A stretch of 64,000 nt of DNA from Amphirosellinia nigrospora (Eukaryota; Ascomycota; Sordariomycetes; Xylariales; Xylariaceae), in contig SCHM01000008.1 in the NCBI GenBank assembly GCA_004123355.1, forward strand, positions 801,501-865,500. Reading direction: 5' to 3'. The translations under genes were made by a program, and so were the position numbers. A model generated the notes under the pieces. It did not search any database and was not told the origin of the DNA. It was given only the letters and a program-made list of their open reading frames with translations. This document shows, one piece after another, positions 1 through 64,000 of the stretch; positions within the stretch are counted from its first letter, which is position 1; every line of letters begins with the position of its first letter.

Positions 1-3000
1 TTATAATATTTAGCAAAATTTTAATTTTATTTTTTTACTATAAAGTTAATAATATTTTTTAAAAAAATAATATTTTTTAAAATTTTAAACTTATAAAACT
101 AGTTAATATTTTAGCTAATATAATAAATCCGGCCTATAAAAATATATTATATATTATTTTTTGTCCGATTTTTTTTATTTTATTATTTAATATAAGCGTA
201 TTTTAAATCGGTTGTTTTTTAAAAAATAGCTTTAAAGCAAAAGTTAAAAAATAATTAGCTAGCTATTTAGTTGGCCAGCTTATTACTTAAAATATTTATA
301 GCTAAAAATTAATAAATATTATTATTTAAAGAACGTAATAATAAGCTTTTAAATTTTATAAAATAATAACTAAAACTATATAAAGTTTTATTAAATAAAA
401 AATAAAAATTAAATATATTTAAAATATATATATATAAATAAAAAAATAAGCTAAAATATATTATAAAAACTACTAAAATATTTTTAAAACGCTAAAATAT
501 TTAGCATTAAAAATTTTATTTTTATAAATTATTTATTATTTTAATATAAAATAACTTTATTTATATATATTATAAGCTTTAAAAAATAAAAACGTTTTTA
601 AAATTATTAAAATAAACAAATAAAATAAAGTTGCTTTATTTTTATTTATAAAAAATAAATTCGGCTTAAGCTATATATTTTTTAAACTTTAGTTTTTTAT
701 TAAAAACAACGTTCGCAAAAAGAAAAAAAAATATAAAAAATAGTTTATAAAGCTTTAAATAAAAAAAGCAATTTTTTATAAAATAAAAAACATTTAAAAA
801 TATTAACAATTTATATAGCTATAAGCTAAAAATAATTAAATTATACGATTTTAATAACGCTTGCTTATAAAAAAGCTTATTTTATAAATAGCCGTAGCGT
901 AAAAAATAGTACGCTAAATAAAGGCGACCGCTTTAGTAATAATATTTAAAGCGCTATATATTTTAGCTACTAGCGAAGTAAAGCTTGCTATTGCTTTAAA
1001 AAAGTGGCGTTAAATACCTAGGTATTATACTATAATTTAGTAGGGCTAGTAACTATAAATAAACTATTAATTAATAGTTAAAAATGTTTAACGTATTAAC
1101 TAAAATAAATATTAAGCGACTATTTGCGAAAATAAACAGTTTAATATATTAAACGTTAATGCGCGCGTAAATATTAAAGATTTTAAGCGTTAAAATTATT
1201 AGCGTTAAAATAATTTTACGTTAATAAATTTTAACGTTTAAAATTATTAACGTTAATAATTAATTTAACGTTATAACGGTTTAGCGTTAAAAATTATTAG
1301 CGTTAAAAAATAAGTTAACATTAAGTTATTTAATTATTAATAAAAGTTAACATTAACGTTAATTAAACGTTAATTAAACGTTAAAAATATTAAACGTTAA
1401 AAACTATTAAATATTAATATTTATTATAATGCTTTATAATTATAACGTTTTTAGTTTAAGCTAATTTTATTTATAATTATAAACTAAAGTTATAAGATTT
1501 TAAATCTAGATTTAATTTATTAATTATATATAATTAAGGGTAAATTAATTAATTAATTAATTAAATTTATTTTAAATTTAATTTAAATTTAAACTAATAA
1601 TAAATAGCTATTATATATTAATATTATATTAATCGTTACAAAAATATTTAACTAATTATAATATTAATTATAATATAATTATTATATTAATCATTATTAA
1701 TAAATATATAATAATATATAAATAAATATATAGCTAATAGCTATATAAAATAAGTATATAAAGAAAAAAGTATAAAAAATATATATAAAAAAAGTATATA
1801 TAAATAAGTATTTAAAATTAGTTTTTAAAAAAGCTTTATATTTTATTTTTATGCTAATAATTGTTTTTAGTTAAAAACTATTACTATATAAACCTAATAT
1901 TTTAATTTATAAAAATATTTAGCAGTTTTTAATAGCGGGGCTAAAAATATAGCTTTAATTTTTTCCGAATTTTTATAAAAAAGTACTATATATTAAACTA
2001 GATTTTTAAACAAAAAAAGTCTTAAAATAATTAGCTTTCGATATATAAAAATTAAAAAGCTTATTAATACATTAATTTATTTTTTTGTTTTTTTTTAAAA
2101 GCAAAATAAATAAAAAAACCTATAGCTTATTTTAACTTAAATTTATATTAACTAGTTATATATACGGGTATTATTTAAGTTATAATATTAAGCGTTAAAT
2201 GTTAAAATTAAATGCTAAAAGTTATATTAAGTATTAAGTATTAGGTTAAATATATTTTATATAGCGTTATAAGTAAATATATAGTTTAAACGACTATATT
2301 TTTTTTAAATAAGTTATTTTAGTACTAAATATATTAACTTATTGCTTATAATATAAGTAGCTAAATTTATATATGCTTGGTTATATTATTGTTTTATTTT
2401 TATTATATTGTATTATTATTTTATAATATAATATTTTTTATTATTTTGTTATAAATTAGTATAAAGTTATTATTTATTTTTTTTTAAAATATTGTTATAA
2501 AGTATTATAATAATATAAAAGCTAATTTATAAAGTATTATAATAGTATAAAAGCTAATTAATAATATATAAGCTATATAATAATTATAAACTTAACAATA
2601 AATAAAATATAAATAGGTTTTTAAAAATAATAAAAAGTAATAAGCTTTTAGTAACTAATATACCGATATAAAGTTTAATAGTTTATAAAATATAAGCGGA
2701 ATAAAGTTTAGTTTATTTATATAAAAAAGTTTTTCCTTTTAGTTTTTTAAGTATTTTTTAAATTATTAAGTATTTTTACGGATTATTAAGTATTTTCCCG
2801 GATTATAACTTATTTGCTTTTTAAAAAATGTGCTTTTATTATTTTAATAGCTATAAAATCTTTATAATAATTACTAAGCGATTATATAAGTTTTTATACG
2901 CAAATATTATAGCCTAGTAAAATATAATATTTATATTAAATTTTTAAACTAGTAAAAATATACTAAATATAATATTATTTTATAACCGTTTAAAAACGTA

Positions 3001-6000
3001 AACGTTATAATAATTGTTATTATTAATAAGTATAGTAGCTATATTATTAAGGATAAATTTTAAAATATTTTTAATAATATTAGTTATTTTTTTTGGCCTT
3101 AAAGGACTAACGAAAAAACAATAGCACTAACTAATATAATATTTTAATCTATTAAATTAAAGCAAAATAAATAACTTCAAACAAATTAAATAATATAAAT
3201 CTTATTGTTTAAACAAAGTTTTTTTAAATAAATAAGTTTTTTTTAAAAAATAATAATTAGTTATATAAACAACTTTTTTTTAAAGTTTATTAAGCTAGTT
3301 AATATTTATTAATATATTAATAATAAAAAAATAAATTAGTAGGACTTATTTATATTTAAGCTTAAATATAATTATAAAAAATATAATATTAATTTATATT
3401 TATTTATAATATTATTATAATAAAGCTTAAATAAATATTAAGCTTTAATATTTATAGTTTATATTTGGTTAATTTAATAGTTAAAAGTTTAACGATTTTA
3501 TAGCTAAACGAAAGTTTTTTATTTTTTCGATTAATTAAAAATAAAAGCCCGGCTAATAACGCTTTAATTAGTTTTAATTTTATTAGCGCTAAATATTATA
3601 GTAAAAAAGGTAATAATAAGGTTAATTAATATTAAGCAGCTTTTTTAATTAATAATATTATATTACTATTATAATAAACTTTTAAAAAAATATTAATTAA
3701 GCTTTATTTATTTATTAAAAAATTTATAGTAACGTTTTTTATTAAATAAACGGTTTATAGTTAAAAAATATTAGTATAAACGTTTTTAATAAAAACTTTA
3801 ATAATAATATTAATAAGTTAATATTATAAGTTTTTTCGAAAAAACTAAGTAATTTAAACTTAAATATATATAATAATAATAAAAAAAATAGTTTAATATA
3901 TTATAGTTTACTTTTAAACTAAAGGCGAAATAAAAGCGGAGCTATAATTAACTAGTAATTATATTTTAATAAAAAATATTATAAAATATAATAAAGCGAT
4001 TAAAAAATTTTTAATTAAATTGTTTTAAAAAAACGTATTATTTTTAAATATTTATAATGTTTTATAAGGGTTAAAATTTAATTAATAATTAATAAATAGA
4101 ATATTTTAGTTAAATTGCTATATTTAAAATAAGCTATATTTACGGGCCGAGATTTTATAATATTTAGCGCTAAAATATTAAAGCTAAAACTAATATTTCG
4201 ACCGTAAAGTTATACGCGTAATAGTAGTTTTAATAACTATTTAGTTTATAAAATACTTAAAAATTCTATTAGCGAAAAATTTCGTAATAATATTATAATA
4301 TTTACTATAATTAAATTATATTTTAAATTATTTTATTTAATTAATATTATTTTATATATTTAATAGTTTTATTTAACTATTAATTAGTAGAACTTAAAGT
4401 TTTTTATTATTATAAAAAATTTTCGGCTAAAATAAAAACGTACGTAAAACGTATAAAGTTTTATTATTAATTTTAATAAAAAACTTTTTTCTAGCTTTTA
4501 TAGTTTTATATTTATTTATTTTTTAAACATTTTTATTATTAAAACGCGGTTTAAATATAAATAGTATAATATTTATTTAGCGTAAACGTTAAAACTTTTA
4601 AAACGTAACAACTAAATAATAAATATTATAATCGATTTATATATCGACCGATATAATTTAAAGCTATTTATAAAAAGTACTAAAAAATAATAATATATTA
4701 ATATTTTTTTTATCGAAAGTTTAAACTATATTTTTTAAAAAAACTTTTAATATTTAATTTTTTTTAAATAAAAATTATTTTAATAATAAAAAAAACTAAG
4801 CTAAACAGGTATTTATTTTACGATAAATTTAGCAATAAATAAAATCTATTATTAAATAGTTTTAAGTAAAGTTTATAAAGCTATTAAAAAAATAATTAAT
4901 ATAAATAAAATATAATAGTTTAAATATATAGTTTTTTTAAACGAAAAACTATTAGTTTTTAATTAATAATTATTTATTTTTAAAAACTTTTTTTTTTAAA
5001 TATTTTTAAAATAGTTTTTTAACTTATAAAAGCTAGTTAATATATTATAAAATAATTTATAAGCTTAATATAAAAAACTATTTTATTATTTTTTTAAATT
5101 TTTAGTTTAGCGTAATTATTTAATAAATATTAATTTTTTTATATTTTATAAACTTAATTATAATAATTTTTAAGCGTAATATTTTAAAAATTAGAATAAT
5201 AATATAAATAGTTATTTTTATAATATTTATAGATTATAAAATTGAAAAAGAAATAAACAAACTATTAAAAAATTAAGCAAACTATTTTAAAGTTGCTCGA
5301 ATAAAAAAAGTTTATATAACGGTTTATTAAAAGTACTTAAGTTTATTTATAAGTTTAGCTATACTAAAAAATATTTTTTTATAATTTAAATAATAATAGT
5401 TTATTAATATAATTAATAGTATTAAAAAAATAAAAGTTTTAAACAGGGCTAAGCTAGATTATTATTTAATTAAAAATATTTTTCTATTAAAAATAATAAA
5501 AATTTATTAAAAATAAAAAAAAAACTATTAACGGATAGTTTTTTTTAAATATTAATAATAAAGGTAATAAAAAACGTTATTAATAATTTTAAAAAAAAAG
5601 AACTTTTAATATAATTAATTAAAATTTGCTATAATAAATAATACGTAATATTATTAATATTATTTAATTAGGCCTACAATTTAAACGCTATATAAATTAA
5701 AAAAAAAAAGTAAATATATAGCGATAAAAATAAATTTAAACTAGTTTTTAATAGTTTAAAATATTTACTATTTTTAGCTATATTTAAAAAGCGGTAAATA
5801 TTTGTTTATTAGTTAATATTACGCTAAAATTAAAAGAATTATTATTAAAACGCTACAAAATATAATAAAAATATTATTATTAAATATTTTATTTTTAATA
5901 GATTTTATCAATATTTTAAAAGTTTGCAAATATTATAATTATTAATAAATAAAAGCTTTTTATTTTAAACGGTTAATTTTTTTTATTTATAATAAAATTT

Positions 6001-6123
6001 TAAAGGTTTAATATAACGTTTATTTTAACTTTATAAAGCTAAAAGATAGTTTTATTAAACTTAACTAAATTAAAGTTTTTTATATATTAATTATTAATAT
6101 ATATTATATATACTAGTAATATA
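1..6123. repeat. AT-rich, RIP-ruined block, identity unresolved
   Basis: This block is overwhelmingly A and T, with few remaining C or G, mostly in AGCT, CG and GC contexts, and TA dinucleotides are dense. No open frame of meaningful length survives on either strand. It does not align by eye with the LTR family that begins at 6124, so it is probably one or more different repeats destroyed by RIP. Superfamily cannot be told. Confidence 0.7.
1085..1420. repeat. cluster of degenerate CGTTAA-type short repeats
   Basis: About a dozen copies of AACGTTAA, AGCGTTAAAA and similar words lie within roughly 330 bp, with irregular spacing. Several are palindromic. It looks like a decayed short tandem repeat inside the AT-rich block. 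No gene is associated with it. Confidence 0.45.
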
Positions 6124-6325
6124 TACGTGCTTATTAATTTATATAAATAACTTATAAGGCTTTATTATTATAGTTTAAACTATATAAATTAAGTTTTAAT
6201 ATATTGAGGTTAGTTAATTAAGTTTAAAGCTAAATCTAGTTTTTATAGTAGGCTAAATACTTATAGCTATAGGGTGGGGCTAGCTTGTAATACCTGCTAA
6301 AGCTTTGTTAGTCGCCACTTTAAAG
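6124..6325 (-). repeat. LTR copy, reverse orientation, apparently solo
   Basis: The reverse complement matches the 208-bp LTR family found at 6328, 13468, 18882, 19300, 27266 and 34330. Its left end corresponds to the LTR terminus GCACGCA and its right end abuts the LTR at 6328 head to head. The sequence to its left does not match the element interior, so it appears to be solo or truncated. It is a RIP-mutated fossil. Confidence 0.7.
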
Positions 6326-6617
6326 GTTATGGCTTTAAGGTAGCAACTAGTAAAGCTTTGGCGGGCATTATAAGCTAGCCCACTTATAGCTAAGTATTTA
6401 GCTTATTATAAAAACTAAACTTAGCTTTTATTTAATTAATTAATTTAATATATTAAAACTTAATTTATATAGTTTAAACTATAATAATAAAAGCTTTATA
6501 AGTTATTTAATATAATTAATAAACATATATAAATAGTTATTTATATAGCTTTATAGTTTTTATTTAAAACTAATTGCGCGATTATAAATAACTTTATAGC
6601 CGATTAATTTATATTAA

Positions 6618-8132
6618 AGGCCCTTTAATTTAGGGGCAAAAATGCTTAAGTTTTTAAAACCACGTATTTAAGTTAATAAATAAGTATAATTACCGGTTAT
6701 ACTAGTTCGTTTTTTTTTAATAAGTTATATATAGTAAAACCTATTATTTTATTTTAATTTATTAATATAATATTTTATTTTTTTATATAACTATATAATT
6801 ACGTTATAAAAATATTCGGCCGTTTAATTAATAGTAGTAATAAATTTATATAAATATAAGCGTTAATATATAGTTTTTTATATATTTGTTTTATTAATAG
6901 TAATAATATACGCTAAAATTATACTATTATTTTATAATTAAATTATAATTTCGAGCTATAAAGCAAAATTAAAAAGTTAAATATTATAACGAATAATTAA
7001 TTTTTATTTTAAAAAAAAAATTTATTGCGATATTAAAATTTTTAAAACGATTTTTAATTTAAATAAAATTAAAAAAGTTTTTTAGTAAATATAAATTATT
7101 ATTTTAAATCCTAAATATAACTATAAGCTATTTTTAATTTTAAATATATATAAGCTATTTTTAATTTTAAATATAACTACGAACTTTATATTTTAAATAA
7201 TAGCGCTATTATAAAATATACTAATTTTTATAACGTATTAAACTTTTATTTTTTTTAAAAAAGCTTAAGCTTGTTAATAAGTTAAAAAAAACTTTATAAA
7301 TTAGTTAAAACGTTTAAAAAAAAAAACTTTTTAAAAAAGCTTAAGCTTATTAATAAATTTAAAAAAACTTTATAAGCTAGCTAAAACGTTTAAAAAAAAA
7401 AACTTAAAAACTTAAAAACACGTTTATTATAATCGATCTAAAACTTTAAAATCTTCGGAAACTTAAAAACCGCGCTTAAAATATTATAATAAAAATAAAA
7501 AAACAAGCAAAAAAAATTATAAATAAACACTTTATAGAAAATATTATTATATTTATTACGCTAATATAATAGCTAATTTTATAGCAATTATAATTTTTTT
7601 AAAAAATAGCTTAATAAAAATTATATTTAAATAAAGTTTATAATAGCAATATTAATTTATAACTTAAAATAATAAATATTTAAATTAATATTAAATTAAA
7701 AAATAAAAAAAATAAAATAACTATAAATATAATTAAATAAATAATATTAAATAATTATATTTAATATAATATATAACTATTAAATAATTAAGTTTAATAA
7801 AATATATAACTATTAAATAATTAAATTTAATATAAAATTAAATTAATATAACTTATAATAAAAAAAAATTAAAAATAAAACTTTATAATTTATTTATTTA
7901 TATTATTATTTTTAATATAAATATTTAATTTTAAATTATTTTATTAAATTTATAATTATCCGTATAATAAAAAATAAATATTAAAAACTAAATATATATA
8001 ATAATAAATAAAAATAAAAAGTTCTTAATTCGGGTAAAAAATTTCTTATTTAAAATATAAAAAACAAAAAATTTTTTATTAATAAAAAAACCTTTTTTTA
8101 TTTAGTCGTACTTTTTTTATAAAACTTAAGCA
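6618..8132 (+). mobile_element. RIP-ruined DNA element, copy 1 (two-unit repeat form)
   Basis: A 1.5-kb repeat starts with AGGCCCTTTAATTT and ends with AAAACTTAAGCA. It recurs at 19515 and 27922. TGCTTAAGTTTT, about 25 bp inside the left end, is the inverse of the right end, giving short inverted repeats that suggest a DNA transposon. It interrupts copy A of the LTR family, since the flanks join up in uninterrupted copies. It carries two units of an about 77-bp internal tandem repeat (about 7257-7403). No open frame remains and the superfamily is undetermined. Confidence 0.6.
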
Positions 8133-11100
8133 AAAATTTAACTTTATAATTATATTAATTAAATATTTTATTAAAACTTATTTTAAAAAATATACTTTAT
8201 AATATTTATTTTATATATAATAACGGACTTTATAAAAATTTATTTTAAAATAAAAAGTAATAGCTTTATAATAAATATAAATAGTTTAACATTAAATAAT
8301 TTAATAAATATTTATTAGTTATAAATATAATAAGCTATAATATTTATATTAATATATTAATAATTAATATAGCTAAGCGAATTAATTAATTAAAAATAAA
8401 AATAAACTTACGATTTAAAGCTATATTAATAAAAATAAAAAAAAGTTTCCGAAATTTAAGTTTATAAAACTAAAATAGTAGTACTATAACTATACTAATA
8501 AATATAATAATAAAACTAGCAATAATTTTAGCGTTATTAATTTTAGTAAATATATTAATAAATATAATAAACTTTTTATATATATTTATAAGTATTAAAA
8601 GAATAAATAAAATATATATATAATAATTAACTAATATAATTAATTAAAAATAATTAAAAGATTTTTTATTAAATTTATAAAAATATAAAAGTTTAAATTT
8701 TATTTAAACCCGATAAAAATAATATATTTAGGCTATTTTTTTTAATATATTTTTAGTAAACGATATTATTAAACTAAGCAAATATAAAACAAAAATAAAA
8801 TAATTATACTATTTAATTTATATTTAATTTAAGCTAATTATATTATATAAATAAAATATGCTAAATTTAAATATAATTAATATAAGCTTTAATATTTTAT
8901 AAATTATAAACTAAAAAAGTTATATTTAAATTAACGGGCGATTTTAATAAATAATATTATTTATTAAAAATAATAATATAATAGCTATTTAGATTAATTT
9001 TTTAAAAATAATAATTTAAATACTAAATATTTATGATATATTATATAGCTTTTTAATAATATTTATAAAACTATTATTAGCTTAAAACAAAATATATATA
9101 AGCTATTTTTAAAAACTATAAAAAGCTTTTTATTAATTATTAAAAAATATTTAAAATATTTAGCAAATATAATATTATAATTAATAAATTTATTATATAT
9201 ACTTTAAATATTTAGTTTAATATAAACGTTTTAATAAAAATAAAATATAAGCTAAATTATAAAAAAAGCAATAAATATTAAAAATAATTATTATAATTTT
9301 TATAAAACTAAAGATTTATAATATTTTTAAAATTATTATTAATTTTAAAATATAATAATATTTTACTATAATTATAATATTATTAGAAATATAACAAATA
9401 AACTTATTATAAGCTAGATTTAACTAGTTAATAATATAAAATAACCCGAAAATATTAATATTTATTATTTTAAACTTTTATATTAATAGCTAAAAAGTTA
9501 GCTATATTATTAAAATTAATAGCGATAATATAAATAATAAATTTATAATAATAAATATAATAAAAATAATAAATAATATATATTTTAATTATAGCAAGCT
9601 TAGCTATTAAGCTAAAAACTATTATAAAAAATAATAGCTTAAAATAATAAAACTATAAAATTAATCCGGCTAATTTATTATAATTAAAAATACGGTATAT
9701 TATAACGATTTAATTAATAAGTTTAAAAAATTTAAAATTAAATATAAGTTTTTTAAAAATAAGTTATAAAAATAAATATATTTTATAGAAAATAATAATA
9801 AAAACTTTAAAAAATTTAAATAAATATTATAAAACGTTTAAAAAATAACTAAATCGACTAAAAACTAGAAAATTTATTTAATAAAGCTTAAAATAGCTTT
9901 ATTTATATAATTAAATTAAATAAAAATAATAAAATAACTTTAAAAAAAATAAATTAAAATATAATTATAATAATTATTATAATTTATTTTAAGCTTAACT
10001 AAATAATAATAATATATTTATAATATTTTAAAATTATAGTTATATAAACTATTATATTTTATAATTATTAGCTTTAAAGTTTTAGCTTTATAAATTATAA
10101 AAATAAAATATTATATATAATATCGGAAAAATTAAACTAATAGTTATAAAAAACTACGAAATTATAATATAGTTTATAATAAAAAATATTATAAAATTTT
10201 AAACCGTAATTAAAAGCGTTATATTAAATTATACGTTTTTTAATAATATAATTTTAAAAAAATATATTTTTTATAAATAAAATAACGTTTTTAGCTATAT
10301 AAAAAATACCGAAATAATTAAGCTAATAAAATTTAATAAAGCATTTTTATTTAAACTTTTAAAATAATTATTAGCTAATATAATTATAAAAATAACTTAT
10401 AATATAAAAAAATAAAAAAAAAAAAAATAATTTAATATAAAAATACGCTAAAAACTTTTAAATAGCAAATAAATAAGCAAAACTAATAAAATAATTTTTT
10501 AGTTTTTATAATTTAGCTAAATAATATATTAATATTATAATATATATAAAATATTATATTAATATTAAAAATAGCTTATTAATAAAGCTATTATTTTATA
10601 AATATAGCTTTATATAAAAAAAAGCTATAAAAAAATTCGTTAAAATATATTTAAATATTTATATTAAAAAAAATATAAAACTATAAAATATATTAATATT
10701 ATTAACCCCGAAAAAATAACCTAGCAAAATTATTAAGTTTAACTTTAATAATTAAAAAATATTATATAATAATTTTATTATAATTATAAAAAACTAAATA
10801 AAATTATAAAAAAATAAGCTTATTTATTATTAAATATTATAAATTAAATATAAAAAGCTATAAATTATAAATAATATATTTTTATAAATTTTAAAAATAA
10901 ATATTAATATATAAAAATATATAGCTTTATTATAAAAAAATAATATTTATAATATTTTTCGGTATATATAAATAGCTAGTTATATTTTTCGGACTTTATA
11001 ATATATTAGCTATTTTTTAAGCTTTAATAAAAAAAATCGTAAAACTTTTTAAAAAATAATTAATAAGCTTATTCGATAATATTTATATTTAAAAAAAAAC

Positions 11101-13467
11101 AAAAAAAAAACTATATTAATAATATTATATATTATTTAAATAATTAATATAATAAATATAATTAATTTTACGAAAACTTTAATATTTATTAATTAAAATA
11201 TATTTTTAAAATTTTATATATTTTAAAAAAATTAAAATAAATTTAGCAAAAATAACTATAATAAAAAATAAACTAATATTAAAAATAATTATTAAAATAT
11301 ATAAATTCGCAATATAATAAGCTATTTTTAATATTTAATTAATAAATATTTATTAATTATAATATTATTTATAATATTAATAAAAAAACTAAAAACTAAT
11401 TAATTATATTAAATATAAAAGCTTAAAAATTTAATAAATAATTAAAAATATAATAATTATAATATTAATAATTAAAATATTTAATTAAAAATTATTTTTT
11501 ATTATAAATATAAATTTTAATTAATTATATATCGGAATATATTTAATATAGCTATATTTTTATAAAAAAAAAATATATTTTATTTAATAATATATTTTTT
11601 AAAAAGCTAAATAACTATTAAATATATTATTTATTATAAAAATAAAAACTTTTAGCTATTATATTAATATTATAATATTAAAAACATTAAATAAAAAAAA
11701 AATAATATATAATTCTATAAGTTATTATTTATAATAAAAAATAAATTAAAATAATTAATATAAATAGTTTAATTTTTAAATATTATTAAATATTATAATA
11801 TATAAATTATATATTATATAAATAAATTAATATATTAACTAATTAATTATTAAAACTTTTTAAAATAATTTTTTAATAATAAAATATAATTTTAAAATAT
11901 AAATATTATTAAATATAAAAAATAATTAATTAAATTATTATAATAGCTAAACTATATAAACTTATAAGCTATATTTAAGTTTTTAAAGTTTAATAATAAA
12001 TTATTATTAAATTTAAAAGTTTAATAAATATTTAAATATTTATTATATATAAAAAAACTATATAAAATAGTTTAATATTAATAAACTTTTAAAAACTTTT
12101 TATACTTTATAAAAATAATATATTAAATAATAATATTTTTAAAAATTCTTAAAATATTAAAATTATTATAAAAATTAAAAATATATATTTAATTTAAAAT
12201 ATACTATAATTAATATTTTAATAAATAAAATTAATAAATAATATTAATATTTAAAAATTATATTAATAATATAATAAACTATAATAAAATATAAATAATA
12301 TTAATTAATAAAACTATTATTAATAATATTATTAAACTTATAATTTATAATATTATTATTATTATTAACGTATTAAATAATAAATTATATATTTATAATA
12401 TAATTAAAAATATTAATATATATAAAATATATTATAATATAAATAAAATAGTTATAATATTTAATATATTATTTTTAAATAATATTATTAATTATTAAAA
12501 TCGGGAAAATTTTTAAATATTTAAAAAAATAAATTAATAATAATAAAAGCACGTTTATAAATAATAAAATAATTTAGTAATATTAAAGCAAAAAATTTAT
12601 AGTTAAGCTTATTATATTTAAAAAACTTAAAAATAATAATAAATAAAAAAAAATAAATAAAACTTTAAACGAATTATATTATAAAAAATCTAATATATAA
12701 ATATTTTAACGTAATTATTTTATTATAAACAGCTATAAATATTTATAATTAAATATTAAAATTAAATAATTATAATAGCTATTTTTTTTATTTAATATTT
12801 AATTTTTTAATAATAATTATTTATTAAAATTTTTAAATATATAAAAAATTTAACCGAAAAAAAAAAAGTTAAATTTTAATAAAGCTTAATAAAAAATTAT
12901 AAAATTTATAATAAAAACTATTTTAATAGTTTAAAAGTTTTTAAAACTAAATTAAAACTTATTTATAAAAAAAAAAAAATTAATCTAAATTTATATATTT
13001 AAAAACTAAATATTATAAATATATTAATATAATAATAAAATAAAACTTTTTTATAATAAACTATAAATTATAATAAATTATTATTATAATAATATTTATA
13101 AATTATAAAGTTTTAATAAAATTTAACTATTAAACAAATATAATAAAACTAATTTATTTTTATATATAATAATAATAACTATTTTATATAAAACTTATAA
13201 TATATTAGTTAAATAATACTAAAAACAATTAAAAACGTTTAAAAATAATAATAAAGTAGCTAAATTATAAATAGTTTTATTATAAAAATACTAGTTAAAA
13301 TAAATAATAAAAATAGTTATTTAAAAAAAAATAGTTATAGTTTTAAAATAATAACTAATAAAGCTTTAGCAAGCATTATAAACTAGCTTTATTTTATAGC
13401 TATAAATATTTAGCTTATTATAAAAACTAAACTTAGCTTTTTATTTAATTAACTAACTTAATATATT

Positions 13468-16400
13468 TATAGCTTTAAAATAACAACTAGTAAAGCTTTA
13501 GTGGGCATTATAAACTAGCCTTACTTTATAGCTATAAATATTTAGCTTATTATAAAAACTTAAACTTAGCTTTTATTTAATTAATTAACCTAATATATTA
13601 AAACTTAATTTATATAACTTAAACTATAATAATAAAAGCCTTATAAATTACTTAATATAAATTAATAAGTATATATAAATAACTATTTATATAGCTTTAT
13701 AGCTTTTATTTAAAACTAATTATACGATTATAAACAATTTTATAGCTAATTAAACTATAAAATTTAACTTTATAATTATATTAATTAAATACTTTATTAA
13801 AACTTATTTTAAAAAGTATACTTTATAAAATTTATTTTATATATAGCAAACTTTATAAAAGCTTATTTTAAAATAAAAAAAATAGCTTTAATATAATATA
13901 AATAATTTAGTATTAAATAACTTAATAAATATTTTATTAGCTATAAATATAGTAAGCTATAATATTTATATTAATATATTAATAATTAATATAGCTAAAT
14001 AAATTAATTAATTAAAAATAAAAATAAACTTATAATTTAAAGCTATATTAATAAAAATAAAAAAAGTTTTTAAAAACTAAGTTTATAAAACTAAAATAAT
14101 AATATTATAACTATATTAATAAATATAATAATAAAACTAATAATAACTTAACGCTATTAGTTTTAGTAAATATTTATAAATATAATAGTAAACTTTTTAT
14201 ATATATTTATAAATATTAAAAAAATAAATAAAATATATATATAATAATTAACTAGTATAACTAATTAAAAACGATTAAAAAACTTTTTATTAAACTTATA
14301 AAAATATAAAAGCTTAAATTTTATTTAAACTTAAAAAAATAATAAGTTAAGCTATTTTTTTAACGTATTTTAATAAGCAACGTTATTAAACTAAACAAAT
14401 ATAAAATAAAAATAAAATAATTATATATTTAATTTATATTTAATTCGAGCTAATTATATTATATTAAATAAAATACGCTAGATTTAAATATAATTAATAT
14501 AAGCTTTAATATTTTATAAATTATAAACTAAAAAAATTATATTTAAATTAACTTTTTAAAAATAATAATCTAAATATTAAATATTTATAATATATTATAT
14601 AGTTTTTTAATAATATTTATAAAACTATTATTAGCTTAAAATAAAATATATATAAATTATTTTTAAAAATTATAAAAAGCTTTTTATTAACTATTAAAAA
14701 ATATTCGAAATATTTAGCAAATATATAATATTATAATTAATAACTTATTATATATGCTTTAAATATTTAGCTTAATATAAAATTTTAATAAAAAATAAAA
14801 TATAGGCTAAATTATAAAAAAAACAGTATAAATATTAAAAATAATTATTATAACTTTTATAAAATTAAAAATTTATAATACCTTCGAAATTATTATATAA
14901 CTTTAAAATATAATAATATTTTATTATAATTATAATATTATTAAAAATATAGCAAATAAACTTATTATAAGCTAAATTTAACTAATTAATAATATAAAAA
15001 TAACCCCGAAAATATTAATATTTATTATTTTAAACTTTTATATTAATAGCTAAAAAGTTAGCTATATTATTAAAATTAATAATAATAATATAAAATAATA
15101 AATTTATAATAATAAATATATAATAAAATAATAAATAATATATATTTTAACTATAATAAACTTAATTATTAAGCTAAAATTATTATAAAAAAATATAATA
15201 GCTTAAAATAATAAAACTATAAAACTAATTTAATTAATTTATTACGATTAAAAGTACGTTATATTATAATAATTTAGTTAATAAGTTCGAAAAATTTAAA
15301 ACTAAATATAAATTTTTTAAAAATAAACCGTAAAAATAAATATATTTTATAGAAAATAATAATAAAAACCCCGAAAAACTCGAATAAATATTATAAAACG
15401 CTTAAAAAATAACTAAATTAACTAAAAACTAGAAAATTTATTTAATAAAGCTTAAAATAACCTTATTTATATAATTAAAAAATAAAAATAATAAAATAAC
15501 TTTAAAAAAAAACAAATTAAAATATAGTTATAATAATTATTATAATTTTTTTAAGCTTAACTAAATAATAATAATATATTTATAATATTTTAAAATTATA
15601 ATTATATAATATTATATTTTATAATTATTAGCTTTAAAACTTTAGCTTTATAAATTATAAAAATAAATATTATATATAATATTAAAAAATCAAACTAATA
15701 GTTATAAAAACTATAAAATTATAATATAGTTTATAATAATAAAAAATATTATAAAACTTTAAATTATAATTAAAAACGTTATATTAAATTATACGTTTTT
15801 TAGTAATATAATTTAAAAAAATATATTTTTTATAAATAAAATAACGTTTTTAGCTATATAAAAAATATTAAAACAATTAAACTAATAAAATTTAATAAAG
15901 TATTTTTATTTAAACTTTTAAAATAATTATTAGCTAATATAGCTATAAAAATAACTTATAACGTAAAAAAAATAAAAAAACAAAAATAATTTAATATAAA
16001 AATATATTAAATAATTTTTAAATAATAAATAAACAAATAAAACTAATAAAATAATTTTTTAATTTATTTAATCTAGCTAAAAACGTATTAATATTATAAT
16101 ATATATAAAATATTATATTAATATTAAAAATAGCTTATTAATAAAGCTATTATTTATAAATATAGCTTTATATAAAAAAAAGCTATAAAAAAATTTATTA
16201 AAATATATTTAAATATTTATATTAAAAAAATATAAAATTATAAAACGTATTAAATTATTAACCCCGAAAAAAAAACTTAATAAAATTATTAAGCTTAAGT
16301 TTAATAACTAAAAAAATATTATATATATAATTTTATTATAATTATAAAAACTAAATAAAATTATAAAAAAGTAAGCTTATTTATTATTAAATATTATAAT

Positions 16401-19090
16401 TAAATATAAAAAACTATAAATTATAAATAATATATTTTTATAAATTTTAAAAATAAATAAATATATAAAAATATATAGCTTTTATTATAAAAAATAATAT
16501 TTATAATATTTTTAAAATATATAAATAATTAGTTATATTTTTCGGACTTTATAATATAAATTATTTTTTAAGCTTTAATAAAAAAAATCGTAAAACTTTT
16601 TAAAAAATAGCTAATAAGCTTATTTAATAATATTTATATTTAAAAAAAAAAAAAAAAAAAACTATATTAATAATATTATATATTATTTAAATATAATTAT
16701 ATAATATAATAATATAATTAATTTATAAAAACTTTAATATTTATTAACTAAAATATATTTTTAAAATTTTATATATTTTAAAAAAAAATTAAAATAAATT
16801 AATAAAAAACTATAATAAAATAACTAAATATTAAAAATAACTATTAAAATATAAATTTATAAATATAGCAAACTATTTAAATATTTAATTAATAAATATT
16901 TATTAATTATATATTATTTATAATATTAATAAAAAAACTAAAAACTAATTAATTATATTAAATATAAAAGTTTAAAAAACTTAAAAATAATTAAAAATAT
17001 AATAATTATAATATTAATAATTAAATATTTAATTAAAAGTTATTTTTATAATAAATATAAATTTTAATTATATATTAAAATATTTAATATAGCTATATTT
17101 TTATAAAAAAAAACAATATTTTATTTAATAGTATATTTTCTAAAAAACTAAATAATTATTAAATATATTATTCGGTTAAAAATAAAAACTTTTAGCTATT
17201 ATATTAATATTAATATTAAAAATTAAAAAAAAAAAAAAAATTTATTTATATTAATTATAGTTATTATTTATAATAAAAAACAAATTAAAATAATTAATAT
17301 AAATAATTTAATTTTTAAATATTATCGAATATTATAATATATAAATTATATATTATATAAATAAATTAAATATATTAATTAATTAATTATTAAAATTTTT
17401 TAAAACGATTTTTTAATAATAAATATAACTTTAAAATATAAATATTATTAAATATAAAAAAATAATTAATTAAATTATTATAATAGCTAAACTATATAAA
17501 CTTATAAACTATATTTAAATTTTTAAAATTTAATAATAAATTATTATTAAATTTAAAAGCTTAATAAATATTTAAGCATTTTATTATATATAAAAAAAAA
17601 CTATATAAAATAGCTTAATATTAACGGACTTTTAAAAACTTTTTATATTTTATAAAAATAATATATTAATAATAATACTTTTAAAAATTTCTAAAATATT
17701 AAAATTATTATAAAAAGTTAAAAATATATATATTAATTTAAAATATATTATAATTAATATTTTAATATAAAATTAATAAATAATATTAATATTTAAAAAT
17801 TATTTTAATATATAGCAAACTATAATAAAATATAAATAATATTAATTAATAAAACTATTATTAATAATATTATTAAACTTATAATTTATAATATTATTAT
17901 TATTATTAACGTATTAAATAATAAATTATATATTTATAATATAATTAAAAATATTAATATATATAAAATATATTATAATATAAATAAAAATAGCTATAAT
18001 ATTTTATATTATTTTTAAATATAATATTATTAATTATTAAAATCGGAAAAACTTTTAAATATTTAAAAAATAAATTAATAATAATAAAAGCGCGTTTATA
18101 AATAATAAAATAATTTAATAATATTAAAATAAAAAATTTATAATTAAATTTATTATATTTAAAAAACTTAAAAATAATAATAAAATAAAAAAAATAAATA
18201 AAAATTTAAACAAATTATATTATAAAAAAGTTTAATATATAAATACTTTAATATAATTATTTTATTATAAATAGCTATAAATATTTATATTAAATATTAA
18301 AACTAAATAGCTATAATAGCTATTTTTTTTATTTAGTATTTAACTTTTTAATAATAATTATTTATTAAAATCTTTAAATATATAAAAACTTAACCGAAAA
18401 AAAAAAATTAAATTTTAGCAAAACTTAATAAAAAACTATAAAATATTTATAATAAAAACTACTTTAATAGTTTAAAAGCTTTTAAAAACTAAATTAAAGC
18501 TTATTTATAAAAAAAAAAAAAATTAATTTAAACTTATATATTTAAAAACTAAATATTACAAATATATTAATAATAATAAAATAAAACTTTTATATAATAA
18601 ACTATAAATTATAATAAATTATTATTATAATAATATTTTTAAATTATAAAGCTTTAATAAAATTTAACTATTAAATAAATATAATAAAACTAATTTATTT
18701 TTTACATATAATAATAATAACTACTTTATATAAAGTTTATAATATATTAATTAAATAATACTAAAAAATAATTAAAAACGTTTAAAAATAATAATAAAAT
18801 AACTAAATTATAAATAGTTTTATTATAAAAATATTAGTTAAAATAAATAACTAAAAATAATTATTTAAAAAAAAAAATAATTATAGCTTTAAAATAATAA
18901 CTAATAAAGCTTTAGCAAATATTATAAGCTAGTTTTACTTTATAGCTATAAATATTTAGCCTACTATAAAAACTTAAACTTAGCTTTTTATTTAATTAAT
19001 TAATTTAATATATTAAAACTTAATTTATATAGTTTAAACCATAATAATAAAAGCTTTATAGGTTACTTAATATAGGTTAACAAGCACGCA
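13468..19090 (+). mobile_element. LTR retroelement copy B (fossil, complete in outline, nested in copy A's LTR)
   Basis: The 5' LTR is about 13468-13676 and the 3' LTR is 18882-19090, giving an outline of 5.6 kb. The 6-bp word TATATT lies directly before (13462-13467) and directly after (19091-19096) and works as a target duplication. The sequence on both sides is one LTR of copy A split in two, so copy B jumped into copy A's 3' LTR. A run of purines precedes the 3' LTR, as expected for a polypurine tract. The whole copy is broken by dense RIP mutation with no open frame. It is younger than copy A. Superfamily is unresolved. Confidence 0.8.
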
Positions 19091-19172
19091 TATATTAAAA
19101 CTTAATTTATATAGCTTAAACCATAATAATAAAAGCCTTATAAGTTATTTAATATAGGTTAATAAGCATGCA

Positions 19173-19299
19173 CACATTATAAGCCTTATTTATAAACTTA
19201 TATTGTATATATATTATATATAAATATAGTATTAATAAGCATTAATAGGTGCTTTATTTAGCTTAAGCCTAGCTTATTTGTTTGCCTTTAACCTATAAT
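19173..19299. other. short spacer between LTR copies
   Basis: About 127 bp separates the end of copy A's LTR from the next LTR start. It keeps more C and G than its surroundings, for example GCTTAAGCCTAGC, so it may be original target DNA. No gene is visible. Confidence 0.5.
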
Positions 19300-19507
19300 T
19301 GTGGCTTTAAAGTGGCGATTAGTAAAGCTTTAGCGGGCATTATAAGCTAGCTTTACTTTATAGCTATAAATATTTAGCTTACTATAAAAACTAAACTTAG
19401 CTTTTTATTTAATTAATTAATTTAGTATATTAAATTTAATTTATATAGCTTAAATTATAATAATAAAAGCTTTATAAGTTATTTAATATAAGTTAATAAA
19501 TATATAT
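19300..19507 (+). repeat. LTR copy, forward orientation
   Basis: It starts TGTGGCTTTA and matches the 208-bp LTR family along its full length. Only a few bases of element interior follow before a DNA element starts at 19515. After that DNA element the interior appears in reverse orientation, so this LTR is not simply the 5' end of a normal element. RIP-mutated. Confidence 0.7.
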
Positions 19508-19514
19508 AAACTAA

Positions 19515-21113
19515 AAGCCTTTTAATTTAAAAGTAAAAATGCTTAAGTTTTTAAGAAATATATATTTAAGTTAATAAATAAATTATAATTACTAGTTATA
19601 TTAGTTCGCTTTTTTTTAATAAGTTATATATAATAAAACCTATTATTTTATTTTAATTTATTAACTATAATATTTTGTTTTTTTATATAATTATATAACT
19701 ACGTTATAAAAATATTCGGCCGTTTAATTAATAGTAATAATAAATTTATTTATAAATATAAATATTAATATATAATATTTTTATATATTTGTTTTATAAT
19801 AATAATAATAAATATTAAAATTATATTATTGTTTTATAATTAAATTATAATTTTAAGCTATAAAACAAAATTAAAAAATTAAATATTATAACGAATAATT
19901 AATTTTTATTTTAAATAAAAAAACTTATTATAATATTAAAATTTTTAAAACGATTTTTAACTTAAATAAAATTAAAAAACTTTTTTAATAAATATAAATT
20001 ACTATTTTAAATTTTAAATATAACTATAAACTATTTTTAATTTTAAATATAATTATAAGCTATTTTTAATTTTAAATATAATTATAAACTTTATATTTTA
20101 AATAATAACGTTATTATAAATATATTAATTTTTATAATATATTAAACTTTTATTTTTTTCGAAAAAAGCTTAAACTTATTAATAAATCTAAAAAAACTTT
20201 ATAAATTAATTAAAATATTTAAAAAAAAAAACTTTTTAAAAAAAGCTTAAACTTATTAATAAATCCGAAAAAACTTTATAAACTAATTAAAACGTTTAAA
20301 AAAAAAACTTTTCGAAAAAAGCTTAAACTTGCTAATAAATTTAAAAAAAACTTTATAAACTAGCTAAAACGTTTAAAAAAAAAACTTAAAAACTTAAAAA
20401 ATACGTTTATTACGATCGATTTAAAGCTTTAAAGTTTTTAAAAACTTAAAAACTACGCTTAAAATATTATAATAAAAATAAAAAAATAAACAAAAAAATT
20501 ATAAATAAATATTTTATAAAAAATACTACTATATTTATTACGCTAATATAACGGCTAATTTTATAATAATTATAATTTTTTTAAAAAAGCTTAATAAAAA
20601 TTATATTTAAGCAAAGTTTACGATAATAATACTAGTTTATAATTTAAAAATAATAAATATTTAAATTAATATTAAATTAAAAAATAAAAAAATAAAATAA
20701 CTATAAATATAATTAAATAAATAATATTAAATAATTATATTTAATATAAATATAACTATTAAATAATTAAGTTTAATAAATATATAACTATTAAATAATT
20801 AGATTTAATATAAAATTAAATTTAATATAATTTATAATAAAAAAAAATTAAAAATAAAACTTTATAATTTATTTATATTATATTATTATTTTTAATATAA
20901 ATATTTAATTTTAAATTATTTTATTAAATTTATAATTATTTATATAATAAAAAATAAATACTAAAAACTAAATATATATAATAGTAAATAAAAATAAAAA
21001 GGTTTTTAATTCAGGTAAAAGAATTTTTTATTTAAAATATAAAAAATAAAAAATTTTTTTATCGACAAAAAACTTTTTTTTACTTAGTTATATTTTTTTA
21101 TAAAACTTAAGCA
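19515..21113 (+). mobile_element. RIP-ruined DNA element, copy 2 (three-unit repeat form)
   Basis: Same family as 6618-8132 and 27922-29518. It ends with AAAACTTAAGCA followed by TTAA. It holds three units of the about 77-bp internal repeat (about 20158-20385), which accounts for its greater length of 1.6 kb against 1.5 kb for copy 1. It sits exactly at the junction between a forward LTR and an inverted element interior, so it may have taken part in the rearrangement. No coding frame survives. Confidence 0.6.
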
Positions 21114-24100
21114 TTAAATAAAATATTATTTTTTTTTATAAAAATATAGCTATATTAAATATATTTAACGTATAATTAGCTAAAATTTATATTTATTATA
21201 AAAAAACTTTTAATCGAATATTTTAATTATTAATATTATAATTATAATATTTTAATTATTTATTAAGCTTTTTAAGCTTTTATATTTAATATAACTAATT
21301 AGTTTTTTAGTTTTTTTATTAATATTATAAATAATATTATAATTAATAAATATTTATTAATTAAATATTTAAAATAGCTTATTATATTTGTAAATTTGCG
21401 TATTTTAATAGTTATTTTTAGTATTAGTTTATTTTTTATTATAACTATTTTCGTTAAGTTTATTTTAATTTTTTTTAAAATATATAAAATTTTAAAAATA
21501 TATTTTAGTTAATAAATATTAAAATTTTCGCAAAGTTAATTATTATATTATATTACGCTAATTATTTAAATAATATATAATATTATTAATATAGTTTTTT
21601 TTTTATTTTTTTTTAAATATAAATATTATTAAATAAGCTTATTAGCTATTTTTTAAAAAACTTTATAATTTTTTTTATTAAAGCTTAAAAAATAGTTAAT
21701 ATATTATAAAGTTTAAAAAATATAACTAATTATTTATATATTTTAAAAATATTATAAATATTATTTTTTTATAATAAAACTATATATTTTTATATATTAA
21801 TATTTATTTTTAAAATTTATAAAATATATTATTTATAATTTATAGCTTTTTATATTTAATTTATAACGTTTAATAATAAATAAGCTTATTTTTTATAATT
21901 TTATTTAATTTTTATAATTATAATAAAATCGCTATATAATATTTTTTAATTATTAAAGTTAAACTTAATAGTTTTGCTAAGTTGTTTTTTCGGGGTTAAT
22001 AATACCGGCGCGCTTTATAATTTTATACTTTTTTTAATATAAATATTTAAATATATTTTAACGAATTTTTTTATAGCTTTTTTTAATATAAAACTATACT
22101 TATAAAATAATAGCTTTATTAATAAGTTATTTTTAATATTAATATAATATTTATACGTACTATAATATTAATATATTATTTAGCTAAATTAAATAAGCCG
22201 AAAAATTATTTTATTAGTTTTATTTATTTATTTACTATTTAAAGGTTTTTTAGTATTTTTTTATATTAAATTATTTTTATTTTTTTTATTTTTTTCGTAT
22301 TATAAATTATTTTTATAGCTATATTAATTAATAACTGTTTTAAAAGTTTAATTAAAAATACTCCGTTAAATTTTATTAGCTTAATTATTTTAGCATTTTT
22401 TATATAGCTAAAAATACTATTTTATTTATAAAAAATACGCTTTTTTAAAATTATATTATTAAAAAATATATAGTTAAATATAACGTTTTTAATTATAGTT
22501 TAAAGTTTTATAATATTTTTTATTATTATAAACTATATTATAATTTTATAATTTTTTATAACTATTAGTTTAATTTTTTAATATTATATATAATATTTTA
22601 TTTTTATAATTTATAAAATTAAAGCTTTAAAGCTAATAATTATAAAATATAATAGTTTATATAATTATAATTTTAAAATATTATAAATTTATTATTATTG
22701 TTTAATTAAGCTTAAAAAATTATAACGGTTATTATAACTATATTTTAATTTATTTTTTTTAAAGTTATTTTACTATTTTTATTTAATTTAATTATATAAA
22801 TAAAGCTATCTTAAGCTTTATTAAATAAATTTTTTAATTTTTAATTAATCCGGTTATTTTTTAAGCGTTTTATAATATTTTATTTAAACTTTTTTAAAAT
22901 TTTTATTATTATTTTTTATAAAATATATTTGCTTTTATAGCTTATTTTTAAATAACTTATATTTAATTTTAAATTTTTTAAATTTATTAGCTAAATCGTT
23001 ATAATATAATATATTTTAATTATAATAAATTAGCTAAACTAATTTTATAGTTTTATTATTTTAAACTATTATATTTTTTTATAGTAATTTTTAATTTAAT
23101 AATTAAATTTATTATAATTAAAATATATTATTTATTATTTTTATTAATATTTATTATTATAAGTTTATTATTTTATATTATTATTATTAATTTTAATAAT
23201 ATAGCTAACTTTTTAGCTATTAATATAAAAGTTTAAAATAATAAATATTAATATTTTCGGAGTTATTTTTATATTATTAACTAGTTAATTTAGTTTATAA
23301 TAAGTTTACTTATTATATTTTTAATAATATTATAATTATAATAAATATTATTATTTTAAAATTATATAATAATTTTAAAAATATTAAAATTTTCGGTTTT
23401 ATAAAAATTTAATAATTATTTTTAATATTTATATTATTTTTTTTATAATTTAGTTATATTTTATTTTTTATTAAAACGTTTTATATTAAACTAAATATTT
23501 AAAGTATATATAATAAACTTATTAATTATAATATTATATATTTGCTAAATATTTCGAATATTTTTTAATAATTAATAAAAAACTTTTTATAATTTTTAAA
23601 AATAGTTTATATATATTTTATTTTAAGCTAATAATAATCTTATAAATATTATTAAAAATTATATAATACGTTATAAATATTTAATACTTAAATTATTATT
23701 TTTAAAAAATTAATTTAAATAGCCGCTATATTATTATTTTTAATAAATAGCGTTATTTATTAAAAATTATTTATTAACTCGAACATAATTCTTTTAGTTT
23801 ATAATTTATAAAATATTAAAACTTATATTAGTTATATTTAAATTTAGCGTACTTTATTTAATATAATATAATTAGCTCGAATTAAATATAAATTAAATAA
23901 TATAATTATTTTATTTTTATTTTTATATTTGTTTAGCTTAATAATATCGTTCGCTAAAATACGTTAGGAAAAATAGCTTAAATTTGCTATTTTATTAAGT
24001 TTAAATAAAATTTAAGCTTTTATATTTTTATAAATTTAATAAAAAGTCCTTTAATTATTTAATTAATTATATTAGTTAGTTATATATATATACTTTATTT

Positions 24101-24863
24101 ATTTTTTAGCGCTTATAAATATATATAAAAATTTATTATTATATTTATTAGTATATTTATTAAAACTAATAGCGCTAAAATTATTATTAGTTTTATTATT
24201 ATATTTATTAATATAGTTATAATATTGCTACTTTAGTTTTAAACTTAATTTTTAAAAACTTTTTCTTATTTTTATAATATAGCTTTAAATCATAAGTTTA
24301 TTTTTATTTTTAGTTAATCGATTCGTTTAGCTATATTAATTATTAATATATTAATATAAATATTATAGCTTATTATATTTATAGCTAATAAAACGTTTAT
24401 TAGGTTATTTAACGTTAAGCTATTTATATTTATTATAAAACTGCTATTTTTTACTTCGAAATAAACTTTTATAAAATCCGCTATTATATATAAAATAAAT
24501 ATTATAAAGTATACTTTTTAAAATAAGTTTTAATTAAATATTTAATTAGTATAATTATAAGGTTAAATTTTATAAGTTAGTTAGCTATAAAGTTATTTAT
24601 AATCGTATAACTAGTTTTAAATAAAAGCTATAAAACTATATAAATAATTATTTATATATATTTATTAACTTATATTAAATAACTTATAAAGCTTTTATTA
24701 TTATAATTTAAGCTATATAAATTAAATCTTAATATATTAAGTTAATTAATTAAATAAAAAGCTAAGTTTAAGTTTTTATAGTAGGCTAAATACTTATAGC
24801 TATAAAGTAAAGCTAGCTTATAATGCTTGCTAAAGCTTTATTAGTTATTACTTTAAAGCCATA
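21114..24863 (-). mobile_element. LTR retroelement copy C (fossil, partial, inverted)
   Basis: The reverse complement of this stretch follows the interior of copies A, B and D from the 5' LTR (here 24656-24863) to roughly two thirds of the way through the element. It stops abruptly at the DNA element that ends at 21113. The remaining third and the 3' LTR are absent in this orientation. It is a fossil of the same family, broken throughout by RIP and truncated. Confidence 0.65.
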
Positions 24864-24952
24864 TATTTAAATAAGTATAAAGTAAGCAATTATATATAAA
24901 CTCGTTAATAGTTTAATATGCAGTGTTTTTATAGCTATTTAATAGTTTATAT

Positions 24953-25379
24953 TATAGCTTTAAAATAATAATTAATAAAGCTTTAATAAACATTATAAGC
25001 TAGCCCTACTTTATAGCTATAATACGCGCAGGCAGGGGGTGTGTCCGCGTACGCGCACATAGCACTCTGGCGGGCGCGCACCAGCCGCTGCGTGGCTAGT
25101 GCCTGGTCTGTGCGTGTGGCTTCGCCACACACGCACACATATATTATCTAGATCTGTAGAATTCCCAGAGATTATGGAGACTTTATCTCTATCTCTTTAC
25201 AATATATAAATTCTACCCATACTTTACCATATCAAGCTATAAATATTTAGCCTACTATAAAACTTAAACTTAGCCTTTTACTTAATTAACTAACTTAGTA
25301 TATTGAGACCCGATTTACATCGCCCTAACTGCAGTTATGGAGGCCCGTAGGTTACTTAATATAGGTTGACAAGCACGCA
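24953..25379 (+). repeat. solo LTR with an internal GC-rich insertion
   Basis: LTR sequence runs 24953-25022, is interrupted, and continues 25235-25379, ending GGTTGACAAGCACGCA at the edge of an unmutated island. The outer 140 bp or so next to the island are much less RIP-mutated than the left part. No element interior flanks it, so it is solo or the rim of a rearranged copy. Confidence 0.7.
25023..25234. mobile_element. 212-bp GC-rich insertion, unclassified
   Basis: A block starting TACGCGCAGG and ending CCATATCA interrupts the LTR. The word AGCTATAA flanks it on both sides (25015-25022 and 25235-25242) and appears once in uninterrupted LTRs, which supports an 8-bp target duplication. The left half is strongly GC-rich and has a hairpin, GTGTGGC-TTC-GCCACAC, at about 25114-25130. 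No terminal inverted repeat was found. It shows no RIP, either because it is young or because it is below the length RIP detects. A MITE-like or SINE-like non-autonomous element is possible. Confidence 0.5.
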
Positions 25380-25511
25380 CAGCTATGACTAACGTGTAGG
25401 GGAAGAAGGTAAGTCCAAATGAGTGCCCTAGCAATATGCCCTTATACCCTAGCTTCCGTTTGTAAACCCCATAATACCTAGGTACTTAATGCCTTTGTAT
25501 CTATTCAACGT
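25380..25511. other. island edge, no gene seen
   Basis: Normal-composition sequence between the LTR end and the nuclease-like gene's stop codon. It contains one copy of the palindrome TACCTAGGTA (25475-25484). It probably holds the 3' untranslated region of the minus-strand gene. Confidence 0.4.
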
Positions 25512-27084
25512 TTACTCATTACATTGAAACCACGACTTCATAGCTGCAAAAAAAGTGGTCTGAATCCAGTTCTCAATAGCTTTCAAAGACGCCAACAGCG
25601 CATAGGCCTCCATAATAGTTCCCGTAGAACCGATAGAAAAAGGGCCATACAGCTCAATAAAGGTCTCCCGGTCACAAGCATAATATATCTTCCAGTCATG
25701 CGCCGTAGCAACAATCAGTGGTAATGAGACAAGTCGTAGGCCAGGCGATCCCGGGGCAACCCCATCACATGGTTGGTCTTCTAGGGCCTGGCGCATGTAG
25801 AACTGTTTGTCGAGGACCTGGAACGCACGTGCCTTATAAAGAGCTATCATACGCCTGTGCCAGGCAGCGGTCCAGATTCCGAGCTGGATAATAGGGTCAC
25901 GTGCAGACCCATCGTTCTTAGTCTCGATCGATACAGCAATAGGACTTTCGCGGAGGGGTCCGTAGTTTGTTTGGTTAAAGTAAGGGAACGGACTACTGAT
26001 TCCTGCATCAACAGCCCGGATTATTCAGCTTGTAGAAGATTTATGATAACTGCCTTCAATGGTGTGCCATCTGGGATATCCAAAGTTAATACATAGTCGA
26101 CCTTTTTACTGCCGCAAGGTGTGTGTATAAGAGTCTTTGGGACAGTAGCACGATCTGACCCATGGTTGTTCCCGTCGCTCGTCTCGCTTAGACAGGAGGG
26201 CTGAGATCTACCGAGCATGCCACGTCGCTAAGTTGCGTAATCTTCTTAACCTGATCGGAAACCGAGCCTCGATTGAGCCGTGGAATCCACTGGTAAAGCA
26301 TAGTAGCCGACATGATCGGCTCAAATCGTACAGATACGTTCTCAATTTCATTAACCGTACCTTGTGCCGTAAAGTTCGGAGGGGGGAAGGCAAGATGAAG
26401 AAGTGGTGTATGCACCATATGGTTCCACGCATCCTCGTGACGGTTGAAAGTCTGTGACAGTGCTGCAGCTTGAACGATGGCGCGTAAGGTATAGAATGTA
26501 GAGGCGGCGTCCAGACAGTTTGTGGGATCCGGCTTGCGGTAGCTTGCTGGTAGGATAGGCAAATCTACCATCCCTTCAATTTGGCTGCGCACTTCCGCTG
26601 GGAAAATGCCATGTTTAAAGTTGTTTATAATATGTATCTGACGATGTAGAGCTTTAACGTCAGCCGAAAGGTCGGTTAGGTTGTTCGAGCCTGCAAGCAT
26701 TATAGGCTTTTCAAGGCCAGCTAGGTCGCGGGATTTAACAAGTTTGCTCGTTCTCGCAAGACGTTTCGGTAGGGATCGGGACGGCTCAAGAGTACGGTGG
26801 AGGGAGTCGACTTCTGTATCGCGACCTCTCTTTCGTGTGTCGCTTAATGGATCTGAGCCCGTTGGGGCGGGGCTGACCAGAGGAGGTGGAGGTAGAGGTG
26901 GAGGCATATCGAAAGGCATATCGAAAGGTAATTCAAAATCCTCGTCTTTGACCTGAAGATCGTTCTTTTGACGTACTTTTGGCCTTTTCGCGCGAGGCTC
27001 TTCCACGTTTGCCGTGTTGTCTGCGACGGAGTCGACCCAGCGCTCGATACTAGGGCGATAAATAGGATAATGCTGGCCGCACAT
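25512..27084 (-). pseudogene. PD-(D/E)XK nuclease-like protein, three reading frames
   Basis: This resembles the fungal PD-(D/E)XK nuclease-like family, of unknown cellular role, often found near repeats. The N-terminal part (27084-26188, ATG start) has a proline-rich stretch near residues 50-75, basic KR clusters, and the alpha-helical region typical of the family (EDAWNHMVHTPLLHLAF). The putative catalytic aspartate lies in KKVDYVLTLDIPDG, in a second frame (26218-26021). SIETK, with the E-x-K pair, and IIQLGIW lie in a third frame that runs from about 26010 to the stop at 25512. All core motifs of the fold are therefore present. The two frame changes lie near 26190-26220 and 26010-26030. 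The overlaps are too short for ordinary introns, so this is a recently broken gene or a sequence with base-level errors. Codon use and composition are normal, with no RIP. The gene fills an island of less than 2 kb between two ruined elements. Confidence 0.75.
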
Positions 27085-27259
27085 GATGATGCCGATGTTT
27101 GAATGCCGATCGAAGGTGTGAGGCTCAGGCGCGCCGATTTAGACGGGATCGTATCGCGCCGATATGTAGGGGGACAGTCCCGAGGTGGCTGACCCACAAA
27201 TCTTAGCTGCTTTAGCATTTGCATCAAATTCAATAAAACTATGTAACAAAGTGGAGTTG

Positions 27260-30200
27260 TAAGATTGTGGCTCCAGGGTGGCAACTGGCAGAGCCCTGGC
27301 GGGCACTGCAAGCTAGCCCTACCTTACAGCTATAAGTATTTAGCCTACTATAAAAACTAGACTTAGCTTTTTATTTAATTAACCAACCTAGTATATTAAA
27401 ACCTAATTTATATAGCTTAAACTATAATAATAAAAGCTTTATAAGTTATTTAATATAAATTAATAAGTATATATAAATAGCTATTTATATAGTTTTATAG
27501 CTTTTATTTAAAACTAATTACGCGATTATAAATAACTTTATAATTAACTAACTTATAAAAATTTAACTTTATATTATATTAATTAAATACTTTATTAAAA
27601 CTTATTTTAAAAAATATATTTTATAAAATCTATTTATATATAATAGCAAACTTTATAAAAGCTTATTTTAAAACAAAAATAATAGCTTTATAATAAATAT
27701 AAATAGTTTAGCGTTAAATAACCTAATAAACGTTTTATTAGCTATAAATATAATAAGCTATAATATTTATATTAATACGTTAATAATTAACGTAGTTAAA
27801 CGATTTAACTAATTAAAAATAAAAATAAACCTACGATTTAAAGCTATATTAATAGAAATAAAAAAAAGTTTTTAAAAGCTAAGTTTATAAAACTAAAATA
27901 ATAATATTATAATTATATTAAAGGCCTTTTAATTTAGGGGTAAAAATGTTTAAGTTTTTAAAAACTATATATTTAAGTTAATAAATAAGTTATAGTTATT
28001 AGTTATATTAGTTCGCTTTTTTTTAATAAGTTATATATAGTAAAACCTATTATTTTATTTTAATTTATTAACTATAATATCTTATTTTTTTATATAACTA
28101 TATAACTACGTTATAAAAATATTTAGCTATTTAGTTAATAATAGCAATAAATTTACTTATAAATATAAACGTTAATATATAATATTTTTATATATTTATT
28201 TTATTAATAATAATAATATATACTAAAATTATATTATTATTTTATAATTAAACTATAATTTTAAACTATAAAATAAAATTAAAAAGTTAGATATTATAGC
28301 AAATAATTAATTTTTACTTTAAATAAAAAAACTTATTACGATATTAAAATTTTTAAAACAATTTTTAATTTAAATAAAATTAAAAAAGTTCTTTAATAAA
28401 TATAAATTATTATTTTAAATTTTAAATATAATTATAAGCTATTTTTAATTTTAAATATAACTATAAACTATTTTTAATTTTAAATATATTATAAATTTTA
28501 TATTTTAAATAATAATGCTATTATAAATATATTAATTTTTATAATATATTAAACTTTTATTTTTTTCGAAAAAGCTTAAATTTATCGATAAGTTTAAAAA
28601 AAACTTTATAAATTAGCTAAAACGTTTAAAAAAAAAAATTTCGAAAAAAGCTTAAACTTATTAATAAATTTAAAAAAAACTTTATAAACTAGCTAAAACG
28701 TTTAAAAAAAAAAACTTTTCAAAAAAAACCTAAGCTTACTAATAAATCTAAAAAAAACTTTATAAGCTAGCTAAAATACTAAAAAAAAAAAACTTAAAAA
28801 CTTAAAAAATATATTTATTATAATTAATTTAAAGCTTTAAAATCTTTAAAAATTAAAACTACGTTTAAAAATTATAATAAAAAACAAAAAAACAAACAAA
28901 AAAATTATAAACAAATATTTTATAAAAAATACTACTATATTTATTATATTAATATAATAGCTAATTTTATAATAATTATAGTTTTTTTAAAAATAGCTTA
29001 ATAAAAATTATATTTAAGCAAAATTTATAATAATAGTACTAATTTATAACTTAAAAATAATAAATATTTAAATTAATATTAAATTAAAAAAATAAAAAAA
29101 TAAAATAATTATAAATATAATTAAATAATAATATTAAATAATTACGTTTAATATAATATATAACTATTAAATAATAAGTTTAATAAAATATATAATTATT
29201 AAATAATTAAATTTAATATAAAATTAAATTTAATATAATTTATAATAAAAAAAATTAAAAATAAAATTTTATAATTTATTTATATTATATTATTATTTTT
29301 AATATAAATATTTAATTTTAAATTATTTTATTAAATTTATAATTATTTATATAATAAAAATAAATATTAAAACTAATATATATATAATAAATAAAAATAA
29401 AAAAGTTTTTAATTCGGGTAAAAAAATTTCCTATTTAAAATATAAAAAATAAAAAATTTTTTTATCGATAAAAAACTTTTTTTTTACTTAGTCGTACCTT
29501 TTTTATAAAACTTAAGCATTAATAATAATAATAAAACTAATAATAACCTTAGCGTTATTAGCTTTAATAAATATATTAATAAATATAATAATAACTTTTT
29601 ATACGTACTAGCAAATGCTAAAAAAATAAATAAAATATATATATAATAATTAATTATAAATTAATTAAAAATAATTAGAAAACTTATTATTAAATTTATA
29701 AAAATATAAAAGCTTAAATTCTATTTAAACCCGATAAAAATAATAAATTTAAGCTATTTTTTTTAACGTATTTTTAATAAACAATATTATTAAACTAAAT
29801 AAATATAAAAAAAAAATATATTATATTATATTAATTTACGTTTAATTCGAGCTAATTATATTATATTAAATAAATATATTAAATCTAAATATAATTAATA
29901 TAAGCTTTAATACTTTACGAATTATAAACTAAAAAAATTATATTTAAATTAATAAATAATTTTTAATAAATAACGCTATTTATTAAAAATAATAATATAA
30001 TAGCTATTTAAATCGATTTTTAAAAATAATAATTTAAATACTAAATATTTATAACGTATTAGCTTTTTATAATATTTATAAAAATATTACTAGTTTAAAA
30101 CGAAATATTATAAACTATTTTAAAAACTATAAAAAGCTTTTTATTAACTATTAAAAAATATTTAAAATATTTAATAAATATAACGTTATAATTAATAAGC

Positions 30201-33200
30201 TTATTATATATTTTAAATATTTAGCTTAATATAAAACGTTTTAGTAAAAAATAAAATATAAGCTAAATTATAAAAAAATAATATAAATATTAAAAATAAT
30301 TATTATAACTTTTATAAACCTAAAAATTTATAATATTTTTAAAATTATTAATAATTTTAAATATATAATATTTTATTATAATTATAATATTATTAAAAAT
30401 ATAATAAGCAAACTTATTATAAGCTAGATTTAACTAATTAATAATATAGAAATAACTCTAAAAATATTAATGTTTATTATTTTAAACTTTTATATTAATA
30501 GCTAAAAAATTAAGCTATATTATTAAAATTACAATAATATAATAAATAAACTTATAATAATAAATATATAATAAAATAATAAATAATATATATTTTAAAT
30601 AATAAATTTAGATTAAGCTAAAAATTACTATAAAAAATATAATAATTTAAATAATAAAATTATAAAATAGTCCGGCTAATTTATTATAATTAAAAATATA
30701 TTATATTATAACGATTTAATTAATAAGTTTAAAAAATTAAAACTAAATATAAGTTTTTTAAAAATAAGCTATAAAATAAATAATTTTATAAAAAATAATA
30801 ATAAAATATTAAAAATTCGAATAAAATATTATAAACGCTTAAAAAATAACTAAATTAATTAAAAACTACAAAATTTATTTAATAAAGCTTAAAATAATTT
30901 TATTTATATAATTAAATTAATAAAAATAATAAAATAACTTTAAAAAAAAATAAATTAAAATATAGTTATAATAATTATTATAATTTATTTTAAGCTTAAT
31001 TAAATAATAATAATTATATAATATTTTAAAATTATAGTTATATAAATTATTATATTTTATAATTATTAGCTTTAAAGTTTTAACTTTATAAATTATAAAA
31101 ATAAAATATTATATATAATATTAAAAAAATTAAACTAATAGTTATAAAAAAACTAAAATTATAATATAATTATAATAATAAAAATACTATAAAACTTTAA
31201 ATTATAATTAAAAATATTATATTAAACTATATGTTTTTTAATAATATAATTTTAAAAAAGTATATTTTTTATAAATAAAATAACGTTTTTAGCTATATAA
31301 AAATGCTAAAATAATTAAGCTAATAAAATTTAATAAATATTTTTATTCGAATTTTAAAACGGTTATTAGTTAATATAGCTATAAAAATAACTTATAATGT
31401 AAAAAAAATAAAAAAAATAAAAATAATTTAATAAAAAATATATTAAAAAACTTTTAAATAATAAATAAATAAATAAAACTAATAAAACAATTTTTAGTTT
31501 ATTTAATTTAGCTAAAAAATATATTAATATTATAATATATATAAAATATTATATTAATACTAAAATAACTTATTAATAAAGCTATTATTTTATAAATATA
31601 GCTTTATATAAAAAAAACTATAAAAAAATTTATTAAAATATATTTAAATATTTATATTAAAAAATATAAAATTATAAAATACGCTAATATTATTAACCTT
31701 AAAAAAATAATTTAATAAACTATTAAATTTAATTTAATAACTAAAAAATATTATATAATAATTTTATTATAATTATAAAAACTAAATAAATTATAAAAAA
31801 GCAAACTTATTTATTATTAATATTATAAATTAAATATAAAAAGCTATAAATTATAAATAATATATTTTTATAAATTTTAAAAATAAATATTAATATATAA
31901 AATATATAGCTTATTATAAAAAAATAGTATTATAATATTTTTCGGGATATATAAATAGCTAGTTATATTTTCGGACTTTATATATATATTAACTATTTTT
32001 TAAACTTTAATAAAAAAAATCGTAAAGCTTTTTAAAAATAGCTAATAAGCTTACTTAATAATATTTATATTTAAAAAAACAAAAAAAAACTATATTAATA
32101 ATATTATATATTATTCGAACGATTAATATAGTACAATATAATAATTAACTTTATAAAAACTTTAATATTTATTAATTAAAATATATTTTTAAAATTTTAT
32201 ATATTTTAAAAAAAAAAAAAAAACTTAGCAAAAATAGCTATAAAAAAATAAACTAATATTAAAAATAATTATTAAAATATATAGATTTATAAATATAATA
32301 AGCTATTTTAAATATTTAATTAATAAATATTCGTTAATTATAATATATTATAATATTAATAAAAAACTAAAAAACTAATTAATTATATTAAATATAAAAG
32401 TTTAAAAATTTAACAAATAATTAAAAATATAATAATTATAATATTAATAATTAAAATATTTAATTAAAAATTTTTTTTTTATATAAATATAAATTTTAGC
32501 TAATTATACGTTAAAATATTTAATATAGCTATATTTTATAAAAAAAAAATAATATTTTATTTAATAGTATATTTTTCTAAAAAACTAAATAATTATTAAA
32601 TATATTATTTAGTATAAAAATAAAAACTTTTAGCTATTATATTAATATTATAGCACTAAAAATATTAAATAAAAAAAATAATTATATATATTAATTATAA
32701 ATTATTATTTATAATAAAAAATAAATTAAAATAACTAATATAAATAGTTCGATTTTTAAATATTATTAAGTATTATAATATATAAATTATATATTATATA
32801 AATAAATTAAACGTATTAGCTAATTAGCTATTAAGCCTTTTTAAAACGATTTTTTTAATAATAAAATACGATTTTAAAACGTAAATATTATTAAATATAA
32901 AAAAATAATTAATTAAACTACTATAATAGCTAAACTATATAAACCTATAAACTATATTTAAGTTTTTAAAGTTCGATAATAAATTATTATTAAATTTAAA
33001 AGTTTAATAAATATTTAAACATTTTATTATATATAAAAAAAACTATATAAAATAGCTTAATATTAACGGACCTTTAAAAACTTTTTATATTTTATAAAAA
33101 TAGCATATTAAATAGTAACGCTTTTAAAAATCTTTAAAATATTAAAATTATTATAAAAAATTAAAAATATATATATTAATTTAAAACATACTATAATTAA

Positions 33201-34543
33201 TATTTTAATATATAAAATTAATAAACAATATTAATATTTAAAAATTATTTTAATAGTATAATAAGCTATAATAAAATATAAATAATATTAATTAATAAAA
33301 CTATTATTAATAATATTATTAAACTTATAACTTATAATATTATTATTTTTATTAACGCGTTAAATAATAAATTATATATTTATAATATAATTAAAAATAT
33401 TAATATACGTAAAATATATTATAATATAAATAAAAATAGCTATAATATTTAATATATTATTTTTAAATATAATATTATTAATTATTAAAATTAAAAAAAC
33501 TTTTAAATACCCGAAAAAATAAATTAGCAATAATAAAAATACGTTTATAAATAACGAAGCAATTTAATAGTATTAAAGCAAAAATCTATAGTTAAACTTA
33601 TTATATTTAAAAAACTTAAAATAATAATAAAATAAAAAAAATAAATAAAATTTTAAGCAAATTATACTATAAAAAATTTAATATATAAATATTTTAACGT
33701 AATTACTTTATTATAAATAGCTATAAATATTTATAATTAAATATTAAAACTAAATAATTATAATAGTTATTTTTTTTATTTAGTATTTAATTTTTTAATA
33801 ATAATTATTTATTAAAGTTTTTAAATATATAAAAAATTTAACTAAAAAAAAAAAGTCGAATTTTAGCAAAGCTTAATAAAAAACTACAAAATATTTATAA
33901 TAAAAAATTATTTTAATAGTTTAAAAACTTTTAAAAACTAAATTAAAACTTATTTATAAAAAAAAAAAAATTAATTTAAACTTATATACTTAAAAACTAA
34001 ATACTATAAATATATTAATATAATAATAAAACAGAACTTTTTTATAATAAACTATAAGCTATAACGAATTATTATTATAATAATATTTATAAATTATAAA
34101 ACTTTAATAAAATTTAATTATTAAATAAATATAATAAAATTAACTTATTTTTATATATAATAATAATAGCTACTTTATATAGAATTTATAATATATTAGT
34201 TAAATAATACTAAAAAACGATCGGAAACGCTTAAAAATAATAATAAAATAGCTAGATTATAAATAGTTTTATTATAAAAATATTAGTTAAAATAAATAAC
34301 TAAAAATAGTTATTTAAAAAAAAAATAGTTATAGCTTTAAAATAATAATTAATAAAGCTTTAATAAATATTATAAACTAGCCCTACTTTATAGCTATAAA
34401 TATTTAGCCTACTATAAAAACTAAATTTAGCCCTTTATTTAATTAACTAACTTAATATATTAAGACCTGATCTATATAGCTTAAACCGCAATAGTAAAAG
34501 CCCCGTAGGTTATTTAATATAGGTTGACAAGCACGCATAAGAT
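27260..34543 (+). mobile_element. LTR retroelement copy D (fossil, complete in outline) with 6-bp target duplication
   Basis: The element spans 27266-34537, with the 5' LTR at 27266-27473 and the 3' LTR at 34330-34537, both 208 bp. LTR ends are TG...CA. TAAGAT precedes (27260-27265) and follows (34538-34543) as a target duplication. A DNA element is nested at 27922-29518; without it the copy is about 5.7 kb, like copies A and B. A purine run precedes the 3' LTR. The interior is broken throughout by RIP, with no open frame, so superfamily is unresolved. The outermost part of each LTR, next to normal DNA, is nearly unmutated, while the inner parts are ruined. Confidence 0.85.
27922..29518 (+). 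mobile_element. RIP-ruined DNA element, copy 3 (three-unit repeat form)
   Basis: Same family as the copies at 6618 and 19515. TTAA flanks both ends (27918-27921 and 29519-29522), and the uninterrupted LTR copies have a single TTAA-containing site there, so the target duplication is TTAA or shorter. Internal tandem repeats of about 77 bp occur three times (about 28563-28795), and shorter repeats of about 30 bp lie just before them. A TTAA duplication would suit a piggyBac-like element and TA would suit a mariner-like one; no transposase motif can be read. Confidence 0.6.
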
Positions 34544-34672
34544 TAAGTGGGGATAGCTTTTACCCAATTAAATAGCAACGTTTATTCTATCGGGTGATCA
34601 GGTTAATTAATTCGAGGTTGGCTAGATATCGACCACCGAGACATACAGACTCCAGCTACGTGTCTACGGATG

Positions 34673-34832
34673 TCCGAATTAATGAGGCATATGGAAGCGA
34701 GGCTAGATACAGGGTTTGAATACAAAGACCCGTGCAATATAGCTCCACGTCATCCGAATTAATGAGGCATGTAGAAGCGAGGCTAGGTACAAGGTTTAAA
34801 TACAGAGACCGGTACAATATAGCTTTACGTTT
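34673..34832. repeat. 80-bp tandem duplication
   Basis: Two adjacent units start TCCGAATTAATGAGGCAT, at 34673 and 34753, and are similar over the full 80-bp period. Most differences are G/A and C/T. The unit is not found elsewhere in the window. An open frame across it on the minus strand is only a by-product of the repeat. The block lies between the LTR element and the MADS-like gene. Confidence 0.75.
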
Positions 34833-35088
34833 ACCTAGGTATGTTTTAGACAAAAGCTGACTCCGTATTTATGGTCGTACTTCGGATAAGTCACCAAAAG
34901 CTGTGTTACAAGATAAACAATTTTGTAACTATACTACACGCTAAAAACGCCACTTGGGCACGAATACGAACAGCTTCCAGCTTCTACCTCTAGGCCTCCG
35001 ACAGTATGATATGACTCCTTGGCATTCTGATACTATGCTTATGTCTCAGAGCACGATCGGCGATCAGGACTGTTGTGTAGCTCTGTAA

Positions 35089-35715
35089 CTAAGCTCCCTG
35101 TGGCTTATCCATATGACTCATCTGATGATGCCGACCAGATCCCCGCGGCCGCCCGCGGCCTCGCTTAATGGGCTGCTGGGTGTTCCTCGCCTCACCAGCT
35201 TGTAATAACGGGGCTGCGAGTTGGCGGCTGTCGTACGGAACATGGGTAGGATGATGAATAAGTTCACCGCTGTTTAGTTGCTGAAACTGTAGGTGTTCAT
35301 TCGGTGCGATAGTTGTCGGGATGTCAGTTGACTGGCTATCGATCCCGGTGCTTATAGGTTCTGGATCAGAAATCGGTTTGATTATTCGCGAAGTGTGGGC
35401 GGGTACGAAAGTTTGGGGGTCGTAGCCTTGACTGGTGGGTAGTCGATATGCTGAGATCTTAGTTAAAGGTAAGTACAAAATTAAAGAGGAAGAAGCTCTT
35501 ACAATATCTTTTCGTGATAAAGGGAACGAGAGATCTGGATTTGATGAGTATTCGTACCACTGGCCATGGTATTTGATGGCCATATATACCTCAGCACCTA
35601 AAATTTCGTGAATTTGGTTGCCTTTGGAAAAGACGGTGCTTTTCCGCTTGTGGAATGAAGCATTGCGATTCTTGCGTTCTACGGCGTCCGTGGACATAGT
35701 ATCTGCTGCCTTCAT
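35089..35715 (-). CDS. MADS-like / AT-hook DNA-binding protein
   Basis: An intact 208-residue protein; the frame continues upstream without ATG, so the ATG at 35715 is chosen. Residues 20-58 resemble the core of fungal SRF-type (MADS) domains: basic HKRKSTVFSKGNQIHEI, then GAEVYMAIKYHGQWYEYSS, where known members have a KKA-EL-KLC-V-VAVII-NGRYYTYRS-like pattern. The middle is serine/proline-rich and probably disordered. Residues 184-195 are an AT-hook, KRGRGRPRGSGR, which binds the minor groove of AT-rich DNA. The likely role is sequence-specific DNA binding in the nucleus; regulation is inferred. It is divergently transcribed from the large gene starting near 36220, with about 500 bp between. 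A decayed homologue with the same arrangement lies at 48790-49130. Composition is normal, without RIP. The MADS assignment is by eye and the domain is shorter than a classic MADS box. Confidence 0.7.
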   Translation of the reverse strand: MKAADTMSTDAVERKNRNASFHKRKSTVFSKGNQIHEILGAEVYMAIKYHGQWYEYSSNPDLSFPLSRKDIVRASSSLILYLPLTKISAYRLPTSQGYDPQTFVPAHTSRIIKPISDPEPISTGIDSQSTDIPTTIAPNEHLQFQQLNSGELIHHPTHVPYDSRQLAAPLLQAGEARNTQQPIKRGRGRPRGSGRHHQMSHMDKPQGA

Positions 35716-36219
35716 TCGCACTCGCCCTATGGCAACGATAAAAGATGCTTTAATTAAATAATAAAAAATATATAGCTATTCTAGTTGATAGGTAAGTTAA
35801 AAGGCCTTATTTATATTGTAATATTTATTATTGTAGGGTCTTAGAACACGGATAGTTACTTAGAAAAGCTTCCTGGAAAAAAGTACCTAATGGTTCTTTT
35901 AGGAAACTTCCCGATTATTGTACAACCATAAGCCAGGCAAAGAGGACAAATTAGCTGATTCCCTCGACGCTCAACCTAGGCTCAGCTATCTTTTCAACCG
36001 AGAACACAACTTTAACTGCCCCTATTGCTTCGCACAAGCAGTCCTTTGCCCCACACCTATATGTCAAAGTCCAGTACACGTATAGTCAACTGTAGACAGT
36101 CAAGTGCTCGACTTGACAACGTTCTACCTTTTGTCGTGTTGTGGTATAGTGTGCAGTTCTGTATCATGACACTATACTTCTCCAAGTCTATAGCATAGTG
36201 CTGCAAACCCTACTTCGAA
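35716..36219. promoter_or_regulatory. divergent promoter region with two perfect palindromes
   Basis: This intergenic stretch separates the MADS-like gene (minus) and the large gene (plus), so it must hold both promoters. GTATAGTGT at 36144-36152 is matched by its inverse ACACTATAC at 36169-36177. GTCAAGT at 36099-36105 is matched by ACTTGAC at 36111-36117. Such arms suit binding by dimeric regulators, plausibly the neighbouring gene product. No canonical CArG box was seen. The left end (35740-35830) is AT-rich. Confidence 0.4.
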
Positions 36220-39096
36220 ATGACGACTCCTCACGCGCCTGTGCAGAGTGTGTGGTTGCCCTCAAGGCATGAACCGCCTCTCCTGGACGGACCACTCAAT
36301 CACAAATATCAAACAGCACAAGGCCAATGACTGGTTTCTAACATTGCACGATGCTATGCCCCAAAAATACGAAGCGCGGATGATGGCCAAGATATATCTG
36401 TTCCTTCGCCAATATATGCCAGACGGTTTTACAGGTCGATGGCTCATCTCCGTGGCAATGAAGTAATGAGGGTGCTCCTCTCCGACCGAGAAGAACAATG
36501 CGTGTCGCGGCATAAGGTTACTAAGAAGATATACTCTTCTTTAGTAAAGCTGCAAGTATGGATGACAAAAGGCCCCAGTTGGCAGGTCGCCTTAGAAAAA
36601 AGCAAGATAGAAGCAAAAGAAATAAAACCTCGCACGGCTAAACGAAACAAGCTAGAGAAAGCGCCTTTGCCTCTTTACTCGCCTGAGAGATGCCTGGCAT
36701 TTCTAGTCCTGGCATATCCCGATCGCAAATATCGGGATCTATTCGAGCGTCTTCAGCTCGGATGGCTGATGGATGACCCAAGACCTTGAACGTACAGGAC
36801 CAAGGGTTCTGGTTAGGGCTCGACAGGCGTGGCGTTCCATCCGTATTTTTAGCGGAGAAGGCTCTTCCGGCGAATAAGAACATAAAATGCAGTCTCGACT
36901 ATAATACATTGTTTGGCGCCTTATTCCCTAAATGCAGAGAGGACATCACACCATATCTGCCATCAGAAGAATGGGCCCAGGGTCTTTGTTTAGGGACGGA
37001 AGGCACTAATAATAGTGCCGTCGAAGACGAAGCAGTTGATGATGTCGATGTTCCTATTATTGATGTCACTTCCAGTGACCCGGACACGGACGACGATAGC
37101 TCCCTAGGGCTCTCTTTCGCCACCTCCCTGAGTGACGCCATGACTAGCAACGCCGAGCCTTCTAGTCTCCCGGAAGACCTTTCCAAGCCCGCCAGCACGT
37201 GGACAGATCTCGGCATCGCTCGCCATCTTAGGGCAGATGATAGGTCAGACGGGACGCTGCCCGCGTGGGTCGGTAGCCTTCTAGGCCAGACACACGATAC
37301 CTTCACTGTGATGAGAACATGGTGTTTTTTGGCAGAAACGGATGTCGGCTGCTAACACGGCCAAGGACCAGCTTATAACCCGGTCGCTCATCTTACAAAG
37401 CGCCCGCATCATCAGGAGCTTCCACACTTCTCCCGCGATAGCAGTAGCGGATGCATATATGCTCCTTGATATAGGCGCCTGGGACGAGTTATCGACAGAT
37501 TGCCCAGAGCCGCGAAGCAATCTAACGAGGATCCCCCAATTTGCCGCGTACTGCAAGGCAAAAACCGGCTCATCCAATTAGGCAACGCGAACGAAGAGGC
37601 GACTAACCTCTGCCGCAAAATCTTTACGCGGCAAGCCGAGTATTTCTACTCCACCCAAACAGACCCCAAGCTTTTTCGACATGCAAAAGATTGTATGAGG
37701 TTGGCCGAGATCCGCTTAAATATCCTCGCCCGTGGATTCGTTCCAGGTAGGGCACCGGCGCCGTTTCAACATAGTCGACTATGGGATACCACGGTATTGT
37801 CAGCACTACAAGTATCGCACTGGCAAGCCTTAGCGGCCATGCAGCCCGATGCCGGCCTACGGTCTGTCCTAACTAGCTATCAATCGCAGATATACAACGA
37901 AAAGTATCAAGCAGAAGACCGCACTTTACTGACCAACGTCTTAAATACGCCAGTGCTCTCTATCCAAAGTTATATAGGGAGTGCCAAACTAAGGATCGTG
38001 ACATTCTCACTGCTCTTTTCGGTGCCCTAGAGCTACCTGCCCAACAGCAATCGACACTAGCCTTCCCGTCTATTTCGAATGAATTAGCATCCCGAGGGCC
38101 TGAAAAGGAAACGCAGCACCAGCCTGCCCAGTCTGCCCAGCCTCCACAAGCCCCCGAACCTCTACAAAAGAGCAACAACCCTAAAAAGAGAGTGTCAGCA
38201 GTACATCTAAGACAAGACACAAACCCGTATACTCCACAAAACCCAAAAAGAGGAGCTAGCAAAACGAACAAAATGAACCGTCTGCCGCTATATCAACCGT
38301 GAAGAACGATAGAAACCCGTACGGCAAAGCCACAGGTGGCTCTACCGCGCGGCTATCCAGAGTTGCAACTCGTGAGAGCATATTAAAGGATGAACTCAAA
38401 AGCCTGAAAGATATACTGGACCTACTCCAAGAGTCGCAGGGCAAACTGCAAGACCTATTCCAAAAGTTACAGGACAAAATGCAAGACCTGTTCCTAGAGT
38501 CACAGGGCAAAATGCAAGAACAAACAACCCAAATCATAGAGAAAAAGCTTGACTCTACAGTACAAGCAATAACTTCAACTGTAGAAGGGCGGCTAAACTC
38601 GTTTTCTACCCAGCATACTAAGACACATAAGGAGCTGGTTAATATAGTTACAGACTACCTCGGGCTACATAAGAAAAGTCACGATGAGTCCCTGAGCAAG
38701 CTAGTTCAGGTAAACCAGAAAGTAATTGCTACTATGAACGAAGAATCTCTTGAACGGAAAGAAGCGGATAAGGCGATTGTTCAGAAGATAGACAGCAAGT
38801 TTGACGATATTAAGGCTTTGTTGTCTAAAGTGCCGTCCGTTGGCCAAGAAGGCTATCTCGCTCGTCACTGCCCGGCACCAGGTACGATGGCCCCTGCCAC
38901 GTATGAGCATGCTCTCATCCGGGCAGCAATCTATTACTTTAGCCTCTTTACCGATACCGACAACTCTCTTGGCAAAGATTACGGTGCAATGGAAGAAACT
39001 ATGAATCGTTATCCAGAGCTGGTCCCCGGGCACATTGATATGGCGATCGAACATTTACACCATATAGCATATGGACACTCGATGGACGATCCATAG
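36220..39096 (+). pseudogene. large coiled-coil protein of unrecognised family, copy 1, in several frames
   Basis: I do not recognise the family. Coding-quality sequence of normal composition runs across about 2.9 kb (about 950 residues), but the reading frame changes about six or seven times. Main open stretches are 36248-36466, 36439-36789, 36777-37355, 37315-37581, 37470-38030, 37907-38300 and 38260-39096. The shifts behave like single-base changes, mostly losses, some beside homopolymers. Comparison with the homologue at 44355-47628 shows the sequence around them is coding, so they are not introns. Order: helical N-terminal region; block YSPERCLAFLVLAYPD...LGWLMDD; acidic Ser/Asp-rich linker (about 37010-37180); block KDQLITRSLILQ; helical region; Gln/Pro-rich basic stretch (38100-38280); coiled coil (38380-38830); conserved C-terminal block GYLARHCPAP...TYEHALIRAA. 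No signal peptide or membrane segment is evident. It is divergent from the MADS-like gene. Confidence 0.65.
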
Positions 39097-39668
39097 TGTT
39101 AAAATTAGGGGGCTGGTGAGAAGAATATTATGGGTTGTAAAGTAAAGCTTGATTAAGGAAGAGAATTTATTATTAGATCCACGCAGTGGATCTAATAATA
39201 GATTCTCTGATTAGTAGTATGCCAGCTGTCTATCTAGATTTAGGTGTTACCAGGTAGCTTCCCCCTACGCTCCGCGCAGGGAAGCCACTAGCAATATAGA
39301 CCTCTTAAGGGCTCTATCAAAATGCCAGGGCATAAAAAAATCTCTGCTAACCTTAGCAGATCGATCTAGCTAAGCTATATTATAATTATAATTCTTTTTA
39401 TATAATATCAAGTAATACCGTTGCTTATTCTATCTCTTTTACTACTTTATCTATAGGTTGTTATAACCTAGAACTTCGTTGACAAAAAAGCTTAGCAAGC
39501 ATAAAAATAACCGCAAATATATCAGGTGCTAAAATAACAACGGCAAAAACATCAGCGGGAATTAATACCGGAGTAAAAGCTTCAGTCACTTTACGTAGCC
39601 TCCTACAACAGCGCTTGCCAGGTCTAAATATAAATAGCAGCTTTATAAAAAGCTGCTTTTTTTTTTTT
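39097..39668. other. hairpin-rich 3' flank of the island
   Basis: After the large gene no coding frame is seen. Besides the 22-bp hairpin there is GCTTCCC/GGGAAGC at 39257-39285 around a GC-rich loop, TCTGCTAA-CC-TTAGCAGA at 39343-39360, and a hairpin AGCAGCTT...AAGCTGCT at 39636-39657 followed by twelve T. The T-run marks the edge of the island, and AT-rich DNA follows. The pattern suggests the remains of a small structured mobile element, not identified. Confidence 0.45.
39161..39207. other. near-perfect 22-bp inverted repeat (hairpin)
   Basis: Arms at 39161-39182 and 39186-39207 differ at one position and are separated by only GCA; the centre reads AGATCCAC-GCA-GTGGATCT. It lies 65 bp downstream of the large gene's stop codon. 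It could be a foldback or MITE end, or a transcript 3' hairpin. Confidence 0.7.
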
Positions 39669-42370
39669 AGTAGTATAAAATAAAAGCTATGCTTAAACTA
39701 ATACTTATTAATAAATTCTTATAAGTATTAAAAATAATATATTAAATACTAACGGTTATATTTATATTTTTATTTTTTTTATTTAATTAAATAATCGAAG
39801 TTATTTTTTTTAATTAAAATAATATTTAAATATAATTTTTACTTTATAATATTATTTTTATTATTATTATTAAAATATTAGTTAGTTTTAACGGGCTTTA
39901 ATAATAGTATTATTTGTTTAAAAAAGTTTTATTATTTTTATATAGTTATAATTACGCGATAAAAATAATAAAATATATATAATAATATTTAAAGAAATTT
40001 AGTTCGTAAGCTAAGTTATTAATTTTACGTTTAATAACCTAAGGTTTAATATATTGCTACGAATATTTTCTAAAAAATTCGCCGGGTAAATAATAATTAT
40101 TATATAAGCAGAAAAAAATTTTATTATTTAGTTTAAATTTTAATATTTAATATTTATTATTAAAATGTTTTTTATTATAGCAGTAGCGAAATTTATAGCT
40201 AATTTAATATTTTATTATAAATAATTACGTAAAAATTTAACGTTTTTAAAGTTATATATATTTATTTAGTTTATAAATATATTAAAAAAGCTAAAAAGCT
40301 TAAATTTAAATAATTATTTATATAAAATAAATTATATAGTTTATAAAAACGTAAAATTAAAGTTTTATTATAAAATAAAGATTATATTAAACTAGTTCGA
40401 TTTAAAATATATATAGTTATAAAAATATATTATAATTTTAATTATTTAGTTTTTTTTTCGGATAAACTATTTTTTTGTAAATAATATATAATAGTTATTA
40501 ATAATTTAATATTTAATATTTTTTATATATTTTTTAAAAGTTAAAAATAAACTTATAATCGCGATTAAAAATAATTTTTTTAAAAATATTTTAATTATTT
40601 AAAAATAATTGTTTAATTAAAACTATTGCTTAGTTTTCGGCGGTATATTTTATATTACTAAAAATTATAAACGTTTGTTTAAATATATAATAAAAAACTA
40701 TTATTATATAATTATATATATTAAAACTTTTTAGCTATTATAAAATACTTTATAATTTAATTAAAAATAATAATAAAATAAAATTAATTACGATTATTTA
40801 TATTAATAATATATTTTTAGGTTTAATTAAACATAAGCTATTTATTAGTTTTTATTTATTATTATAATTAATATTATATTCTAAATAATATTTATAGTTT
40901 TTTAATATACTATAATTTTTTATAGATCGAATATAGTTTTAAAGCTTTTATTATTTAATTAAATCTAAAATAATATTTTTTATTATATATAATATATAAT
41001 ATTCGTTCGCGTATTATATATAAAATATAAAATCGCTTAATTTTTTATATTTATTATAAATTAAACCGTTTATAATAAAAAATAAATACCTGGCTTTAAA
41101 AAAAATAATAGCGTTTTTATTATTATATAGTTTACGAAATTAATCTTAGCAAAGTTTATCTAGGATTTTTTATAATAAAAGTTTATTTTATATTTTAGCT
41201 CGAAATTACGTTTAAACGTATTATTTATTATTATTTTTATAGTATATTTTACTATATTTTATATAAAATTTAGTATAATAAGTTTTTATAATTATTTTAA
41301 TTTATTTTTTAAGTCGATAATATTTTATATTATAATAAATTAATTTAACATATTTAAAATATAATTAAAATATTTTAATAAATAAAAAACTTAAAAACTA
41401 TATTATAATAAATAAACAAATAAATTAATAAATCGATTATTTACTTTATTAATAATAAAAATATTTAATAAAATTTAATTAATAATATTTTTATAGCTAA
41501 ATAATCTATTAAAATTATTATATAATATTTATTTAAATAAATTATAATATAAAGCTTTTTTATAATTTATATAAAATACGCTATTTTTTATTTAAAAAAG
41601 CTGTACTTAGTTTTAGTTTATAATAAATATCGATTTAAATATATAACTAGTTATATTTGCGTAAAAAGTATAAGTTTGTTTAGTTTTTATTTAAAACTTA
41701 GTTTAATATAAAAAATTATAACGTTAAAACTTTATTCGAAATATTTATCGATTTATAAATATAAAATATAATCTAGGTTATAATAATAAAACATAGTTTT
41801 AAAATAAATAATATTTTAAATAATATTAAAAAAACTATTTTAATTAATATAAAGTTATAATATATAATTTATATGTAATATTTATAATAACTTAGGTTAT
41901 TATTTATTATTTTTTTTTTTAATAATTTTTAGCTAATAAAGCTATTTTATATTTTTATAAAAGCTCGGCTAATTATATATAATAAAAGAAAAAATTATAG
42001 AAAAATTTATTTATACTAAAATATTGCTTAAAAACTTAAAAGTTCTTAAAAAATATAAACTATTTAAACGTTTATATACGTTTAATAATAATAAATATTT
42101 TTAAAATATTAATATAAAATTTAAAAAATTTAACGGAAAAATAACTAATAAAAAACTTTTTTAATAATATAATAATTTTTTAATTAAAATAAACTAAAAA
42201 TAATATTTAAATACTATATATATTTTTAAATATATTAAAAAAAATAATAATATTATTAATAAAATAATAATAAAAATAAAAAAAAATAAAAAAACTTATT
42301 TATATATTTTTAAATATAACTAAAAAAATTTATATATTTTATTATACTAAAAATTATTATCGGCTATAAT
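39669..42370. repeat. AT-rich RIP-ruined block
   Basis: Composition is as in 1-6123: almost no C except in CG and AGCT contexts. No open frame and no match by eye to the LTR family or to the 1.6-kb DNA element. It separates the two islands that carry the two divergent gene pairs. Identity is unresolved. Confidence 0.65.
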
Positions 42371-42649
42371 AATACTTAATATAGCAATATGCAATTTCTT
42401 TAAGCTATTAGTTATTAGCAGGTTTTTTACGCACTACTTTGTCCTCCAAGTACTTCCCGGGTATCGTTTTCTAACCCCGCCACATCTTACGTCATGTCTG
42501 CAAATCGGTCGCAAACCGCAATATGGGCTCCTAGCCGGTCATTCAATCTTAACTCTTATGTAGAAGCATAACGAATAAAAGTCGTAAGCAGATCCAGCAT
42601 TTTATTTTAGGCGTCAAGCTAAAATAAAGACCGCGAACCGAACCTCTAT
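42371..42649. other. left edge of the large intermediate island
   Basis: Composition rises from AT-rich to near normal within a few tens of bases around 42371-42420. No gene or terminal repeat recognised. It may contain the promoter of the zinc-finger gene that follows. Confidence 0.35.
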
Positions 42650-44192
42650 TTGTTGAGATCGTCAGCTACGGTTGCTACCGCTAACCTCGATCAAAAGCAA
42701 AGACTCCGGTCTATTCGCCAGGCAAACGCGTCTAGCAAAAGACTTCATAATTATTACGAAAAGCGGGGGCGTCCGACTAAAAGCCAGAACAATAAGAACA
42801 ATGGGGCGGATTCTGGTCCAAAGGCTTCGGATGAAGAACTAGAAAATAGATGTATATTTTGCACCTACCCTATTGATACGCAGTTTAGATACTAATGTCG
42901 TATCTGCCCTAACTATTAATTGTGCGCGCGATGCGTTCTAAATGCTATGGTTGCACACCTAAATTACAACTTTGTGTTTATGTTAGATAATACTTCTAGT
43001 ACTGCTAGAGCAATAGCGGCCAAGGTACGGTCGGAAAGCATAGTTCTGGCTGCTGAGATACTTAGAGGTTAGGAAAAAACACCGGCAGTAAATAAATCAG
43101 TGTCTACAACAAGCTCTGCTTTAACTTTCCCCGCAAGACCTACAGGAACCCCGGTTATAGAAAGGAATATAAGGGCGAGAGACTGCAACTAGCACGCGTT
43201 CTTGGCTACAGAGGCCACTAGCACAAATAACATCCTACCTTTAACACTACAAGCTAATAGCACAAAGGCTAAAACTATATTAACCCCACGATTTTCTTTA
43301 TTGTATTACTACTGCTATAAATCGCTTGCCGGCACTCTATACTACTAGTGCCAATAATGTGCGAATAAGTATTTTTGTAACGGTTCTTGTTGGACTATAT
43401 ATCCGCCGCGGTATATTTTTTATGCTATCCCGGCTTTCGACAAGGAGGGGCAAGGCAAGAGCGGATATATTGATCCAAGAGACTACAGTTTAGCATTTAA
43501 ACAACCTACAGCCGGAAATGGTTCAGTTTACCCTACGCCCTACAACTCTAGAGAACTAAGTTAAGAAGACCTTGGGCATATGGACTATGTCTTTCCAAGT
43601 TATAAGGATTTAACCCCGTGGATTTTGTATATGTGGGCTTAAGTGACAACGGTCCGGACTACAAGGCTTCCGATTTAGGGCGAGACTTTGAGACTAACTC
43701 AACAGTGCTAACTTTTGAAGGCTTGCCTTTTAAAAATATAAGCGAAGAATCCGACAACGATAGTTTTGGGCAAAACGTGCTATAATTACCCCTAGACATA
43801 GGAACCTTGTTACAAATGTAAAAAATACTGGAAAAAACATAGCGTATGCTTATAAAAGCGATAGCAGGTTATTAAACACCTGTGAGCCACAGCAGTACGG
43901 GCTACGTTCGCGGGGGGTTAAGGTTAATTTTCTTTTATGTTTGCGTCGAAGTCCACAAAGGAAGCATTTCTCTAAGACCAATATTGATCCTTTCTTTAAT
44001 GCTAGGGATTATCCTAAGCCTTATAAACAACGGAATCGCTAGTGGGATAAAGAAGATAACGATTAATTAGCTGCTATGAAAAAAAAGATTGGCTTGATAA
44101 AAAGATTGGTAAAAGGATTAATTGGAGTACGAGTGCAGTCTTTCAACAGTGGAGGAAACTATAACTCTAAACAAGTCGGTACAAATAGTTTA
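42650..44192 (+). pseudogene. decayed protein with AT-hook-like motif and ZZ-type zinc fingers
   Basis: One frame can be followed from 42650 to about 43645 despite several in-frame TAA/TAG codons that look like altered glutamine codons. It starts with a helical basic region with KRGRPTKSQ (AT-hook-like, about residues 38-46). A cysteine-rich module follows, with CIFC, CRIC and CARC pairs and a trailing histidine, spaced as in ZZ-type zinc fingers (about 42810-42975). A second, weaker module (about 43300-43380) reads GTLYY, CANKYFCNGSC and lacks part of its first cysteine pair. Around 43760-44192 a neighbouring frame stays open with a basic C-terminal region. ZZ fingers usually bind peptides or histone tails; role here is unknown. 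The gene is dead as read, with intermediate RIP-like damage. Confidence 0.5.
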
Positions 44193-44354
44193 TAATTCTA
44201 TTGTTGTCTTTAATGCTAAAGTAATACTAGGTTAAGGAGTTACTATAAGTACTATACAAGGGCACAAGGTATCTATTATATAATAACTTTCGACGAGATT
44301 ACCTTAGTCGAAATAGCAATCGGTTCAATTTTATTTTTCTTGTAAACTAATAAA
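44193..44354. other. gap between convergent decayed genes
   Basis: Short region between the plus-strand zinc-finger gene and the end of the minus-strand large gene. A plus-strand stretch with mostly hydrophobic codons is readable but not assignable. Confidence 0.3.
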
Positions 44355-47300
44355 CTACTTAACTAATGGCTGCTTATATATGTGAAGACAAATATGTTTT
44401 AACGCTATAACGACGTGGTTTGTATTAAGACCTGGAAAATAGGTTATTACTTCCGTTACAATGTCCCCGTTTTCTTGGACCGGTGCAAATGGGTCGCCAT
44501 GGAGCCGTAGGTAGAAGAAAACGGCCTGTAAAAGCATGTGCTCGTATGTGGTTTGGTTTATTGTTGGCGGCGAGGGACAATGTTGTGTTAGGTAACCAGC
44601 TTTTCCTAACGCCGGGGATGGCTTCTATAACATGTCTTGCAAGTTATGGAGTATGGTGTTTATAGAGTCGGCCTATGCTTTGGTCGGCATATGTTGTAAT
44701 TCGCTGTTTAGAATGTGTAACAACTTATCGGTTACTCTAGCTAACTTATGATTAAGCAAAAAGGCTATGTTATTTTGTATTAAAGACTTTAGCTTGTTGT
44801 TTAGCGCGCCCTCTATTTGCTTATTGATGCGGTTATCGATTATGCTTTCTAACTAGGCGTTCGTGAGTTAGTACTTGATTATTGTATCAAGTTTTTTGTC
44901 TAGCTTTCGTTGGAAGCTTTGTATATTAGGTACCCTAAACCGTACGATTTTTTTCACCGTTGTAAGAGATATCGAGGTCGATTCCACGATGCTATAAACT
45001 TGCTCTATTGTTGGGGCAGCAGACTAAACGGTATCTATCTAACCAAGCCTTTGTTCAAAAGCATTAACCTAGGCTTGTAAAGTGTTTTTTTGTTTATTGA
45101 GTTAGGATGAGCTGTTTTCCCCCGTTTTTTTGAGCGTGTTTGAGAGGCTGTCTAGTTGGGTTTTAATATCGACAAGCGCTCGATCTTTGGCTTGATTATT
45201 CGTGTTGAGCTGGCTGTATCGTTTTTCTAAAACATCTAATTTGTTTTTAGGGTTTGCATCTCGGTTTCTACTTTTCTTTTCTTCGCGAACTACCTATTCG
45301 GACTTCCTTTACAGCCACGTTTCTTGTTCGCCTATAGTATCGGCTGGGCTGATTGATCCGCTATCGGTAAGATATTCTCTCCGAGGATTTGGTGCTAAGA
45401 CTTGCTTTATCCGTTTGCGTTATTGTGCTCGTTAACGGGTATCTGTATTTGTCCGTCCTAGAAGTTAACGGCAACGATGGGAATACCGGTCGACTTGACA
45501 AAATGCCCCTTGGGTTGTTTTGAATAATCTGGGGGTTTACGTTAGGTGTTAGGGAGTGCGATGTTGGAACAGGAAAGAGCTCAGAAGCTAATACATCTAG
45601 CATAGTAGGAGACCGTATTAGAGCGTTTAGTATTGGTGTGCCTCGGCCAGACTGATGTTTGGAGGTGTTGATATACATAAGATCAGAACCTGGATCCGTT
45701 CTAAAGGCTACAACAGGAGTGGGCGGGAGTGAGAGTTCGCCGATTAGAAGACGATATAACTCCTCTTTCCTGGGATCGGACAAGTAGGAACCGCCCTTGA
45801 CCGGCCCGACAATGGCTGGCGGCATAGTAGAAGAGTCGAGATAAAGCAAAACTGTACTGCTAAGGTTGGCGACCTTAGAATCATATAGATTATTTTGGAT
45901 TTTAGTTAGTATGATTCGCTTATCTGCATTTGGTGATATTAAGGCATGTAGTTGCTAGTTCGTAACTTTGAGCAGAGTGGCATGGTTTTATACATTTTTT
46001 TCTATAATACCTATGGGGTTCTCTCGAAAGCTTCTCGCGATAATATCTGTGCGCAATTTGTCTATTAAGATTATATTATGTTAATAGTCATAGAAGTTTT
46101 CATTTTTCCTAATTGAAAGGAAATATGTATCTTGTTGTGTTATAATGCTTTCTAAGACGGTGGGTACAAAGTTGCCCGGTTCATTGCTAAGATTTTTAAC
46201 TTTATTGATAAGCTGTTGGTTTAGGTTCGCGTATTGTTCGTATATTTTAACTATACTTAAAGCTTCGGCTGTACCGGGTTCTATAATAGCGTTGTTTACC
46301 CGGCTATCACTAATATCTAGTAATATAAGCGCCTCCACCAACCCGGTTGGTGCATTACTGCAACTTGCTAGTTTGCCAACACCCTATAGGATTAGTGACC
46401 GCACTACCTGCTGATCTTTATAGTTCCTAGCGGTGCGTATGCGTTTAGACTAGTGCGTACACCATGCTATAGATGGGCTGCTATCTTTTGCGTTGAGGAC
46501 TATTATAGATAGCTATTCTATTACCTTTTCGGACAAGTTTTGATATTCTAGGTACAAGTGTTTGCATATATCGAATTCGTTAGGCAAGGTAAGGTCCACT
46601 GGCTCGATCGGAGCCGAATCTTGCTCTATTCGCCCATCTAGGTCGGGGCAAGAGCTCCCGGTATATAACAAAGACTCCTAATCTGCTTTATAGGAGGCAG
46701 CAAGGCTAATTCCGTTAAAACTGTTGTTACCTATATCTACGTTGATTTTAAGAGAACTAACCAGCTTTATCCCTTGTAACTAGTTTTTGTCCAGCACATG
46801 CGGTCGAATGTTTTTCCTATATTTAGTAAAAGACTCGCTAAAAAGCCTAGTATAATCAAAGAGCAGATCCCTTAGCGCAAGTTTAATGGTTAGCTCGGCC
46901 TGGAAGACTTTATGAACATTTATAATATTAATGCTACTTTAAAACCCGCTCTTCACGTCGAAAGTGTTACGCATATCTATTATCCAACCGATATCAAGGT
47001 TTATTATAATATTATAAGTTTTAGTACTAGGGTATACTAACACTAGCAACACTATTATCCTCGATGGAGATAGAAGCGAGGGTGCTTTTGTAATGGTTCG
47101 TCTAAGGGCTCGTTTTTTATTCTAGTTCTTAGCTTGCTAAATCTAATTGTTAAGGCGGTTCTGAGCTATAGTCTAAGCTTTTTGCTAATTCTGGGCGTTG
47201 CCTTTCTAGGCTTTAAGCGCTTTAAAGCTAGTTTCCGCACTCCGCGAAAGCGTATAACGTGAGTTGTACTGGGCTTTTTCGTTGAGATCTGAGCATAGCT

Positions 47301-47628
47301 TATTCATCACATCTGTCCTACGAATATAAGCCTACTTACTAGTTAACCTATGCAGCATGTATAAGCGCAAGTAAATGTAGAATTTAACTAATTGCCTCGA
47401 CTAGACAGCATTGCCACATTTATTATTGATTTTAATAGCTATTCTAAAGAACTAGTTAGTATTACTATTCTTCGCGATAAAGTTAAAATATACATTTTTC
47501 TGTTTTAACAAAATATCTCCTATAAAGAGCAGCCATTCTAACTTCGTAGATTGCTTTTTTAGTAAAGCTAATTGCTTAACATTTTTAGTAATTGCGCTAA
47601 AGAGTCGCCTTTTTTGTTGGCCAGGCAT
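44355..47628 (-). pseudogene. large coiled-coil protein of unrecognised family, copy 2, decayed
   Basis: A single frame on the minus strand can be followed from an ATG at 47628 (MPGQQKRR) to the stop at 44355, about 1090 codons. It is interrupted by many TAA/TAG codons that mostly look like changed Gln or Trp codons. It is homologous over its length to 36220-39096: LSPSRIIVLLVLVYP...IGWIID matches YSPERCLAFLVLAYP...LGWLMD; KDQQVVRSLIL matches KDQLITRSLIL; the C-terminal GYLTQHCPSP...TYEHMLLQAV matches GYLARHCPAP...TYEHALIRAA. The middle has a Ser/Pro-rich region (45361-45849) and then a coiled coil (about 45000-45240). Identity is clearly partial, so it is an old paralogue. It is divergent from a decayed MADS-like gene, the same arrangement as copy 1. 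The clean longest stretches are 45361-45849 and 46081-46341. Confidence 0.7.
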
Positions 47629-48789
47629 TTTGTTGCTTGTCTGAAATGTGACCGTATTGATAATTAATGCCGGGGAGAGATTTCTCTGACTTTGGGAGTT
47701 TCTAAGTTTTGCGACAGGAAGGTCTGTTGTACGAACTGACGTAACCTTGGCTTTACGGCTTAAAACTGGTGTGTTGTCTCCGTTTTAGCATGCCAGAACT
47801 ATAAATATTGTTTCCCGCCAATTTACCTGTTATAATTAGGCGTTATGTAATATTATACTGCAAGTCTAATTTCAAGTTATGCCACCATCATAATTCCTAT
47901 GCGGCCGATCGGCGCAAAAGCCAAAACACCGTCCCTAGCCTGTACACACCCGTATACGTTAGTCTCCATGTAATTTTCGACTGCTGTCTCACCCTGGTGC
48001 TGGCCTCGGGATTGCTATACGAAGACGTCCAGCTTGTTGCTAGATAGCATTTGGTTCAGGACATACCTAAGCAATGTACATTAGTCCGTACCGACTACTT
48101 TAATCGAAGTCTATCTTGTATTTCAATTTAAAAAATGCCATATTTTGTCTTGGACCTTAACTTGTAGAGATACCAAAGTGGTGCGTAGGGTATATTAGTA
48201 TGTCCTGATAAAATGCGCAGGGTAGAATAAAAGGCAGCGCGGTTTATTAGTAGGGCTTCATAGGAAAGTGATAGCTCAAGTATCTATCCAAAGTTTGAGC
48301 AACTTAGTCCCTCATAGCCGTAAGCGACCCGCATGGGGAGGCTTTAGCGCTTATAACATTAAACGCCAAAGGTTTCCCCGCCCTAAGCGACTGTATTTCT
48401 CACAGCTATAAAAAACCTACTAAACCCAACCTCTTAACTTTATAAGCGACTAGCAGTTTCCGGGGTCGTCATATTAGTCCAGGGCATAGGATTTACTGCG
48501 TGTAAGCGTATAATCAAATATTTCCTAACTTGCACGCTATACCAGCCACTTTATAACTCTATCCCCATATACGATCAAGCACGCATTATCCAAGCAGGAA
48601 ATTTGCAACAAAAGCCCCAGCTATCTCGGATAACGTTCGGGACTTTGATCTACGCATATCATAAAGGCTACATAAAAAGTACCAGAGCAAAAAAGAGACG
48701 ATAGCTAGCTTTAGAGTAGGTGAACCAGCTAGTATCATCTATTGTCTGTTTGAATGTTTCCTTTATCAGCTTCGCCAACAAGCTATTAT
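47629..48789. other. intergenic region of the second divergent pair
   Basis: About 1.15 kb separates the large gene's start and the MADS-like fragment, longer than the 0.5 kb in the first pair. A plus-strand open stretch at 47808-48047 (79 codons) has no recognisable feature and may be chance. The palindromes seen in the first promoter were not found here by eye. Confidence 0.4.
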
Positions 48790-49130
48790 AGGCAAGATAA
48801 CACCACAGGCCATAAAGCTAGGAGCAAAGAAAGAATCCGTTTGCTTTGACCAAAAAAAGTATCAAATGTTCTAGGGTCGCAAAAACATACTGTTCTAAAA
48901 AGCTGACCAGCTTTACCAACTTGTGGGTGCCGAAATCTATATCGCTATTAACTATAAGGGTCATTAGTATAAGTACACTACTCAGGACAACTTAAATTTC
49001 CCCCCACTCGAACTGCCATTATAAGTCCTTTCTTCCTCGACTAAATACTTTCGTCGCTTATTCCATTTGTCAAAACAAAGTATACCCAATATCTAGGGTT
49101 ACGCTTACGGGCCAGTTCTCTTTACCCCAG
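48790..49130 (+). pseudogene. decayed MADS-like protein, copy 2
   Basis: One frame reads GRKNILF-stop-KADQLYQLV and GAEIYIAINYKGH, then YKYTT, LNFPP and, later, GYAYGPVLFTPAT. This follows the intact protein at 35089-35715 from its basic motif (KRKSTVFSKGNQIHEIL, GAEVYMAIKYHGQWYEYSS, LSFP) to its GYDPQTFVPAHT segment, a match of roughly 90 residues. The tryptophan after GH is a TAG here and several glutamines are stops, as expected from G-to-A and C-to-T change. An AT-hook is not visible; a basic stretch RRTSKRYNRKR near 49880-49920 may be its counterpart. It is transcribed away from the large gene's copy 2. Confidence 0.65.
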
Positions 49131-49359
49131 CAACATAATGTAAAGAATACTAAAGCCGCGGATAATAATGGTGATTTAACTGCCACATACTAAATTGCTG
49201 CTCAACAACCCCCTTCAAGTAATCACTCGTTTATGCATCTCTAAGTCTTCTAAGGGCTCTACTTAATAGGCCCTTACTTCAACGCTTTATTATCCGCCGC
49301 AAATAACCTATAATCACAATCCACTACCGTCTATTATTCCTAACAGCTATAACAACAAT

Positions 49360-49922
49360 ATGGACAATACATCGACCACTTCTCACAGTTCTGCATCGAA
49401 TATCTATGATCTATTTATCTACGATCTTTTAAATAATGAATCAAATATACAAGAGGATGAAGCCGTTCTTATAACTAGATCTGACCTTCAAACAATCTAT
49501 ACCATCCATCGGCCCGCCTACCACTTCTCTTCCGCAAACACCAATACCTCGTCTGCACCCTGGCTTTAAACCGACTTATTATGCCCCTCGCAACAACGCA
49601 GCACTTTAACACTCTCTCCCGAAGTCTCTGCTCCTCAAGCACTCTCACAAGCTCTCCATTCTACTACTTAGGTATACTCTACCTCAGAGCATCCGTCGGG
49701 CATCGCTAAACGAGGTATATCATCGCTGCTCCAAAGTCCGTCGTTTATACGTGGCTCTGGTACTTACTTATATAACCAACGCTAACTTGTTTTTGGTCTA
49801 CCGCTCGTTTCACATTAAGCACTTTTAGTGCTGCAGTCAAGTAAGCTTTACAAGCTAACACCGATTGCTCGCAATCAAAGACGTACAAGCAAGAGATACA
49901 ACAGGAAACGTTGTTAAGGTTA
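49360..49922 (+). pseudogene. decayed coding stretch, possibly the C-terminal part of the MADS-like gene
   Basis: An open stretch at 49360-49569 (Ser/Thr-rich, then LFIYDLLNNES, LQTIYTIHRPAYHF) continues in the same frame with few stop codons to about 49920, ending in a strongly basic region. It follows the MADS-like fragment on the same strand, so it may encode the disordered tail of that protein. No domain is recognised. Confidence 0.35.
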
Positions 49923-50318
49923 AAAGTTAACGTGACCAGCCTCTAACATTTTCCGCTATTACGATTCTTCTTGTATATTACCGTTATTAGTTTCCTCTGG
50001 GCTGTTATTAAGGCTTGCTTTAAGTTAAAATATGGATGTGTTGGTTATAATATAGGGTTATTATAGAAAAGACTAAGAAGTAAAATGAAAGCTAGCCTAA
50101 TATAATCTTATTAACATCGTTCAAAATAATGACGGTAGTATCTATGATTTTTTAGATTGTTATAGCAATTAAACAGATGAACACGTTTTCGCATTTTGTA
50201 CACTTTAATGGGGTTAATAATGTTGGCATAATATCTTTCTAGCAAGCACTGCACCATGCTGGCAGTTCTTTCTCCTCGTCCACAATCAAAGTCTTGGTCG
50301 GCGGATCTGATGTTAATG

Positions 50319-51091
50319 TCAAGATCTATTTTTGTTAAGGGGATGCTTGATCTGTTTGTATTTCTTTCTATGATTGATTGACTTGCATGTCAGCTCCAGA
50401 GTTTGGATACGAAAGCCCGGCGATCCCTGGTAGTTAATATTGTCTTTTAAGTGACGAGCGTCTTGGCCGCCGATAGCGAAGTGTAGGGGTCCTGGTGGGA
50501 GATCGCGGCCGTATACACAGAATCCTATTTCGTGTGTACTTATCGGTGTGTTAATCTTCAAGGGCTGCGGTACAATGGAAAGGGGTTTAAACTTTGTGGG
50601 TGATTCTCTCACATCCGCAAGCACGTCTGGTTCTAATGGAGGATGCAAGTCACCCTCATTGACCTCGAATCTACTAGATTTTAATAATATCGGTATCCTA
50701 TCTTTATTCTGCTTTAGGTAGTAGTTTGGGTTATAGACAAGCTTGAATCGCAGGAGGGCGTCTTCAGGTGCCGAGTTGTTAACGAGTGCAGGTCGTAACC
50801 GTCCACATCCCTAAACATAATTAGTATTCCAGAAAAGATCTAAGACAGAAGATACGCTCGATCGACCAACCTTGCTAAATAGAAATTGGGCAATATTCTC
50901 GCCGTCCTTTCCTTCGAGTTAGGTTTTCCCCACTCGATATGAATGCTAATAGTTGCTCCGTCCAAGATGTCCACTGGACGAGGAAGGTTTACCTCAACTG
51001 CTATAGCTCTACCACCCGCAACCGACAAAGAACTGGTGGCATTAGTAAAAAAGGATATTGTAAGCAAATAATACATACTAAATAGTATCAT
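50319..51091 (-). pseudogene. unassigned decayed gene
   Basis: The C-terminal part is continuous from about 50790 down to the stop at 50319 (about 155 residues; FKLVYNPNYYLKQNKDR, HEIGFCVYGRDLPPGPLHF, GFRIQTLELTCK). It is one of the least damaged stretches in this island. An upstream part (51091-50840) reads AGGRAIAVEVNLPRPVDIL and IHIEWGKPNSKE in a different frame. The alternating hydrophobic pattern suggests beta-rich structure. I do not recognise the family. A frame change or an intron lies between the two parts. Confidence 0.4.
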
Positions 51092-51459
51092 ATAAAGGAA
51101 TTTATAATTATTATCAAGCCCCTAGACCGCGCCTCAATAGAAATGTTTTGCATAATAAACTTAATTTCTTGCTGTAATCCCTTTAAAAAGTAACTTCCCC
51201 ACCAAGTAAAATAGCAAAGCTTTCTTCACATCTTATACCTATAAAGCTGTATCTTTAAGGGCTTTTAGTCCCGGGCTAAAAGTCTTACTAAAGGCCTGGT
51301 TTAAGAAAAAGGGGTCTATTTTAGTTAAATAGCCCTTTTTACTATAGATGATAAAATCATTTTTAGAGTTTTAGCTAGTCTAATTGGTGTTTCTTTCTTC
51401 GAAATCGTTGATATATACTACGAGCTCGCCAAGCTCTTCGCATATATTAGAATCCACGA

Positions 51460-51777
51460 TTATCTTGCAAACCTCGAAATTTGCCAAATGGCTACCCCAC
51501 AGGCGCTTACTAGCATTAGCTTAATTTGTTCTATAAATAACAGAAGTAATGATGTACCTAATAATAATTCTGGACTAGTGATTGATTTTCCCCCAATTAC
51601 TTTGCCCGCCTGGTCAAAGTGTACTTTTATTACCTGAAAGTTCTGGGAACATTTAGTTTGGCAACAGAAAGGAATGACTATGAGACCTACAAAGCTACTA
51701 CCTCCTCCATCGCCAACTAACAGCAGGAGGCTGCGGGACTCATTGCCTTCTATCATAAGTGGCTTAAGGTCGTCCAT
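51460..51777 (-). CDS. unassigned open reading frame, probably part of a decayed gene
   Basis: A 105-residue open stretch, MDDLKPLMIEGNESRS..., contains LVGDGGGSSFVGLIVIPFCC and EQIKLMLVSACGVAIWQIS. The N-terminal half looks like strands with a glycine-rich turn and the C-terminal half like helices. No family is recognised. It may be linked to the minus-strand stretches at 52132-52560 and 50319-51091. Confidence 0.35.
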   Translation of the reverse strand: MDDLKPLMIEGNESRSLLLLVGDGGGSSFVGLIVIPFCCQTKCSQNFQVIKVHFDQAGKVIGGKSITSPELLLGTSLLLLFIEQIKLMLVSACGVAIWQISRFAR

Positions 51778-51794
51778 AAATCATTCTTAGGCGT

Positions 51795-52031
51795 ATGATC
51801 CCAGAGGATCTAAGGACGGTTGGACAACATAATCTACATCCTGTCAGCAAGACCAACAACTCAGATATACTTATTGCAGCTTACGGCAAAAGCCTGTCCC
51901 TCGCTGCACAGAAAAAGAAGGATACCCGATGGGATAACTTGACGAAAGAACCCCTTAAAGCAAGACAGATACTTTCCAAAATCATCTGTCTCTTTAGAGG
52001 GGCAGAGATAATTTGGATAAATAAAAACTAA
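51795..52031 (+). CDS. unassigned short open reading frame
   Basis: A 78-codon open stretch with a hydrophilic, lysine-rich product. It starts divergently from the 51460-51777 frame, 17 bp away. No motif is recognised and it may be chance. Confidence 0.2.
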   Translation: MIPEDLRTVGQHNLHPVSKTNNSDILIAAYGKSLSLAAQKKKDTRWDNLTKEPLKARQILSKIICLFRGAEIIWINKN

Positions 52032-52131
52032 CTGTTGATTAACTTCTTTGCTTTTTCGCGAGCATAGTCCAAAGAAGTGAAAAAATGGGTCCGAAAGCGG
52101 TCTCCATCATAGAAACAGTGATCTTTCCTCT

Positions 52132-52560
52132 TTAAAGAAGATCCAAAAGCAGCTTTCCTACGGGAAGATCCTTAAACGTTACCGTACAGTCGATACCGGA
52201 GCATATAAGGATCATGCTCTTGATGATAAGAACAATATTCTCGGCCAGCGCCGCCTTCCTACAACAAGTTGATTGCCCACTAGCGCGGCGCATACGATGA
52301 ACTCGTATAGAGCCTCCTGAGTTACCTTGTACATTGCTCTGGATCACTTCCAGGAGCTCGTTCTGGATCATCAATTAATCCTTGGAAAAGCACGCGGTAA
52401 AAACTGAACAAAAGGATAAGCAAGCTTACCATCATCTGTGACCATCTTAACCGCTATAGCTGCCTTACTTCTGTATAACCCAACGTCGAGGCAGCCAAAG
52501 CAAGTTTCGAATATTCTTCCATACTAGAGGCGAAATTAGTTAGGTACATGCGGTGACAAG
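52132..52560 (-). pseudogene. unassigned decayed coding stretch
   Basis: The minus strand shows several competing frames of coding quality, including ETCFGCLDVGLYRSK, AAIAVKMVTDDG and EALYEFIVCAALVGNQ. A GTAAGC...TTCAG or CCAAG pair just after the first segment could bound a short intron. The product is not recognised and the true frame cannot be fixed by eye. Confidence 0.35.
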
Positions 52561-53280
52561 ATATGCAGGAAAATAATCGACTAGCATTATCTCTCTGGAG
52601 CCTTTAGCATCTAGTTGACCACACATAACGTAGGACTTGTATCAAATTTGAAATGGAGGTATACAGGGCCATAGAAGAACCCAGTAGAGCAGAGCATAGC
52701 TCATTTCATTGCATAAACTTATCGCAGCACCGCAATACCTAAGTAGCTACGTATTCCAGGACACACCGGTAACGGTCCAGCATTCTCATTTCGGGCCACT
52801 AATGTACAAGTAATAGCTTCCTATCAAGGACAGACATTTCTACCGATTGGCGCCTCGTATTAGAAAATATAATAGTCTAGATTCTTGCAGAAAGAATGCA
52901 GGAGGTAGGTAGGGCCGGATAGGTACGGTAACATCCGGACAGCCACATAGCGTACGAGAGTAAGTATTGTTTTTTGTAGTACAATAGCACATATATACGG
53001 TGGGATTTTAACAAACATAGTTTAGCATAAACGGCGGGCACTATCCGTCTGTGGAGGACTTTAAATGCCTACACATTGTTGATACACTCAGTACTACCTA
53101 GGTACGTAGATTACATAGGCAATCCATGGGTACCGCTCCGTCAGTCCTATACGAAGTCATTTGTCGCTAAACCAAAAATAACAACGCTTAGCTAAATTTT
53201 AGTTTAATACGAGCCCAATTCTTCTATCTTTCAAAAACCAACCCACGTTTTCTTTATACTTTTTAGCCTCTACATTTCAC
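52561..53280. other. no gene recognised
   Basis: Intermediate-composition sequence with scattered stops in all frames. One TACCTAGGTA palindrome lies at 53095-53104. It probably includes the upstream region of the plus-strand gene starting at 53281. Confidence 0.4.
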
Positions 53281-54627
53281 ATGTCTTCCTTAAAGGCTCC
53301 TCTAGCTATAGCCCAGAAGTTTGTTAATGCGTTTGAGAAGCTTCAGCACAAACGCCTCGGCGCGCTTGTTAAAAACCGTAACCTCATCATTCGCACGCTC
53401 TATCATAATAGCTAGCTTGAATTCAGGACAATTACCTTCGCTTACGACAGGAGGCCGAGAATGTTGTCTAGGACTTCAGGAATAGAGGTGATAATCCTTC
53501 CGCAGACATGATTTTTCGCGCGTTGCGGGAAGATTCCTATTTTTTCGATCCATCAGAATTTTGTATTCAACATTTAACGGGCTATAGAAAAGAGATTTTC
53601 TCCATTAGAGGCTCACCAGAAATTATGCTTGGCTTATCGCTCCCCGGACCCCACGTTGCTGCACCCATTCCAAGGACTTGCCGGTGGACGCTGCCTCACA
53701 GGATCTAAGAACTTCTTCTTAGACAACACCAAACCCGACTGGCCGTTAAGAAACAAATGATGCAACGCTAATATCAGAAAACGAGTTAACGTACTTTTCG
53801 CTGGAACAGGACCATAATCCTACTTTACATCCGGTTGCCCCTTTGCAGCCTGACCAAGTCTCTATCGTATCTCACGATAACATAAACGTGGATTTCTCTT
53901 CATTTGCTAAGCCCGTCAATATCGAACTTGTTGCAGAAGACGTGCCACTCACCATAACGTTCGACAAGGCTCAACAGGACAGGTTATAGGTCTCCAGGAC
54001 ATCGTCTGGGTTCTGCTTTTGCGTAGTTTGCCCTTGTCCCGAAATAGCTGCCAAATCTCTCGGCATTCATGATATGGGATACGTTACATGGGTGCCTATT
54101 CCGCGCCATTTTCATGTCGACCCATTTGTATTCGACCATGCGATAAGCCACTTCAAGGATATGCATTTTGAAATCTTTGGCGGATGGAAGGAGATGTTAC
54201 AGGCGCATAGCAGAAGAGGTACGCGTCATAGCTGCATACAAAGTTACTATACTAATACATGATAGTAACTGATGGTGGGCGTGATCTCGACGTCTGGAGA
54301 ATTACTGAACATAACATGTCTGTTAAGCTGTTTACCGATGCCCTAGGGCTCGAATGGTTACGATTACGAGCAATATACCAGACAAAAGAGCTGTCCAATA
54401 TGGTAATGAACGAAGTTCCCCGCAAAATGGACATCAAGGCCAAGCCGGTGGCGATGCATAGCATGCTACTCCCGGCCGTTAGACTGCTAGAAGACCAGGT
54501 GGAATTAGTGTTGTTTTACAACGCCCCGGACTGTATTTCTCCACTACTCAACGGGCCGCGTATACACATAAGAACTGTCCAGCATCTCCAAAGCATAGCG
54601 TCTTTCTTAGTCCGACTGAAATACTAG
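53281..54627 (+). pseudogene. unassigned decayed gene, several frames
   Basis: It starts with ATG at 53281 (MSSLKAPLAIAQKFVNAFEK, helical) and can be followed in changing frames to the stop at 54627. Readable parts are 53508-53708 (LREDSYFFDPSEFCIQH), 53750-54262 with one in-frame TAG (FCFCVVCPCPEIAAKSLG, MGYVTWVPIPRHFHVDPF) and 54259-54627 (DVWRITEHNMSVKLF, GLEWLRLRAIYQTKEL). The last part is clean over 122 codons. The Cys-rich CFCVVCPCP and the His/Phe-rich segment could be metal-binding. No family is recognised. Confidence 0.4.
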
Positions 54628-55161
54628 CATTGTTCGGCTACAAATGTATGTACGGCTTATTATCTATTACTGCTGCACTTATTAACAAAATGCTTTCAGT
54701 ATCCAGACAGAAACGGGTAATCGGGGATCAAGATATAGTTAACTTTCAGGGATATTTCCTATAACAACGAAAGCGGGTTATTTTTAGAAAGCAATAACGC
54801 CCTTGCCGAAAGAAATTAGTTAAGAGCAGAGCTCGGCAAAAAAGAAGAGCAGTATCTGTTGAACCCCTTAAAGTTGGTCCAAACTCAGTCCGTTTCGTAG
54901 ACGTTACGACAAGATAAAGTACTACGATAGGCATCTAAAGCATTAGCATAAGAAAAGCTGGTACGCGAAAATAAACCTTGCTGAAATCCGGGCTGAAGGC
55001 CAAGCACGGAATATCTTGGAAAATAATCACAACGAAATCGAGCCGCTAGTACACGAGTTGCTTTCAGGATGATCTTAACTATAAAAAACTGGCTCCTATT
55101 AAGCGCAACACGCCCAACCAGAAGTTGCCAGTAATATTAGTCTATGAAAACACCAACAGAG
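54628..55161. other. decayed sequence, partly coding-like
   Basis: A plus-strand segment near 54960-55070 reads INLAEIRAEGQARNILE, NNHNEIEPLVHELLSG, a helical pattern, and may belong to the SAP-like fragment that follows, in a different frame. Otherwise nothing is recognised. Confidence 0.3.
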
Positions 55162-55344
55162 GTGTCTAGCGCAAAATAATAAGCCAGATTTTAACCATGA
55201 TAACTATTTATACACCCGTTGGACTAACAAGCAAATCCAAGCAGAGATAGCAGCTCGAGGCTTAGCTACTAGTACCTCTAGTATAACACGAAAAAAGCTG
55301 ATTAGTTATTTTATACGGCAAGATATCGCTAGATGGCGTAAATA
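55162..55344 (+). pseudogene. SAP-like domain fragment
   Basis: About 60 clean codons end at a stop near 55344. The segment WTNKQIQAEIAARGLATS, then ITRKKLISYFIRQDI has the two-helix pattern of SAP motifs (leucine-rich helix, ARGL turn, lysine then a second helix), which bind DNA in several nuclear proteins. Only this domain is readable. The upstream part is lost in damaged sequence. Confidence 0.4.
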
Positions 55345-56479
55345 ATAGCTACATCACGGCTAATAAGCATTTATACATGAGTGTTAAGTTTAGGACTTTT
55401 TTTTTCTTATTTATATCTAAATGCACCTAAAAAAACTAATGTATAAAGTATAAAATTAATAATAGCTTACGAATACTTGCCCCTAGCTTAAGGCCGGTTA
55501 TCACAAGCTTTGCAAAAGTAAAGAGCAAACATCTATTATTGCACGGAAGATTAGTAAAGTTATTTCTGTGGGCTTTATATAACTACTTAATAAAAAGTCT
55601 CTTTGTTCCGGTTAGATCCGCGTGCCTAGATCCCTGTTTCCTAGCACCGCCCATGCTACTGAATAGGATCTACGGGCTTTTACTATTGCGGTTAGGGTTA
55701 TATATATCTACATTCGGTACCTACCCAATATATCTAATTAATTAAAGGTCTAGGATCTAGGTTATATAGTATAGCTAGTTACTACATACTTGTTAATACC
55801 ACACTCTCACCTATATTACCACAAACCTTCATTTATTAAAACATCCACGCTTTAATTATTTAATATTTTTTACGAGATCTTAATGTCCTCGACCATAACT
55901 TGCTTAGTTAATAACGCACTCTAATGCGATAGCTCTATAAAACCTAATTTAAAACGTTACTATTGAGTGACTTCATCTAATAGTGCATAGGTACGTAAAT
56001 AATAAGCTGTAGATGCCCGACTATTCAAGTATATTTTCTAAATACAAGCCGCCTTTTTTTACGCACGTCGAAACGCACTAGTCTATCGGTTATACATAAC
56101 CGCCAATTATTTTGTCGCCTTGAGGGCCCGGTCCTATCCCGGGACCCATCCGTTTTCGTCGGTGCAGGGTTTTGTACCGCCAAACAAGGTGATACATCGA
56201 GTAAAGCTACATTATACAGCCTCCTTTTAATCACCTCTCAGCTCATATACGCCCTTCAAACTCGAGGATGGATACGCCGCTACTGCCGTAACTAGTCCTT
56301 GTCCAACAGTACTATTAAGCATCCATGCGTCATCTAGTCGGTATCTATCCCCTACCTAAGGAAATACTGCTTTACATATGCTAAGTTTTCGTTAATTCGC
56401 TAAATATTTTAATAACGGCTGTAGGCTACTACCTATATCCGTCGCTATTTTGCGTACTAAGTCTCATACCCTTCTTTCA
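55345..56479. other. no convincing gene
   Basis: Open stretches here (for example 55539-55745 plus and 56025-56234 minus) show no motif and no support from neighbours. A single TTAGGG occurs near 55695 and is not an array. Probably decayed non-coding or unrecognisable coding DNA upstream of the recombinase gene. Confidence 0.4.
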
Positions 56480-59140
56480 ACTTAACTATAGTCGCGATGT
56501 TACGTTTTGTAAGAACCATAAGCGGGTAAACCTAAAACTGGATCGGGGGGACGAAGAATTAGAATTCGTACCGTTTAGCGACTCTAAAAAAAAGTATAAA
56601 TTTACGGCTGCTAGCAACTCAAGGTCAGAATTTGTTAAAAAGGATAAGTCTAACGATAACTAGAACAACTGTAATATTACCGATGAGGAGGTTCAAGAAA
56701 AGCAAATGCTTTGCCTTCTATAGGACTATAGCATTGACGTTACAAATAAGGACCCTGATGATAAGGATTTACACAACGGTAACTTTTTCCTGGAGTACTA
56801 CCTACAAAAGATTAAACAAACCAACGTACGGAAGTTTTTTAGGAAGCGGTACTCGAAAAGAACAGACTAGATAATACTATATATCAAAGAGCAATAAATC
56901 AAGTAAGCAGTTTAACGCAATATTTTATCTATTTTACTAATAACAATAGGTATTGTAAGAGCTGCCTGTAGCAAGATTGGATAACCGTTTATAGAAGCAT
57001 TGAGATTAAAGTGGTCGTCGCTTTTTTCGAGTGGCACTTAAACTAAAAACAGGACAAGAATGGCAACATTAAACAGAAAGTTACCAAAAAAAGTTCTTTA
57101 GTAACACTTTAGCAAATGTTCCGCTTTACATTCGAACGCGTTATAGCGTATAAAATCGACCTATATATCGATACATACCACATAACTAACGTAAGTATCG
57201 ATATCATCCCCTTTATCACGGCGCTTATATATGTAATAGGCTATTCGCAACTTGTCCCGCGAATACAAACTTAATTAACAGCTACAGAAAAACCGGTCTA
57301 TGTTAATCGATGATTTTAAGCATTACATTAACATAACGCTTAGAACTACTAAAAAAAGTTTTAAACTTAGGGAACAGCGAATTTTAACCGTGTTGTTTTT
57401 TTTTTACTAGCTCCTACTAGTGCGCGACCTAGCTTTATTTTGCAGCTCCGATTAAGGGATATTTAAATTATACTTGTTCGCGACCCAAAAAAGGAAGGCT
57501 TCGATTGCTAATTAAATTTAAGCTCGTGAATATTAAGGCTTATGTAGACACCAAAAACCAGTAAGTTTTCTAAGCTTTACCTCTCCTGACTTTGGCCTCT
57601 AATTAAGTATTAGCAAATTATTTTTGCTTCCGGAGATTATTTAGGAACCTACTTTTATCCTTAGTCCCTATGTGTTTCTTTTAGGGGTTTTAGTCCGCTA
57701 CTATGCTTTTATAAACGATAGTCTGAATAATAATATCGAAAATCTAGCCAAAATGCAGATCCGCCCTAGCGAGAACGAGCTCCTCTTGCTACTAAAAATA
57801 TCTTTCTATAACGTCTTTCTTTTCTGTTAAGCCCAGAAGAGTCTAAAATACGGATACAAAACGTTAAATCAACGCATTCAGCTAAACACAATTACCCCTT
57901 AGGTTAATAGGATTGGCAAACTTGCGGATTCAAAACTACCACGATTAATTATAATCTTCAGTATATAGCAAGCAATAGTCTCGACCAAAATAGTACGTTT
58001 TTTCGATCGTTATATAGCGTATATTATTTTATACGCATACCTGGCTATACCGCAAACGTTTTTTTTTTTTCGTATAAAAGGTATTATATCAAGTTGCCTA
58101 TATAGCAAAAGTCTAGCGCGTTTCAGGATTTTAACTAACCTAGCATAGAAAATGTCAGCAAGGCCTTACATAACCTTATCATGGGCTACGCGCCGAATTC
58201 GGACATTTTCTAAAAATACTACCTAAACCGCCATGTTTGCGCTAATTTGTAGGCTATCTACCGGAATCTCGAACCCTAAAAAACCTTATCGGATAAGCAA
58301 CAAGCCATAAACATTCTAAAAGTAAACGTAAACCCGTCGAGCTAACACCAGAACAGTCTAAGGCTATCAATTTTAACCCCAAGATCGTTGAATGGATAAA
58401 GCGCATAGCCCAGCTTCCCCAGCTATCAGACCTTAGAGAATCCTTACGTCGCAAAATCCAGTGTTAGAAACAAAAAATACGTAAAGAGATTCTTAACAAG
58501 GTACGTAAAAAGTGGTTAACCCAGGAAGCTATACGTACCATCAACTGGCAGATCGAAGGCAATATAGTTGAGGCGCTTGCCAAGATTGATTAGGATAAAA
58601 GTCCTAAGGCTAAGCCTATGTATCCTTTTCAAGCTTAAATGGTTAACGCCTTTAAAGAGAAAGTAGAAACCGATCTCAATCAGCAGCTTAAACGTAGGGC
58701 CCACGCTATCGCGATGATTGCGAAGTATTGCTTTGTCCAAAAGCCGATAAGTTTTAAACCGTTGGATAATATAATTCCTCAAGCAGTACCAGAACTAGTT
58801 TTTTCGCTAGAAAATCGAGCTATAGCCCTAAAGAGTTCCGTCTTCCTCGAACCAGGCTCGCGAACAAATTTATCTTGATGTTTTGCCTGTGTTGCTCTAG
58901 CACTGAGAACTCCGACTGATGATCCAAGCTATAAGGCGCTCTGCCATACGTACTATTCGTACCGCGAATGCAGAAGACATTTTAAAAGGCACCATCTTAA
59001 CGGCATCAAAAACCTAGAAAAGGTGTTCCTGTGTCCGATCTATAACCCTACAGTTCGATACAACAACCTAGATCACTTCGAGCATACGCTAAAAAAGTGC
59101 ATAGCATTAACACAAAAGGTTGGATGCTTCTACAGGAAGA
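56480..59140 (+). pseudogene. DUF3435 tyrosine recombinase (Starship captain family), decayed
   Basis: DUF3435 proteins are YR-type recombinases that head and move Starship elements in Pezizomycotina. Here an acidic N-terminal region (56480-56870) is followed by a helical core (VVVAFFEWHLN, SSLVTLQQMFRFTFERV). LLAPTSARPSFI (about 57395-57440) corresponds to the first catalytic-arginine region. NVSKALHNLIMGYAPNSDIF and KYYLNRHVCANL (about 58140-58260) match the C-terminal catalytic region, in which family members have MGHAPNSD; the histidine is tyrosine here and the YY..R tyrosine is kept. Then come RRKIQC and RKEILNKVRKKWLTQEA, the usual basic tail, and a C-terminal zinc finger with RRHFKRHHL and CPIYNPTV (second cysteine changed). 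Many in-frame stops of RIP type and several frame changes make it dead. It lies 2 kb from the right edge of the island, pointing outwards. Confidence 0.8.
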
Positions 59141-59600
59141 GAAAGAGCAACCTGAATCTGGGCGCCTGTCGAACAAAAGACAAGCCTCGTAGGAACAAAT
59201 TGCTTCTCTATCAAAAGACGTTAATTAAGGTAAGGTATATACTTATAAGCAGTTAGTTCTAGATACTCTAGCAGCTATCTAGTCCATAGTTGGTTAATTC
59301 ATTAACACCCATCTTATCCACTCTATTAAGCATTAAAAAGCTTGCAACAAAACAACCTTAAAAGTTTAGTATTGCTAAACTATACTAATGTTTTATATAT
59401 GCCGACTAGCACCTAAATATAAATTATACGTAGACATTTCTTATTACCTAAGAATTTAAGAGCCTTATAATCAAATACGCCACTTTTAGTATAGCGAGGT
59501 TCTCGGCTCTATTATCGTTTTAGCCACAGTTCTCGCTAAATATACAAAGTCAGCTCGATCTCCTAAGTTGACTTATCGATCTTGTCCTCCTAAGAGGTAA
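59141..59600. other. 3' flank of the recombinase remnant, nothing recognised
   Basis: A plus-strand frame stays open to 59256 (Lys/Arg-rich) after the zinc finger and may be the end of the recombinase protein. The rest shows no feature. Confidence 0.35.
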
Positions 59601-60800
59601 GCCTGCTAATTATGCACTAGATTTTCATCGTTTAAGTGCAGGGATTAAATGTTCTTCTTCTAAGTTATCGTTTTCGTTTAAGAATCGAACCATTTTAATA
59701 TTTTGTACTATATCTAGTTTATTATTATTATCGAGGCGTTAGCATTCTTTCGCGTTACTAACGATTATAGAGAGGAGTTCAAAACTAAGCTATATACGGA
59801 GCAAGCGATGGTATTTCGGATCGAACTTTAAAAAGAAAAATAATATCGAACAGCAAAATAATTTCCCTAAGAACAGGATTTCCGCTCTTGTCTCTAAAAG
59901 TCTTTACTTTTCTACGCTTGATATTAAAAGATCCGTTCTTTTTCGCTATCGATATCTATGTAGATATAGACGTTTAGTATAAATGGGTTTCCGGTTTTTG
60001 TGTTTCGGGTCGGCATAGTTAACGTCGAAAGTAAGAACGGTGTAAACTTGGCTTAGCAAGCTTTTCAAAACGTTTTCTATTTTCTAACGTATATTCTTTT
60101 CGTTTTGGCTATATGCGACTTTAAGGATAAGCGGTGAATAATGAGTCCTTCTATATTTTAGTTGGCTATTTGGGCACTTATTGTAATAGGGGACGGCAAA
60201 GCCTTTTCTTTTTTTATTTACCGAAAAAAAGCTCGCTAAAATCAAATTGCAGCAATACCTTGCAAATAAGGGATTCTCTTGCCTAATTCGGTCTACCTCT
60301 TTAATAACAGCCCTAACAACCTTTCCCGCAACTATTTCGTACAAAGTGCTTATCGCTAGCCGTAAAATTAAGTCGCTAGTATCCTCATCCCAATCCCGGC
60401 GGACGCTATCTTTATAGTGTTTTAAAAATCCTTCTCTTTTATCTAGTTTGTAATGCAGTTTTTATAAGCTGTTTGGCAACCAAGATGGAAGACTAGGACG
60501 GTTTCGAGAGGAGGCAAGCTATAAAAGTCGTTCTAGATTACCTCATATGCCTAATCGATCGCTCGTGAATTGTAGTTAACTTCGTTGTCGTTTTCGCGAT
60601 CTATATCAGTGTTAGGATTAGTATTAATTAATAGGGTCCTTAAGGATGCAGGCGAGGGCAGCACAAAGCTATCGCGGTCGCGTTTCTTGCCGTTGTTTTT
60701 TTTTTTTGTGTTTTTTTTGCTAGGGCCTCCTCCGCCGTTATTGCCCTTATTAGTAAAGTTTCGTCTCTAGTGACTGTTGTTACTGCTAAAGCTTGTACTC
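59601..60800 (-). pseudogene. unassigned decayed gene
   Basis: The clean core is 60344-60084 (86 codons: MYEIVAGKVVRAVIKEVDRI, RYCCNLILASFFS). It extends upstream in the same frame with KHYKDSVRRDWDEDTSD and LILRLAISTL. Further upstream, in another frame, come NDFYSLPPLETVL and a Ser/Pro/Asn-rich N-terminal region (about 60680-60520). Downstream the frame is damaged. The product is mainly helical. No family is recognised. Damage type is the same as in the neighbouring recombinase gene. Confidence 0.4.
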
Positions 60801-61010
60801 GGTATTAAAGCTATTTCGAGGTGAGGAGAACAAGAAAAGGAAGGCGTTACAATTGATTGATGAATCCAATAGATAAGCTACATACAAAGATGATCTAGAA
60901 AGACTTAAAGGATATATGGGGTGGCGCAGTGCTTAATATAACAGCCCCGCTCAAATACCAAAATAAGCTATTAGCAACAACCCCACCAACCTTCCTTTTT
61001 TGGTAAGGCC
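60801..61010. other. right edge of the large island
   Basis: Sequence of near-normal composition without a gene. The change to extreme AT content occurs within a few bases of 61015. No terminal repeat matching the left edge near 42371 was recognised. Confidence 0.35.
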
Positions 61011-64000
61011 GGGAATAATATTATTAATATAATATTAAATTATTTATATTATAAAAATTAATAATAATAAACTTATTTTATAATTAAAATAAACTAAAAA
61101 TTAAAAAAAAACTAGTTATATTAATATAAATAACGTAAGCTTTTTATAAAAACTTTTAATTATTTTATTAAAAAAAAAAAAATAGCTATTAAAAATAATA
61201 ACTTTATTAAACTATTATAAATTAATAACTATTTAGCTTTTATTTACGCTATAAACTTTTTTTTAAATAATAAATATAAAATATAAAAAATATAGCTTTA
61301 TTTATTTAAGCTATATAACTTATTTATAAAATTTATTATAAATTTTATTAAAAACTTTTATATTTTTTCGATTAAAAAAATAAGCTTTTATATTTAGTTT
61401 TATTTTTTATTAATTATTAATAAAAAAAATTTAAGCTATTTTATTTTAAAAATATTAATTTTATTTTTATTTATTTAAATATTATAAGCTTCGATAATTT
61501 TAGCAAACTTAGTTATTTCGGAAGTTTTTTTAATATAAATATAAATACTATTATTAGTTATATTTTTAAAAAAATTATAAATTTTTTAATATTTAAAATA
61601 AAATATATTTTTAAAAGCTTAAACTTAAAAAGCTTTTTTAATATTAATATATATAGTTTTTTTAATAGCGGCGCTATTTTAATATTTATAATAAGGTTAT
61701 ATACTATATTAATAAAAAAAATATTTAAAAATTAAACGTTAAAAATATTAATAGCTAAAAATAAAAATACCGTTTTTTACGTAAAACTAGTAGCGTAGTT
61801 ATTAGTTTTATTAAGCGCTACTATAAAAATAACTATAAAATTAATTAATTTATTTATAAATATTAATTTTATTAATATTATATTAATTATAATAGCTATA
61901 ATAATTAACGTTATATTAAATTTAATATTTATTATAATAAATAAATTTAATAATTAAAAATTTTAAGCTAACTATTTTAGCTAATAATATTATTAAAATA
62001 ACCGTTATAATAGCTAAAATTTTTATAGCTAATTTTTATAAGCTAATATATATATTACTATTATAATTTTTATAAATTTATCCTAATTTAATATTTTTAT
62101 TTATTTTAATTAAAATTTATAATATTAATAACTAAAATAATTTTAAAAGTTTTTATATTTATTATAATATTTATTATATTTTTATATAGCTATAAAATAA
62201 AAATTATAGTTAATAAATAATAGTTTATATTTAACTATAAATACGCGCTTTTATTAGCCGCAATAATTATAATATATATATTAATAATTTTTTATAATAT
62301 TTATAACTACGGATTAAAACTTCGAAATTAATAATAAAGTTATTAAAGTCGAAAAAATAATAATACTTTTAAAATAGTTAATAATAGCTTTATAAAAATA
62401 AAAAAAAATTATTAATTAATATATTTAATTATAGTTTTTTATTTATAATTTAATTTTTTTTTTATATTTTATAATTTAAAGCTATTTATTATTATCGATT
62501 TTTAAATAAAAAATTTAAATTTAATTTAACGCGTTATTTTATACGTTTTTTTAATAGTAATTATTTAGTTTTTACGTTTTTTTACTATATTTTAACGTAT
62601 TAAAATATTTATTGCTAATTATAGTTTTATTTATATTTAAATTAATATATATTTTTACGTTTTAACCGGTTAGCAAAACGTATATATAAAAGCGAAAATA
62701 CGTATAGCTTAAATATAAAGCTTTATTATATATTTACGTTTAACGCTTTAAATATAAATATTTTTAATTTAAAGATTTTATTTAATTTATTTTATATAAA
62801 TAATAAATTATTATTAAAAATATTTTACTTTTTAATTATATTTTTTTTAGCTAATTTATATTAGCTTAAATATTAAAAAAGTTTATTTTATAAAATAATA
62901 TTTAAATTAATATTATATATATATTATTTAAAAATAATAAATAAAAAAATATTAATACGCGCTATATTTTAATAAATATATAGCTTATATTTTATATATA
63001 TAAAATAAAAATATTAAATAATTTATATTTTTATAATATTTATAATAAATAAAATTAAACTAATATATATAAAAAATACTACTACTATAGTATTTTTTAT
63101 CGGTATTATATTTAGATTTTTTTTATTTAAACGCGCATTATTAGTTTAATATACGCTATAATAGCTATTATATTTTTTATTATAGTAACGTTTACGATCG
63201 CTACTATAGTTATAGCTATAGTTACGGCTACGGTTATAATTATAGCTATAGTTTTAACTGCTATTATATATTATTATTATTTTTTTTATTTTATATTATT
63301 ATTTTTTTTTTATAAATTTTTTTATTTTTTTTATAATAACTATAATTTTTATTATAATTATTATTACGTTATTTATTACGTTTATTATTAAAATAATAAT
63401 AACGTTTATAATAAATTAATATTTATTTTTTAATCGATAATAATTAAATATTTATAATTATTATATTTAAAACGTAAATTTTAAAAGTTTTTATTACTAT
63501 TTTTCGAATAATTATAAAAAAGTTTAACGTTTAAAAATTTATGCTTTATTTTTTTTTTAATTTATAGCGCGTTTTATCGATTTTTTTTATATATTTATTT
63601 AATATATATTTTTTTTTAATAAATAAATATAATTAATAATTATTTTAGCTTATTAGTTATAAATATTTTTTATAATATTTTATTAAAAATTATTTTGCGC
63701 TAAAGTTTTATTTTTACGGTATATTATAGCTATTATAAATTAAATAAATATATTTTTATTTTACGTTATATTAAATAAAAAAAAATTATTTTTAAAGAAT
63801 TTTTTATAGCGTATTTAAAATATATTTTAAAACGTTTTTTTAGCTTTTTAAATATTAAGCTTAAGCTTATTTTTTATTAAATATAACAATCGGTAAGTTT
63901 AATTTTATTATTTTATTATAAAAAAGCAGAACTTACGAAAAAATAATTAAATAGCTTTAAAATTTAGCTATTATTTAATAATTTATATTATTAAGCTTAT
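61011..64000. repeat. AT-rich RIP-ruined block, possibly a retroelement fossil
   Basis: Extreme AT content with residual CG and AGCT words and no open frame. At about 63175-63260 the sequence has a 6-bp periodicity (ATAGCT/ATAGTT/ACGGCT). On the minus strand this reads as alternating polar/basic dipeptides, like the arginine-rich linker of a nucleic-acid-binding protein. The block runs off the window. Family unresolved. Confidence 0.5.

What the first reader, a model, noticed from the sequence alone, without database searches (positions are those of the whole stretch)
35089..49922. A conserved head-to-head gene pair occurs twice in mirror orientation
Seen: the intact MADS-like/AT-hook gene (35089-35715, minus) diverges from a large coiled-coil gene (36220-39096, plus). 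A diverged homologue of each lies at 48790-49130 (plus) and 44355-47628 (minus), again diverging. The large proteins share at least four blocks along their length, and the MADS-like proteins about 90 residues. Inference: the genes travel and probably work together, as a mobile or selfish two-gene module or as a regulator with its partner. I know of no described system with this pairing.
Basis: partly seen in the sequence, partly recalled or inferred. Interest (0 to 1): 0.85.

Follow-up and report, generated by a model that had tools for sequence, protein, structure and literature searches.

The report
Two decayed MADS-like/coiled-coil gene pairs
A fungal chromosome region carries two very different old copies of the same back-to-back gene pair, a small DNA-binding-type protein beside a large coiled-coil protein of no known family, which suggests that the two genes belong together, although neither pair reads as fully intact and what they do is unknown.

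Summary
Copy 1 (MADS-like gene 35089-35715 minus; large gene about 36269-39096 plus) and copy 2 (large gene 44355-47628 minus; MADS-like relic 48791-49135 plus) are homologous: the large proteins align with score 388, against at most 54 in 20 shuffles and 44 in 5 control stretches; the MADS-like proteins match at 35% over 85 residues (E 3e-11). Both pairs are head to head, as mirror images.

Corrections: the large gene of copy 1 has at least four frame changes that introns do not explain. Copy 2 is riddled with TAA/TAG stops, which face Gln/Trp codons more often than chance: the mark of RIP (repeat-induced point mutation). RIP covers 42.4-50 kb throughout but mainly the edges of copy 1's island, so copy 2 was probably once repeated: indirect support for mobility or duplication.

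The small protein is MADS-like by profile and predicted fold, both weakly. The large protein matches no known family. A DUF3435 recombinase relic (Starship-captain type) lies 8 kb away but points away from the pairs, so Starship cargo is not shown. No fungal genome collection was available, so linkage elsewhere is untested. Best reading: an accessory regulator-partner module.

The parts
35089..35715 (-). Copy 1 MADS-like gene (MADS1), intact 208-residue ORF
   Evidence: ORF list; Pfam SRF-TF E 0.00094, 19 bits, below the 26-bit cut-off; predicted helix plus beta-hairpin
35545..35691 (-). MADS-like fold of MADS1, residues 9-57: helix 9-39, strands 44-49 and 52-57
   Evidence: AlphaFold2 model, block pLDDT 73-82 for residues 11-60, mean of the whole 49.9; the 28 best Foldseek rows are MADS-box entries or complexes, best E 0.019
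35140..35166 (-). AT-hook-like motif KRGRGRPRG near the C-terminus of MADS1
   Evidence: read from the sequence; that RGRP is the AT-hook core is recalled, not tested by a profile
35716..36268 (.). Shared upstream region of copy 1 (to the ATG of the homologous frame)
   Evidence: no canonical MADS-protein site found in 35716-36219
36269..39096 (+).
   Evidence: alignment to copy 2; five pieces in changing frames match copy 2 in one frame; ORF list
38833..39057 (+). Best conserved C-terminal block of the large protein
   Evidence: tblastx, 75 columns, 33%; predicted small helical region, block pLDDT up to 83 in a model of mean 60.0
44355..47628 (-). Copy 2 large gene (CC2), 31 in-frame TAA/TAG stops counted (one probably natural, two at a frame change); start codon at 47628 not supported by homology
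47629..48790 (.). Shared upstream region of copy 2
48791..49135 (+). Copy 2 MADS-like relic (MADS2), with 5 stops
   Evidence: tblastn E 3e-11 to MADS1; own SRF-TF match E 0.0024, 17.7 bits, profile positions 6-39; stops
42400..50000 (.). Stretch RIPed throughout, containing the ZZ-like relic, CC2 and MADS2
   Evidence: composite RIP index positive in 16 of 16 half-kb windows from 42251 to 50250, lowest 0.04; 50-55 kb is mixed and 55-61 kb is RIPed too, so its right edge is not sharp proof of a unit
42623..43090 (+). RIPed relic with a ZZ-type zinc-finger-like stretch, convergent with CC2; possible third member of the block
   Evidence: Pfam ZZ E 0.00095, 19.4 bits, just under the 21.4 cut-off

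Best explanation
The window holds two anciently diverged, partly decayed copies of one divergently transcribed two-gene module in a repeat-rich, RIP-affected part of a filamentous fungal genome. Shown: homology of both genes between copies, the same head-to-head layout, RIP-type decay of copy 2, frame changes in the large gene of copy 1 as assembled, and a MADS-like fold prediction for the small protein. Inferred: the small protein dimerises and binds DNA through its MADS-like domain and, in copy 1, its AT-hook-like motif; the large protein oligomerises through its coiled coil and acts with it, so the pair works as a DNA-binding regulator plus partner expressed from one shared upstream region. 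The module spread by duplication or on mobile DNA, and extra copies were inactivated by RIP. Which DNA it binds and what it regulates are not known.
For: Homology of the large proteins over most of their length, score 388 against at most 54 in 20 shuffles and 44 in five control stretches. MADS-like homology E 3e-11. Same divergent layout in both copies. Both MADS-like proteins match SRF-TF on their own at nearly the same profile positions, and the model of MADS1 matches MADS-box structures first, though with E no better than 0.019. Long helices in the C-terminal third of the large protein, at modest confidence. The 36 copy-2 stops are 9 TAA, 27 TAG, 0 TGA; of 27 large-gene stops aligned to a copy-1 residue, 8 face Gln or Trp against a 5.7% background (P 9e-5); without the two stops at the frame change it is 7 of 25 (P 4e-4). 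RIP index positive in 16 of 16 windows across the copy-2 stretch; in the copy-1 island high in the two edge windows, with 6 of 9 inner windows negative.
Against: Only one window was examined; both pairs may descend from a single duplication, and linkage may be mere inheritance. SRF-TF scores are below the curated cut-off (19 and 17.7 against 26). No CArG, MEF2 or Mcm1 site stands out in either upstream region (one Mcm1-like match in copy 2, 1.63 expected), and the two regions share no significant similarity (best E 0.25). No AT-hook is visible in MADS2. Neither pair reads as fully intact, so nothing shows that the module works today. Three inner windows of copy 1 have positive RIP indices (35401, 37901, 38401), perhaps from coding composition. 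Parts of the wider region without the pair are RIPed as well (55-61 kb), so RIP may mark a larger repeated segment and not the module. No relative was found in viral contigs, prokaryote genomes or plasmids, none of which is a fungal collection.
Confidence: 0.45

Rival explanations
1. The pairs are cargo of large mobile elements (Starships or derelicts of them) moved by a DUF3435 tyrosine recombinase. The two genes travel because the element does, not because they work together.
For: A DUF3435 relic lies in the same GC island, with Pfam matches at about 57.6-58.7 kb, plus strand (E 1.2e-13, 4e-16). A PDDEXK_12 gene stands alone in another island, as might be expected of accessory DNA.
Against: The captain is always the first gene of a Starship (PMC11623301, passage; likewise PMC12134995, passage). 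From my own knowledge it reads into the element, so a plus-strand captain at 57 kb would put the body to the right, away from the pairs. No element boundary was found. [quoted passage not shown] 'MADS' occurs 0 times in the two Starship papers in which I searched for it.
Confidence: 0.22
2. An ordinary host gene pair that was duplicated as a segment and inverted, the copies then drifting into pseudogenes in a RIP-active, repeat-rich region, without mobility or joint function.
For: Layout is that of an inverted duplication; both large genes are broken; flanks are RIPed AT-rich DNA.
Against: The large proteins are about 27% identical and there is no nucleotide similarity left, so any such duplication is old. 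RIP of copy 2 implies a near-identical duplicate, and none is in the window.
Confidence: 0.23
3. A selfish two-gene unit such as a toxin-antidote or killer pair kept in accessory DNA.
For: Two divergent genes in repeat-rich DNA, partly decayed, are compatible with it; nothing more.
Against: No toxin-like domain came up in the Pfam searches; localisation signals were not tested. A MADS-like protein is not a usual antidote (own knowledge). Nothing here tests drive.
Confidence: 0.05
4. The frame changes in copy 1 are assembly errors, and copy 1 is an intact working pair. (This can be true together with the best explanation.)
For: Three of the four firm frame changes (placed near 36419, 36775, 37336, 37558) lie within 15 bases of a homopolymer of four or more, though with 36 such runs in 2.9 kb this is not far from chance. 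The MADS-like ORF is intact; inner copy-1 DNA shows little RIP; the PDDEXK_12 gene is also split over two frames.
Against: Copy 2 has more homopolymers (22 against 11 runs of five or more) but no firm frame change in the matched stretches 47472-45847 and 45119-44391, against four in copy 1.
Confidence: 0.3

Closest known systems
MADS-box (SRF/MEF2/Mcm1-type) transcription factors
   Same: Predicted long helix plus beta-hairpin; the 28 best structure rows are MADS-box entries or complexes; both copies hit SRF-TF at nearly the same profile positions.
   Different: Below Pfam's gathering score; divergent in sequence; pairing with a large coiled-coil gene and an AT-hook-like motif were not seen in the papers listed by my searches.
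Starship elements with DUF3435 captains
   Same: A DUF3435 relic in the same island; RIP-affected surroundings.
   Different: The relic points away from the pairs; no boundaries, direct repeats or captain-first layout shown.
Divergent regulator gene pairs such as the HD1/HD2 mating-type genes of basidiomycetes (recalled)
   Same: Head-to-head gene pairs with strongly diverged copies in one genome.
   Different: No homeodomain was found; unrelated proteins; a resemblance of layout only.

Membership tests
MADS-box (SRF-TF, PF00319) | Score above the curated Pfam cut-off | tested here: not met
   MADS1 19 bits and MADS2 17.7 bits against 26; hence called MADS-like, not filed as a member
MADS-box (SRF-TF, PF00319) | MADS fold (long helix followed by beta-hairpin) | tested here: inconclusive
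   Predicted at moderate confidence; MADS-box entries rank first but the best Foldseek E is 0.019
MADS-box (SRF-TF, PF00319) | Binding to CArG-type sites | not testable with these tools
   No enrichment of such sites in the shared upstream regions; binding itself untested
Starship cargo | DUF3435 captain as first gene, reading into the element that holds the pair | tested here: not met
   The only DUF3435 match found lies at about 57.6-58.7 kb on the plus strand, the pairs to its left; the inward direction of captains is recalled; sequence beyond the window was not available
Starship cargo | Element boundaries with flanking direct repeats | not tested
   No empty site or related genome available; repeat searches within 34300-39800 and 42380-50000 show no convincing terminal repeats
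RIP-inactivated duplicated DNA (copy 2) | C-to-T changes in CpA context giving TAA/TAG stops at former Gln/Trp codons | tested here: met
   9 TAA, 27 TAG, 0 TGA; 8 of 27 aligned large-gene stops face Gln/Trp, background 5.7%, 7 of 25 without the frame-change stops; RIP indices
Toxin-antidote or meiotic-drive pair | Killing by one product, rescue by the other | not testable with these tools
   No experiment possible; no supporting domain found

The most novel reading that the evidence does not exclude
The pair (perhaps with the ZZ-finger gene) is an undescribed selfish or mobile module of fungi in which a MADS-like protein chooses the DNA site and the large coiled-coil protein, of no known family, carries out or supports its spread or maintenance.
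Probability: 0.1. Interest if true: 0.8.

Novelty: new variant of a known kind. Interest (0 to 1): 0.42.

Why it matters
If the pairing holds across fungi, it would define a new two-component family: a MADS-like DNA-binding protein with a dedicated large partner, living in repeat-rich accessory DNA. It would give a handle on a large protein with no known domain, and a test of whether gene modules other than Starship captains help to shape such compartments.

Tried and rejected
External relatives: four scans of viral contigs (with the MADS-like protein, 26 and 58 with the C-terminal part of the large protein), one of prokaryote genomes with a 115-residue N-terminal piece and one of plasmids with the C-terminal piece gave none; these collections are not fungal. 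The window's own genome is not held, so strain and genome-wide tests were impossible.

PDB by sequence: no match for MADS1 at E up to 1; three matches at E 0.035-0.044 for the C-terminal part of the large protein, taken as chance. Its fold search gave nothing meaningful (best E 0.23). Pfam matches to pieces of the large gene are all below cut-off and were treated as chance.

Terminal repeats: only AT-rich chance-like pairs around copy 1. Promoter sites: none enriched. Introns as the cause of the first four frame changes of copy 1: rejected because the homology is continuous there; for the fifth an intron is possible. Starship cargo as best explanation: set lower because of the relic's direction. 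RIP leakage as the cause of copy-2 decay: disfavoured because RIP in the copy-1 island is strong only in the edge windows.

Literature: ten searches, seen as listings. Of 27 papers found, 25 were listed and none of these held both 'Starship' and 'MADS-box'; one search found 0 papers holding 'MADS-box', 'AT-hook' and 'filamentous fung'. Passages only were read in PMC12134995, PMC5415576, PMC11623301, PMC10294615 and PMC12289983.

Full report
Setting. The window looks like DNA of a filamentous fungus, by its RIP landscape: long stretches of mostly 5-15% G+C surround islands of about 35-53% G+C at roughly 25-27.3, 34.5-39.6 and 42.4-61 kb. In the AT-rich stretches CpA/TpG is strongly depleted (substrate index 0.05-0.21 in the AT-rich kilobases from 24 kb on; 0.06-0.44 for 1-24 kb) while CpG is not. 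This is the pattern of repeat-induced point mutation (RIP), which turns C to T, almost always at CpA, in duplicated DNA (PMC10294615, passages). No whole genome is held for this window, and the species is unknown.

The observation. Copy 1: an intact ORF of 208 residues on the minus strand (35089-35715) faces a large gene on the plus strand ending at 39096. Copy 2: a large gene on the minus strand (44355-47628) and a MADS-like relic on the plus strand (48791-49135). tblastn finds the MADS-like pair at 35.3% over 85 residues, E 3e-11, and three collinear blocks of the large genes, E 2e-9, 5e-4 and 1e-14. A frameshift-tolerant alignment joins the large genes from 36311 to 39057 with 236 identities in 885 aligned residues and score 388. 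Shuffled proteins give at most 49 in 8 shuffles and 54 in 12; five control stretches, one being the reverse complement of copy 1, give 34-44. The N-terminal part alone scores 300 and the C-terminal part 177, so the coiled coil does not carry the result. At DNA level the two islands share nothing (0 blastn hits at E up to 1). No significant third copy was found in the window.

The large gene of copy 1 is not an open gene as assembled. Five of its single-frame pieces, which lie in changing frames, match copy 2 in one frame from 47472 to 45847 with no frameshift on the copy-2 side. That makes four firm frame changes in copy 1, placed near 36419, 36775, 37336 and 37558, inside nearly ungapped homology, so introns do not explain them. 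A fifth change (placed at 38350; two steps by the ORF map) falls between about 37955 and 38290, where homology is not established: the piece 37880-38299 scores only 47 and out of order. Copy 2 changes frame in the corresponding stretch (between 45847 and 45119), so an intron there is possible in both. Three of the four firm changes lie within 15 bases of a homopolymer of four or more, but such runs are common (36 in 2.9 kb). Assembly error is possible; against it, copy 2 has twice as many runs of five or more (22 against 11) and no firm frame change. The ATG at 36220 is in a frame that stops at 36328; the homologous frame has its ATG at 36269.

Decay of copy 2. I counted 36 in-frame stops: 9 TAA, 27 TAG, 0 TGA. 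One (44355) is probably the natural end and two (45361, 45420) lie at the frame change, so about 33 are premature. The other two frames have 17 TGA among 203 stops, so the lack of TGA alone is weak evidence. Stronger: of the 27 large-gene stops aligned to a residue of copy 1, 8 face Gln or Trp, against 5.7% in the background (P 9e-5); without the two stops at the frame change it is 7 of 25 (P 4e-4). This is expected if CAA, CAG and TGG were turned into stops. The composite RIP index is positive in 16 of 16 half-kb windows across 42.25-50.25 kb, the lowest 0.04. In copy 1 the two edge windows are high (0.67, 0.79), while of 9 inner windows 6 are negative and 3 (35401, 37901, 38401) positive. 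Leakage of RIP from AT-rich flanks therefore seems to reach only about 0.5 kb in that island and does not explain RIP across the whole copy-2 stretch, which probably once had a near-identical duplicate. The two pairs in the window are far too different to have triggered RIP on each other. This is inference from how RIP works, not a demonstration of mobility; and since 50-55 kb is mixed and 55-61 kb is RIPed too, the repeated segment may have been larger than the module.

The small protein. SRF-TF is the only Pfam match of either copy at E up to 1, at E 0.00094 and 0.0024, both below the curated cut-off. The model of MADS1 has low overall confidence (mean pLDDT 49.9) but blocks of 73-82 over residues 11-60, forming a helix (9-39) and a hairpin (44-57). 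The 28 best Foldseek rows are MADS-box entries or complexes (one is FAK with MEF2C); the best E is 0.019 and none of 258 matches reaches 0.001. I call it MADS-like. It carries KRGRGRPRG near its C-terminus, an AT-hook-like motif by recall; none is seen in MADS2.

The large protein. No family match passes a cut-off. The C-terminal third is predicted as long helices followed by a small helical region, at modest confidence (mean pLDDT 60.0); its structure search gives nothing useful. The best conserved part is the C-terminal block 38833-39057. The N-terminal two thirds were not modelled.

Surroundings. A PDDEXK_12 gene (E 1.4e-30 and 2.2e-9 in two frames, matches within 25551-26523) lies in the 25-27 kb island. 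A DUF3435 relic has Pfam matches at about 57.6-58.7 kb on the plus strand; by eye the gene may span 56.5-59.2 kb. [quoted passage not shown] Its direction would place an element to the right, away from the pairs (that captains read inward is recalled). A relic with a ZZ-type zinc-finger-like stretch (E 0.00095, just under cut-off) lies convergent with CC2.

Mechanism. Most likely (0.45) this is a regulator-partner module: a MADS-like DNA-binding protein and a coiled-coil protein expressed from a shared upstream region, spread by duplication or mobile DNA, with extra copies silenced by RIP. Steps shown: homology, layout, decay, fold prediction. Steps inferred: dimerisation, DNA binding, partner binding, joint function, spread. 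Against it: no CArG, MEF2 or Mcm1 site is enriched in either upstream region, and these regions share no significant similarity.

Limits. Negative scans of viral, prokaryote and plasmid collections say nothing about fungi. The literature searches cover open-licence papers only and were seen mostly as listings.

Noticed in passing
25551-26523, minus (gene perhaps to 27200 by eye): PD-(D/E)XK nuclease-like gene (PDDEXK_12, E 1.4e-30 and 2.2e-9) alone in a GC island, split over two frames.
   Followed up: partly
56500-59200, plus: RIPed relic of a DUF3435 tyrosine recombinase (Starship-captain type), Pfam matches at about 57.6-58.7 kb; by eye followed by a zinc-finger-like stretch near 58.9-59.1 kb.
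   Followed up: partly
42623-43590, plus: RIPed relic with a ZZ-like finger (E 0.00095) and by eye a second cysteine-rich stretch that had no Pfam match.
   Followed up: partly
34455-34559, also near 6.5, 13.6, 19.0-19.5, 24.7, 25.4, 27.4 and 55.7 kb: A dispersed repeat, at several borders of GC islands and by eye less RIPed where it touches an island.
   Followed up: partly
34673-34830: Two tandem copies of a 78-base unit downstream of MADS1, 87% identical.
   Followed up: no
39160-39208: Hairpin with 23-base arms, 96% complementary, 3 bases apart, just downstream of CC1.
   Followed up: no
38419-38517: Three in-frame copies of a 33-base repeat in the coiled-coil part of CC1.
   Followed up: no
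37955-38290 and 45847-45119: Both large genes change frame in corresponding poorly conserved stretches, perhaps a shared intron.
   Followed up: no
53200-55000, plus: Readable stretch with mixed RIP signal and no Pfam match at E up to 0.01; possibly a gene of unknown family.
   Followed up: no
1-24900, 28000-34000, 40000-42300, 61000-64000: Extremely AT-rich stretches (mostly 5-15% G+C) with CpA/TpG strongly depleted: unusually saturated RIP.
   Followed up: partly
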